A stretch of 64,000 nucleotides of DNA, from contig NC_057925.1 of assembly GCF_018873765.1 (NCBI RefSeq), positions 2,744,927 through 2,808,926 on the forward strand. Reading direction: 5' to 3'. The translations under genes were made by a program, and so were the position numbers. Below the pieces are notes generated by a model. The model made no database searches. It saw only the letters and a list, made by a program, of their open reading frames with translations, and was not told the origin of the DNA. Shown piece by piece: positions 1 to 64,000 of the stretch (positions within the stretch are counted from its first letter, which is position 1; each line of letters begins with the position of its first letter). The stretch is from Telopea speciosissima (lineage: Eukaryota; Streptophyta; Magnoliopsida; Proteales; Proteaceae).

Positions 1-2061
1 CCCTAGTAAAGCAGAGTCTTCTGAAGTGCACCGATTTTTATTCTTTTGTTTTTTAATGGATTGATAATTACAAAATACTTCTGGGTTACGTAAGGAGACG
101 ATTAGATTCATATCTGGGGAAGATTTCTCTTCTTTTTCTTTCTTTTTTTTTGGGGGGGGGGGGGGAGGAGGAGGGGCTAAAAAAATAAAATTGAGAGGGT
201 TTTTTTTATGGTTGTGGACCATTGCAAGGTTGTAGCATTAAGCAAAATGCTGGTAAGATTAAACGTCACGCCTGCTGCAGTTGCGTACTTGCATTAGCAT
301 GGTCTATCATTTCCTTCTCTAAGGTATGATCCCTTCTCTTCTTTAGTTCTTTTTTTCTTCTTTCTTTCCAGTCTTATTCTTTCCTTTTTCTTCTTTGTTT
401 TTTTCCTTCTTTGTTGTTATTTCCTATTACTGTTTCCATACTATAAGATCATTGGGCCAGTCCAACCATGCTATCACAACTGCATCACTGCCTTCTGAGA
501 GTTACAATCTGGATCATTAGAGCTCGTGGTATGTGTTATCAGTTGTTCGGCATTGATCTTGGTAGTAAATTGCAGCTTCCAGTGAATTTTAGTCCTCAGA
601 ATACCTAAGTCCTCTTGTGTACTAATTTTCTTATTATAAAACCTAACACATTTCCTTTTTCAAAACTTACCGCTGGAGAGAAAGAGACAGAGAGAGAAGA
701 GTGGGGAAACTCATGGTATAGGAATAGCTATACAAAGCAAACCATGAAGCATACTTATGTCCAAAGGAATAGAATAAGCCTCCTTATAACTAGTGTATTG
801 TAACCAAATAACCCTTAGTAATAATATATTGAAGGTAATCCATTAATATATCTTCTTAGTTAAGAGACCATATTCTGTCTTACAAATAAATGCGTCCAAG
901 CATATTATCATCATTTGATTCTTTATCCTTAAATATTTCTGTGTCCACTATAAAATTCTCAATAAGGGGCATAACCTGTACATAGGAGAATAAAGGTCTT
1001 ATGTGGTTACATAACCACTTGGCCAGACACAATTATAATACTGCTAGTCACCCACCCCCTCCCCCTCCCCACACACACACACAGAGGAGCGTGTGTACCT
1101 CGGTGGTTTAACAAATAACTCATGTTATATCAAAGTAGACCTTATAAGAGGCAATCATCCAGCATAAAGATGGGAAGTGATTAAAGGTGAGCAGTTATAA
1201 CCAGACAAACAAGACTGACCCTCACGATAACAAATGCAACCCTAAACTTTGGGCATGTAAAGCATTCTGCTGAATAAGGAAAAATATTAAGCGGACATGA
1301 GGAAGGAATAGCACATTAAAAGACCTCCCACAGCAAGTGCCAAGGGCAGAATTAAATCATGGAATTCCACAAACAGAACAATACAGACCTCCCACAGCAA
1401 GAGCCTAGGGCAGAATTAAATCATGGAATTCCACAAACAGAAGAATACCCATTTAAGGGATAATGTGCACACCAATAACATCAAAATAAACATCATTTCT
1501 ATAGATCCAAAGAGGCACCAACTCCACATACTTGTTTCTTTTTCCTAATGATAAGCATAAGAAAAAGAAAAAAAGAGGGGGTTCCCTATCAAAGAAGAGG
1601 GAAAAACACACTGAATATATCCACAGATTGCAACTGTCATGATCCACAATTCTTAAAGATGCACTTCTAAAAAGCAGCTAAACGAAGGTAGTGTGCAAGC
1701 AAGAAGCATCTATAAATCAAGTATCAACAATATGTGAATAACAGAAACATAGTTATCGTCGTAATTTACATAAACAATGTAAGCAGTCATTCCATAATCC
1801 ATGTACAAGGAACAGCCAAGCATGAATCGTTATCCCCTCCAATTCCTCCAATTCCTCACATGGGGGTGGAAATGACCACCCTACCCCCCCGCCCGAAAAC
1901 ACTGCCAAAGGTGGTGTCCACTTCCCCCTATTAGAGGAATTGGAGGTGCCCGCGAATTGGAGGTGATAATTATACGCCAAGCATGCCCCCATCAAATAGT
2001 TGATAAGCAAGTAGATTCCATATAAAATAAATAACCAATGGGAACATAATTTAATGAAAAC
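1..2061. other. Intronic or intergenic DNA beyond helicase exon 2
   Basis: If the helicase gene is intact this is the start of a long second intron. I searched the minus strand for the next conserved helicase blocks (the ELERG/ATPGR region, DEAD box, SAT motif) and saw none. It contains a G-run near 151-165, a short AC repeat at 1070-1082, and a tandem duplication with a 64-bp period at about 1321-1445. Open frames here look spurious. Confidence 0.6.
1321..1445. repeat. Two-copy tandem duplication, 64-bp period
   Basis: The segment starting gacctcccacagcaag at 1322 recurs at 1386 and continues through ggaattccacaaacag with few differences, so it is a recent local duplication in non-coding DNA. 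Confidence 0.85.
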
Positions 2062-3012
2062 CTGCTGGTTAATAGGTGCTCCTCCATAAGCAACAACCAC
2101 CCTGACGCCAGTTTGATAGGAAAATTTTCTAGCTTCCTCGTGTATCTGCAGAACAATACAAATGTATATGACAACATCATCTGAGTAGATAATAGCATCT
2201 AACAAGAGAATCCATATTGTATGGTATAAAAAAACCTATTAGAAACCAACCTGGCAAGAGAGCTCCCTTGTAGGTGAGAGAATAAGAGCAAGAGGGTACA
2301 CCGTACGTGCTCCACGAGGTCTCTGGGAAAACTGTCCATTCATAATTCCGCTGATAATTGGGAAGCAGAAAGCAGCTGTCTTACCAGACCCCGTCTGCGC
2401 ACATGCCATCAAATCCCTCCCTCCAAGGGAAATTGGAATGGCATGTCGCTGCACAGGTGTTGGCTTCACATATTTGCACCTCCGTATGTTATGATTTAGA
2501 GCTTCACCCAGGTCAATCTCTGCAAAAGTATTCACGGGTGGTGGCACATTATCCCCACTGGTCTCCACCGGAATATCTTCATAGGCATCAAAGTTAATGC
2601 CAGTGTTCTCCTGCTCAACAAATGCTGGCTCTGCATCAACGTCAGCATCATCTCCAAAAGGGTTTACCTCCCGTTCCCTTCCACGATCCCATCCACCACG
2701 ATTGTTGTTCCAACCACCACCACCACCACCAAGTCGTCCGCCACCACCATAGCCAGGCCGTCCCAGATCAGACCTTGGACCGCCCCAACGATTTCCACCT
2801 AAAGCAGCATCATAATTTGGTCGATCATTACCGACGGAAGAGCCATTGAATGCAGGTCCAGAAGGATCAGAAGACGGTGGCCGGTTACGGAGGTGTGGAG
2901 GAACATAAGAAGCTTTTGCAGGACGTGAAGTGCTACCAACCCCGTTATTGGCAGATGAACCTGCAGCTGTGCTCTCAGCTGCAGAGACAGAATCCGCCCA
3001 TGAACTTCGCAT
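2062..3012 (-). CDS. DEAD-box ATP-dependent RNA helicase (Ded1/DDX3 type, plant RH11/37/52 group), 5' part
   Basis: Two coding exons are visible: 3012-2251 (254 codons) and 2145-2062 (28 codons), both phase 0, joined across an intron with GT at 2250-2249 and AG before 2145. The N-terminal region is Gly/Arg/Asn rich and has the conserved YVPPHLR block (residues 36-42) found in Ded1/DDX3 proteins. The catalytic core begins with the Q motif (KPTPVQ), followed by Walker A AQTGSGKT (205-212), motif Ia PTREL (247-251) and the YGG of motif Ib (about 274-276). Family members unwind RNA during translation initiation and mRNP remodelling. The proteins are usually about 600 residues, so roughly half is missing. 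No DEAD box or C-terminal RecA domain was found to the left, so either intron 2 exceeds 2 kb and leaves the window, or the gene is truncated. The start at 3012 gives the family-like SWAD N-terminus. Confidence 0.93.
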
Positions 3013-3660
3013 AATTAGACAATGCTCTCCTTATCCTTCTCTAAAATCGCTTGCAAACCCCAACCAACGGCCCTATCACAACCACGAAACCTCAAGAGCC
3101 AAAGCAATCTGCCTCCCAAAACCAATTATCCTTCTCAAATCCAAAAGACCCAACTTTTTCCACCATCAACGTCCAGTTTTCTCCAAAAAAACCCACAATA
3201 CAAAACCCTAAACACAACCCAAAAAAAGAAAACAACAGGATCAAACCTCAAACAGATATAACCAAAACCAGCTAATGAAAAAAATATATAGGAGGAAAAA
3301 TATACATAAACACTAAATCTGAACAGATAATGCAAGAAGTTGAACAGGGATGTAACCCAACTAGAGAAAAATGAACCTGTTAACCAAAAGCCGTTGCAGA
3401 AGTAGCGTTGAGAAACCCTAATGATTTGCAGACAAAATAATCTGGCGATCGGACAAAACCCTAATAATTTGCAGACAAAATAACCTCGCGATCCAACACG
3501 ACGACCAACGAAATATCTTCTTCAATGATTTCGCTCTCTCTCTCTCTTTCTTTCTACTTATTTTCTTCCCGGTTTCAACTTCCAAACTGTGATTAAAATT
3601 TCGTCGTCTTTTCAAGTTTCCTCTTCTTCAACGAAAAGTATAAAGAGGAAGAAAAGGGTA
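3013..3660 (-). promoter_or_regulatory. 5' leader and proximal upstream region of the helicase gene
   Basis: Read leftward, this holds a pyrimidine/purine-skewed leader and possible 5'-UTR intron signals (a GTTCAT donor near 3378; pyrimidine-rich acceptors near 3045-3060). Such leader introns are usual in this gene group. Short open frames here have no recognisable product. Confidence 0.4.
3413..3497. promoter_or_regulatory. Duplicated telo-box leader repeat (43-bp period)
   Basis: Two tandem copies of a 43-bp block (3413-3455 and 3456-3497) each begin with the telo-box AAACCCTAA (3413-3421 and 3456-3464). Telo-boxes near transcription starts are known from plant translation-machinery genes, which fits a translation-type helicase. 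That it acts here is inference. Confidence 0.55.
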
Positions 3661-3874
3661 GGAATGCTCTCCGTATAAGTTGGGGCTGACGTCATAATTA
3701 AACGAGCGGTCTATAATAAAGTTCCCCCCTTACACGGTGAATCGTAAATACTTGTGTTATAAATATCAACTACCTTTTTTACGAAAATACCCTCATACCT
3801 CCTCAATAATATATTGTTTCCCTGTTTTTTGGGGTAGAAGTCCTCAATAGTCAATACACAACAACCACATAATA

Positions 3875-4625
3875 TCTAAGGGTAAGGGTGTCAATTGGGA
3901 CGGTTCCAAGTATTCGGAACGGGTCTGTACCAGTATCGGTATTAAATGTGTCAATCCCAATACCATCCCATTTACTTAACGAGACCAAACCTAGGTCCCG
4001 ATCCTGATTATCAACGAGATGGGATGGTACTGGTTCCTAAACGGTTCTAAGCCTGGTAGAATAAAGGAGAAAAACTTTAATGGTTTCTAACGAGATGGTT
4101 TCGATAGTAGTGTTGTAGATCTATTCACTATTATGAGATCTAAAGCATTCATTACTTTTGAATACCATGATGAATTGAATTTTTCTTTAAAATCACACAT
4201 ACGCTTCTCAAAATGATGTCAAAAAATTAATAAGGATGAACTAATAAGTCCATATACAATTTTAGTGGTATTACAAAACAAATTATAGAAATAGAATTGA
4301 AGGTTTGGCAGCTGAAACATTCATAACAGAAAATGCCATCCAAATACGTCAAACTTTAGACATAAAACTTGATCAAAATAACATGAAAAATACTCTTTGA
4401 AAGGGTATTGATAGTTATGGTCCCATCCAGTACCTAACTAGTATTTTGGTACCGATACCATTGGGAATCCCGTCCTAAAACTGTCTCTTCCCATTTATTA
4501 TTCGATATCAAAATCAGACCCCAATACCATCCCGTTTATTAATGGGACGGTCCGATACCGGGTTTTAGTGATACGATTGGGACGGTTTCCAGTTCTGATC
4601 CCAAATTGACACCCTTATCTAAGGG
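3875..4625. mobile_element. hAT-type MITE, 735 bp, with 8-bp target duplication
   Basis: The element runs from 3883 to 4617 with terminal inverted repeats TAAGGGTGTCAATT. It is flanked by perfect 8-bp direct repeats TCTAAGGG at 3875-3882 and 4618-4625. An 8-bp duplication with a TA(A/G)GGGTG end is diagnostic of the hAT superfamily. Degenerate inverted homology to the GGGACGGT motif extends inward. No transposase is present, so it is non-autonomous. Confidence 0.85.
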
Positions 4626-5560
4626 TATCATTCCATCGATTCAAACTGGTTTGGATCAGGTCGAACCGATTTTGATTTGTTAAAAAATAACTTGAAACCA
4701 AATTATTAAGGACACTTTTTTGTTTTCAGTCCGTTTGTGTTACTACTAGGCTTGGCTCGGTCTGATTTTGGGCTTACATGTATACATAAGGAAACTAATG
4801 GGAAAATCCTGATTTTATAGTTTCTTATGAGTTTACTATGGGTCTGGTCTCAATTTTTATCACTTTGGTCTGGTTTTTTATTTCAGTTGGTGCATTCGAT
4901 CGATCCGATATATTTTCGATTGGACTGAATCATGTTTGGTTTATTAATAAACCAACCCGAAAACCAATCCGTTAAAGACTTTGTTTTCAATCGCTTTCAA
5001 TTTCTTATTGTTTTTTGTAATCTGGCTACTATTGGGATTAATCCGATATGATAACTCATGGTTTTTTTATTTATTATCTGGTAACTATGGGTCCAAATTC
5101 GAATTTTATCGGGTTAGTTCCAATTTTCAATTTTGATTGATGCATTTGGTCATCCGGTTTGGTTATGATTTCTGCTACTTTCTTAAACCCAACCAAAAAA
5201 AAACAAACCAATAAGGTAACAAATTGGTCCAAAGGAATCTTTCTTTCTTTTATTTGATTTTTTCGTTTGTTATAAGTAGGGGAAGGAGGTTTCCTACACG
5301 GCAAGGTTTAGGGTGCCAAAACAAACGGCTCTCACTTTCCTTTTATATCAAACAAAAGTTTTTCCTAACCACGTGGAAGTGACACCGGCCAATATGGAAT
5401 CGTGGACCTGATATCAGATCCATCTCGAGGCCCACTTTGGGCTTAGCTTTTAACTATCCAATCACTGCTTGACATGCATGCCTCAAACAAGGATTTTTTG
5501 GATAGGAGAGTAACAACCATGAAAAGTGAGGGCGGTTGGATTTAAAACACAAAAATAAGA
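4626..5560. other. Intergenic AT-rich DNA
   Basis: It holds degenerate ggtttggttt/aaccaaacc-type repeats resembling ends of old TIR elements. No gene is recognised. Confidence 0.5.
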
Positions 5561-6010
5561 CTACGTTTGGCAGCAATTACCAAACAAAATTAAAGGGAAA
5601 GGAAAAATTTTCAAACTTAAAAAAAAAGAAATTGTAATCGTTACCCAAATTACTTAAAGTTTATACCATATTTAGTAATGATACATTTTACATGTTATTT
5701 TTATTTTACTTTTTAAATCAAAATCTTCGTATCATTGCAAATGGAAGAAACTTTTGTAATTTTTACTTTAGTGCATCACTAACTCCAAATTATACCATAT
5801 TTGGTTATTAAATTTCACTTTACTTTGCATCTAATTCCTTTTGGTTTAAAAAAGTAAATAAAAATTACATGTAAAATTTAATTACGAAATATGTTAAGAA
5901 ATTTAAGTAATTTATGCAATCATATGGGGTAATGATTGCAAAAGTTTATATTTTAAGTGTGAAAATGTGTACTTCCCTTCCCTTTAATTTTCCTTGCAAC
6001 CAAACATAGC
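5561..6010. mobile_element. MITE with (A)CGTTTGG ends
   Basis: The left end reads ctacgtttggcagc and continues into aattaaagggaaaggaaa; the right end is the inverse (ccctttaattttccttgcaaccaaacatag). The interior resembles the element at 9.75 kb, marking the same family. The target duplication is unclear. Confidence 0.6.
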
Positions 6011-6013
6011 CAA

Positions 6014-6210
6014 AGGAAAATGGATGCAAAGTAAGGTGGAATTTAATAACCAAATATTGAATGATTTGGAGTTACTGATATAGTCATATGGATTTACCAA
6101 AAAAAAAATAAATATAGTCATATGGAGTAATGATTACAAAAAAATTTACTTTAGGTTTGAAAAGTTCATTTTCCTTCCTTTTAATTACCCTTGCAACCAA
6201 ACAAAGCCCA
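6014..6210. mobile_element. Partial second copy of the same MITE family
   Basis: The sequence repeats the interior and right end of the preceding element (tggatgcaaagtaaggtggaatttaat to ccttgcaaccaaacaaagcc) without a clear left terminus, so it looks like a nested or truncated copy. Confidence 0.5.
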
Positions 6211-7306
6211 GAGGAAAACAGTTAAACATTTTATGAAAACAATCAAATCAAAAGATTCAAATGAAATGCTAAAAGCGATACAAACTTTGGTTAAGAAAAT
6301 GGTGAAAACAGTCTATTCTATAGAAGAAAATCAATTAGAAAAAGATAATAATAAGAAACAGTGAGTTTAGAAAACTTGATGAAGATGAAGCGGGGAACTC
6401 AAGTACAGGCGGCCACATTAATGTTGACAAAGCATTCCGCCAATACCAACTGTTGGTTGATTCACAACACTTCCCTAGTATTGTTGCTTTCAATAAACTA
6501 TTTGGGTCAATTTTTTTAGGTAAAAACTATTTGGGTCACTTGCTAAATGCAACCATTATTCCACTGATGTGGTCACCTTTAATTCTTTGATTCATGGCCA
6601 ATGCAATATTAGCCAATGTAAAGAAGTTACATGTTTGCTAAATAAAACGTTGGGACTAGGAGTCTCTCCTAATACGGTTACTTTCAGCATTCTTATAGAT
6701 GGTTTATGCAGGGATGGAAGGACTGAAGATGTAAGGGTATTTATGTAATATCCCTTCTTATGTTTTAATATAATCCTACTTGTATTAATACTTAGGTTAT
6801 GAGGGGCAATCTAGTAATTAGTTCATATGACTTAAACCCTAGATTTTCTATAAATACTAGCTGGAGGCAGCAGTCTAGGTATTCCAAATTAGATACTCAG
6901 GGTGTAATGCTTTAAGCAACCTATTGCTTAAACCCTAAACCCTAATAATCTTAAAGTATTAATGATTTTTAATTTTCTCTCCTCGTTCGTACGATCGACT
7001 TTGGTTTTGGAATTAAGTTTCTGGCTTTGGAGATCGAATTCACGAGTTTGTTTTTTGTGCAATCCGTTGTGGTGTTCTAATCACGTTTCTTCAGTTTGTT
7101 CGTGTGATCGACAAAAGTAAACTGTAGGATTTTACTTTTTTGGAAGCTTTTTATCAAGGCTTTGTTTGATCGATTATGGTCTCGGTCTCACCGCTCAAAG
7201 TAGTTTTGAAAACAAAAGTGAATCACGGTTCTGCCTGATCGTTTTGTCAGAGTATTAAGATAATTGATTGCTTTGATTAGATATTAAAAAAATAATTAAA
7301 AAAAAT

Positions 7307-7560
7307 AATAATACTGGGTTAGATTAAGACCTGACTAAATGGTCTTTAACCCCATCTCCCCCGTAGTTTTGAATGTTCGATCTTTGTTCAATTCCTTTGT
7401 AAGGGCATCTGCCGTATTATCACTTTGATTGATGTGAGATTGAAGGATAATACGGTAGATACCCTTACAAAGCGATTGAACAAAGATCGAACATTCAAAA
7501 CTACGGGAAAGATGGGGTTAAAGAACATTTAGTCAGGTCTTAATCTAACCCAGTATTATT
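7307..7560. repeat. Long hairpin: 115-bp inverted repeat with 24-bp loop
   Basis: The left arm 7307-7421 and right arm 7446-7560 are near-perfect reverse complements (aataatactgggtt opens the left arm and aacccagtattatt closes the right), separated by 24 bp. It sits inside the LTR element. It may be a foldback MITE nested in the element or part of its own structure; a transcript would fold into a long dsRNA stem. Confidence 0.85.
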
Positions 7561-8061
7561 TTGAATTATTCGATCTCATCTAACCTTGGAAAGCATTCGG
7601 GACAGTTTGCATGTTTCAGATAACTTAGTTAGGTTACTAAGTATGGAGGTTTGTGAAACCATTCCAAATTCGATGGTGTAACAAATTTTTCATATGAAGT
7701 TTCCTTACTTTCTTATTCCACAAAGGAATATGAAAATGTCTGATATGTTTCAATGATATTGTGCTAGTCTTTATGTTATTCTAAGTTTGATGACATGTCT
7801 TTCATAGTATAGTGTACCATTCCAAATTTGATGATACAATATAAATCTATGACTGGTATGACGAACACAGTATTCCAAATGGAAACATGATATAGTCCTT
7901 ATGATAGAGACTACATTGGATCGAGTTCTTGTAAATAAACTTGATGATGATGCTTCTTGTTTTTTATTTACCTTCAACCATATATAGAAATGTACTAAGT
8001 TCTTTTTGTTGAACTAGATACTATTGTACAAATGAATGAATTCATATTTGACAAATTACAG

Positions 8062-8129
8062 AGAATGACGAAGATGGAGGAGTACAGTTGAGCCTGGATC
8101 TCGATGATGATGACTTACTTGATGAGTAA
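8062..8129 (+). other. Exon-like acidic C-terminus inside the LTR element
   Basis: After an acceptor-like ttacag at 8056-8061, an open stretch encodes NDEDGGVQLSLDLDDDDLL-DE and then TAA at 8127-8129. Strong acidity and codon regularity suggest a captured host terminal exon. The source gene is not recognised. Confidence 0.3.
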
Positions 8130-9129
8130 AGTCACATGGATTGCAATGACTTTTTCTTTTGATTATTTCTTTTGGCTTAGTCACTTGCATGTGGAACTTC
8201 GGATTTATTGTTGGGTTTAGTTATGATCTAAAACCCTAGTTTTATTTCTTGAAGTTTACTTATTTGTTTTATTGGATTATTGATATTCAACTTATTTAAT
8301 TTATATTGATTCAATTACTGATTTAACAATGGTTTATATACATGCTTGGTGGATATATGTAGAACATAGGAGGAGATTGTAAGGGTATTTATGTAATATC
8401 CATTCATATGTTCTAATATAATCCTACTTGTATTAATACTTAGGATGTGAGGGGCAATCTAGTAAGTAGCCCATATGACCTAAACCCTAGTTTTCCTATA
8501 AATATTAGCTGGAGACAGTAGTCTGGATGTTCCAAACTAGATACTCAGGGTGTAATGCTTTAAGCAACCTATTGCTTAAACCCTAAACCCTAACAGAAGA
8601 ATCTCTTAAGTTTCTTGAATTGATGCTTCAAATTGGGAATTAACCCTAATGTTATCACCTTCTCCTCTTTGATTCATGGCCACTGCAGTTCTGGCCAATT
8701 GGAGGAATTCATTGGGATGCTAAGAAAAATGAGGGAACTCGGAGTCTCTCCTGATGTCGTGATTTATAGCATTTTGGTAGATGGTCTTTGCAACCTAGGA
8801 AGGATTTCTGAAGCAGTTAAGATGTTTAAATTGATGCTCGAAAAGAGATTCGAACTTGAAGTTGCAACTTTCACCACTTGAATGATGGCCTATATAATTC
8901 AGACTAGATGAAAGAAGTAATTGGATCCGTCCTAATATTGTGACATTAGGTGTTTTGGTTGAAGGCATACTCGATCCCAGCCAGTTGAAAGAAGCCATTG
9001 ACTTGTTTACCTATTGATCCTTAGGCTTAGTTTTTTCATAGTATCTTTTCAATTTGCACTTCTCGATGCGTATGACCTAAGTATCACAATATGTTTATTG
9101 CGTAAACTGTTTTTTTTTTTCTTAATAGG

Positions 9130-9250
9130 AGACCAGAAAAAACCTTCCCCCACTGCTCCCCCACCCCAAGAAAAGAAAAGTTATCTATTGTGGTGGATCT
9201 CCGCATACCCTACAATGGTGGAAGCCTCATGCACTAGGTACATCATTTTT
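9130..9250. mobile_element. 3' end of a SINE (partial)
   Basis: Tail-like sequence (ctacaatggtggaagcctc, atgcactaggtacatcattttt) parallels the last 40 bp of the adjacent complete SINE, ending in a T-run. Confidence 0.45.
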
Positions 9251-9251
9251 A

Positions 9252-9422
9252 GAGGGTGGGCCTTGGTGTAACGGTAAGGTTGCTCCATTGTGACCAAGTG
9301 ATCACGGGTTTGAGTCTGGAAACAACCTCTCTGCGAAAGCAAGGGTATGGCTGTGTACATTATGACCCTCCCCAGACCTCGCAATGGCAGGAGCCTTGCA
9401 CATTGGATACGCCCTTTTTTGT
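9252..9422 (+). mobile_element. tRNA-derived SINE (Au-like)
   Basis: It has an A-box-like start (ttggtgtaacggtaagg) and a B-box-like gggtttgagtc, then the typical aacaacctctctgc, cagacctcgcaatggcagg and ggatacgcccttttt tail. This layout, ending in T-runs, matches plant Au-type SINEs. It is not a functional tRNA because no cloverleaf can be completed. Confidence 0.7.
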
Positions 9423-9745
9423 GGTGGATTTGATCACTCTTTTTAAAATAAAATAAAAAAATCGATTTAAATATGACTTACTCTTAGTTGGCATCTTATT
9501 TGTAGAAGCTGGGGATACCATGATTTTATTTTTTTTTTTGGTACTGACCATGAAAAAAGTTTTTAATGACTTATTCGACTAGGCCGATCATTTGGGAGGC
9601 TTTATTGGCATTTATTAATTTTTGAAGCAAAATTGTCTACTTGTTACTGCTTAAAAAACTACTTATTTATTGTGACGGTTATGTATCACTTTGCTCTTAC
9701 ATTAGGCTTATTCTATTAGTTGTCTAGGGATTCAATTAATCACGT

Positions 9746-10092
9746 TGGCTCCGTTTGGTTGCAAGGGGAATTAAAGGGAAGGGAAGTGAAATTTCATACT
9801 TAAAAAATGATTTTTTTTTAATCATTATCCCATGTGACACCATGTGACAATAAATTTAACTCCAAATCATTCCATATTTGGTTATTAAATTTCACCTTAC
9901 TTTGCATCCATTTTCCTTTGGTTTAAAATGTAAAATAAATATTACATGTAAAATGTATCTTTACTAGATATGGTTAGAAATTTAAATAGTTTATACAATC
10001 ACATGGGGTAATGATTACAAAAGTTTCTTTTTTTGGTTTGCAAAATTTCCCTTCCCTTCCCTTTAATTCCCCTTGCAACCAAACGGAACCAT
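9746..10092. mobile_element. MITE, about 345 bp, long terminal inverted repeats
   Basis: The ends are extended inverted repeats: tggctccgtttggttgcaag followed by gggaattaaagggaaggga on the left, and its inverse finishing ccttgcaaccaaacggaacc on the right. No coding capacity. A fragment of the family recurs at 24545-24575. Confidence 0.8.
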
Positions 10093-11567
10093 TAAGAATT
10101 ATGACATCATTTGTTTCATCTATTGTGAGGAACGTAATTGGAATTGTTGGATATTTTTAATTAGGAAGGTGATGGGTTGGGTTGGGAAAGATAAATTACC
10201 ACCCTTAAATCCAAGCTCTACATCGCAATCATTTATACCCTCTTGGTAGTTATAGTTTAAAAAACAACAAAAAAATTTTGTTTATGCTACTTGACAAACT
10301 CAGATTGGTCCGAAATTTTACATGCGAGTTAAGGACCTTGAAGTCTACCTATCCAGAAAGTTTCAGCCTCACTTGACTTGCCACGTGGTGGATCTAGATG
10401 CCTATTAAGGAGATTATTTCCATTATTATGTGTAATAAACTAGGTCCAAAACTAATTAAGAGTTGCAAAATAATCAAATGTTATATTTCTCATCCCCGTT
10501 TTCGCTCCTCAACCCTTGAAAACATATAGAGCTATTCTGACAAACAAACTATAATGTACTTGATTGTGATTAAGGGTATTTTTCGACTTCATACAACAGG
10601 GGGTGAGAGTTAATGATCACTCAAAGTACAATCATAGCAACACATCACCATTGGTGAGAGATGGAAAGAGGAAAACTTAATCATTAGAATTGTTATATGA
10701 TTGTATAAACCAGGCCATAACATTGAATGCTCATTTTGCACTATGAGTGTGCATATTAAGAGTAGACAGAATTCCTTTTGCAAAAAATTCGTTTGAGGTG
10801 GCATAGACTATGCAACTAAGGTCTTTCAATTCCCTAGTACAGAAATGTGATTTGATTCATATTGAAGGAGCTAGAGAATCGGGGGAGACCTAAAATGTCT
10901 CTATGAGAAATGGTGTGGAAAGACATGCATAGCTTATGACTAGTAAATAGTAATGAATATGACTTTGAATAGAACTGATTGGAGAAAAATGATCTATGTA
11001 ATTGACGAAGTTTAGTTGGGATAAAACTGAATTAAATTGAAACATACGATGAAAAATTAATCGTCTCTTTAAAAATTGGTTGCACTCTTGGAGGTGTCCC
11101 AACATTAAAAGATTAGCCATGGGATTTTACAAGACATCATGCGTGGTTGTCAAATTTGCATGTAGTTAAAAATATGAGGCATTGTCAATAGACCCCCTTA
11201 CTCAGGTGGCACATCTATTCGTTCGAATGGTTAGGGTTTTAGTCTCAATAAATTTAATTTTTTTTTTTTTGGGGTGCAATTCAAGGGCCGAATGGCCATC
11301 ATGGCCCCACAAGGAGGCAAAGAGGGGACCCACAAGGGGGGTCAAATATGGTACCAACAGACTCCACTTCTTGGAAAGCAATTAAATGTGGACTAGGTGT
11401 CACTGAGGAGACTTGAACCACCGATCAAGCTCCCGACGCTGTTTCTCCAAAGGAGCAACAAACCAACAAGGCAAACCCTTGATCGACAATAAATTTAATT
11501 GTTTGAATAAAGGGTTGGTGTGTTTTTTTTTTTGGTATGCTTTGATGTCAACAAATTTAACAAGGAT

Positions 11568-11599
<32 letters not shown>

Positions 11600-11646
11600 G
11601 AGAGAGATTTACTTTTTTTAGTGACGATGAAAGCAAAATTCAATCT

Positions 11647-11681
<35 letters not shown>

Positions 11682-11840
11682 CTTTTTTTAGTGACGATGA
11701 AAGCAAAATTCAATCTCAAGTCAACAAAAGCATGCACAAACTTTACGAATAGCACTTGTATTAGGTGAGGTAATTGTGTAATTATATTGTGAGAGATCTC
11801 ATATGCAATATATTATGTGTGTTTTTGCATATAAGTACAA
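10093..11840. other. Intergenic DNA with AG microsatellites
   Basis: No gene seen. An (AG)n tract at about 11569-11607 and a second at 11651-11678 are each followed by the same ~50-bp sequence (atttactttttttagtgacg), a small tandem duplication. Around 11260-11480 lies a moderately GC-rich unidentified repeat. Confidence 0.5.
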
Positions 11841-11843
11841 CAG

Positions 11844-11970
11844 GAGAATGTTCTCTATTCCGCAGCGCATCTTGCGCTCAGACACATGGGTAGCCTGTGC
11901 AGGGGGTAGAGTGTTCATTGCGCCCACTCCCATGTGCTTGGGCCCAGGCTACGTTGCGGCACAGAGAACA
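11844..11970. mobile_element. Short MITE, family 1 copy a
   Basis: Imperfect inverted ends (tgttctctattccgca and tgcggcacagagaaca) enclose acacatggg/cccatgtg inner repeats. A second copy lies at 12.99 kb. Confidence 0.6.
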
Positions 11971-12279
11971 GTGGCCCAAGTACTATATATTGAATTTGGA
12001 CTTGGTTTACCTACACAAACGTAAAGGGATCGATGAATCTTCTTAACAAGCACTTAGATTTGTCACATGACAGATTAATTTGGGCAAAAATTTTGTGGGT
12101 AGATAGACCTCAAAATTCCCTTATTACATACCAAATTCCCTTATTACATACCAAATTTCAATCCAAACAAAAGTTTGTCAAGTGACAAAATAAATCATTG
12201 AAATACTAAGAAGATGATTGGAGTACTAGATCAAGGAGTGCATGGACATGGGGGGGGAAATATATAGCATTAGATGGAA

Positions 12280-12450
12280 GTAAGGGTGTCAAAATTTAGA
12301 TCGATCTGGTTGGATTGATCGAAATGATTGGTTCAACCTAGTTCGAACTAAACACTTTTCATTTGGTTTTGAGTTGGGGTTTTATAGAACTGAAAGAAAC
12401 CGAAACCAGAGTGGACCAACTAGATTGAACCGATCGATTGCTACTCTTAA
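12280..12450. other. Degenerate hAT-like TIR sequence
   Basis: It starts taagggtgtcaaaattt, resembling the terminus of the 3.88-kb element, and holds gatcgatctggttgg and aaccgatcgattgc inverted-like blocks. Ends are poorly defined. Confidence 0.35.
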
Positions 12451-12991
12451 ATGGAAGGATAAACAATTAAAGGCTAAAATTTGACACAACCATTCCATAA
12501 AGAAAGATTTGTCACATCACTCTTTTATATTATAATAATAAACGTGATCTTTACAAAATTCTTTCCTAATTTAGTATGACTATACTAGTTTTTCACATAT
12601 AATTTACGTGTGCACATGTCTTACAAATAACAAAAAAAGTGTGTATTTGTCCAATCGCTAACTACTTTTGGTTTCGAGGAATTTAACAGATCTCAACGAT
12701 CAAGATTGAAGGAGTTTGTGGAAAATAGTGGACATTATGTAGTTCAAACTTCCAAAGTGCCCCAATTGCACTCCACCCTCTTTTATAAGTAATCCTTTCG
12801 TTTTCTTTAGATGAGGGGGAAAAAAAGGTTCCACATTCCAAAACGTACCTTAAAAAAAAAGTAGGCAATGGAAGAAAGAAATTTCTATCCTCCAATAAAT
12901 AAAAAAATTAGGTGTATATATTTGTAACAAAATTATTGGAGTTTTTTCTGTCCTCTGTACCATGAAATGGTAATATAATAGAAAAATTGGT

Positions 12992-13124
12992 TCACTATTC
13001 TCTGTGCCACAACGTAGGTTGCGCCCAGGTACATGGGGGTGGGCCCAATAACCACCATACCCTTTGAGTAGCAAATCCATGTGTCTGGGCATAACTTGCG
13101 TTGCGGCCCAAAGAACATTCTCCC
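12992..13124. mobile_element. Short MITE, family 1 copy b
   Basis: Inverted ends: ttctctgtgccacaacgtagg with tgcgcccaggtacatgggg on the left, and the inverse (catgtgtctgggcataac, gcggcccaaagaacattctc) on the right. Homologous to 11844-11970. Confidence 0.65.
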
Positions 13125-13325
13125 TAAAAAATTTAATGTAATTTCAAAGGAAAGTGAGAGAGTAGCCTCCAACAAGGGTGATAGGGACCTTGAAGCAAAA
13201 ACACCAAAAAGTGGTTGCCACTTTATTTACATACAAATTTTTCAAAAAAAAAAAACCAAAATACTATGTTTGAAATGTATTTAATGTAACAATTATTATA
13301 ACTACCTTATTTTACAAATAAATTT

Positions 13326-13484
13326 GGGGGAAGTTTTCATACATGGCCGTGTAAGAATGCACAGTCGTGTCCCCTCTCACAAAGAGTTGAAAAAATCATA
13401 AATCCCCACGCATTAATCTATGCTTTGAAACTCCTGCCCTCTCACATACACGGCTTACACAGCCGTGTATGAAAACTTTTCCCA
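13326..13484. mobile_element. MITE, about 159 bp
   Basis: Terminal inverted repeats of about 28 bp: gggggaagttttcatacatg with gccgtgtaag on the left, cttacacagccgtgtatg with aaaacttttccc on the right. No coding capacity. Confidence 0.75.
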
Positions 13485-13839
13485 ACAAATTTTCCTAAAA
13501 AAGTTAATGGAAAAATTAAGTTTGAAATGTATTTAATGTGTATGTATCCCAGGATCTTAGGAATTGGGATTCGAATCGGTGAATCAGTTCACACTGATTC
13601 CTATTTCCATTGTTCCTAATTGTTATTGCTTGAATCGGATCAGAATCAGTCGATTCCTAATCATTTTCTTTGTAATCCATATTGAATCGGACCGATTTTC
13701 GATTCCCAAAACTGATTATATTTTAACCATGAATACTTTAAAAGCTGTTGGATCAGATCGATTCAGGTTCGGTTCAGTCGGATCGGAATCGAACCGATCC
13801 CATGCCCGATTGATATTATTAAAATCCTGATATCTCCCT

Positions 13840-14229
13840 TCTTGAGTTACGAAAAACTCACCGCCCCTGCGCTGGTGCAGGGACCACGCGACCTGATAGA
13901 GATCCTGCACTCATATAATTTCGTGGAAATTAATTTATTTTTAAAATTTTTTTGGATGGCCATTTTTGTAAAATTTATAAAATGGTCGATCGCAGAAGAT
14001 CGAGGGTTTTCTTCTTTGGTTACAGAACTACCGCTCGCTCGCGCGTGCGCTCTCACGCTCTCTTCTCTTTGGGTAACCTCATCTCTGTATCTCTCTATCT
14101 TTCTCTCATTCTCTGAGGCAGGAGACAGCGTCGTCGACGACGAAGGAAACTAGGGTACGGGTTTCTTTCAGGGGAGAAAGGATCTTGAATCACTTGCTCT
14201 GAAGAAAGAATACGAAGAAAAAGAAGAAG
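13840..14229 (+). promoter_or_regulatory. Upstream region and 5' UTR of the PP2A gene
   Basis: A CT-rich stretch (14040-14115: ctctcacgctctcttctctt and similar) precedes a purine-rich leader (aagaagaaa repeats) running into the ATG at 14230. CT-rich leaders are typical of plant transcription starts. No confident TATA box. Confidence 0.45.
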
Positions 14230-17200
14230 ATGAGTGTGGATTCTGTCCCTTCGAACTCTCGTGGCAACCTTGACGAAGAGATTTCTCAGCTTATGCAGTG
14301 CAAGCCTTTGTCAGAACCAGAGGTTCCCTTCTTGTCTTATACTATCCCTGTCATTTCTTTTTTGAATCCAATCTGTTTGTTGCTGATGAATCCGACTTGT
14401 TTTGCCGCCAAATGTTCGGCTTATCGTTCTTGATTCTCGTTTAAGTTGGTTTGAATCGTGTCTTTCTCGGAGGATCTCCATGATTTATGAGGGGTTTGCC
14501 TATTTCTTACCGTAAAGGTGATTGATTTTGTTTTGCTTTGCTTTCATTTGTAAGTGATCTAGGATTTCGGTTCATTTAGGGTTTTCTCTGGTGATCCAGA
14601 CTGCAATTTGAGTAGATCACAAGGTTTTTGCCCTAGTTTTGTTCTCTCTGAATGAATCTGATCCGCCGTATAGATGCCTGGTTCCATGTGTGGCTTGGGG
14701 GTCCGTTTCCAAATTTGTCTTGCGATCCCAATTTGAGGGTGTTTTATTGTGACGAATTGGGAAGAAGTTGCTTTTAATTTGGGGATTTGAATTCTCTGCT
14801 TCTTATTCGTTACAAAATTCCTGAATTGGATAATTTTAGGTTGCTCGCTTTCTCTTTAAATGTTCTTGGTACCGAAGTCAGGTATCGGTGGTTTAACGAT
14901 GCATTTTCAAAGATGTATCTTTTACGAAGATTATCTCTCCATTCTCCACACCTGGGGTTAAGGATTGTTGTGGTCTCTGTCTACTGTTGAATTAATTCAA
15001 TTTCTTAGAGTGTGGAAAATGTTATAGTTTGTGCTGAGAGAATATATTACTTCCGAATCCAACTCCTAATTTACTCGCTCTTTGTGGAACTTTAGCCATT
15101 TTACGCCTATGGTCAGCCTGATAATTTCATTTTATTGTTACCAAGTGTCTAATTTGGGTTGAAGTTATCTGCTGTAAAAAAGTGCTCCAATCATATTTTA
15201 AGAAGCATTTAGTTCTCTTTCTCTCTCTTTAGAAAAAATTTAAGGAGTTTTGTTCGGGGAGTGCATTTTTCCTATATTAAAGATTTGTTTTTCCAATAAC
15301 TTGTTTACTTATGAAATGTTCATATATGAATTAAAATCTGGTGTTTGTATCTGATGTTTCTATCTGAAATTCGAGAACTTAGTTGACCTTGTAGCTCTGG
15401 AAGCATGTAAGAACATAGTTGATGTAGCTTAAAACTTTTCTTTACTGAACGTTTTTCATAAACAATAACAGTATGGAAGGAGAAAAGGCAAACAATCATA
15501 TTTCGGTGGATTTAATGTAAATGATTAAAAATTGACTGATGAAGATATTGTTTTTGAAGTTTTAAGATACTTTTTAGGAAAAGAAAATGTTGTGAAATTT
15601 AGGTAAAAGAAGAAAATTTTGGAAATTTTAGACCAAATTGATTATGTAGATGAATCTATGCAAAAGGTGGAATTATCCATCTAAATAGTAGTAGATGATT
15701 CAGTATCCATTACATTGTATCATTCATTTTTGAAGGAGCATTAGAATCTTTTTGGTATGTACAGTCTACTTTGTCCCATGCCACATCAGTGAGGAACTCT
15801 GTTTCTTAAACATGTTCGTCATTGAACTGGTTGGTAGATTGCTTTGAGAATTCCCTGCATGATAGCAACTATGAATTGACCAGCCCTCTTTCAAGTCTAG
15901 TGGTATCTGGTCAACTCCGAAATTCTGAGTACTATGGCTTGTTTAAAATGTGGCATATCAAATTGTTTTCTATCTTTTTTTTCTTTCCTCTTCAAATTCC
16001 CCTTGGGTTAACCCGACTAAATCTCTATAATTTGAGTCTTACTGAAGCATTTTTCCGTCTGGACTGTGCTTTTATTTGTCTATAGACTATAGTTAAACAG
16101 CAGTTGGGTTTGGGTTTAGTTTATTGAGAAATTGCTGAAATTTTAATTATTCAGAATTTTATTTGATTCTTTGGTTTTTTTTTATAGTTGCAGTCTAATC
16201 AGGCCACACTTGGAAAACGTTAATGTGCTTTGATGGTTTGAAAAGCATTTTTCTTGAAAAACGATGTTATACTAGATATGTTACTTGCCCTTATGCTAAC
16301 CATAGAATATCACTATTATCTGCTTTTCTGATACAGGTTCGGGCACTATGTGAGAAGGCCAAGGAGATTCTAATGGAGGAAAGCAATGTCCAGGTGCTGT
16401 CCTTTGTCCTATCCCTTTGGTGATGTCGCTGTATTTTTTGTTTCACACTTTGTATGTGTAGGTTATTTATTTATTTTTGGATTAATCTGTTATAGGAAAT
16501 AATTCCTTGACAGCCACCAAGGAAGCCTTCCTGTATGGCCTTATATCTGCCACCTGGTGGATCACTGGGAGGGGCCAAATTTTTTGAACAGGTAGATGGT
16601 TCCCTATTTGTATGTCTAGTTTCTGCGAAAATCGAGCAGACCACTTAGCATAGTAAAGCTTTGAAAATCGATTAAAAAGTCTACTTTCTAAAAATGGTTG
16701 AAAGCAGTTGGAGGCTGAAAATACATGGACAAATAACCAATACATTGTGGGTTATATGATTAAGGTTAGCTCCAATTAACGTGTTGCTGAGTGATACGAT
16801 ACCTGATTTATCTCATGGTTGGAATGGCCAAATCACTTTTCCTTGTGGCATATGATTAGGTGGGGGTGTAGAAACACTTCCTAAGATGGTCCGTCTATAA
16901 GTTTCTTCCATCTTTTATGTTGTTGCAATATATGGGCGGTTGAAACTCATTTCAGTTGGGTTGAAGTTTGTAGGTTGGAGGTGTAGTTGAAGCTTTCCTG
17001 CCATTATATTGGATGTTTCTGGCAAATAAGAAATTCAGGGAGGGGTTTGTGGAGATTACATTTGTTGACATATTTCTTCAGGTGATACCTTGGTGCCGTA
17101 TGAGAAGGCAACTGAGTTTCCATCATCCGAGCTTTTCAAAAGGCTATCTAACTAAAAGTCATCTTTCCATTGAGGGAACCATTTACATTCTACCCAATGG

Positions 17201-19070
17201 GATCAAATTTTTTGTGAGCTTGGAAGTACATTGAACAAAGTAGTTATTGATCTGAAGATGCTCCTGATGTTCTTAATTATTATTATTTTTTTCTGTTTTT
17301 GGATCTTCTTTGCCTCCCTCTTATATCTGTCCCTATTATTTGGTGTGGTTTCTTATCTCCCTATTTTCATGTGTGTGATACCAAGATTTTTCTTGAAGAA
17401 TTTCATAGATCTATATTGAGTTTTTCAAATGCCACATAAATCTTGGTGGTTGGCCTGCAACTCTCTCTCTCCCCCATTTGTAATTTATCTTCAGTGTATT
17501 ACGAGAATTGGATAGCTTTTGTTTATTTTTGTGGTGTCTCTGTATTACAGCCTGTAAAAAGCCCTGTGACGATCTGCGGTGATATTCATGGACAATTTCA
17601 TGATCTTGCAGAACTTTTCCGAATCGGTGGGAAGGTATTTATTCTGACTGCAGTGTCTTTTCCTGATTAAAGGTAGGAGTCTTAAACAAGTACCATATAG
17701 GGACACCCACCTCCCCTCTTCCACTCCCTCCCAAAAAAGGGGCCAGTTGGTGAAGTTCTACCGAGGTCCTGTTGAAGATTGAATTTCTTTGTCAGATTTT
17801 ACTTGGCGCATGTATATGTGGGTGCATATGGTGTGTCTAATTTCTTCTTAATTTCCTTCAAATCTTGGTTTGTTATTATTGTCTTAAGTTCTAAATCTTA
17901 TGATTGCCTTGTTTTTGATTGGTAGTGTCCAGATACCAATTACTTATTTATGGGAGATTATGTGGACCGTGGGTATTACTCGGTTGAAACTGTCACGGTA
18001 AGTTCCAAGTTGAAGGGATCATTTGTATGCTTTTACCATTGTGAAAATGATTAGTGTGGAAAGACTACTTCCAATGTACCAATCAAAATATTGTGCCTGA
18101 TTCATCTCATGTGCATGAAACTGTCATGGTAAGTTCCAAGCTGAAGGGATCATTTGTATACTTTAGCCATTGTGAAAATGACTAGTATGGAGAGACTACT
18201 TCCAATGTACCAATCAAAATATTGTGCCTGTTTCATCTCATGTGCATGAGCTTTAGGTAATTATACAAGTTTCTGAGGCAATCATTTCATGTTGTAAGGG
18301 CAGCCCTTTGTTTTTGAGGAGGGAGTGTTTACTTAAACTGTTCTCTTCATTTTGTTTTGATAGTGCGTTATTTTTAAAAGTATGGATTGTGAACAACAAG
18401 CTCCTGCTTTGGGTCCCTCTTCGCTAGCTTTATTGCTGGCTCTAAGCGCCCACACCCTCTCTGAATGAAGGAAGAGGGGAAAAAAAAGCCAAAAACATTT
18501 ATTTGAAAAAACATACCTGGACGCATGCATCTATATTTTCTCCCTGAAAATTTAACATATTCAGAGCTATCATTTTGATGCAGTAGCACTTGGTTGGCTG
18601 GACAAATATGACCAACTTTGGAAACCCATACCCAGATGGAATTGGTCCAACTCGGGGTTTTGGTCCAACAAGGGTTGGAAGTAGTCTAGTTATTTTTATG
18701 TCTTATATTCGCTTTGGGTAGGTTACATAGGAATAGGCTAGTTAGTTATTTTGAACTCTATTTAGTTTTAGAGTTGGTTTTACAAGTTGATTCTGTCTAG
18801 ACTCTAATTAAGAATCTTGTTATTAGCCTTTATATATTTGCATGTAACCAACATTAGAATAGACAAGAATTGGGTTTTGCCCTGAGTGAGTGTCTGATAG
18901 TGAGCTTCCTCCTGACCCCCTGCAACTCTGAGACTCTATCTAAGATTTCTCCTCTCTTCTAACCGGCCCTCCACCGCATTTTCTGTTATTTGATTCTTAA
19001 GTTGGTTATTTGGTTTTCAGAACAGGGTGTTCTGATGTTACTCGTAAAAAGAAAAGTGGTCTTTATGTTA

Positions 19071-19104
<34 letters not shown>

Positions 19105-22100
19105 TGTTGCCAATTAAAATTGTATGGATTTATATGTCCTGGTACCATATGATGCCTGAGCTGTAAAGGTTAAAGTCCAATTAGACATATCTATATCAAA
19201 AGCCAAAATTAATCCTCCATGGACACATTCAAGACTTGAATATACTTCAAATGATCGACTGCATGTTACTGGAAATTGTGGTTGGAAGTTGATATTGCAT
19301 AATTTTTAGATTAAGATTTTCTGATTCATGGAAGTTGCCAGAGGAAGTGCTTGGTAAGTTCATGGTATACATTTTTCAAAGTAATAATCGAAATGCATGC
19401 TGATAAATTAGTGGTTTTTGTAAATATAAGGTTAGTGAATGGTGCTGAAGCCTGAAACTGCCTCTATCTTTGAATCATGTTAATGCGATTCAATTTGTTG
19501 TATATATGGTGGATGTGGTAGCCTTTCTGATTATACTGACCAATTCTTTTATTCAGCTGCTGGTGGCCCTGAAAGTACGATATCCACAACGAATTACAAT
19601 TCTTAGGGGAAACCACGAAAGTCGTCAGGTATTTCATAATTCATTATGTTCCTTTTTTGTTTTATTTTGGTTATTGGTGATCATTGTTCCTGTTTTAGGG
19701 TTATAGTTCCTTAATTGCGTCACAAATGGCCTGAACTGAGACTCTAAATGTTATGTTGTACCATTCAGAAAATTGCTTTTTGTTGAAGTATTAGCTTATA
19801 ATACTTTGCTAGCATAGTCAAGTTGAACTAATACAGCTTAACTTAATATGGTTCACATTTCCTTTCCAACCTTGAATTCAATAGTTCGTGTAATTCATGA
19901 TGTGCTGAGTTTCCTTCATCTATTTCTTTGCAGATCACACAAGTTTATGGGTTTTATGATGAATGCCTGCGAAAGTAAGTATCTTTTTTACACCCTTGAT
20001 TTGAGGAGTTACAAAGAATTAATTGTTTCTTGGTCAATAAAAGCATAGGCTTGAAGTCTTTTCATGTGTTTCTACTTTTTATACCGCTGCATCTTTTCCC
20101 CTTGAACTTGCTTTTGTGCTCTGCACTGGGGGAATGTGTTCTTTTCATCTGAAAAAGTAAATGTGACTGGGATCTCTATATGTTGAGAAGCGGTTGCTAG
20201 TCACATTCCTTTTTTCTGTCTTCTCTTTAGGGTATTAAACTGGCTTCTTGCCAGGAATTAAATCTTGGTTCTTTTGTGGGACTTGGCCTGTGCTTAAATC
20301 AATACTAGTTGGTAGTAATTCTATTAAAGTTGATTTCGTGTTCAGATGATGTTAACTAGACCAAGTGACTGGTCCTGTCACTGCTGTTCTTTCGCCCTGT
20401 GAAATGGACCTTGGTTGAGATTTACTGATTTGTTAGTGTTGGTTTGCTTTAGCATTAGCTAATATGTTAAGCTTGTAAGGGTCTATGATTGTTTGCGTTT
20501 CATGCTTTATGTGCCTGCTCGTAAATTTATCCCTATGCTCTGCTGTTGGTGTTATGGTCACATATGAGTTCTCCAAATCTTTTCTTTGTAATTTTGGCAT
20601 GGCTCGTTGGATCTACTGCTGATCAGTATTTTGATGGTGGGCATTGAGTCACTTGAGCTGTGTACTTTTTAATCATTTGTCTTTCCATAAGTATTTGATT
20701 CCTCATGCCCAAGTCTATCTAGGAAAATGTATCAAGTTTCATATGCATCTCATTTATTGTATCATAGAGTATGATTTAATGAATTGAGAATTGATTGGAC
20801 TTGTTTGACCATGTTTTACATTCTCTTTGCATGGCCATGGAATAACATTAATTTTATAATTTTTAGCTTTCCCTATCTGTGTCTTTATTCTTACTGATAT
20901 GCCACTCTAATGCTGCCCTTCCTTTGCAGGTATGGCAATGCTAATGTATGGAAGATCTTCACAGATCTTTTTGACTATTTCCCACTGACAGCTTTGGTTA
21001 GTATGATTTACTCTTAATTTTTACCTGCTCTTTTCTAAAATTTTTAGTGTGAGTTCATTTGTCTTCTTATTATATACTTCTGTTTTAGGCCATAGATCTA
21101 CCTCTCTGGAAAAATGATATTTTATTTTTATAGTATAATTTTTTATTCAAGAACGTAAGAACATAAGAAATATATATATTTTTTTTTTTTGGCTAATGAT
21201 GACAAATATTATGGAAAATATATAGTATTTCAGTTATTTTACATTCTACCTTAGTCTATGAAGTGGACTATGTTTTGGAGAGTTTCTATGGTAAAGGTAT
21301 TGCCCATGCATTTAATGGGACTGCTAAATGGCTTGTGCTTGGTTTCTATGATTGTATCTTCTTGGGCATGTCAAACAAAGTTTCGGATTTGGCAACTAAA
21401 GGCTTCAGCAGGAGCTTGACATCATCGAGTTTGTCTGGCTAGCTTAAGTTGACAATATAAACTATATGTCTGGGTTTATCTTGATCTTGACTTTTGTGGT
21501 ATTTGGTTGCTAAACATTGTTTTTTGTTCTGACACTTTATTTGAAACCTTCTAAAGGTTGAGTCAGAAATATTTTGTCTTCATGGTGGACTCTCTCCTTC
21601 GATTGAGACTCTTGATAATATAAGGAATTTTGACCGTGTTCAAGAAGTTCCTCATGAAGGACCCATGTGTGATCTCTTATGGTCTGACCCGGATGACCGC
21701 TGTGGTTGGGGTATCTCTCCCCGTGGAGCCGGGTACACATTTGGCCAAGTATGTTGATGTTTGCTTAGTATGGCTACTCTACTCTGGTTCCTCCCTGGCA
21801 AATTGTGCAATCTATTTTACTACTTTCTGACTTGTTCTTTACAGGATATATCGGAGCAATTCAACCATACCAACAACTTAAAGCTGATTGCTAGAGCTCA
21901 TCAACTGGTCATGGAGGGATTCAACTGGGGACATGTAACTAAAACCTGCTCCTAACTTTTTATTGCCTCATTGGTTCATCCTTTATATAAGGAGTGGGTT
22001 CTCATATTTGACAATCCGGTTGCAACAGGAACAAAAGGTGGTTACAATATTTAGTGCACCTAATTATTGTTATCGCTGTGGTAACATGGCATCTATCTTG

Positions 22101-22340
22101 GAAGTCGATGACTGCAAAGGGCACACGTTCATCCAGGTCTCTCTCTCTCTCTGCATTCACGTATCCACAAACACACACACCTGTTCATAATAATTTTGGA
22201 TTGGTCTGGTGCACATTATTTGATTGGTTTTGCTTTTCTATCTGTGCATAAACATGATTTATTTGTGGCTGCAGTTTGAGCCAGCTCCGAGGAGAGGAGA
22301 GCCAGATGTAACTCGGAGAACACCTGATTACTTCCTATAA
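14230..22340 (+). CDS. Serine/threonine protein phosphatase 2A catalytic subunit (subfamily II, PP2A-3/4 type)
   Basis: Eleven coding exons join exactly: 14230-14322, 16337-16393, 17551-17634, 17926-17997, 19557-19628, 19934-19974, 20930-20996, 21557-21748, 21845-21934, 22029-22136, 22275-22340, giving 313 codons plus stop, the usual length for plant subfamily II. All introns are GT-AG. Metal and catalytic residues of the PPP family are present: GDIHGQ (D61, H63), GDYVDRG (D89), RGNHESR (N121, H122), H171 and H245, and [11 protein letters not shown]. The C-terminus is the conserved TPDYFL tail that is methylated on the last Leu and contacts regulatory subunits. The enzyme dephosphorylates Ser/Thr substrates as part of A-B-C holoenzymes in cytosol and nucleus. 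The N-terminus has the subfamily's long [16 protein letters not shown] form. One oddity is FNWGH where Ala is usual before the His. Intron 4 holds a duplicated donor. Confidence 0.97.
17986..18247 (+). repeat. 131-bp tandem duplication copying the exon 4 splice donor
   Basis: The end of PP2A exon 4 plus intron start (gaaactgtcacggtaagttcc at about 17986) is repeated 131 bp later as gaaactgtcatggtaagttcc. The copies stay alike to about 18247. The second donor keeps GGTAAGT. Its use would add 131 nt and shift the frame. Confidence 0.9.
18640..19010 (+). mobile_element. Possible solo LTR remnant in PP2A intron 4
   Basis: T-rich sequence with a TATA-like tatatatttgcatgtaacc and a downstream ctctgagactctatc region looks like a Copia LTR, but no clear TG...CA ends or target duplication were found. 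Confidence 0.25.
19073..19101 (+). repeat. CT microsatellite
   Basis: A run of about 14 CT dinucleotides in PP2A intron 4. Confidence 0.9.
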
Positions 22341-23700
22341 TTGCCAACTTTGAGTGGATACTGACTTTTACGGCAGGGTCTGCTTGCTGGTTGACAGTGA
22401 GATTGGTGCAGATAATGCAAATCCTTTCTTGGAGCTGTTTACAGATTTAAGATTTATAATTTCAACCTTGCTATGCTTTGGTTGTGGTGGAGGGGATGAG
22501 AAGGGGGAATGCAAAAGCGTGTACAATGGGCAGGTATGGCTCCCTTTTATTTGATTGTGTTCCACATTGTGCTGGACTTCCTCAGAGGGAGGCATCGGAT
22601 CTCGCAATGCTGTGGTGCGTGTATCATTTCCAGCAGAACATGTGGTATTTTTTTTTGGGTGGTAGGGGTGGTTTCTGTAGAGGGAAGAAGGGGATTCTAT
22701 TTTTTAGTGGGTGCTTTCTTCTTTTTTGTTTCTAGTTTTTTTTTTTTCCTTAAAATTTTATTATCCTCATTGGACTTCATTGATTCGATTCGGATAGCTG
22801 TTTCTCTCTTATCTGAACCAGATTTCTTTCTATGCTCTAGATTAGGGAAAATGTTGCACACATGATTATTAAGTATTAACAACAGTGGTAGCTGCTAATT
22901 CTATTTTGGTTTCGGAGATGCTCTTGACATCTCTCAAGGTTTTTTAGTTTGTTGATGAAAGTGTAATCACACCAACCACACACCAATCCCAGAAGGTTAA
23001 TCGACTTTTAGGACCGTGGAATGGAGCACTCACAAGTATTTTGCTTTAACAATATGAACCATTTTCTGTAACGTTTCGAGGACTGCTTTGAGTGGAGTGC
23101 TTTAAGCTTTTTACACGTTTCTTTTCCGTAACGTTTCCACAACTTAATTTTGCAATTGGGTATTATAGAACAAAATTCCAACTTCAATTTTGCATCTCTG
23201 TTGCAGGTATATATAAAGATGAGAGGATTACACCATGGAACCATCAATTTTATACAAGTTAGGGTTTCAGCATTTGGTTATCGGCTTTAATCGTATAACA
23301 GTCATTTTATACATTCGATTGTATTATGATAGTAGGAATATCATAATTCATCCTACCAAAAAAAAAAAAAGGAATTTCATAATACATGCTAAGTAAATTT
23401 TGAGCCTTAGGCTATATATGATTTTACCCAACAGGGATCCTACTGCTATGTTTGGATTGCATGAAAAGAAAAAAGAGACATTACCTTCATATTTTGTTTT
23501 AGCGAGAGGGTTCTGGGCATGGGTAGAGGCGCGTTGGAACGGTCGATGGTTGCTTAGTCTCATACGACAGCCCAATCTTTTTGGTAATGGTTTTGTGTCT
23601 TCGAATAAAAACAATCAGCCTTCATATACCATACTGAAACGACACCACAATACTTATCGATGCCTTCATATAGAAGTAGATATCAATTACCTCACTTCTG
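22341..23700 (+). other. PP2A 3' UTR and intergenic DNA
   Basis: The first 500-600 bp after the PP2A stop are T-rich and probably 3' UTR. Open frames here have low-complexity Phe/Gly content and are rejected. Nothing recognisable between about 22900 and 23700. Confidence 0.45.
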
Positions 23701-23739
23701 TGCCGCTTTGCCCAAGAAGTTTGGAGCCTTTCTGACCTT

Positions 23740-24235
23740 TGGATGGTAGCTGAGTTCAGAGATATTCGAGAAGTATTGATTCAGATATTAAATTCTACTC
23801 CAGAAGGCAGAATGCGAAGATCACTGTTGACGGTTATGTAGAGACCATAACGGCCAAGTCATATTCTGCTTTTCTGCAGGTATTGGTTCTACTCATACAG
23901 TGGCTGAGATAATTTGCAATTCGGAAGGCAATGCAGCTAGCTATCCTGTATCAAAGAGGTAGACTACCTTGGAGAATAGCTAACCTGGTCCAGAACGTCA
24001 AGCACCTTGCACTTATATTTGTCCAAATCCAATTCCAGCATACGCTTAGAGAAGGCAGCAGTGTAGCAAATGCTTTGGCAGGCTTTGGTGCCCCCCATCC
24101 AAATTGAAATGATCTGCACTGAACACCTTCCGAGTCTCATTTCCCTTGTGTGACTCTTGTAACGTTATCTTTCCTCGTGGATTTAAGTAAATGAGCTTCT
24201 TAACCAAAAAAACCAAAAAAAAACCAACCTATTCT
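23740..24235 (+). mobile_element. LINE (L1-type) 3' fragment with RNase H-like remnant
   Basis: Broken plus-strand frames encode PWRIANLVQNVKHLALIF and REGSSVANALAGFGAPHPN, the characteristic end of the RNase H domain of plant L1-type LINEs, followed by a short 3' UTR and an A-rich tail (aaccaaaaaaaccaaaaaaaa, about 24203-24225). Several stops and frameshifts; 5' truncated, as usual for LINEs. Confidence 0.75.
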
Positions 24236-24957
24236 ACGAAACTACAACTCTCTTTACTGAGCGAGATTCCATCCACTATGATTTGTTTGACACTAGGATG
24301 GGATAATAGGGGTCGAAATGATCAAAGAACCATGAAAGGCAGCATGGCCTATACTTAGACACAGGGGCGGGAAATGACTGCTCCAGCCCCACGAAAGGCA
24401 GAAATCCCACCCCTGTTTATACTTCCACGAATGCTCCTATTGGACCCACCACTGATGTAGGGGCCACACTGCCTTTCAGGGAACCTTCTCCTCTCCTTAC
24501 AAAAATTTTTATTTTCATATTGATTTTAATTTCACTTTCCTTCTCTTCATTCCCCTTGCAACCAAATAGAACCATAATACCGTCGATGAGATTGGAAATC
24601 GCCAATCCAGAACAACAGATCCAACCAGATGCTGGTCATAAATCATAATTGAGGAAAGAATGGTAGTATCAGCATGTATTGGCAGCACCAATGCCGATCC
24701 AATTACACTACTAGAATCTTCCATATCTATTGTTGCTCTCCATCCTGATCATGCAAACCATCAATTTCCATAAAATAGATACAGTAAGATGCAACAAACC
24801 AACCCGAGTCTGGATCACCTAACCATACGTGTACTTCTCCCCCCCCCAAACAAAACAAGGTGAAATAGGATCTGTCTATCCTAACATCTATTATCAGGTT
24901 ATCTCTGTTGAATCATTGCTTGAGTACATACATAAAAGGGTACAATGGCCTCTCTAG

Positions 24958-25035
24958 CTTAACAAGGATTTTTATAACAACAACAACTCAGCCTTATCCC
25001 AACTAAATGGGGTGGCTCTTAACAAGGATTTTATA
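24958..25035. mobile_element. SINE tail with target-site duplication
   Basis: A 42-bp insert (aacaacaacaactcagcc, ttatcccaactaaatgggg) is flanked by direct repeats cttaacaaggatttt(t)ata at 24958 and 25018. The insert matches the common plant SINE 3' motif. Confidence 0.55.
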
Positions 25036-25115
25036 TGATACACAAAATAAATACAATTATTTATCCATATTACCACTATGAGGAAGCCAAGGAGACTCAG
25101 GCATTTGTCCTACTG

Positions 25116-28100
25116 TTACAACCCTAGGTGAGCAAATACAGATGGAATGGGATCAACTACTGACCATGCAAGACCTGCATACTGGAGAAGCCTTATGCCT
25201 GTGTCAACATCAAATGAATCCTGAGGGAAAAAGAGGAACATCTTCTTGCTTCCATCAGATTCTTTACCAATTACAGAACTATGTAGTTGGGGAATGTAGA
25301 AAGAAGATCTTAGTGGGATGCCTAAAGTGTTTGCCACCACGGGAAGTATCCGTTTAGCCAGTGCCTTGCAGCAGAACTTCACAACAAGTATAGTAGGAAT
25401 GCCTACAAGCACCCTCAGTACAAAAACTTGGAAACTAAATTGTGGGGTAAAGATGTGTGGGATGCCTTCATGATGAAACTGAAGGTAAGTTTTCTGGATT
25501 CCTGTAACCTGGATACCATCAGAAGTTATTTCTTATTTCTTTCACAGGAAGCAGCAGAAAGTAGCTAACCAAGCAAGTATTATATAAGAAATGCCAAATC
25601 ATGAAGCACATATTTCTTTTCATTCCGAGTAAGAATCAACCAAATACAAAATTTTCTTTCTTTCTTTTTTTTTCATTTGTTTATGGGGGTGGGGGTTGTA
25701 AAAGAGAGGGCTATTAATGCAAGTATAAACAAGTTACATTGTTCTGATCAATTATTCAATTCTGTTTGAGCATTGCTAAGATGACCCCAGGGTCCTTCAT
25801 TTGGAGGACACTCAGTGTTTGATTGGTTGTTTTATGTTTTTCAAGGCTGGAGTTGAAATTTCAGTGGATCTTCTATTCAAAACAAAAACCAGGCCATCAA
25901 ATCATGGTTAGGATCCTCTAGGTGGGGGGCGATGGAGCCTCTAGACATTTTTGTTCCTGTTTTTCTGATTCCAAAATCAGGAGAGAGTAAAATGTGTTTC
26001 TTCCATTTATTGATTCTCTTCTCCATCAGCTCTAGCAGCCCAACAAATTAAAAGGCTACTTTATGAGAAAAGTTCAACCATTTTCATTCTACAAGGGAGA
26101 CTTCATTAAAAATCACAGTACTTGGAGTAAAGATTGATATCACTCCCAAAAAGGTAGATGCCTCATGGCCAAAAGACTCAGAGTCTGAGTTTTATATTTA
26201 TTTCACGATGTCTATTATGTTTATTTCATTTTCTCTAAAATCACGCGGCAAATATGATAAACTTATTTTCATCTGAAAACTTTCACAGAATTCAGCATGC
26301 TTTTCAAAGTACAACCTATATATTTACTAAATTTTATTAGTTTTGGTACTAATCTACAATTGTGTTGGCACTCAATCTATGCTGTCTCCCACTCCATCTG
26401 AGGAACAATAACTACTGTTGCAACTTGTTAACAAAAGAAGCCACTGCGTTGTCGCCCATCTTCTGAACTGTTTTAGACTTTTAGTCTTAAGTCTTAACAA
26501 ACACTGGTATACAAAGCTTCCAAATTTTGTATCACCCATTCAATATTGGCATTTCCTTTTTGAACTGTTTTGAGCAAGAGAAATCCAACCTGGTGCTTTT
26601 GGAATGCTGGTCCCAAGACCAGATGAAGGATGGTCTATGGCTCTATCGCCTCTATGCATCATGTTGGCTGCGAGAATTCAGAAATCTTTGGCCAAAACAT
26701 TTATGCTGGATCCTGAAAATTCATTTGTGGCTCTAAATATGGTGGTATGACAAAACAGGTCATCTAGCCAACCCTAAATGGGTGGGATAAGGCTTAGTAA
26801 GTTCAGTGAATAGCTGGGACATAGAGGAATATCCAGAAAGGCATCTCAATATCTTGGTGACTCTAAGTCTTTGCAACTCCACGTTCTCAACTTAAAATGT
26901 CTGTTGTTAATAAACTAATATTGCTGAATATGTATTTGGACTATACATATGCAGGCAAGAAATTTTCTCAAAGAACCTTCCTTCTCCTAAAATTCTCTGC
27001 AATTTTTTTTAAAAGATAATAGTTATTCCCTCAATCATTAGGTAGTATTTTGGGTTACATGTAACTGCCATCCACTAATAAAGGTGGTAGTTCTATAGCT
27101 TATACAGAGATTTACGAGTACCACAATGTAATTAAGATAACATCCGTCACATGGCATTGGGAAGCAGAAATTGCTTCTTTTACTAAGAACTCATGTTTTG
27201 TTGACTTCCATATAACATCACTCCAGAAGTTATGTTTGAGAAGCCATTTTTTGGATGGAATGTCTGTTATTTTTGCTTTTTGGTATCTTAAGGAGCTCAT
27301 AGATGAGCTTAACAGTCTCTCTCTCTCTCTCTCTCTAGGCTGTTTTGATGTTTTATTTGGAAACAAGAAAGTATGTATTTAATGATAAACGGCAATAGCC
27401 GGCGGTTGGATTCAGACATCTTAAGGAGGTGAAGAAAACAACAAACAATACCAGAGATTCATTTGAATTATGAACCTCCCCACTCATTTGACATTTCCTA
27501 ATGACTCCAAGATTGAAATCTGGAGTTTCAGATTGCACATCGTTTTTTACTCCTAAGTATCATGTTCAAGTTTTGGGTAAAAGATGTTGAATTCCCTCAC
27601 TGACACTCCTTTATATGCACTCAGAGTTTTGTTAAACCAAGAAAGATAACTAGGTGGAGATGATAGGCATTTAGGACAGGCACGTCTACATGTCAAATTT
27701 AAGATGCAGATCTAGCTCCTATAGAAAGACTAATGCCTTTATATTTGGAAAGTTTAATCAATAGCATGTCATTCATAAGTCCACACTCCTTTCTTTTCTT
27801 TTGTAAAATTAAAGAATACTGAGACACCTTCTGAGTTTCAGTTTCGTCACTGAGATGTGCTTTATGTTCATATTCTTTGGTAATTGTGTCCCATTATGCC
27901 CAGAGATTTTCTGTCTCTTGTGATGTCTTCAAATGTAAGTTTGAAGCAGGAACTTCTTGGTTATGCAGTGGCATAAATTAATATTTAATTCAAAATTGAG
28001 AGAATTATTTAAGAAACATAGGTAAATATGACAGTTAATAGAAGCAGGAGAAAGAGTAGAGTTTGAACTTACAAATCCCAAAACGACACCATTGAAGGCT

Positions 28101-29478
28101 GTGTGATACTCAAAACTTGGGGTGGGAAGCTCTGGTGTTGGATATGCAAAGAGCAATAAGAAACTAAGGATGGCCCAGAAGGAAGCAACTGCAAGTGGGC
28201 ATTGGATACATATGTGAGTTGATCTATTAATCTAAAACAAAGGAATAAAATGACATAAAGGAAAGGATTTTAAAACAAAGCAGCATGGACAGGCAAACCG
28301 TTCTGTCCAGAGACTATAAAGTTGTCTACATATCGATGAACTGTGAGCCACAAGGCAAGGATCACGAGTCCAATGACAAGCCCGGCTAAGACATCGACCA
28401 GGCTATGCATGCCAAGGTAAATCCTACCTAACAAGAGACACAAATTTCAGTTCTACTTTGGTAGAATTAACAACAATTGGAACCTTATTAGTATAAAGTT
28501 GCCTAAAGAATGATAATTCGAATTTACCCAGGCCAATGAGTCCTACAAGCAAACAAGCCATGGTAACTCCAGTAAATACTTGAATAGCATCACTAATATT
28601 GGCAGAGTACAGAACATAGTGCAACAAGTATCTGCAAAACCCTCCAATCCCAAAAAATATTTAAGTATGTCACAGATTGTTCATCACAGTCTTGAGAGAG
28701 TTGCTCAATTCAAATTAATGGAAAGAGAAATGGAGGAAAGCAGTAATACCCAGCCAGGCAAACAGTGTTCAGAGTGTGAGAAGAGGGCAATCCATATTCC
28801 AATGCATTTTCTTCTTCATCTTTGGTAGCAGTCACTCTCCTAACAGGAGGAGAACTTGGTCTAGGAGCTGACACTGCATCCTATAATACACAGAGATACC
28901 ATGGATGAATAAAACAACTTAAAAGTAGATGTTGATATTATAAGCAGTTTTGGGAGAAAATACCTTAATGGAGTTCCCTATATAATCACAAAAAGCCATC
29001 AACAAGGTCATCTGCCTGGCCAATCTACAGTGCCCACTCTAAAGAATTTTGCCAAAGATTAGTTCTGAAATCAAATTTACTGCAAAACTAAAAAGAAAGG
29101 GAGAGAGGGCATATACCCATAAGAGCAGAGGAAGGAAGGCAGTGTAGAAGGGCACAGAGACCATACAAGAGAGAGCAGAGAAGAAGGCATCCAAGAAACG
29201 ATGCTGGAAGCTCTGCAGAACCCACAAAGCCAAAATCCAAAGAAAATCAAGTAAGAAGAAGACCCACAAAATTTGGTTGTTAATAGGAGGGAATGGGGAG
29301 ATGGGTTTGTGTAGACCTGGATTTGAAGGATGAAAGAAGTCTCTGCCATGACACGTTGAGTAACCCATGATTGGGTTAAAGATCTAAGCTTCTGGGTGAC
29401 TTTGAAGTAGCAAGAGAAGACAATCCATGACAGAAGAGTAGAGATAGAAAGCACTTGCCATATAGGAATGCTCTTCAT
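25116..29478 (-). CDS. LPPD: Lipid phosphate phosphatase delta (sphingoid/phosphatidate phosphatase, PAP2 family)
   Basis: Eight exons join in frame: 29478-29317, 29212-29117, 29038-28964, 28880-28750, 28631-28528, 28427-28299, 28188-28073, 25508-25116, for 401 residues plus stop, close to the family's ~410. All introns are GT-AG. The three PAP2 phosphatase motifs are present: KDAVSAPRP (K111, R118-P119), PSSH (143-146; H146 is the proton donor) and RIYLGMHSLVD (R191, H197, D201). Several hydrophobic helices predict a multi-pass ER membrane protein that dephosphorylates long-chain base phosphates or phosphatidate, as in plant LPP-delta. The N-terminus (MKSIPIWQ) and C-terminus (GLAWSVVDPIPSVFAHLGL) are family-like. 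The 2.56-kb last intron is far larger than the others and contains a CT microsatellite near 27317-27338 but no exons. Confidence 0.95.
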
Positions 29479-29760
29479 TTTCTTGTCTACTCTCTCCTCT
29501 TCAACCTTCTTCAATTGCTGATTGACAATCCAGAAAACAAACAAAATACATAAAAAGGTACCAAATCTTTTTGGGGTTTTCTCTTCTCTTCCCACTGAAA
29601 CTTCAAACTCTGAGAACCCCAAAAGCCAAAGAAAGGAGAGGGAGAGAGAGAGGGAGTTGACAAATGCTGACTGGAGAGAGGCCAACAGACACCTTAACGA
29701 AATAGACTTCCTCGGAAATGACGAATACGGAAAGGCCAGCAGGTGACAGCAGAGACACTT
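29479..29760 (-). promoter_or_regulatory. 5' UTR and proximal promoter of LPPD
   Basis: CT-rich (on the minus strand) leader sequence with the ctctccctctctctctccc run at 29635-29655 lies directly upstream of the ATG. An upstream in-frame extension has no family similarity, so the start at 29478 is preferred. Confidence 0.4.
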
Positions 29761-31720
29761 GAGAGAGAAAATATTATTTATTTATATTTTTTTTTTGGTA
29801 AATAAACATTTCTTTAACTTATATTAAGCTAAGTAAGATTCTTATCGAACGGTCAAAATTCTTGGTTCGATGGCATCTTTTGTTTTTTTTAAGGTAAATT
29901 ACACCTCAGGTGCCCAATATCTGTGCCTCTTTCTCAAAAATGATCTAACTTCCCATTTTTAAATTTATACTTCTCAAACTCACCCCTTCACCGACCCCTA
30001 CGCCTCCCCGCTCCGCTCCGCCCCACCCCACCCCACCCCACCCCACCCCACCACACCACACCATGCTCCCTGCCCTGAGAGAAGCAGCCATGCATGGAAG
30101 GTGGAAGCAGCTTGGTGGACTCAACCGTACGTGTTAAGAAACTCCTGCAATATTCTACATTTGAGAACAGAGAGAGAGGCAGACCAAGTGGGTGTTGGAA
30201 AGAAGCAGATGACAAGATTGGCCTTCCACATTTGCTTTGGGTATTAACCATCTTCAACTGCTACTCTACTGGCATGTTAAAAGGCCCATAGCTAGTGATG
30301 CTTGAATCCATAAACTTCGCATAAAGCTCTCACGGCCTCAATGGCTTCAACCCAAGTGATGCTCGATTAATCCTGTTTTGTTCAGCAATCTCCGGAGCTG
30401 GATGATCAGTCTCATCATCGATCCTTCAACACTTCATGGATTCCTGAGATTTCCTTCAAGAAGGAAACAAGACACGCAAACCTTGGCATTGCAATGCTTA
30501 TGAAGGACTTTTACTCTTCCCAAGGTGACAAAAATGTAACCTATTCCAATCAAGATTTTAAAACTCGAGTTTCAACTAGATTTCGATCAACTAGAAATTG
30601 AGTTCTTCTTCCATGACTCCAATATGCAGTATTAGAAAACCTTAAAATAGCAACGCGAATCCTCCTCGGCAAAGAGATATTCTTTGATTTGAAAGATAGA
30701 TAGTCTTCCCAAAAGGTGACAGGCTTTGGGTGGTCTTTTTCATCAAACATCACTTTTTTTTTAGACATTGTCTGAGATTGGGATACCCTACCCTACAAAC
30801 AAACAAGAACATCAAATGCATTTTTAAAGGCCTAATTACTAGTCAGTCGTCTCAATATATATTGACTGAGCTTGACTAGAGTTGTAGCAAGCTGTGGGGT
30901 TATTATGTCCATCCATGATTATGAATATTGGTATTGGGATCTATATTGGCGGGATATCTTTAGGGTGGCCTCAATGTCAAAGCTTATTTCAACGGTATCC
31001 GGCACTATGAATCTCGATAGCTAATTGGATGCGGAGATTAGCACTATCGAGTCAAATTTGCCCTAGATATCTTGGTTTTATCATAAGATTTTATCCTTAT
31101 TTTCAATAATAAAAATAAAAAGTTATGAGAAAGATAACGCCACCTGGTTGCACAACACATGCACGCCACCCCTACACCCAAACATAGGGACGTGCAAAAT
31201 AACTACCGCTCACCTATGGTCATTTCCATCTTTCTGGGGGTGCGGTGATGTCATTATAATGCACGCCCATGTGTTTGGGCCGGCATAAGGGCAGCATGAC
31301 AGGTATGCCCAATATTGATACGAATCGATCAATACATCCAATCCGATACAAATATTTATAATCTTGATCCGCAAAACCTTTTTCTTAAGCCAAGCTTTTG
31401 ATCTCTCTCTCTCTCTTTCTCTCTCAAGGCATTTCATTTGTAATTTTTTCTAATTACACCTTAAAACCCTAACAGATAATCTGATCTATTTAATTAATCC
31501 TCGACATTTTCAAAGCTTGCTAGCCCAAACAGCTTCTGCCGGAAAATCCATGCCTTGGTTAATTATATGTATCAAACATGGTTGATACATAAAACCAGGG
31601 GACAGCAAAATAGTGAAAAAAAATATCCAAATATGTATCTTTAGGGGCAAAAGTGTCTGACCCGGCTCAATATACAGCTGCTGTGGTTTTGGGACCTTTT
31701 ATTTGACTACTCTCTCTCAC
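29761..31720. other. Intergenic DNA
   Basis: It contains a CCCCA-type microsatellite (30017-30062) and an inverted MITE-like segment at 31140-31315 (acccaaacatagg/ccatgtgtttggg). A 72-codon minus-strand frame at 30550-30768 is not recognised. Confidence 0.4.
30017..30062. repeat. CCCCA microsatellite
   Basis: About seven ccacc/cccca pentamers followed by ccaca repeats. Confidence 0.85.
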
Positions 31721-31729
31721 ATTCCTATA

Positions 31730-32945
31730 TCATTGAATGCTGTTGCACAATCTAGCGCGAGAAGCCACCCCACCTTTTATCTTCTGAGTTTGGAACATGT
31801 GATGCAACAACCCATATTTCTATGGCATATACAGAAAAACAAAATCAGAGAAGTTAAGGAAACAAAATAGGAACAAAGGTTGGAAACAGAAATCATAACA
31901 GCCCCCTTGGTATGGAATTGAGATTGACTAGCTCGGTGGAATTTTCACCTTGGTAAATAACAAAGTTAAGGAAACAACGTAAGTAAGAACAAAGGCTGGA
32001 ATTAGAAGTTAGCAAGAAACAGAAATCAGAGTAGGCCCTTTCCTCTACTATGGATTTAATCAATTTCTGTATCTACAATCAATTCAGAAATCACAACAGA
32101 AATCCTCATTCACAAATCATTTATTCTGTATCTACAATCAATTCATGTACTGTGTAGAAAACCACAAATCATTTCTGTATGTATCTACATTCAATTCACA
32201 AATCATTTCTCTACTATTCTTGTTCTAAAGAAGTCCTTCGATCAATGAACAAGACACAATCTACCCATCTTGTTCAATTGTAATATGGAACAGAACCCGG
32301 TCGATCCCCTCCATAATTTCCAAACTCCACTGCAACGATCTACAACTTTGTTTCGCAACATCAGCTGGAACACCATGGTCAAAGTGAATATGAACATCCA
32401 CAATTTTGACCAAGCCAAACTGATCATGGTATTTCGATCTTGTTCAATGAACAAGACACAATCTATCCATCTTGTTCAATTGTAATATGCAACAAAACCC
32501 GGTCGATTCCCTTCATCATTTCCAAACTCCACTGCAACGATCTACAACTTTGTTTCACAACATCAATTGGAACACCATGGTCAAAGTGAATATGAACATC
32601 CACCATTTTGACCAAGCCAAACTAATCATGGTATTCTATATTATCCGTTCTTTGGAGGTTAAGGCTTATCAACCTCACCAATGCTTCTAATGCAGGTACT
32701 GGTAGCCCAAATCGTAATAACATACCTGATTAAGATAAGTCCAATACTCTGTAATAAAAAAAAAACCATTATTAGTATTAAAAAAAGTTCGATCAATGGT
32801 TGTTAATGTTATTAGTATTAAAAAAATGCTGATTTAAAATCCCATAAAAACACTTACCGTTAGAGCACTAATAGAATCAATAATGTGTCGATGGATGTTA
32901 GTTTTGCAACAACCCTGCACATATTAAACCAAACAAATCAAGGAA
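31730..32945 (-). pseudogene. Paralogue 1 of the array gene: duplicated exon D and exon C remnant
   Basis: The 31730-32060 flank matches 60430-60770, and 32090-32700 matches 43370-43740. Exon D is present twice, 203 bp apart (stops at 32261-32263 and about 32463-32465). It encodes FGLVKIVDVHIHFDHGVPAD, then VAKQSCRS and VLFHITIEQDG. The first copy is fully open and lacks the internal stop of the 43.5-kb copy. A degenerate exon C end with a GTAAG donor lies at 32858-32945. Exon B is absent, so this locus cannot encode the full protein. Confidence 0.6.
32245..32690 (-). repeat. 203-bp tandem duplication of exon D
   Basis: Blocks starting atgaacaagacacaatcta at 32245 and 32448 are more than 90% alike by eye through ttttgaccaagccaaac. 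Confidence 0.85.
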
Positions 32946-33960
32946 GAGAAGAATGCTCCTATTGTCTTTGTCTTTCCTACTCAACTCATGCCTAGTGGAG
33001 ACTGATCCTAGTCTTGGTTTTACTCCTCCGTCCTCGATCTCGTTCTCTAACTGTGTTTGGTTTCTTCAGATGTTTCATAGTTTCCACTGCCATGACTTCA
33101 ACACAGAGAGGAAGAGAAGGAGACGGAGGAGAGAAAACACATGAGAAAAAATGGAAATCCGAAGTATAAAAAAGCATCCAAGTGATAGTTTAGGGTCTTT
33201 CCTACTCAACTCATGCCCAGTGGAGACTGATCCTAGTCTTGATTTTACTCCTCTCCGTCCTCGATCTCGTTCTCTAATTGTGTTTGGTATCTTCAGATGT
33301 TTCATAGTTTCCATAATTTGGGGTAAGAACATCACAGAAACAAGATGAGTAGAAGGAAAATCTGCCATTATTTCAACACAGAGAGGAGGAGAAGGAGACA
33401 GAGGAGAGAAAATACATGAGAAAAAATGGAAATCCGAAGTTTAAAAAAAGCATCCAAGTGATAGTTTAGGGTATTTTGAAATTTGAAATTCGAATTTCAA
33501 ATTAAGCATCCAAGTGATAGTTTAGGGTCTTTCCTACTCAACTACTCAACTCATGCCCAGTGGAGACTGATCCTAGTCTTGATTTTACTCCTCTCTGTCC
33601 TCGATCTCGTTCTCTAATTGTGTTGTTTGGTATCTTCAGATGTTTCATAGTTTCTATAATTTGGGGCAAGAACATCACAGAAACAAGATGAGTAGGAGAA
33701 GGAAAATCTATCATGATTTCAACACAGAGAGGAGGAGAAGGAGACCGAGGAAAGAAAATACATGAGAAAAATGGAAATCCGAAGTTTAAAAAAGCATCCA
33801 AGTGAGAGTTTAGGGTATTTTGAAATTTGAAATTCGAATTTCAAATTAAAGCATCAAGTGATATTTTGGGTATTTAGAAATTTGAAATTCGAATTTCAAA
33901 TTAAAGCATCTAGTTTAGGGTATATTTTGAAATTTCAAATTTCATTTTGCCCCTCTTTAT
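32946..33960. pseudogene. Paralogue 1: three rearranged exon A copies with internal inversion
   Basis: Three exon A-like blocks begin near 32977, 33200 and 33531 (cctactcaactcatgcc). The ETDPSLxFTP part and its GTAAG donor read on the plus strand. The adjacent start-codon and 5' flank part (ccatgatttcaacacagag, then gaaatccgaagttta) keeps the minus orientation seen in the array and at 63 kb. The middle of the exon has therefore been inverted and then triplicated. Confidence 0.6.
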
Positions 33961-34050
33961 TTATAACTTTGAAATATTAGTTTAGGATATTTTGAAATTT
34001 CAAATTCGAATTTCAAATTTCATTTTGCCCTTTTTTATTTTTATAACTTT
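33478..34050. repeat. Reiterated AT-rich palindromes
   Basis: The near-palindrome gaaatttgaaattcgaattt-caaatt occurs at about 33478, 33821, 33876 and 33990. A related piece lies at 63187, beside another exon A copy. Confidence 0.7.
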
Positions 34051-34265
34051 GAAATATTTTTCTCTTTTTTTCCGGAAAAACGGATAATGATCCTCCCAGT
34101 TCTTTAATCTGGCAATTCCAGGCAATGCCACCTTCAATGCATAACACGTAGCACAAACAGATCAAATGGTCAAAAATGATTTGCACCATTTCATGCTCTA
34201 CCAACCCGTTTTACTTACCTGATCCGAGAAACTCAATTAGCACTGCCGTTCCTGTCGAACTCAAC

Positions 34266-34517
34266 CTCTCTCTGAAGCGGGCGTCGCAGCCGCAAAACTC
34301 AAAGCAGGAATCAGAATATCGATCTTAGTCGGTCTCTTCCTCTTCAAAATCCTGGACTCTGAACTCTCCTTCTTGGAAGCCCTGAAACAACTCCGTGGTT
34401 TCTGAAACTGCAGCCTGAAAGGAGGTGATGACGGTGAAGAAGAAGCAGGAGACCCAGAAGATGAAGCTAGAGATATGGCGTCAGAGGAAGAAGAAGTGTT
34501 GTTGCAGAAGAGGGAAT
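34266..34517 (-). other. Transit-peptide-like open exon (no Met), antisense beside LEA_2 pseudogene
   Basis: A minus-strand frame runs without stops from about 34517 to a GTTGAG donor after 34266. It encodes a Ser-rich stretch (SLASSSGSPASSSPSSPP) followed by basic sequence (RILKRKRPTKIDILIPA), a composition typical of chloroplast transit peptides and mature N-termini. Its expected ATG appears as ATA, and no continuing exons were found to the left. Probably a stranded first exon; the product is not recognised. Confidence 0.35.
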
Positions 34518-34529
34518 TGGTGATTGGTT

Positions 34530-35071
34530 AATTTTGCAGAGCATTACATTCGAGCACTTCTCGTTTTCAGCTGGATCTGGTTCAACGGGAGTAGCAACCG
34601 AGATGATCTCCATGAACTTGTTCACTTCTCGCTTTCAGCTGCAACGTTTTTCGGAGTCCATATGACATCAACGCCTCTCGATCTCACCTACTCCGATCTC
34701 ACGGCACTGGATCCGTAAGCAACCGTTCCTTCTCAAAACAAACATTAATTTTGTTCACAATTTATGATCTATATTCTGAAATTTATCTTTTTGGGTCAAT
34801 TGGGAAAAATTGCAGGTGAACAAGTTCTATTAATCAAGAAAAAGTCAAAGAATTTTACCCCAAAAAAAAAAAGTAAAAGCCAAAGAACGGGGGCAGTGGT
34901 AGTGTCCGGAAACAAGATCCCCATTTACGGAGGTGGTGCGAGTCTGAGCAGTTACGGGGGAAACCTGACCGCGTCGGTACATCTGAAACTGGATTTTATC
35001 TGCTCAATCGTCTTTGACCCCAAGAAGATCAACGTTGCCCTTTCGCTCAAGAACTCCTGCACATACAATTA
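34530..35071 (+). pseudogene. NDR1/HIN1-like (LEA_2) protein pseudogene
   Basis: After an acceptor (ttttgcag, ending about 34528) the sequence encodes SITFEHFSFSAGSGSTGVAT and EMISMN, then in a shifted frame ATFFGVHMTSTPLDLTYSDL. An exon from 34816 encodes KFY-stop-SRKSQR, then VVVSGNKIPIYGGGASLSS and ends FDPKKINVALSLKNSCTYN. These are hallmark segments of plant NHL/LEA_2 proteins, membrane-anchored with an extracellular LEA_2 domain. Lesions: a frameshift near 34615-34640, TAA at 34831-34833 replacing Gln, an A-rich insertion at about 34850-34885, and loss of some 20 residues (the RSRAYVLGKLV region) between LKLDF and ICSIVFD. The N-terminal membrane exon is missing. Confidence 0.8.
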
Positions 35072-35074
35072 GAT

Positions 35075-38000
35075 TTGTTGTTCTCTTCCTAGTCTGAAGA
35101 ATCGAATAAACACTCCAACATCAACAGATGGCTCACAGTTGTCTTCTCTGTAGAGTAGATCAATTCCCCCTTTTTGCGTTTTTTTATTTTTTTTTTTAAT
35201 AATTTCCACTGTTTGGGGTTTGGGTGTTACTCGGGTTAGCATAACCCGGTTGCCAAATCGGATTGTGTTTCATGAAATGGTGAAAATCATTCTTTTGACC
35301 GTTAGATCTGCTTGTACCACATGTCGTACGGTGAAAGTGGTATTGCCGGGAATTGTCAGATTAAAGAATTGGAGAGGATGTTTATCCTTTGGTGCTTTGT
35401 ATTTATTGGGTTTTATGAGTTTCCATTCTTTGAACAAACCTAGAAGGTAAAAATGGTTTAAGGATTTTATAAATTGAATCAGATCGATTGATTTAATCGG
35501 TTTGAATTAGAATCTGTCCAGATTGATCCCAATTCCGGCTGATTTGGATCGGACTGATCCCAAATGAATTGGTGGAAAGATTTTCCAAGTCGGTTGGATC
35601 GGACTTGATTTGGTCGGTTTGATACAGATTCTGATTCCTTTTTAAACTTTAGCTATTTATTATCTAAAGATATTAGGGTTTAAAAAAATTGGATTGAATT
35701 GGTTGATTCGGGTCGATCTAGATTTTGATTCTTTATGGACACCAAGATCCCAGTTCATGTTTTTTAGACCTTGATAAATATGGGTTGATTAATCAATGGG
35801 CAGTTTAGTAGCCATTGGATTTGGATCTTAGAACAGTTTCAAAAGATCCTTTGGCCGTTGATGGAGTATCAACGACGATCTTGACATGGCAAAAGGTTCT
35901 AGAAGAGTTTTAACAAAGCAACAACTTTACAGATTTAACTGAATTGCTTGGATCAGGATCGTCTCCAAGGAGCAGGGAATGCCTAGGGTGCTGCCAGCCA
36001 TTGGACTGTGCCGCACACATCCCTAGACATGCGTCGAGATGTGTGTGACACAACTCAACCATTGGATGCCCCCTGATAGTACCTTGGGCGCATTCCTCCT
36101 TGGAGATGAGCTAAATTCCAATTGCTTAGGTCTGTCAGGAAAATCCACACGTAATCATTGATTATGTTTTAAGTTTGTTAAAGTTAATTATGATAATTAA
36201 AATCCATCAAATTTAGTTTAGATATTAATAAAAGTTAATTATTAAAATTAATAAAAATATTTAGTTAAATTATGTTATTATTTATTAATAATTATACAAA
36301 ATTATTATATTTGATTTGGGAGAGAATTAGGCATGCAGTCAGATTTCAGTAAAGCTAATGCAATACAACAACCACAAGGTTGGACACAGGAAAACAAAGG
36401 GTTCTTTTCTAAAGGAGGACAGAGTATGACACATGTGCAGACCGTGGTGGCATGTTCAGCCTTTTTCCCCCAAAAAATTCAGGTGATGAGATTATCCTTT
36501 CTCCTTAGGTGAAGGAAAATTTTGTTGAATTGAAGTGGAAAAAGGGTTAATATAAAATGTGTTGTATTGAAGTCGCATTCCTAATTCAAAATACAAACCC
36601 CCTCTCCTTCCCATATTATTAAGGGAAAAAGAGCATTACGTGTGATTTAAGCATCTAGACACAGGAGCGTGCAAAAATACCATCCAACCCTTAGTGAAAT
36701 AAAAATCCTATCCAGACAAATGCCCTCCTTGTATGTGCTCTCATTGATCCCCGCCCTGGTGTAGATGCTACATGACCCGACAACCATCCATGGCCCTATT
36801 TTTAAATGGGATGTTGATTTTGGTCTCTTCAAGAACTTTTTTCCACTTTCTAATTTTATTGAATCGGCTATTATGTCTCTTGATGAATGTCAAATTTTAC
36901 CATCTGGTGATCGACCTATACTTATTTGTGATGGTTGCTTGGATCCAATTTCATATAATAGTGGTTGGGTTTCTTTTGTTCTTTAAACAAAATTTCATTT
37001 TGTTTCTTTGAGCTATGGTATTTCAGGGACTGTGTTGGCATCAAAAGCCGGAGACGTATCGCAGGATTTGCGCCAAACAATGGCAAAAGGATACATGGAG
37101 GTAGAAGTGTGGGTTAACTGTGTTGATTTAGGTAGGTGGTTGTTGTAGGGGAATCAACCTGGATTGTCATGGAACTAGTTTAGTATTCTTTTCTTATTGT
37201 TTTTGTTATTTTCTCTAAGATGAATGTACAAATAACTACTAAGGATATGATTAGGTAATTTCAATAGCCAGTAGGGCAACATATATGATTAGGACAGGTA
37301 GATTATCTTAGGATGTAGGTGCATTTTTGTTTAATTAATTAATTTATTTTAAACATCAACATGCAATGACTTACCTACTGCAAAGGGGGAAAAAAAATCA
37401 ATGACTGGTTGTTGGATATAATTATCCAAATTACACATGAATTAAATAGAATAAATTACTTATCTTAATTGTAGACAAACCGAGGTTGATGACAGCAATC
37501 ATATATTTTAATTTATATAAAATTATTATTATTATTTTTTGGGTAAGAGTTTATATAAAATTTCAACACTGGTCAACTCACACCAATTACAGAAAAAGTT
37601 GTTGAAATTTCCCTAATACTCAACAATTGAACTCAACTAATTTTATTCCAATTAAATGGTTAGTTTACATCAAGGTTTTAGTTCATGGTATTAGCGCCAA
37701 TATTAATTATTGTCGATATCAATATCAATACGGATTGATCATATCAATCCATATCAGGTTAATTTTAGAACAAAAAATCTACTTTTTAATTGTATCGAAG
37801 TATACATATTAATATCAATCACCACCAATATTGATACATATCAGTCAATAAGGTACCAATACTTAAATTAATCCAGGAGCTACGTGGATGGTTTCTTGCT
37901 ACTCTACTCAAATAAATCTTTTACTTGACTTACCCCTAAGGTCAAACAAATGTATCTAATTTTTTTTTTGGTAGAAAAACAATTGTATCTAATTATATAT

Positions 38001-39850
38001 AGAATAAAAACATCTAGTGGTATTTTATTATCACTAGATGAGAATGAGATGGAAACCATCGGAAGACACATTTTCTATGGATCAAGTTGACTGAGTGAGC
38101 CGATTGTTTTCCTCAAGCAAAGCTAAGGGGACCTAGGGCTGAGTCCAATAGGGTTGGGCCTGGGCTGCAAAATCCTAACTCTGTCTCAAACTGGGCTTAG
38201 GTTGAGCTCAGGGGACCTAGGGTGGGATTGGGGTTTTAAAAAACCTGACCCAACCCAACCTCGTTGCTCCTCTATTTTCATGCATCATACAACCCCAGTT
38301 GGTCCATGCACCTTTTTAACAGTTCCAAAGTTTTGAAAATTTTGTATGATTTATATTTCAATTTATCATATTTATGAAAAAAAAAATTTAAACAATTTAT
38401 GGGGATAATAAATGTAAATTATTTTGTAAATAGTGAAAACTAGACTTTGGAATGAGAAATAGGTTTAGTATGCCCATGTCTAAAATATATCATGTAACCC
38501 TAATATTAACATGGACAACTATTCGAATCACAGTAAGTTACAATCGAACCTTAGCCCATGTAAGTTGCTTTATTTATATATATTTTTTGGTACATTTCAA
38601 ATTGCTTCTCAATCTATCTTTTTGTGAAAATAACAACTTGAATTCATAGTTATAGAGGTTTTGGCCTTGCATTGGTAGTAAATGTTTATGACTATAAATG
38701 ATGACTTATGAGATTATCTGGGATGTAGTTGAGCAATCCCTTTATCTTATTTAATTCATCTATATTCTTTCACATTCTTATCTTTATTTTGTTCTACCAA
38801 AAAAATCTTATCTTTATTTTGGGTTTATTAAAAAATGTCAACTAAACACATAATATTCAACTCAAAATTTTGAATGAGGTTCAACTACCAATGGAGTAGT
38901 AGAGAGTTATACCATAATCTTTAGGCATGGCATGTTGTTGAAACAAACAACTTATGCACATCAGTCATGTTCAAGATAATTTTATGAAATTGTACACTGA
39001 ATATGAGTTAAAGTTATCTGCATATGAAATGTAGATCATCGAGTCTGCTTTCCAATGCCACTAGAACCAGGTCAAACGAAGCTTAGATGAGTGAGATATG
39101 ACCATTTTCGTAAAGGCGCACAAATCTGCCCCTAATTTACTACATTGATCATCCGTACCTTAAATTCTGTGTCCACAGACACAATGACGGACATCCATGT
39201 TATGTGTCTGTCATGTGTCTGTCATAGTCAGTAGCTTCTGTTTTTGAAAAAGTCTCATGGACACAGGGACAGACGTCCATGGGTTGTTATTGAGTTGCAA
39301 GCAGAGTCATCTCGTGTTGTTACGTTTCACTTGACTTTGAGTTGATTTTTGAATACCTTTCGGGAAAAATTGGACAAAGACTATTTCGGAACAAATCGTC
39401 TAATTTTGAGTCTTCCTTAAATTTCCATAGGAATAAGATAATTTAGAATTATATAGAGAAAGTTATGTCTCCTACACTGAGGAAAGGTCAGTCCATCACT
39501 CGTTTCCAGTCCAAACTAGGTTGTTGGACCAAGCTCGTATTTTCTGCGGTTTTCTTGCCTAATTTCCCATGTTATCTCGCTTCCTTCCCGCTTCATTCCC
39601 CAATGTAATACTCACTGTATCATTATGCGATCGGCCGAAGAGTGTCGAATCGCTATCGTATCATTCTGTGATTAGCCGAAGGGTGCCGAATCACTTATAT
39701 ATCATTTTGTGATATGCATGTTCATTATGCTCATGCACTCATCCACAATTTGTTTGTATTTTTTTTTTATATTCCTACATCTTGCTTTTCACATGCGTGC
39801 ATATTGTTTCAAGCCTTCACTCCTTTTCCTTGTATCCACACTTTTATCCA
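35075..39850. other. Gene-poor intergenic DNA
   Basis: It has degenerate ggttgattcgg-type repeats at 35440-35780, AT-rich DNA at 36170-36310, a tatcaatatcaatacgg repeat at 37680-37860, and no recognised gene. A 36-codon open stretch after an acceptor-like tttcag near 37026 (KAGDVSQDLRQTMAKGYMEV) has exon-like composition but no identifiable family. Confidence 0.45.
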
Positions 39851-40030
39851 CTACAACAAATCTGACTTTTTGCGACAGAAATTTTCCATAGTAAATAGTA
39901 CATTTATGAAGATAATATTCCATGCACGTCCATCGAATAGACTCCTGTTGTAACTATATACGATGAAAAATGTCCAACAATGGTTCTATACTTTTTGCGA
40001 CGATAATAAAATTCCGTAGCTTAAAATAAA
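39850..40030. mobile_element. CACTA-like element terminus
   Basis: The sequence cactacaacaaa followed by ctttttgcgacag, repeated inside as ctttttgcgacgataa, resembles CACTA transposon ends and subterminal repeats. The other end was not found. Confidence 0.4.
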
Positions 40031-40639
40031 CTATGGGAAAAAGATCTTTAGTTGGCCTTGTGTAGAGACCATGCAACCAAGTAGAGATCTCTTCCTTGAG
40101 AAAAAGACCCACGAGCTACTTTTTTCTTTTCTTTTCTTTTCTATCCATCTCTAGACAACCAAACACAGCCTAAAGAAATGTTTGAAGTCCAACACAACAG
40201 CCCTATAGGTGTCAATTGTCTTCTTCATCATAATCTAGGTAATCCAACCTAAGATAGAGATCACTGGTCCGTGAAAATGTATCTGCAGATCCATCATGGT
40301 TTCTTGATGGACTGGACTGATATGGTTGAAAGGCTAGATATGAGAAGACGTTCTCCACAAAAGACGACTCGCCCTATGACATCCTCATATGAAGTGAGGA
40401 ATAAAGAGGTACTAGATTGGCTTGTTATGCTTTCTCGTTCTTTCTTTTGTTTCTCTTTCAAATTCGGTGTTCAGTGTTCTCCGTGTTAACACTTTTCTCT
40501 TTATTTACTTTGGCAGCGCCCATAGAATAACTGAAAAAAATAGTGTCATAGTTTGATTTCAAATGGACAGTTGGATGGATCTTTATCTTCTCAAGTGCGG
40601 TGCACTGCCTAGTGAATTTCACTATAGAAAACCTAACAC

Positions 40640-40880
40640 GATGCAGAAAAGAATGGAAATCACAACAACAATCACACAATGAACACAGGATTTACGTGGT
40701 TCGGCAAGGTTGCCTACGTCCATGGTGAGATGAGATCTGTTTCACTATTGATGGAGAATAGGGTTAGAATCGCTCGTCCTCACACCTCTCTCAGAATTCT
40801 GTTGTTACAGAGAAAGAACTCTCGCAACAAATTTATAGTGAAACCTTATACAAGAAATTTATTGAAATACCCATATAGTC
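40640..40880. mobile_element. LTR-element fragment
   Basis: It holds gatttacgtggttcggcaa and ctacgtccatgg, a motif recurrent in plant LTR-element sequences. Boundaries are unclear. Confidence 0.4.
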
Positions 40881-41006
40881 TTTAAAAAAGACATCATATT
40901 CCCATCACTCACTTGTGCATCCGACGATGCACTGAGCAATGCACCTTTAAAGTTCATCCTCTCAGTCTCATGACCACTGTCGGATGTTCAAATGTGGTGC
41001 ACTGGA

Positions 41007-41516
41007 CAGTGCACTGCACTTGAGAGGATAAAAATTCGAGTTGGATGTGTCTCCGTCTAACAGGCCTTGTCGCTTGAACACTAAAGGCCTCATCCCTTGG
41101 GTCCTTTAACATGTGACCATCAGCCCCTCAAACCCAACCCCATCTTTGTGTGTGTGTGGCCGTGACCTTTAAACAAAATCCTAATGCATTCCTATCTATA
41201 TAACACCGTACTTTCTTACCGCTGCCTATTGGAGACATGGTAAAGTTTATTTGTTCGTGGTCCAGTGCACTGCACTTGAGAGGATAAAAATTCCAGTTGG
41301 ATGTGTCTCCGTCTAATAGGCCTTGTCGCTTGAACACTAATAGGCCTCATCCCTTGGGTCCTTTAACATGTGACCATCAGCCCCTCAAACCCAACTCCAT
41401 CTTTGTGTGTGTGTGGCCGTGATCTTTAAACAAAATCCTAATGCATTCCTATCTATATAACACCGTACTTTCTTACCGCTGCCCATTGGAGACATGGTAA
41501 AGTTTATTTGTTCGTA
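41007..41516. repeat. Two-copy tandem duplication, 256-bp period
   Basis: The block starting gtgcactgcacttgagagg (41009) recurs at 41265 and stays nearly identical through gtaaagtttatttgttcg, ending about 41257 and 41514. Confidence 0.9.
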
Positions 41517-42151
41517 AGTTGTGACGGTTCTGTTGGCAAGTACCAACACCTTACGATTTAAAAGGTCATGGGTTCCACTCTCCTTGGGCTTGTCTATCCA
41601 AAAAAATTGTTACCGTTGGATCAATTTGATACATAAACCAGATTTAGTGATAGGAATACTGGGGATTGCTTTTTTTTTTTTTTGGTTAAAAGGAATATTG
41701 GAAATTGCATATAAGGAAGGAGAAGTGTTTCATCTACCAATATACTCATATTATATACAATTTAAATCCCTTAAAAGTCTTTTACCAAAAAAAAAAAAAA
41801 TCCCTTAAAAGTCCAACATGAAATTACATAAGCTATCCCTAATTTTAAGGTGAACAGAATGTAGAGGAGATGGTTGACAAGAGAGAGACGTTACAACATA
41901 TACAGATTTTTATTGGTGTTATTATTATATAAGAGTTGGCCACGGTAATTTGATGAAAGTGAAAAAGATTCAACTGCTTGGATTGGTCTTGTTGCATTGA
42001 TTACATATGAGAGCCGTTGAAATGGAATCAATTTTTTTTGTTTTTGAAACCGAAATAAAAATACTTGATTCATCAATCCCTAACTACTTTCGTGGCTTCC
42101 TCTTTGAGAGGGGTTTCTTTTGCAAATACTATCTGTTTGGTTTCGCCTAGC

Positions 42152-42952
42152 TAGGGGTGTCAATTCTCGGCCCGGCCCGGTAGGCCCGACTTAGCCCGCC
42201 CCGGCCTGGCCCGATTACTAAACGTGTCGGGCTTAAGCCCGACACCTTTAATAACTCGGCTGTCCCAGTGAGAGGTCCTAGCCTGTCGGGCACCTGACTA
42301 GACCAACCGATTCTAAGCCCGACCTAACCCGACCCATTTAAGGTTTCTTAAAATTACCGCAAGATACAGTTTTATTGATATCGTTATCAATTTCAATATA
42401 GATCGGCCATATCATGTTGGATCAGATCATTTTACTCATTAAAATACTAATATTTTTGTTTTGTTTTTTTTTTTTTTGTAAGATAAAACGAAAGCTTGAA
42501 TCGTGCACAAGTAGGACTGGTTTTTAACCTGTTGAAACAATTCTTATGTTTCTATTTAATATATAGTCATTGGGTAATATATAGTCATTGGGTTATGAGG
42601 TGGATGGGTTTTATACTTCTAAATGGTTACTTCTGAAGTGTGTTGGCTTCCACTAATTGGGTTCTGTTGTAAGCTCACAATAAGCATTTGGTTTTATTCT
42701 TTACAATGATTAAGAGGCAGATGGGGAAAAAAACAGAATAGAAAAGAAAATATATGTGAAGCACCGTCTAAGGCCCGATTTGAACTAAACAGGTCCATAG
42801 CCCTGTGACAGTCCAGTTAAGGCCCGATTATAGCCCGAGACCGACCCTACATCGATCGAGCCCGGCCCGATTAGCTAAATGGGCAGTCACGATGTAGGAC
42901 TTGAGATTGGTGAAGCCCGGTTAGGCCCGACTGAGACCGGTTGACACCCCTA
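42152..42952. mobile_element. hAT-like TIR element, about 800 bp
   Basis: The ends are TAGGGGTGTCAA (42152) and TTGACACCCCTA (to 42952), with further inverted GGCCCG-rich inner sequence. TIRs are of hAT type. The flanking 8 bp match only partly, so the insertion is old or the ends have changed. No transposase. Confidence 0.65.
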
Positions 42953-43469
42953 GGTTGAGCCATCAGCTTGATAGGCTTTGGAGAAGAAAGAATATTAGGC
43001 AGAATCCTGCAAAAAATTATATTGATGGTTCCTAGACGTCCGTGGCTGTGGTAGCAGAATTCAAGGTATCAGTGATACATATCGGTATTGACCGGTATTT
43101 AATATCGATAAGATACCAAAACTGGTGTGGGGTATCAGTCCGTACTGAGGGCACAATGGTCTAAAAAATGAATTTTTTTTCCAAAGACAAAGGCAAAATC
43201 ATCCGATATGACCCGTATTAGTTTCGATATTGGTCAAGAGCTTAGTTAGTAAGTTCGTGTATTATACACGTATTAAACATGTAGGAAACAGAAATCACCA
43301 ATAGGCCCTCTACTGCTATGGACTTAATCAATTTCTATATCTACAATCAATTCAAAATTCACAACAAAAATCTTCATTCACAAATCATTTCTGTATCTAC
43401 AATCAATTCATGTGCTGTGTACAAAAAAAACAACAAATCATTTCGGTATCTACTTCTACTCTTATTCTA

Positions 43470-43830
43470 AAGAAGTGGTTCGATCAATGAACAAGAGAAT
43501 CTATCCCTCTTGTTCAATTGTGATATAGAAGAGAACCCGGTCGATCCCCTCCATCATCTTCAAACTGCACTAAATCAATCTACATCTTTGTTTTGCCGCA
43601 TCTAACGAAATACCACGGTCAAAGTGAATATAGACATTCACAACTTTAACCAAGCCAAAATGATAGTACTGTATATTATCCGTTCTCTGAACGCCAAGAT
43701 TAGCCATACATTGAAGGCTTATCATCCTCACCAGTCACCAGTGCGTCTGATGCAGGTTCTTGTGACCCAAACTGCTTCAACACCATAAAATACCTAATCA
43801 AGGTGAGTCCAATACTCTGTCATAAAAAAA
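43470..43830 (-). pseudogene. Exon D region (C-terminal domain) of the array gene
   Basis: Minus-strand sequence encodes QYYHFGLVKVVNVYIHFDRG, ISLDAAKQRCRLI, a TAG, then CSLKMMEGIDRVLFYITIEQ and a stop at 43501-43503. Compared with the open copy at 32.26 kb the internal TAG replaces Gln. An upstream acceptor (atgacag near 43821) is followed by SIGLTLIRYFMVLKQFG in another frame. The betabeta-like VxIHF...ITIEQ pattern resembles the C-terminal cytosolic domain of CDF transporters, by eye only. Confidence 0.5.
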
Positions 43831-43925
43831 ATAACCATTATTAGTATTTAAAAAATGTCGATCGATGGTTGTTGTTGTTATTAGTATTAAAAAACTGCCG
43901 ATTTAAAAATCATAAAAACGCTTAC

Positions 43926-44154
43926 CACTAGAGCAGATCCATAATATGGATCCTTGATTCCTTGTTAGCTTAGCCACTCCAGCACATATCAAACTAAACG
44001 AATCCAACGTCATATCCAAAATCGTATCAGCATAAAATAGATCAATCTCTGTACTAACAAGATGAAGCGGATACAACAACAACAGTCTCGCCCCCTTGAG
44101 GGTAATCAAAATGCCAAAAACCTCTTTTCGGTTTCCGCCGTCCAACACAGAAGC
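43926..44154 (-). CDS. Exon C of the array gene (constant downstream exon)
   Basis: Open from an acceptor TTTGTAG (before 44154) to a GTAAGC donor (after 43926), 229 nt. Read in the phase left by exon B (phase 0) it encodes ASVLDGGNRKEVFGILITL, then a hydrophobic STEIDLFYADTILDMTLDSF-SLICAGVAKL and NQGSILWICSS. Phase compatibility with exon B1 and intact splice signals indicate it follows B1 in the gene. A degraded copy lies at 32.86-32.95 kb. It appears once, in contrast to the 16 A-B pairs. Confidence 0.5.
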
Positions 44155-45733
44155 CTACAAACACAATTTATTTGTTTTATAACATTAGAAACAGAAAGTT
44201 TGAATCTAGAAAAGATACTGATGAACATATTAAATAGCATATATGCGCAGTATATTGGAACTTCCAACTGTGATACTAACACTGAGTTTCAACTCTTATG
44301 TGTTGTCATGTAATCTTTATAAATAATTGCAAAACATTGTCAATTATTAGTTCTTTTGGAAGGCATTTATATGCTGATATGTGTAGCACAGTAGCAGTGT
44401 AGGTCATAGTTTGAAGGGTCTGATTTTAGTGTATAAATTCTAGTGGAAGACTTAAAATTTATCAATCTAACAGGGTGCACAGGGCCAGTAGAGCATATAT
44501 TGGAAGCAACATAGAGAAGATAGAACAAGCTCAAAATCAAAAAGAAGAAACACCACAGAAACAAGTAAAGAATTGAAACCAGCTTGCTTTTTTTGGCAGC
44601 GAAGTACAAATGAAGGAGAGTGATCAGGGATTTGTTTCTTCATACAGAGACTGTTTACCTTTCCTTCTTGAAGGTGAGATTCAGGGAGAGGACTGGAAAT
44701 TTAACCTTTAAACATTGTTAATCCTGAGGAAAACTGTGAAGTGAGAATAAAGAAAGATGATTGGATTATACCTGGAACTTCAAAGACAACATAAGCCAAC
44801 AGCAAATAATATCAACATTATCTATTAGCACTTTCCTACAGAAAACATGTAAGAACTAGACTACAAGGCAGGCATTTTGCTATAAAATCTCTTATGTAAA
44901 TACCCACAATGCAAACAACGATGAAGCATGGAAACAAAAAATGGAAAGAAACCTATTTAAAAAATCATTATTTGAAAAAATAGAAGAATACAAGATTAGA
45001 TAATGAAGTATAAAACGTTTAGTTAATCCAATACATTTATTCCATAGTTTATAAATGGAATGGTGCTAAAATAAATGATTTTACATCATTGCAATTCAAA
45101 GAGGATAACTGCATCTATATTCAATCTCAATGGGGCAGCCATCAAAAGAGGATAAGCTCAATTAAGCTAAAAAATCGTGAGATAACCAAATGGTATTCAA
45201 AACAAGAGAATATTGGAAGTATTAGATGCTAAAATTGAAACTTGAAACTGGATCAAATCCAAACTCAACAGGCATTCAAGTCTAAGAAGAATACTTGGTC
45301 GAATTGCATTGTGACCACATATATTACAGCTGAACATTTATAGAACATGAATCATGAGTTTAATAAATTTATAAGGGAAAATTTCCTGCCAAAACTACTT
45401 GGAACCAATTAAGACTAGTGGCCGGATTACTGCAAGGCCTCTTATGCTGCACCAAAAGAAAAAAGGGGAGAGAGAAAGAGAGAGAGGAAAAAGAAAGCCT
45501 ATTCAAAGTTCAAACTGGAGTAATTGCTCTGTCACAGTACACAAATTTCGATTTTATTCAAAATCAGGAAAGGAAAAGTTGGTGTACGATCAAAAAAAAC
45601 ATTTGTAAATTCTGAAATGAACCTTTCCAATTGCCTTATGATTTTTAGAATCATGAGGCAAGCAATGATTTTGAAAATCACGTAGATCACCAAAACAGAA
45701 TAATATGAGCAAAGAAAAATATGAAATTTGTAC
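44155..45733 (-). other. Intron between exons B1 and C
   Basis: 1.58 kb without confident exons. A minus-strand hydrophobic frame at 44367-44609 (LFLWCFFFLILSLFYLLYV) could be an unrecognised membrane exon but lacks clear splice sites. Confidence 0.4.
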
Positions 45734-46388
45734 CTTGTCCTGTATTACTCCAATAACCTTTTCGGCTACGAGGATTGACATGTAGATCACCAAAACAGAG
45801 ACAACTGAAATCACGCCAACGAATACAAAATTTGTTCCTGAAGGACCACTTCTATCGCTGAGCATCACCATCAATAGCGGATGAATAGTGAAGATCGAAA
45901 GAGCTGTAGGGGCGAGCATAGCCAACGATCTAATTTGCAGCGCTCCGATGATCTCTCCCACCATTACAATCACATTTATAACCAAAGCCGAATAGTTCAG
46001 TTTCTTTTTTGTGAGTATTTCACCCTCAAGACGCTGCAGCTCAGCCTTTCTCTCTTCCTCAGTCAAAAGTTGGAGCAGATCCGCTCTCTGGTTGTACAAG
46101 AGCTCACAGTCAGTGCCTCCTCTTGGAGATAAAACAATCTTACTTTAGATTCTAGTCGAATGAGCGAAAATAAAGAGGAAACGGTTAAAAGAGATTGTTC
46201 TTACCGAAGATCATCAAAATTATGGAGGATGTGAAGATCCTGAACATACTAGGAGCACGAGGTCGAGGAGAGAGAGGAGTAAACTCCAGGCTAGGATTAG
46301 GATCAGTATCCTCTAGAAAAAATTCAAAAGAACGATTACCCTCTTCTCTGATTTCTTCACCAAGCGCAACATTAGCAGGAGAAGCCAT
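45734..46388 (-). CDS. Array unit U1: intact exons A and B, next to exon C
   Basis: Exon A 46388-46205 (61 codons plus 1 nt; ATG giving MASPANVALGEEIREEGN) has a GTAAG donor. Exon B to 45734 has its usual acceptor AG displaced to the following AG of the GAG run, 3 nt later, which keeps frame. B is open for 129-130 codons (CELLYNQRADLLQLL, then EEERKAELQRLEGEILTKKK and hydrophobic segments) and ends with donor GTACAA in phase 0, matching exon C. The protein has an acidic N-terminus, a charged helix and three to four predicted membrane helices. A CDF-like signature is suggested by EIIGALQIRSLAML. As the only intact unit adjoining exon C it is the best candidate for the expressed parent gene. 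Confidence 0.55.
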
Positions 46389-46650
46389 GATTTCAGCACG
46401 AACAGAGAGGAGAAGGAGATGAAGGACAGAAAGAGCGGGAGAGAAAAATGGAAATCCCAGGTTTAACGAATCCAAATTATAGTTTAGGGGAGGAAGTGCT
46501 CGGATGACATCGGCTCTTCCTAAATCTCTCTTCTCCCTCTTCTCCTTTCACCTTAGTTTGTAAAGCTTACGCTTTGTTCCTGTTAGTTGGTATCAGAGCT
46601 TTAGTACGCTCTTAGAATTGTTCACACTAGAGCTTGGGTAATGTGCTTAC

Positions 46651-47304
46651 CTTTCCCTGTATTACTCCAATAACCTTTTTGGCTACGAGGACTGACATGA
46701 GATCACAAAAACAGAAACAACTGAAATCACGCCAATGAATATAAAGTTTATTCCCGAAGGACCACTTCTCTCGCTGAGCATCACCAATAATAGCGGATAA
46801 ATAGTGAAGATCGAAAGAGCTGTAGAGGCGAGCATAGCCAATGATCTAATTTGCAGTGCACCGATGATCTCTCCCACCATTACAATCACATTTATAACCA
46901 TAGCCAAATATTTCAGTTTCTTTTTAGTGAGTATTTCACACTCAAGACGCTGTAGCTCAGCCTTTCTCTCTTCCTCAGTCAAAAGTTGGAGCAGACCCTC
47001 TTTTTGGTTGTACAAGAGCTCACAGTCAGTGCCTCCTCCTGGAGATAAAACAATCTTACTTTAGATTCCAGTCAAATGAGCAAAAATAAAGAGGAAACGG
47101 TTAAAAGAGAATGTTCTTATCGCAGATCATCGAAATTATGGAGGATGTGAAGATCCCGAACATACTAGGAGCACGAGGTCGAGGAGAGAGAGGAGTAAAC
47201 TTCAGGCCAGGATCAGGATCAGTATCCTTTAGAAAGAATTCAAAAGATCGATTATCCTCTTCTCTGATTTCTTCACCAAGCGCAGAACGAGCAGGAGAAG
47301 CCAT
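46651..47304 (-). pseudogene. Array unit U2
   Basis: Exon A 47304-47121 is open, but its donor reads GATAAG instead of GTAAG. Exon B (47038-46651) is 388 nt with a 1-nt deletion near 46697 that ends the frame early. Confidence 0.8.
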
Positions 47305-47566
47305 GATTTCAGCACGAACAGAGTGGAGAAGGAGATGAAGGAGAGAAAGAGCGGGAGAGAAAAATGGAAATACCAGGTTTAACGAATCTAAATTACAGTT
47401 TAGGGGAGGATGTTCTCGGATGACATCGGCTCTTCTTAAATCTCTCTTCTCCCTCTTCTCCTTTCACCTTAGTTGGTAAAGCTTTCGCTTTGTTCCTCTT
47501 AGTTGGTATTAGAGCCTTAGTACCCTCTTAGAATTGCTCACACTAGAGCATGGGTAATTTGCTTAC

Positions 47567-48221
47567 TTTTCCCGGTATTACACCAATAACCTTTTCGGCT
47601 ACGAGGACTGACATGTAGATCACAAAAACAGAGACAACTGAAGTCACACCAATGAATATAAAATTTGTTCCTGAGGGACCACTTCTCTCGCTGAGCATCA
47701 CCATCAATAGCGAATGAATAGTGAAGATCGAAAGAGCTGTAGAGGTGAGTATAGCCAACGATCTAATTTACAGCGCTGCGATGATCTCTCCCACCATTAC
47801 AATCACATTTATAACCAAAGTCGAATATTTCAATTTCTTTTTGGTGAGTATTTCACCCTCAAGACACTGCAGCTCAGCCTTTCTCTCTTCCTCAGTCAAA
47901 AGTTGGAGCAGATCCACTCTCTGGTTGTACAAGAGCTCACAATCAGTGCCTCCTCCGAGAGATAAAACAATCTTACTTTAGATTCTTGTCGAATCAGCAA
48001 AAATAAAGAGAAAATGGTTAAAAGAGATTGTTCTTACTGTAGATCATCAAAATTATGGAGGATGTAAAGATCCCGAACATACTAGGAGTACGAGGTCGAG
48101 GAGAGAGAGGAGTAAACTCCAGGCCAGGATCAGGATCAGTATCCTTTAGAAAGAATTCAAAAGAACGATTAACCTCTTCTCTGATTTTTTTACCAGGCGC
48201 AGAACGACCAGGAGAAGCCAT
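47567..48221 (-). pseudogene. Array unit U3
   Basis: Exon A (48221-48038) is open with a GTAAG donor. Exon B (47955-47567) has a TAA at 47768-47770 replacing Gln of the GALQIRS block, and its acceptor AG is changed (next AG 3 nt on). Confidence 0.8.
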
Positions 48222-48483
48222 GATTTCAGCAAGAACAGAGAGGAGAAGGAGATGAAGGAGAGAAAGGGCGAAAGAGAAAAATGAAAATCCCAGGTTTAAC
48301 GAATCCAAATTATAGTTTAGGGGAGGAAGTTCTCGGATGACATCGACTGTTCTTAAATCTCTCTTCTCCCTCTTCTCCTTTCACCTTAGTTTGAAAAGCT
48401 TCTGCTTTGTTCCTTTTAGTTGGTATCAGAGCCTTAGTACGCTCTTAGAATTGCTCACACTAGAGCCTGGGTAATTTGCTTAC

Positions 48484-49138
48484 CTTTCCCTGTATTACTC
48501 CAATAACCATTTCGGCTACGAGGACTGACATGTAGATCACAAAAACATAGTTAACTGAAATCACGTCAATGAATATAAAATTTATTCCTGATGGACCACT
48601 TCTCTCGCTGAGCATCACCATCAATAGTGGAAGAATAGTGAAGATCGAAAGAGCTGTAGAGGCGAGCATAGCCAACAATCTAGTTTGCAGTGCTCCGATG
48701 ATCTCTCCCACCATTACAATCACATTTATAACCAAAGCCGAATATTTCAATTTCTTTTTGGTGAGTATTTCACCCTCAAGACGATGCAGCTCAGCCTTTC
48801 CCTCTTCCTCAGTTAAAAGTTGGAGCAGACCCGCTCTTTGGTTGTACAAGAGCTCACAGTCAGTGCCTACTCTTGGAAATAAAATAATCTTACTTTAGTT
48901 TTCAGTCGAATGAGCAAAAATAAAGAGAAAACGGTTAAAAGAGATTGTTCTTACCGCAGATCATCGAAATTATGGAGGATGTGAAGATCCCGAACATACT
49001 AAGGGCACGAAATCGAGGAGAGAGAGGAGTAAACTCCAGGCCAGGATCAGGATTAGTATCCTCTAGAAAAAATTCAAAAGAACGATTACCCACTTCTCTG
49101 ATTTCTTCACCAGGCGCAAAACGAGCAGGAGAAGCCAT
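48484..49138 (-). CDS. Array unit U4: intact exons A and B
   Basis: Exon A 49138-48955 (MASPARFAPGEEIREVGN) with GTAAG donor. Exon B 48872-48484 is open throughout (YNQRAGLLQLLTEEEGKAEL; ALQTRLLAMLASTALSIF) and ends in GGGAAAG followed by GTAAGC. The acceptor is shifted 3 nt as in U1. Joined length is about 190 codons, phase 0 at the end, compatible with exon C. There is no private downstream exon, so a product would need splicing across U1-U3 or would end in the intron. Confidence 0.45.
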
Positions 49139-49400
49139 GATTTCAGCACGAACAGAGAGGAGAAGGAGATGAAGGAGAGAAAGAGCGAGAGAGAAAAATA
49201 AAAATCCCAGGTTTAACGAATCCAAATTATAGTTTAGCGGAGGAAGTGGTCGGATGATCTCGGCTCTTCTTAAATCTCTCTTCTCTGTCTTCTCCTTTCA
49301 CCTTTATTTGTAAGGCTTCCGCTTTGTTCCTTTTAGTTGGTATCAGAGCCTTAGTACGCTCTTAAAATTGCTCACACTAGAGCTTGGATAATTTGCTTAC

Positions 49401-50055
49401 TTTTCCATGAATTATTCCAATAACCTTTTCGGCTATTAGGACTGACATGTAGATCACAAAAATAGAGACAATTGAAATCACGCCAATGAATATAAAATTA
49501 ATTCCCGAGGGACCACTTCTCTCGCTGAGCATCACCATCAATAACGGATGAATAGTGAAGATAGAAAGAGCTGTAGAGGCGAGCATAATCAACGATCTAA
49601 TTTGCAGCGCTCTGATGATCTTTCCCACCATTACAATCACATTTATAACCAAAGCCGAATATTTCAGTTTCTTTTTGATGAGTATTTCACCCTCAAGACG
49701 CTGCAGCTCAGTCTTTCTCTCTTCCTCAGTCAAAAGTCAGAGCAGACCCGCTATCTGGTTGTACAAGAGCTCACAGTCGGCGCCTCCTCCTGGAGATAAA
49801 AAAATCTTACTTTTCACTCCAGTCGAACGATCAAAAATAAAGAGAAAATGGTTAAAAGAGATTGTTCTTACTGTAGATCATCAAAATTATGGAGGATGTG
49901 AAGATCCCAAACATATTAGGAGCATGAGGTCGAGGAGAGAGAGCAGTAAACTCTAGGGCAAGATCAGGATCAGTATCCACTAGAAAGAATTCAAAAGAAC
50001 GATTACCCTCTTCTCTGATTTCTTCACCAGGCGCAGAACGAGTCGGAGAAGCCAG
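49401..50055 (-). pseudogene. Array unit U5
   Basis: The exon A start is changed ATG to CTG at 50055. Exon B (49789-49401) has TGA at 49737-49739 in place of Gln. Confidence 0.8.
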
Positions 50056-50316
50056 GATTTCAGTACGAGCAGAGAGGAGAAGGAGATGAAGGAGAGAAAG
50101 AGCGGGAGAGAAAATGGAAATCCCAGGTTTAACGAATCCAAATTATAGTTTAGGGGAGGAAGTGCTCGGATGACATCGGCTCTTCTTAAATCTCTCTTAT
50201 CCCTCTTCTCCTTTCACCTTAGTTTGCAAAGCTTCCGTTTTGTTCCTTTTAGTTGGTATCAGAGCCTTAGTACGCTCTTAGAATTGCTCACACTAGAGCT
50301 TGGGTAATTTGCTTAC

Positions 50317-50971
50317 CTTTCCCTGTATTACTCCAATAACTTTTTCGGCTACGAGGACTGACATGTAAATCATAAAAACAGAAACAACGAAAATCACGCC
50401 AGTGAATATAAAATTTATTCTCGAAGGACCACTTCTCTTGCTGAGCATCATCATCAATAGTGGATGAATAGTGAAGATCGAAAGAGCTGTAGAGATGAGC
50501 ATAGCCAATGATCTAATTTACAACGCTCCGATGATCTCTCCCACTATTGCATTCACATTTATAACCAAAGTTGAATATTTCTGTTTCGTTTTGGTAAGTA
50601 TTTCACCCTCAAGATGCTACAGGTCAGTCTTTCTCTCTTCCTCAGTCAAAAGTTGGAGCAGATCCGCTCTCTGTTTGTATAATAGCTCACAGTCAGTGCC
50701 TCCTCCTGGAGATAAAATAATCTTACTTTAGATTTCAGTCGAATGAGCGAAAATAAAGAGAAAATGGTTACAAGAGATTGTTCTTACCGTAGATCATCAA
50801 AATTATGGAGGATGTGAAGATCCCGAACATACTAGGAGCACGAGGTCGAGGAGGGAGAGGAGTAAACTCCAGGCCAGGATCAGGATCAACATCCTCTAGA
50901 AAGAATTCAAAAAAATGATTACCCTCTTCTCTGATTTCTTCAACAGGCACAGAACATTCAGGAGAAGCCAA
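50317..50971 (-). pseudogene. Array unit U6
   Basis: The exon A start is ATG to TTG (50971). Exon B (50705-50317) carries the shared TAA (50518-50520). Confidence 0.8.
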
Positions 50972-51233
50972 GATTTCAGCACGAACTGAGAGGAGAAGGA
51001 GATGAAGGAGAGAAAGAGCGGGAGAGAAAAATGGAAATCCCAGGTTTAACGAATCCAAATTATAGTTTAGGGGAGGAAGTGCTCGGATGACATTGGCTCT
51101 TCTTAAATCTCTCTTCTCCCTCTTCTCCTTTCACCTTAGTTTGTAAAGCTTCCGCTTTGTTCCTTTTAGTGGGTATCAGAGCCTTAGTACGCTCTTAGAA
51201 TTGCTCACACTAGAGATTGGGTAAGTTGCTTAC

Positions 51234-51889
51234 CTTTCCCTGTATTACTCCAATAATCTTTTTGGCTATAAGGACTGACATGTTGATCACAAAAAAAGAG
51301 ACAACTGAAATCACGCCAATGAATATAAAATTTATTCCCGAAGGACCACTTCTCTCGCTGAGCATCACCATCAATAGTGGATGAATAGTGAAGATCGAAA
51401 GAGGTGTAGAGGATAGCATAGCCAACGATCTAATTTGCAGCGCTCCGATGATATCTCCCACCATTACAATCACATTTATAACCAAAAGCCAAAAATTTCA
51501 GTTTCTTTTTTGTGAGTATTTCACCCTCAAGACGCTGCAGCTCAACCTTTCTCTCTTCCTCAGTCAAAAGTTGGAGTAGATCTGCTCTATGGTTGTACAA
51601 GAGCTCACAGTCAGTGCCTCCTCCTGGAGATAAAACAATCTTACTTTAGATTCCAGTCGAATGAGCAAAAATAAAGAGAAAAAGGTTAAAAGAGATTATT
51701 TTTACCACAGATCATCGAAATTATGGAGGATGTGAAGATCCTGAACATACTAGGAGCACGAGGTCGAGGAGAGAGAGAAGTAAACTCTAGGCCAGGATTA
51801 GGAGCAGTATCCTCTAGAAAGAATTCAAAACAACGATTACCCTCTTCTCAGATTTCTTCACCAGGCGCAGAACGAGCAGGGGAAACCAT
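51234..51889 (-). pseudogene. Array unit U7
   Basis: Exon A has TGA at 51848-51850 (Arg codon). Exon B is 390 nt (1-nt insertion in an A-run near 51485). It shares sequence variants (gaaagaggtgtagagg, ttgatcacaaaaaaagagac) with U10. Confidence 0.8.
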
Positions 51890-52151
51890 GATTTCAGCAC
51901 GAACAAAGAGGAGAAGGAGATGAAGGAGAGAAAGGGCGAGAGAGAAAAATGGAAATCCCAGGTTTAACGAATCCAAATTATAGTTTAGGGGAGGAAGTAC
52001 TCGGATGACATCGGCTCTTCTTAAATCCCTCTTCTCCCTCTTCTCCTTTCACCTTAGTATGTAAAGCTTCCGCTTTGTTGCTTTTAGTTGGTATCAAACC
52101 CCTAGTACGCTCTTAGAATAGCTCACACTAGAGCTTAGGTAATTTGCTTAC

Positions 52152-52739
52152 CTTTTCTTGTATTACTCCAATAACCTTTTCGGCTACGAGGAAGGACCAC
52201 TTCTCTCGCTGAGCATCACCAGCAATAGTGGAAGAATAGTGAAGATCGAAAGAGCTGTAGAGGCGAGCATAGCCAACGATCTGATTTACAGCGCTCCGAT
52301 GATCTCTCTCACCATTACAATCACATTTATAACCAAAGCCGAATATTTTAGTTTCTTTTTGGTGAGTATTTGACCCTTAAGACGCTGCAGCTCAGCCTTT
52401 CTCTCTTCCTCAGTCAAAAGTTGGAGCAAATCCGCTCTCTGGTTGTACAAGAGCTCACAGTCAGTGCCTCCTCCTGGAGATAAAATAATCTTACTTTAGA
52501 TTCCAGACGAATGAGCAAAAATAAAGAGGAAACGGGTAAAAGAGATTGTTCTTACCGCAGATCATCGAAATTATGGAGGATGTAAAGATCGCGAACATAC
52601 TAGGTGCACGAGGTCGAGGATAGAGAAGAGTAAACTCCAGGCCAGGATCAGGATCAGTATTCTCTAGAAAGAATTCAAAACAACGATTACTCTCTTCTTT
52701 GATTTCTTCACCAGGCGCAGAACGAGCAGGAGAAGCCAT
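52152..52739 (-). pseudogene. Array unit U8 (shortened)
   Basis: Exon A (52739-52556) is open. Exon B is only 322 nt owing to a 67-nt deletion near 52192, and has the TAA at 52286-52288. Confidence 0.8.
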
Positions 52740-53001
52740 GATTTCAACATGAACAGAGAGGAGAAGGAGATGAAGGAGAGAAAGAGCGGGAGAGAAAAAT
52801 GGAAATCCCTGGTTTAACGAATCCAAATTATAGTTTAGGGGAGGAAGTGCTCGGATGACATCAGCTCTTCTTAAATCTTTCTTCTCCCTCTTCTCCTTTC
52901 ATCTTAGTTGGTAAAGCTTCCGCTTTGTTCCTTTTAGTTGGTATCAGAGCCTTAGTACCCTCTTAGAATTTCTCACACAAGAGCTTGAGTAATTTGCTTA
53001 C

Positions 53002-53656
53002 CTTTCCCTGTATTACTCCAATAACCATTTCGGCTACGAGGACGGACATGTAGATCACAAAAATAGAGACAACTCAGATCACGCAAATGAATATAAAATT
53101 TATTTTCGAAGGACCACTTCTCTCGCTGAGCATCACCATTAGTAGCAAATGAATAGTAAAGATCGAAAGAGCTGTAGAGACGAGCATAGCCAACGATCTA
53201 ATTTACAGCGCTCCGATGATCTCTCCCACCATTACAATCACATTTATAACCAAACCCAAATATTTCAATTTCTTTTTAGTGAGTATTTCACACTCAAGAC
53301 GCTGCAGCTCAGCCTTTTTCTCTTCCTCAGTCAAAAGTTGGAGCAGACCCTCTTTCTGGTTGTACAAGAGCTCACAGTCAGTGCCTCCTCCTGGAGATAA
53401 AATAATCTTACTGTAGATTCCAGTCGAATGAGCGAAAATAAAGAGGAAAAGGTTAAAAGAGATTGTTTTTACCGCAGATCATCGAAATTATGGAGGATGT
53501 GAAGATCCTGAACATACTAGGAGCACGAGGTCGAGGAGAGAAAAAAGTAAACTTTAGGCCTGGATCAAGATCAGTATCCTCTAGAAAGAATTCAAAAGAA
53601 CGATTACCCTCTTCTTTGATTTCTTCATCAGGCGCAGAACAAGCAGGAGAAGCCAT
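53002..53656 (-). pseudogene. Array unit U9
   Basis: Exon A (53656-53473) is open with a GTAAA donor. Exon B (53390-53002) has the TAA at 53203-53205. Confidence 0.8.
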
Positions 53657-53918
53657 GATTTCAGCACGAACAGAGAGGAGAGGGAGATGAAGGGGAGAAA
53701 GAGCAGGAGAGAAAAATGGAAATCCCAGGTTTAACGAATCCAAATTACAGTTTAGGGGAGGAAGTGCTCGGATGACATCGGCTCTTCTTAAATCTCTCTT
53801 CTCCCCCTTCTCCTTTCACCTTAGTTTGTAAAGCTTCCGCTTTGTTCCTTTTAATTGGTATCAGAGCCTTAGTACGCTCTTAGAATTGCTCACACTAGAG
53901 TTTAGGTAAGTTGCTTAC

Positions 53919-54575
53919 CTTTCCCTGTATTACTCCAATAACCTTTTCGGCTACGAGGACTGACATGTTGACCTCAAAAAAAGAGACAACCGAAATCACG
54001 CCAATGAATATAAAATTTGTTCCTGAAGGACCAATTCTCTCGCTGACTATCACCATCAATAGTGGATGAATAGTGAAGATCGAAAGAGGTGTAGAGGCGA
54101 GCATAGCCAACGATCTGATTTGCAGCGTTTCGATGATCTCTCCCACCATTACAATCACATGTATAACCAAAAGCAAAAAATTTCAGTTTCTTTTTTGGTG
54201 AGTATTTCACCCTCAAGACGCTGCAGCTCAACCTTTTTCTCTTCCTCAGTCAAAAGTTGGAGCAAAGCCACTCTCTGGTTGTACAAGAGCTCACAGTTAG
54301 TGCCTCCTCATGGAGATAAAATAATCTTACTTTAGATTCCAGTCGAATGAGCGAAAATAAAGAGAAAATGGTTAAAAGATATTGTTCTTACCGCAGATCA
54401 TCGAAATTATGGAGGATGTGAAGATCCCGAACATACTAGGCGCACGAGGTCGAGGAGAGAGAGGAGTAAACTCAAGGCAAGGATCAGAATCAGTATCTTT
54501 TACAAAGAATTCAAAAGAACGATTACCCACTTCTTTGATTTCTTCACCAGGTGCAGAACGAGCAGGAGAATCCAT
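53919..54575 (-). pseudogene. Array unit U10
   Basis: Exon A (54575-54392) is open. Exon B is 391 nt (net +2, A-run near 54175) and out of frame; the acceptor CCAG has become CCATGAG. Sister of U7 by shared variants. Confidence 0.8.
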
Positions 54576-54834
54576 GATTTCAGCACGAACAGAGAGAAGG
54601 AGATGAAGGAGAGAAAGAGCGGGAGAAAAAAATAGAAATCTCAGGTTTAACGAATCCAAATTATAGTTTAGGGGAGGAAGTGCTCGGATGACATCGGCTC
54701 TTCTTAAATCTCTTTTCTCTCTCTTCTCCTTTCACCTTACTTTGTAAACCTTCCACTTTGTTCCTTTTAGTTGGTATCAGAGCCTTAGTAGGCTCTTAGA
54801 ATTGCTCACACTAGAGCTTGGGTAATTTACTTAC

Positions 54835-55489
54835 CTTTCCCTGTATTAATCCAATAACTTTTTCGGCTACGAGGACTGACATGTAGATCACCAAAATAGA
54901 GATAACTAAAATCACGCCAACGAATATAAATTTTATTCCCGAAGGACCACTTCTCGCGCTGAGCATCACCATCAATAGTGGATGAATAGTAAAGATCGAA
55001 AGAGCTGTAGTGGCGAGCATAGCCAACGATCTAATTTGTAGCGCTCCGATGATCTCTCCCACCATTACAATCACATTTATAACCAAAGCTGAATATTTCA
55101 GTTTCTTTTCTGTGAGTATTTCATATTCAAGATGCTGCAGCTCAACCTTTCTCTCTTCCTCAGTCAAAAGTTGGAGGAGATCCGCTCTCTAGTTGTACAA
55201 GAGCTCACAGTCAGTGCCTCCTCCTGGAGATAAAACAATCTTAGTTTAAATTCCAGTCGAATGAGCAAAAATAAAGAGAAAAAGGTTAAAAGAGATTATT
55301 CTTACCGCAGATCATCGAAATTATGGAGGATGTGAAGATCCCGAACATACTAGGAGCACGAGGTCGAGGAGAGAGAGGAGTAAACTCAAGGCCAGGATCA
55401 GGATCAGTATCCTTTAGAAAGAATTCAGAAGAACGATTATCCTCTTCTCTGATTTCTTCACCAGGCGTAGAACTAGCAGAAGAGGCCAT
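54835..55489 (-). pseudogene. Array unit U11
   Basis: Exon A (55489-55306) is open. Exon B has TAG at 55189-55191 replacing Gln of YNQ; the rest of B is open. Confidence 0.8.
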
Positions 55490-55751
55490 GATTTCAGCAA
55501 GAACAGAGTGGAGAAGGAGATGAAGGAGGGAAAGAGCGGGAGAGAAAAATGGAAATCCCAGGTTTAACGAATCCAAATTATAGTTTAGGGGAGGAAGTGC
55601 TCGGATGACATCGGCTCTTCTTAAATCTCTCTTCTCCCTCTTCTCCTTTCACCTTAGTTTGTAAAGCTTCCGCTTTGTTCCTTTTAGTTGGTATCAGAGC
55701 CTTAGTACGCTCTTACAATTGCTCACACAAGAGTTTGGGTAATTTACTTAC

Positions 55752-56404
55752 CTTTCCCTGTATTACTCTAATAACCTTTTCGGCTACGAGGATTGACATG
55801 TAGATCACAAAAACAGAGACAATTGAAATCACGAAAATGAATATAAAATTTGTTCCCGAAGGACCACTTCTCTCTGAGCATCACCATCAATAGTGGATGA
55901 ATAGTGAAGATCGAAAGAGCTGTAGAGGCTAGCATAGCCAACGACCTAATTTGCAGTGCTCCGATGATCTCTCCCACCATTACAATCACATTTATAACCA
56001 AAGCCGAATATTTTAATTTCTTTTTGGTGAGTATTTCACCCTCAAGACACTACAGCTTAGCCTTTCTGTCTTCCCCAATCAAAAGTTGGAGCAGATCCGC
56101 TCTCTGGTTGTACAAGGGCTCACAGTCAGTGCCTCCTCCTGGAGATAAAATAATCTTACTTTAGATTCTAGAAGAATGAGCAAAAATAAAGAGAAAATGG
56201 TTAAAAGAGATTGTTCTTACCGCAGATCATCGAAATTATGGCTGATGTGAAGATCCCGAACATACTAGGAGCACGAGGTCAAGGAGAGAGAGGAGTAAAC
56301 TCCAGGCCAGGATCAAAATCAATTTCCTCTAGAAAGAATTCAAAAGAACGATTACCCTCTTCTCTGATTTCTTCACCAGGCGCAGAACGACCAGGAGAAG
56401 CCAT
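55752..56404 (-). pseudogene. Array unit U12
   Basis: Exon A has TGA at 56279-56281 (Arg CGA to TGA). Exon B is 387 nt and frameshifted. Confidence 0.8.
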
Positions 56405-56666
56405 GATTTCAGGGAGAATAGAGAGGAGAAGGAGATGAAGGAGAGAAAGAGTGGGAGAGAAAAATGAAAATCCCCGGTTTAATGAATCCAAATTATAGTT
56501 TAGGGGAGGAAGTGCTCGGATGACATCGGCTTTTCTTAAACCTCTCTTCTCCCTCTTCTCCTTTTACCTTAGTTTGTAAAGCTTTCGCTTTGTTCCTTTT
56601 AGTTGGTATCAAAGCCTTAGTACGCTCTTAGAATTGCTCACACTAGAGCTTGGGTAATTTGTTTAA

Positions 56667-57321
56667 TTTTTTTTTATATTACTTCAATAAATTTTTCGGC
56701 TACGAGGACTGACATGTAGATCACAAAAATAGAGACAACTGAAATCACGCTAATGAATATAAAATTTGTTCCTGAAGGACCACTTATCTCGCTGAGCATC
56801 ACCATCAATAGCGGATGAATAGTAAAGATCAAAAGAGCTGTAGAGGCGAGTATATCCAACAATCTAATTTGTAGCGCTCCGATGATCTCTCCCACCATTA
56901 CAATAATATTTATAAGCAAAGCTGAATATTTCAGTTTCTTTTTTGTGAGTATTTCACCCTCAAGACGCTGCAGCTCAACCTTTCTTTCTTCCTCAGTCAA
57001 AGGCTGAGCAGATCTGCTCTCTGGTTATACAAGAGCTCACAGTCAGTGCCTCCTCCTGGAGATAAAACAATCTTACTTCAGATTCCAGTCGAATGAACAA
57101 AAATAAATAGGAAACGGTTAAAAGAGATTATTCTTATCGCAGAGCATCGAAATTATGGAGGATGTGAAGATCCCGAACATACTAGGAGCACGAGGTCGAG
57201 GAGAGAGAGAAGTAAACTCCAGGCCAGGATCAGGATCATTTTTCTCTAGAAAGCATTGAAAAGAATGATTACCCTCTTCTCTGATTTTTTCACCAGGGGC
57301 AGAACGAGTAGGAGAAGCCAT
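56667..57321 (-). pseudogene. Array unit U13
   Basis: Exon A (57321-57138) is open but its donor is GATAAG. Exon B has a small deletion near 57001 and its own donor is lost (gtttaatttt on the plus strand). Confidence 0.75.
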
Positions 57322-57583
57322 GATTTCAGCACGAACAGAGAGGAGAAGGAGATGAAGGAGAGAAAGAACGGGAGTGAAAAATAAAAATCCCAGGTTTAAC
57401 GAATCCAAATTATAATTTAGGAGAGGAAGTGCTCAGATGACATCTGCTCTTCTTAAATCTCTCTTCTCCCTCTTCTCCTTTCACCTTAGTTTGTAAAGCT
57501 TCCGCTTTGTTCCTTTTAGTTGGTATCAGAGCCTTAGTACACTCTTAGAATTGCTCACACTTGAGCTTGGTTAATTTGCTTAT

Positions 57584-58239
57584 CTTTTCCTTTAATACTC
57601 CAATAACCTTTTCGGCTACGTGGACTGACATGGAGTTCATAGAAACAGTGACAACTAAAATCACGCCAATGAATATAAAATTTATTTCCGAAGGACCACT
57701 TCTCTCGCTGAACATCACCATCAAAAGCGGATGAATAATGATGATCGAAAGAGCTGTAGAGGCGAGCATAGCCAATGATTTAATTTATAGCGCTCCGATG
57801 TTCTCTCCCACCATTATAATCGCATTTATAACCAAAGCCAAATATTTGAGTTCCTTTTTTGTGAGTATTTCACCCTCAAGACGCTGCAGCTCAGCTTTTC
57901 TCTCTTCCTCAGTCAAAAGTTGGAGCAGATCCGCTCTTTGGTTGTACAAGAGCTCACAGTCAGTGCCTCCTCCTGGAGATAAAATAGTCTTACTTTAGAT
58001 TCCTGTCGAATGAGAAAAAAAAAAAGAGAAAACGGTTAAAAGAGATTGTTTTTACCGTAGATCATCAAAATTATGGAGGATGTGAAGATCCCGAACATAC
58101 TCGGAGCACGAGGTCGAGGAGAGAGAGGAGTAAACTCCAGGCCAAGATCAGGATCATTGTCCTCTAGAAAGAATTCAAAAGAACGATTACCCTCTTCTCT
58201 GTTTTCTTCACCAGGCGCAGAACGAGCAGGAGAAGCCAT
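57584..58239 (-). pseudogene. Array unit U14
   Basis: Exon A (58239-58056) is open. Exon B (57972-57584) has TAA at 57785-57787 and a GATAAG donor. Confidence 0.8.
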
Positions 58240-58501
58240 GATTTCAACAGGAACAGAGAGGAGAGGGAGATGAAGGAGAGAAAGAGCGGGAGAGAAAAAT
58301 GAAAATCCCAGGTTTAACGAATCCAAATTATAGTTTAGGGGAGGAAGTGCTCAGATGACATCGGCTCTTCTTAAATCTCTCTTCTCCCTCTTCTCCTTTC
58401 ACCTTAGTTTGTAAAGCTTCCGCTTTGTTCCTTATAGTTGGTATCAGAGCCTTAGTACGCTCTTAGAATTGCTCACACTAGAGCTTGGGTAATTTGCTTA
58501 C

Positions 58502-59156
58502 CTTTCCCTGTATTACTCCAATAATCTTTTCGGCTACGAGGACTGACATGTAGATCACAAAAATAGAGACAAATGAAATCACACCAATAAATATAAAATT
58601 TGTTCCCGAAGTACCACTTCTCTCGCTGAGCATCACCATCAATAACAGATGAATAGTGAAGATCGAAAGAGCTGTAGGGGCGAGCATAGCCAACGATCTA
58701 ATTTACAGCGCTCCGATGATCTTTCCCACCATTACAATCACATTTATAACCAAAGCTGAATATTTCAGTTTCTTTTTTATGAGTATTTCACCCTTAAGAC
58801 GCTGCAGTTCAGCCTTTCTCTTTTGCTCAATCAAAAGTTGGAGCAGATCCGCTCTCTGGTTGTACAAGAGCTCACAGTCAGTGCCTCCTCTTGGAGATAA
58901 AACAATCTTACTTTAGATTCCACTCGAATGAGTGAAAATAAAGAGGAAACGGTTAATAGAGATTGTTCTTACCGCAGATCATCGAAATTATGGAGGATGT
59001 GAAGATCCCGAACATACTAGGAGCACGAGGTCGAGGAGAGAGAGGTGTAAACTCCAGGCCAGGATCAGGATCAGTATCTTCTAGAAAGAATTAAAAAGAA
59101 TGATTACCCTTTTCTCTGATTTATTTACCAGGCACAGAACGAGTAGGAGAAGCCAT
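58502..59156 (-). pseudogene. Array unit U15
   Basis: Exon A has TAA at 59091-59093 (Glu codon). Exon B has the TAA at 58703-58705. Confidence 0.8.
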
Positions 59157-59418
59157 GATTTCAGTATGAACAGAGAGGAGAAGGAGATGAAGGAGAGAAA
59201 GAGCGGGAGAGAAAAATGGAAATCTCAGGTTTAACGAATCCAAATTATAGTTTAGGGGAGGAAGTACTCGGATGACATCGGCTCTTCTTAAATCTCTCTT
59301 CTCCCTGTTCTCCTTTCACCTTAGTTTGTAAAGCTTCCGCTTTGTTCCTTTTAGTTGGTATCAGAGCCTTAGTACGCTTTTAAAATTGCTCACACTAGAG
59401 ATTGGGTAATTTGCTTAC

Positions 59419-60071
59419 CTTTTCCTGTATTACTCTAATAACCTTTTCGGCTACGAGGACTGACATGTAGATCACAAAAGTAGAGACAACTAAAATCACG
59501 CCAATGAATATAAAATTTATTTTCGAAGGACCATTTCTCTCGCTGAGCATCACCACCAATAGCGGATGAATAGTGAAGATCAAAAGAGCTGTAGGGGCGA
59601 GTATAGCCAACGATCTAATTTGTAGTGCTCCGATGATCTCTCCCACCATTACAATCACATTTATAATCAAAGTCGAATATTTTAGTTTCTTTTTTGTGAG
59701 TATTTCACCCTCAAAACGCTGCAGCTCAGCCTTTCTCTCTTCCTCAGTCAAAAGTTGGAGTAGATCCGCTCTCTGGTTGTACAAGAGCTCACAGTCAGTG
59801 CCTCCTCCTGGAGATAAAACAATCTTACTTTAGATTCCAGTCGAATGAGTGAAAATAAAGAGGAAACGATTAAAAGAGAATGTTCTTATCGCAGATCATC
59901 AAAATTATGGAGGATGTGAATATCCCGAACATACTAGGAGCACGAGGTCGAGGAGAGAGGAGTAAACTTCAGGCCAGGATCAGGATCAGTATCCTTTAGA
60001 AGGAATTCAAAAGATCAATTATCCTCTTCTCTGATTTCTTCACCAAGCACAGAACGAGCAGGAGAAGCCAT
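59419..60071 (-). pseudogene. Array unit U16 (last copy)
   Basis: Exon A is 182 nt (2-nt deletion in the GA-run near 59955) with a GATAAG donor. Exon B (59807-59419) is fully open. Confidence 0.8.
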
Positions 60072-60340
60072 GATTTCAGCACGAACAGAGTGGAGAAGGA
60101 GATGAAGGAGAGAAAGAACGGGAGAGAAAAATAGAAATACCAGGTTTAACGAATCCAAATTATAGTTTAGGGGAGGAAGTTCTTGAATGACATCGGCTCT
60201 TCTTAAATCTCTTTTCTCCCTCTTCTCTTTTCACCTTAGTTTGTAAAGCTTCCACTTTGTTCCTTTTAGTTGATATTAGAGCCTTAGTACGCTCTTAGAA
60301 TTGCTCACACTAGAGCTTGGATAATTTGCTTATGTTCTAA

Positions 60341-61810
60341 GAATAGAAGCGATGATCTATCTGATACTAACTAAACTAAATAAACTAACTAATAAAGTCA
60401 GTTCCATCATTGAATGGAAAACATCTGCCATCATTGAATGTTGTTGCACACTCTAGTGCGAGAAGCCACCTCTCACCTTTATCTTCGGGGTTTGGAACTT
60501 GTGATGCAGCCCATATTTTTATGGCATATGCGGAAAAATAGAAACATAGGTTAAGGAAACAAAGTAGGAACAAAGGTTGAAAACAACAATCACAACAGCC
60601 CCCTGCTATGGAGGTGAGATCAACTCTGGTGAATTATCACCTTGGTAAAATAACAAAGTTAAGGAAACAAAGTAGGAACAAATGTTGGAATTAGAAGCTA
60701 GCAGGAAACAGACATCATAGTAGACCCTCTCCTCTGCTATGGATTTAATCAATTTCTATATCTACAACCAATTCAGACGTGTGTAGCACAGTAGCAGTAT
60801 AAGTCATAGTTTGTCCTTCATTTTCCTCTACTTTTTTTCTAATTTTAGGAATTTGAGTAAGGAAATAACTTCCTTGTTATTATGCTAAAAGTTTATCTTG
60901 AAATTTCGTAGTCAGTGTGTCATGGATTTAATGCAGTACTGATCCCGAATTAGTGAAATCTAGTGGGAGATCAGCGTGCGACAAGATTGCAGGAAAAAAA
61001 AAAGATAAACCAGATTTGAAAAAGAAAAATAACGAATAACAAAATAATAATAGCTCTAAAGGGTCTGATTTTAGAGTGTAAGAGTTCTACAAAGTGTGAT
61101 TAAAATCTGATGGTCTGATTCACACTTATGGAGTAATCCTACTTGAGGAAGGATGTCTTAATAATTACAGAAGCGAAGGGCCCCTACTACTTGGGGAAAG
61201 ATGTCTTAACAATTACAAAAATGATGGGCAGAAAGGGGTTCAAATCATAGTGATCAATTAAGGTTCTAACAGTTGAGTAAGTGGTAATAGGAACAGAACA
61301 GCTAAAGCAATTTGAAAATCTAAAAATTTGACAAATCCTAGTTGAAATAGGAAAAACTAGTATTCGATGGGAAGGATAGGATTTTTTTTTGTGGGAGGGG
61401 AGGAGGAGGGGGTGATTTGTTTTGATACTGAAGCTGAAATAGAAAAGAAAGACACAGATAAAAAATCATCAGCTGATCAGCAGGGCTAGAATCACCACCA
61501 GTACCTAATCCGGAATCATCAAATCACCACAGTGAGGAGCATTCTGAATCACCATAGAACTAAATGCAAAAACCAATCTTACAAACTTATGTAAAAGACT
61601 AAAAAACAGATTAAAACTAAAAAAAAAAGAAAGTAAAGGCTTAAATCGATCTTAAATTGATTAGCTAAGTTAAACTAACTAGGAAACTGAAATAAGGCTG
61701 GACTCTTAGAGACCCTATTCCAGCCTAAAACTGAAACACATAATACCAAATTAAATAAAAAATAGAACTCTAACTAAACTAACTAATAAAACCAATTCCA
61801 TATTCATTCT
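60341..61810. other. Flank of the array, homologous to the 31.7-kb paralogue
   Basis: 60430-60770 repeats 31730-32060 (cattgaatgttgttgcacac, ttatggcatatgcgg, taaggaaacaaagtaggaac). The remainder is AT-rich and holds no recognised gene. Confidence 0.6.
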
Positions 61811-61811
61811 T

Positions 61812-62540
61812 CTTACCCATAATTTAGAGGAGGAAGTGCTCGGATGATATCGGCTCTTCTTAAATCTCTCCTCCCTCTTCTCCTTTCACCTTAGTTTGTA
61901 AAGCTTTCGCTTTATTCTTTTTAGTTGGTATCAGAGCCTTAGTACGCTCTTAGAATTGCTCACATCAGAGCTTGAGTAATTTGCTTATGTTCTAAGAATA
62001 GAAGCGACGATCTCTCTGATACTAACTAAACTAACTAATAAAGTCAATTTCATATTCATTCTTCCTACCCATATTTTAGAGGAAGTGCTCGGATGACATC
62101 GGCTATTCTTAAATCTCTCTTCCCCCTCTTCTCCTTTCGCCTTAGTTTGTAAAGCTTCTGCTTTATTCATTTTAGTTGGTATCAGAGTCTTAGTACGCTC
62201 TTAGAATTGCTCACACCAGAGCTTGGGTAATTTGCTTATGTTCTAAGAATAGAAGCGACGATCTATCGGGTACTAACTAAATTAACTAATGAAGCCAATT
62301 CCATATTCATTATTCCTACCCATATTTTAGAGGAGGAAGTGCTCGAATGACATCGGCTCTTCTTAAATCTCTATTCTCCCTCTTCTCCTTTCGCCTTAGT
62401 TTGTAAAGCTTTCGCTTTATTCCTTTTAGTTGGTATCAGAGTCTTAGTACGCTCTTAGAATTACTCACACTAGAGCTTCGATAATTTGCTTATGTTCTAA
62501 GAATAAAAGCGACGATCTATCTAATACCAACTAAAAGAAA
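61812..62540. repeat. Three tandem copies of the array spacer without exons
   Basis: Blocks containing gaggaagtgctcgg at about 61829, 62079 and 62333 (period ~250 bp) repeat the array spacer, including ttggtatcagag and a tail (gttctaagaatagaagcgac, ctgatactaacta) that also follows U16 at 60335-60385. Exons A and B are absent. Confidence 0.85.
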
Positions 62541-62812
62541 CAAAGCGAAAACTTTACAAACTAAGGCGAAAGGAGAACCATAATCCATAAGAATATATGA
62601 TCTGTATGAGGTTACTCTGTTTTCAGTCGGACATGCTGATTTTTCAACCTCCAGTTCCTTGTTTTCTCATCATTTCAAATTTAAGGATAAAGAATCTTCT
62701 CATCTCACAGAGACAACCAAACAACGAGAAAATAGCATAGCCAAGAAATTCGTACAGACAACCAAACACAGTTAAAAAAGAAGAAAACGATTAAAAAAGC
62801 TTTGTGATGTTC

Positions 62813-63175
62813 TTACCAAAAATCATGGAAATTATGAAGCATTTGAAGACGATTAAAGGAGCTTGTGATGTTCTTACTACAGATCATGGAAACTATGAAG
62901 CATCTAAAGACACCAAACACAGTAGGAGAACGAGGTCGAGGAGGGAGAGGAGTAAAATCAAGACCAAGACCAGTTCCACTGGCATGAGTTGAGTTGGAAA
63001 CACAGTAGGAGCATTTTCCTCTTCCCTGATTTCTTGACCAAGCACAAAAGCAGAACAAGCAGAAGAAGGAGAATTTGCCATGATTTCAACATCGAACACA
63101 TAGAGGAGAAGGAGATGGAGGAGAGAAAGAGCAGGAGAAAAAATGGAAATCCCAAGTTTAAAGCATCCAACTGAT
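62813..63175 (-). pseudogene. Paralogue 2: diverged exon A in native orientation
   Basis: The ATG at 63081 gives MANSPSSACSAFVLGQEIRE. A different frame then encodes SGTGLGLDFTPLPPRPRSP and FRCFIVSMIC before a donor near 62878 (GTAAG). The two frames show a frameshift, and the exon is about 20 nt longer than array copies. The last ~60 bp of the exon with its donor is duplicated at 62813-62850. It preserves the unrearranged arrangement used to recognise the inversion at 33 kb. Confidence 0.6.
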
Positions 63176-63384
63176 AGTTTAAGGTATTTTGAAATTTGAA
63201 ATTCTTCATTTTGCCCTGCTTTTTTTTTTTTTTTTTTAACTTTGAAATATTTTTATTCTTTTTTTCCGATAACCTTGAAACCATTTTGCCTTCACTTATA
63301 TGTTAAAAACTTAGGAAAAACATGTTAAAATAATGCAGATGAGATCCAAATACTTATTAATCAGCATTTGGTGCTTTATATATA

Positions 63385-63570
63385 GGAAAAATTACACTAC
63401 CACCCCCTGAGGTTTGTACTAAATACAGAGCGAACCCCTGTGTTTCTAAATTATATAGCCACACCCCCTGAGTGGATGGCGTTAAGTATAAAATTTAAAT
63501 GACAATTTTTACCTTTCAATTAATCATATTCTAATTTTTTATTTTTCTAACATAATGGGACCCACCACTA
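63385..63570. other. Repeat-like intergenic segment
   Basis: Sequence aaaaattacactaccacccc with ctgaggtttg and a nearby ccccctgagtgg looks like a terminal region of a widespread plant non-autonomous element. Ends not determined. Confidence 0.3.
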
Positions 63571-63771
63571 TTTCTTCCTCTTCTTCTTTCTTCTTCTTCT
63601 TCTTCAACCACCGCCCCACCACTGCTGCAACCTCTGTCTACCATCCTCTACTCTCTTCCAGTAACCCCATAGAAAGGAAAATTCGTGGCCATTTCTCCCT
63701 GGAGAAAGCCACCTGATACCCAATTAAGAACCAAATGAGCAAAAAAGAACCCAAAACTTAATGGTAGGTAC

Positions 63772-63998
63772 TTGTCAGGGCATCAATCTTCATAGCAATG
63801 AAGAACACCACATCCATCTCTGTACAACACGATTTGCTTGTCAAAGACATTGAGACCCAAAGGAGCATCATCTGGAATGTCCCTATCGAGATACAGAGGA
63901 TACCATTCCTCTCGCCAATCGTAATCCACAACTGCCTTTTCTCCAATTTCTTGTTCCGCCACGGTAGACCCTAGAAGAACCTTGTGATCATCTTTTGA
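63772..63998 (-). pseudogene. PTC52/PAO-like chloroplast Rieske oxygenase exon, damaged
   Basis: Minus-strand frame from 63998 encodes AVVDYDWREEWYPLYL, DIPDDAPLGLNVFDKQIVLY and CYED, then TGA (63783-63785), CPD and a GTACCT donor after 63772. This matches the start of the mature domain of the plant PAO/PTC52/TIC55 family (WYPLYL, DAPLGL, DKQxVLYxDG, CxEDRCPHR). In the family the last motif holds the first Cys-His pair of the [2Fe-2S] Rieske centre. Here Arg is a stop (CGA to TGA) and His is Asp. The transit-peptide region lies beyond the right edge and no downstream Rieske exons are seen to the left, so it is probably a pseudogene fragment. Confidence 0.75.
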
Positions 63999-64000
63999 TT

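Follow-up and report, generated by a model that had tools for sequence, protein, structure and literature searches.

Tandem amplification of a two-exon gene fragment, probably old and now dead, in the waratah Telopea speciosissima

Introduction

Partial gene duplicates are known to form tandem arrays: PMC3449122 describes AFPIII in an Antarctic eelpout and, in Drosophila, the chimeric Sdic array of about 10 copies. TRIMs, too, can be arrayed in tandem; PMC7215508, which covers Cassandra, gives up to 12 repeats per array (see also PMC4717578 on tandem TRIMs). Here we describe an array of 16 units, each carrying the first two exons of a predicted gene, in Telopea speciosissima. It is a partial-gene tandem duplication. 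Like AFPIII and Sdic, it arose by copying part of a gene head to tail; those arrays are described in PMC3449122 as functional genes, whereas the waratah units show no coding constraint and are all damaged. It also resembles tandem TRIMs, as portrayed in PMC7215508 and PMC4717578, in having short, regular units that contain a sequence resembling a primer-binding site (PBS). No plant array of like make-up was found among the matches listed in a search, by title and abstract opening, of part of the literature.

The third comparison is with satellites. Satellite arrays can form by saltatory amplification, in which a burst of near-identical copies is followed by mostly independent decay. The waratah array likewise appears to reflect a burst and then mostly independent decay, but it was seeded by two exons, has only 16 copies and stays at its parent gene.

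Results and discussion

Layout and reality of the array

The array occupies positions 45727–60332, on the minus strand, of the window, by which we mean the whole 64-kb stretch of NC_057925.1 that was analysed. A lipid phosphate phosphatase comparison agrees with the species assignment, at 99% for Telopea speciosissima against 89% for Macadamia. The array consists of 16 head-to-tail units, in each of which exons A and B, separated by a short intron, are combined with a fixed spacer. In BLAST searches of the window, both exons and the spacer were matched in 16 successive units, the exon B match in unit 8 being split into two pieces. Together with the unit alignment, this confirms the sixteen copies reported in the first-pass annotation, and the ladder of about 917 bp expected when the window is compared with itself is also present: identity at lag 917 is 0.565 across the array, against 0.277–0.278 at the best lag (900–934) in three 14.6-kb stretches taken elsewhere in the window. 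The steady period of 914–919 bp claimed earlier holds for most units (915–918 bp in 14 units; unit 16 is 921 bp as bounded) but not for unit 8, which is 850 bp long. The orientation also had to be corrected: because the gene is read on the minus strand, exons C and D adjoin the low-coordinate unit, here called unit 1.

All 15 internal joints fall at the same position in the unit, the most altered being the joint before unit 13. A single founding duplication therefore seeded the array, with every unit tracing back to that one junction. Arrays of this sort can be hard to assemble, but each unit departs from the consensus by 3.9–6.8%, so false expansion by the assembler is unlikely, and we give next to no credence to false duplication through assembly error as the origin of the repeats. 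The true copy number may exceed 16 through assembly collapse.

Parent gene

In unit 1, exon A is predicted at 46205–46388 (184 nt from the ATG) and exon B at 45734–46119 (386 nt if splicing uses a shifted in-frame AG acceptor). Exon C (43926–44154) and exon D (43794–43816), a short terminal exon ending in a stop codon, were predicted solely from splice sites and an open frame; all four exons are on the minus strand. Only part of the gene is repeated, in place and head to tail, with the membership of C and D in that gene being a prediction. The earlier statement that C and D occur once is right for the array gene itself; at 32444–32939, however, there is a decayed stretch, read exon by exon by eye, that is related to D, to the terminal part of C and to the 3' flank.

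The protein predicted from unit 1, C and D has four hydropathy peaks, and in this sense the earlier designation of a membrane protein is borne out. Its three Pfam matches all fall under their cut-offs, leaving no family above cut-off. When a majority-type A-B-C-D protein was searched against 1,176 candidates, a single one passed E <= 10: a ClpA-like model from Telopea, similar to exon A over its first 49 residues. Five exon B translations used as protein queries matched none of 1,864 candidates; these searches reach only proteins that have short exact words in common with the query and are within a set range of lengths. Rfam at its gathering thresholds gave no match in the window.

Decayed relatives and the spacer repeat

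Further remains of the gene flank the array. On the low-coordinate side, a decayed and rearranged copy on the minus strand (31729–34074) contains the 3' flank, D and the end of C, with pieces of exon A inverted against their 5' region three times. Relatives of exon A outside the array lie within this decayed copy at 33002–33815 and, on the other side of the array, at 62808–63184, the latter within a decayed minus-strand copy of exon A and its 5' region (62774–63268). Also on the minus strand, positions 60430–60777 are 84.5% identical to 31729–32088 and probably represent 3' flanking sequence from a third copy of the gene. Exon B had no match in the window beyond the array.

Each unit's spacer is part of a 251-bp repeat, three tandem copies of which lie on the plus strand at 61770–62535. 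The same repeat continues past the end of unit 16 (60300–60407, plus strand), in what is probably the original right flank of the array. The repeat contains a sequence like the PBS of LTR retrotransposons: the spacer holds the 14-nt motif TTGGTATCAGAGCC, matched 17 times in the window with at most one mismatch where 0.01 matches are expected. We take TTGGTATCAGAGCC to resemble the primer-binding site for tRNA-iMet in plant LTR elements.

This motif raises the question of whether the array is a tandem LTR-retrotransposon or TRIM array whose internal part is a captured gene fragment. Tandem TRIM and LTR arrays are described as common in plants in PMC4717578 and PMC11899658, and a TRIM that took along a gene fragment is described in PMC13317346. 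An array of that kind would have LTR copies alternating with the internal part and bounding both ends. Instead, there is no copy of the spacer at the low-coordinate end, left of unit 1, where positions 45000–45733 have no match elsewhere in the window, and the right border falls inside the 251-bp repeat. The waratah unit moreover differs from tandem TRIMs in being mainly gene sequence that retains an intron, with its exons antisense to the PBS-like sequence. We consider a retrotransposon array unlikely.

Coding decay

The consensus unit comprises a 5' region, an ATG, exon A, the intron and exon B with its donor, upstream of single exons C and D. This layout is what a cluster of alternative first exons would show, in which every unit brings a promoter and start codon of its own, exons A and B and a donor, and is spliced to the common exons C and D. 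Protocadherin and UGT1A loci are the comparators for such clusters. Selection on open frames and splice sites, as such a cluster would show, is not seen in the waratah units. The ratio of nonsynonymous to synonymous changes (352/141 = 2.50) matches the neutral value of 2.51 +/- 0.23, giving an observed/expected ratio of 0.99; the neutral control was computed without the last codon of exon B, with which S = 144 and N = 352. Changes creating stop codons (16 observed, 17.1 +/- 3.8 expected) and third-position changes (150 observed, 160.6 +/- 10.0 expected) agree with this. The units thus have no detectable coding constraint, and their coding changes look neutral.

None of the 16 units retains the full set of consensus coding and splice features. 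Stops occur in 11, frameshifts in seven, loss of a donor in four, loss of the usual acceptor in five and absence of the ATG in two. The frame remains open in unit 1 (45727–46643, 917 bp), across A and B, and in unit 4 (48477–49392, 916 bp), both of which have lost the usual exon B AG acceptor. That acceptor is also lost in unit 3 (47560–48476, 917 bp; one stop), unit 10 (53912–54827, 916 bp; frameshift) and unit 15 (58495–59411, 917 bp; three stops). The exon A donor is lost in unit 2 (46644–47559, 916 bp; frameshift in B) and unit 16 (59412–60332; frameshift in exon A), the exon B donor in unit 14 (57577–58494, 918 bp; one stop) and both donors in unit 13 (56660–57576, 917 bp; frameshift, one stop), which at 6.8% is the unit most diverged from the consensus. 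Start codons are missing from unit 5 (49393–50309, 917 bp; one stop) and unit 6 (50310–51226, 917 bp; two stops). Unit 7 (51227–52144, 918 bp) has a frameshift and one stop, unit 8 (52145–52994) a 67-bp deletion in exon B and one stop, unit 9 (52995–53911, 917 bp) two stops, unit 11 (54828–55744, 917 bp) one stop and unit 12 (55745–56659, 915 bp) a frameshift and two stops. All units lie on the minus strand. With this degree of damage and neutral change, a set of alternative first exons is extremely unlikely.

Transitions affect 10.0% of CG, 9.5% of CHG, 4.9% of CHH and 1.1% of A/T sites, making them about ninefold commoner at CG/CHG than at A/T. Such a spectrum resembles that of methylated, probably silenced, DNA.

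Divergence and age

Pairwise identity among the copies is 88.0–93.4%, with a mean of 90.9%. The first-pass annotation had read high similarity as a sign of recent unequal crossing-over or gene conversion, and these values do not bear that out. Neighbouring units are no more alike than distant ones (90.81% at lag 1, 90.54% at lag 11), although this test is weak, since simulated block growth likewise yields no neighbour effect; we therefore relied on the fraction of tree length in internal branches. For the 16 units this is 4.66%, a near-star tree. Simulations gave 2.4% (1.7–3.0, 12 runs) for a star and, in eight runs each, 2.8% (1.7–4.2) for growth in the first 10% of the array's age, 4.8% (4.0–6.0) for the first 20%, 11.2% (8.0–13.5) for 50% and 34.3% (27.6–45.4) for 100%; the simulations contain no gene conversion. 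The observed value thus fits a short episode of copying early on, over by about one-fifth of the array's age. Individuals would then be expected to differ little or not at all in copy number.

A pure star was rejected. Sharing of states other than C>T/G>A amounts to 131 pairs, whereas three rate models of a star give means of 23, 44 and 63 and at most 92 in any of 3 x 300 shuffles. The unit pairs that stand out are 2 and 16 (six shared states, ultrafast bootstrap 90), 2 and 9 (six) and 7 and 10 (four, bootstrap 82). Early structure or some later exchange among units therefore did occur. This sharing beyond a star, the clustered states that some pairs have in common and the regular period are what favour a recent or ongoing array in which unequal crossing-over and gene conversion keep the copies similar. 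Against it stand the mean identity of just 90.9%, the small internal branches and the lack of neighbour excess, and neither tree clustering nor likeness beyond independent decay is seen to the extent that active homogenisation would produce. We regard an active array as very unlikely.

Proposed origin

We propose, with a probability of roughly 80%, that part of a gene was amplified in tandem long ago and that the array is now dead. The array is real but, judged from its sequence, most likely functionless, and the 15 units other than unit 1 most likely do nothing. The setting would have been three neighbouring, decayed copies of one small gene with four exons (C and D being predicted). A single joining event in the middle copy would have fused exon B, at its donor end, to the interior of the 251-bp repeat upstream of exon A, probably through short homology at AATTTG(CT)TA. 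The 917-bp unit formed in this way would have multiplied to some 16 copies by about a fifth of the array's lifetime, as tree and simulation suggest, either through unequal exchange of blocks of several units or through a rolling-circle step. Little turnover would have followed, with no detectable coding constraint and a mutational pattern resembling that of DNA that is methylated and probably silenced.

The best reading is thus a burst of partial-gene duplication that left a now largely frozen, satellite-like array. A stronger version, which we hold to be doubtful, treats the locus as a frozen record of satellite birth, in which a two-exon fragment joined to a retrotransposon-derived repeat was amplified in a single burst, perhaps by way of a circular intermediate, with almost no turnover afterwards, so that the units are nearly independent neutral clocks. 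The array shows a gene fragment and a repeat fragment seeding a satellite-like array beside the parent gene, and known gene functions are unchanged by it. Given their common start, the lack of visible selection and little later exchange, the 16 units offer a replicated natural record of mutation in probably silenced plant sequence.

Unit 1 is still joined to C and D and, going by its sequence, may or may not be expressed. It is the least diverged unit (3.9% from the consensus), which could hint at constraint; its 19 nonsynonymous to 3 synonymous changes do not.

Structure of the array and its predicted gene

The array occupies 45727-60332 and comprises 16 consecutive head-to-tail units, in each of which BLAST placed an exon B, an exon A and a spacer (in unit 8 the exon B match is split in two), as the first-pass annotation had proposed. 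The ~917-bp ladder expected there is likewise present: identity at lag 917 is 0.565 within the array, compared with 0.277-0.278 in three further 14.6 kb stretches, each at its best nearby lag. The period, described as a steady 914-919 bp, holds for 14 of the 16 units (915-918 bp) but not for unit 8 (850 bp) or unit 16 (921 bp as bounded). The array is absent from the Tandem Repeats Finder list for the window, in which the longest period is 500. The coding strand is the minus strand, and unit 1, at the low-coordinate end, is therefore the unit closest to exons C and D.

In minus-strand order, a consensus unit is made up of a 153 nt spacer, a 102 nt 5' region, exon A (184 nt counted from the ATG), an intron of 82 nt with GT-AG ends, and a 389 nt exon B, after which comes a GT donor. 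On the downstream side of unit 1, an exon C (44154-43926, minus strand) and a short exon D (43816-43794, minus strand) are predicted from their splice sites and open frame. Provided that unit 1 uses an in-frame acceptor displaced from the usual one, these form a single open frame with its exons A and B. Hydropathy of the predicted four-exon protein peaks four times (1.66-2.69, 19-residue span); exon B accounts for three of the peaks and exon C for the fourth. Pfam returned no family above cut-off for the majority-type protein, and two protein database searches, limited to a length range and to proteins with short exact words in common with the query, turned up nothing related to exon B. The sole protein match to the array gene is P0001, a Telopea model named ClpA-like by its source (75% over 18% of the query). 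Its first 49 residues match exon A at 62.7-72.5% in all 16 units and are followed by Clp-type sequence, in which Clp domains are listed. Judging from the alignments, P0001 is encoded outside the window, because even the best matches there are not identical and extend over no more than the P0001 start. P0001 may represent another copy of exon A that either is fused to a Clp gene or has been mis-annotated together with one.

Coding decay

The array is most likely an old one, dead and by now largely frozen. With the end of exon B set one base short, coding changes relative to the consensus number 352 nonsynonymous and 141 synonymous. A neutral control, in which each change was moved at random to sites with the same base and context, gave a ratio of 2.51 +/- 0.23, so that observed/expected is 0.99. 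On the same exon boundary, stop-creating changes number 16 (17.1 +/- 3.8 expected), and third-position changes show no enrichment (150 observed, 160.6 +/- 10.0 expected). The exons have diverged no less than other parts of the unit: 5.3% in exon A and 5.5% in exon B, with 6.3% in the intron, 3.8% in the spacer and 3.6% in the 5' region. Unit 6 (50310-51226) shows 7.9% change in its exons and 2.9% outside them, the opposite of coding constraint.

Every one of the 16 units lacks at least one consensus feature. Stop-creating changes are found in 11 units, frameshifts in seven, loss of the usual acceptor in five, loss of a donor in four and loss of the ATG in two. The sole defect in units 1 and 4 is at the usual exon B acceptor, and both could splice at an AG that lies in frame 3 nt beyond it. 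Unit 1 on its own shows no purifying selection, with 19 nonsynonymous changes and 3 synonymous, few to judge by.

Transitions have occurred at 10.0% of CG, 9.5% of CHG, 4.9% of CHH and 1.1% of A/T sites, a pattern that we take to be that of long-methylated plant DNA. On the coding strand of the array, G>A changes (7.6% of G) exceed C>T changes (5.4% of C).

Growth and age of the array

Mean pairwise identity of the units is 90.9% (88.0-93.4) and is independent of distance (90.81%, 90.98% and 90.54% at lags of 1, 7 and 11 units), a test that is weak alone because simulated block growth likewise shows no neighbour effect. In a maximum-likelihood tree of the units, internal branches make up 4.66% of tree length, and the best-supported groups are units 2 and 16 (ultrafast bootstrap 90) and units 7 and 10 (82). 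Growth was simulated in a model without gene conversion, using the mutation spectrum and the variation in site rates seen in the units. Internal branches came to 2.4% (1.7-3.0; 12 runs) for a star, and, in eight runs each, to 2.8% (1.7-4.2), 4.8% (4.0-6.0) and 11.2% (8.0-13.5) for block-wise growth within the first tenth, fifth and half of the age of the array, and 34.3% (27.6-45.4) for growth throughout. Under this model the observed share agrees with growth during roughly the first fifth of that age.

The units do not form a pure star, as 131 pairs share states that are neither C>T nor G>A; three rate models gave means of 23, 44 and 63, and the highest count in 3 x 300 shuffles was 92. At four sites, one such state is found in 6 or 7 scattered units, as expected of an array already variable while growing, or of early short-tract exchange. 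High similarity had been read as a sign of recent unequal crossing-over or gene conversion; that reading is not supported, and ~5% change per unit is not recent by the plant rates we assume.

Founding junction and relation to known arrays

The 15 internal joints all lie at one place (...GGGTAATTTGCTTA -> CCTTTCCCTGTATTACTCC...); most carry a few point differences from it, and the one preceding unit 13 has changed most. On the left side of unit 1, exon B passes into unique sequence (AAATTTGTACCTTGTCC); on the right side of unit 16, the spacer passes into the remainder of a 251-bp repeat, part of which forms each spacer. Such edges are expected of an in-place tandem duplication. By eye, both parent sites have AATTTG with a TA 0-2 bases beyond it, a short homology that may have served for the founding join.

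The 251-bp repeat contains TTGGTATCAGAGCC, which we take to be the primer-binding site for initiator tRNA that is usual in plant LTR elements. With at most one mismatch it occurs 17 times in the window (0.01 expected): 14 times in the array, in as many of its 16 units, and three times in the 251-bp repeats. Tandem TRIM and LTR-element arrays are known in plants (PMC7215508, PMC4717578, PMC11899658), but the present array fails one defining feature of these. A tandem LTR-element build is rejected because no spacer copy bounds the low-coordinate end. The array instead fits partial gene duplication into a tandem array, a known kind (PMC3449122).

Neighbouring copies and other features

Two more decayed copies of the array gene lie within the window. 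One (31729-34074) keeps the 3' flank, exon D and the end of exon C; at 33002-33815, exon A pieces are inverted relative to their own 5' region, an arrangement present three times. The other retains a probable 3' flank (60430-60777) and exon A (62774-63268), between which sit three tandem 251-bp repeats (61770..62535). At 62383-62577, part of the last of these recurs after it as an inverted copy of 58 bp (93% complementary, 79 nt between arms), and this fold-back adjoins the primer-binding-site-like motif.

A lipid phosphate phosphatase delta gene lies at 25119-29781 on the minus strand; its product, spliced by eye, matches proteins of Telopea speciosissima (99%), Macadamia integrifolia (89%) and Protea cynaroides (83%), which makes the waratah the most likely source of the window. 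The start of a DEAD-box helicase gene (PF00270) lies at 1756-3030, also on the minus strand; part of its second exon is recognised and none further in the frames listed, and the gene may be truncated. At 41007-41515, a 257-bp segment is present in tandem duplicate (97%).
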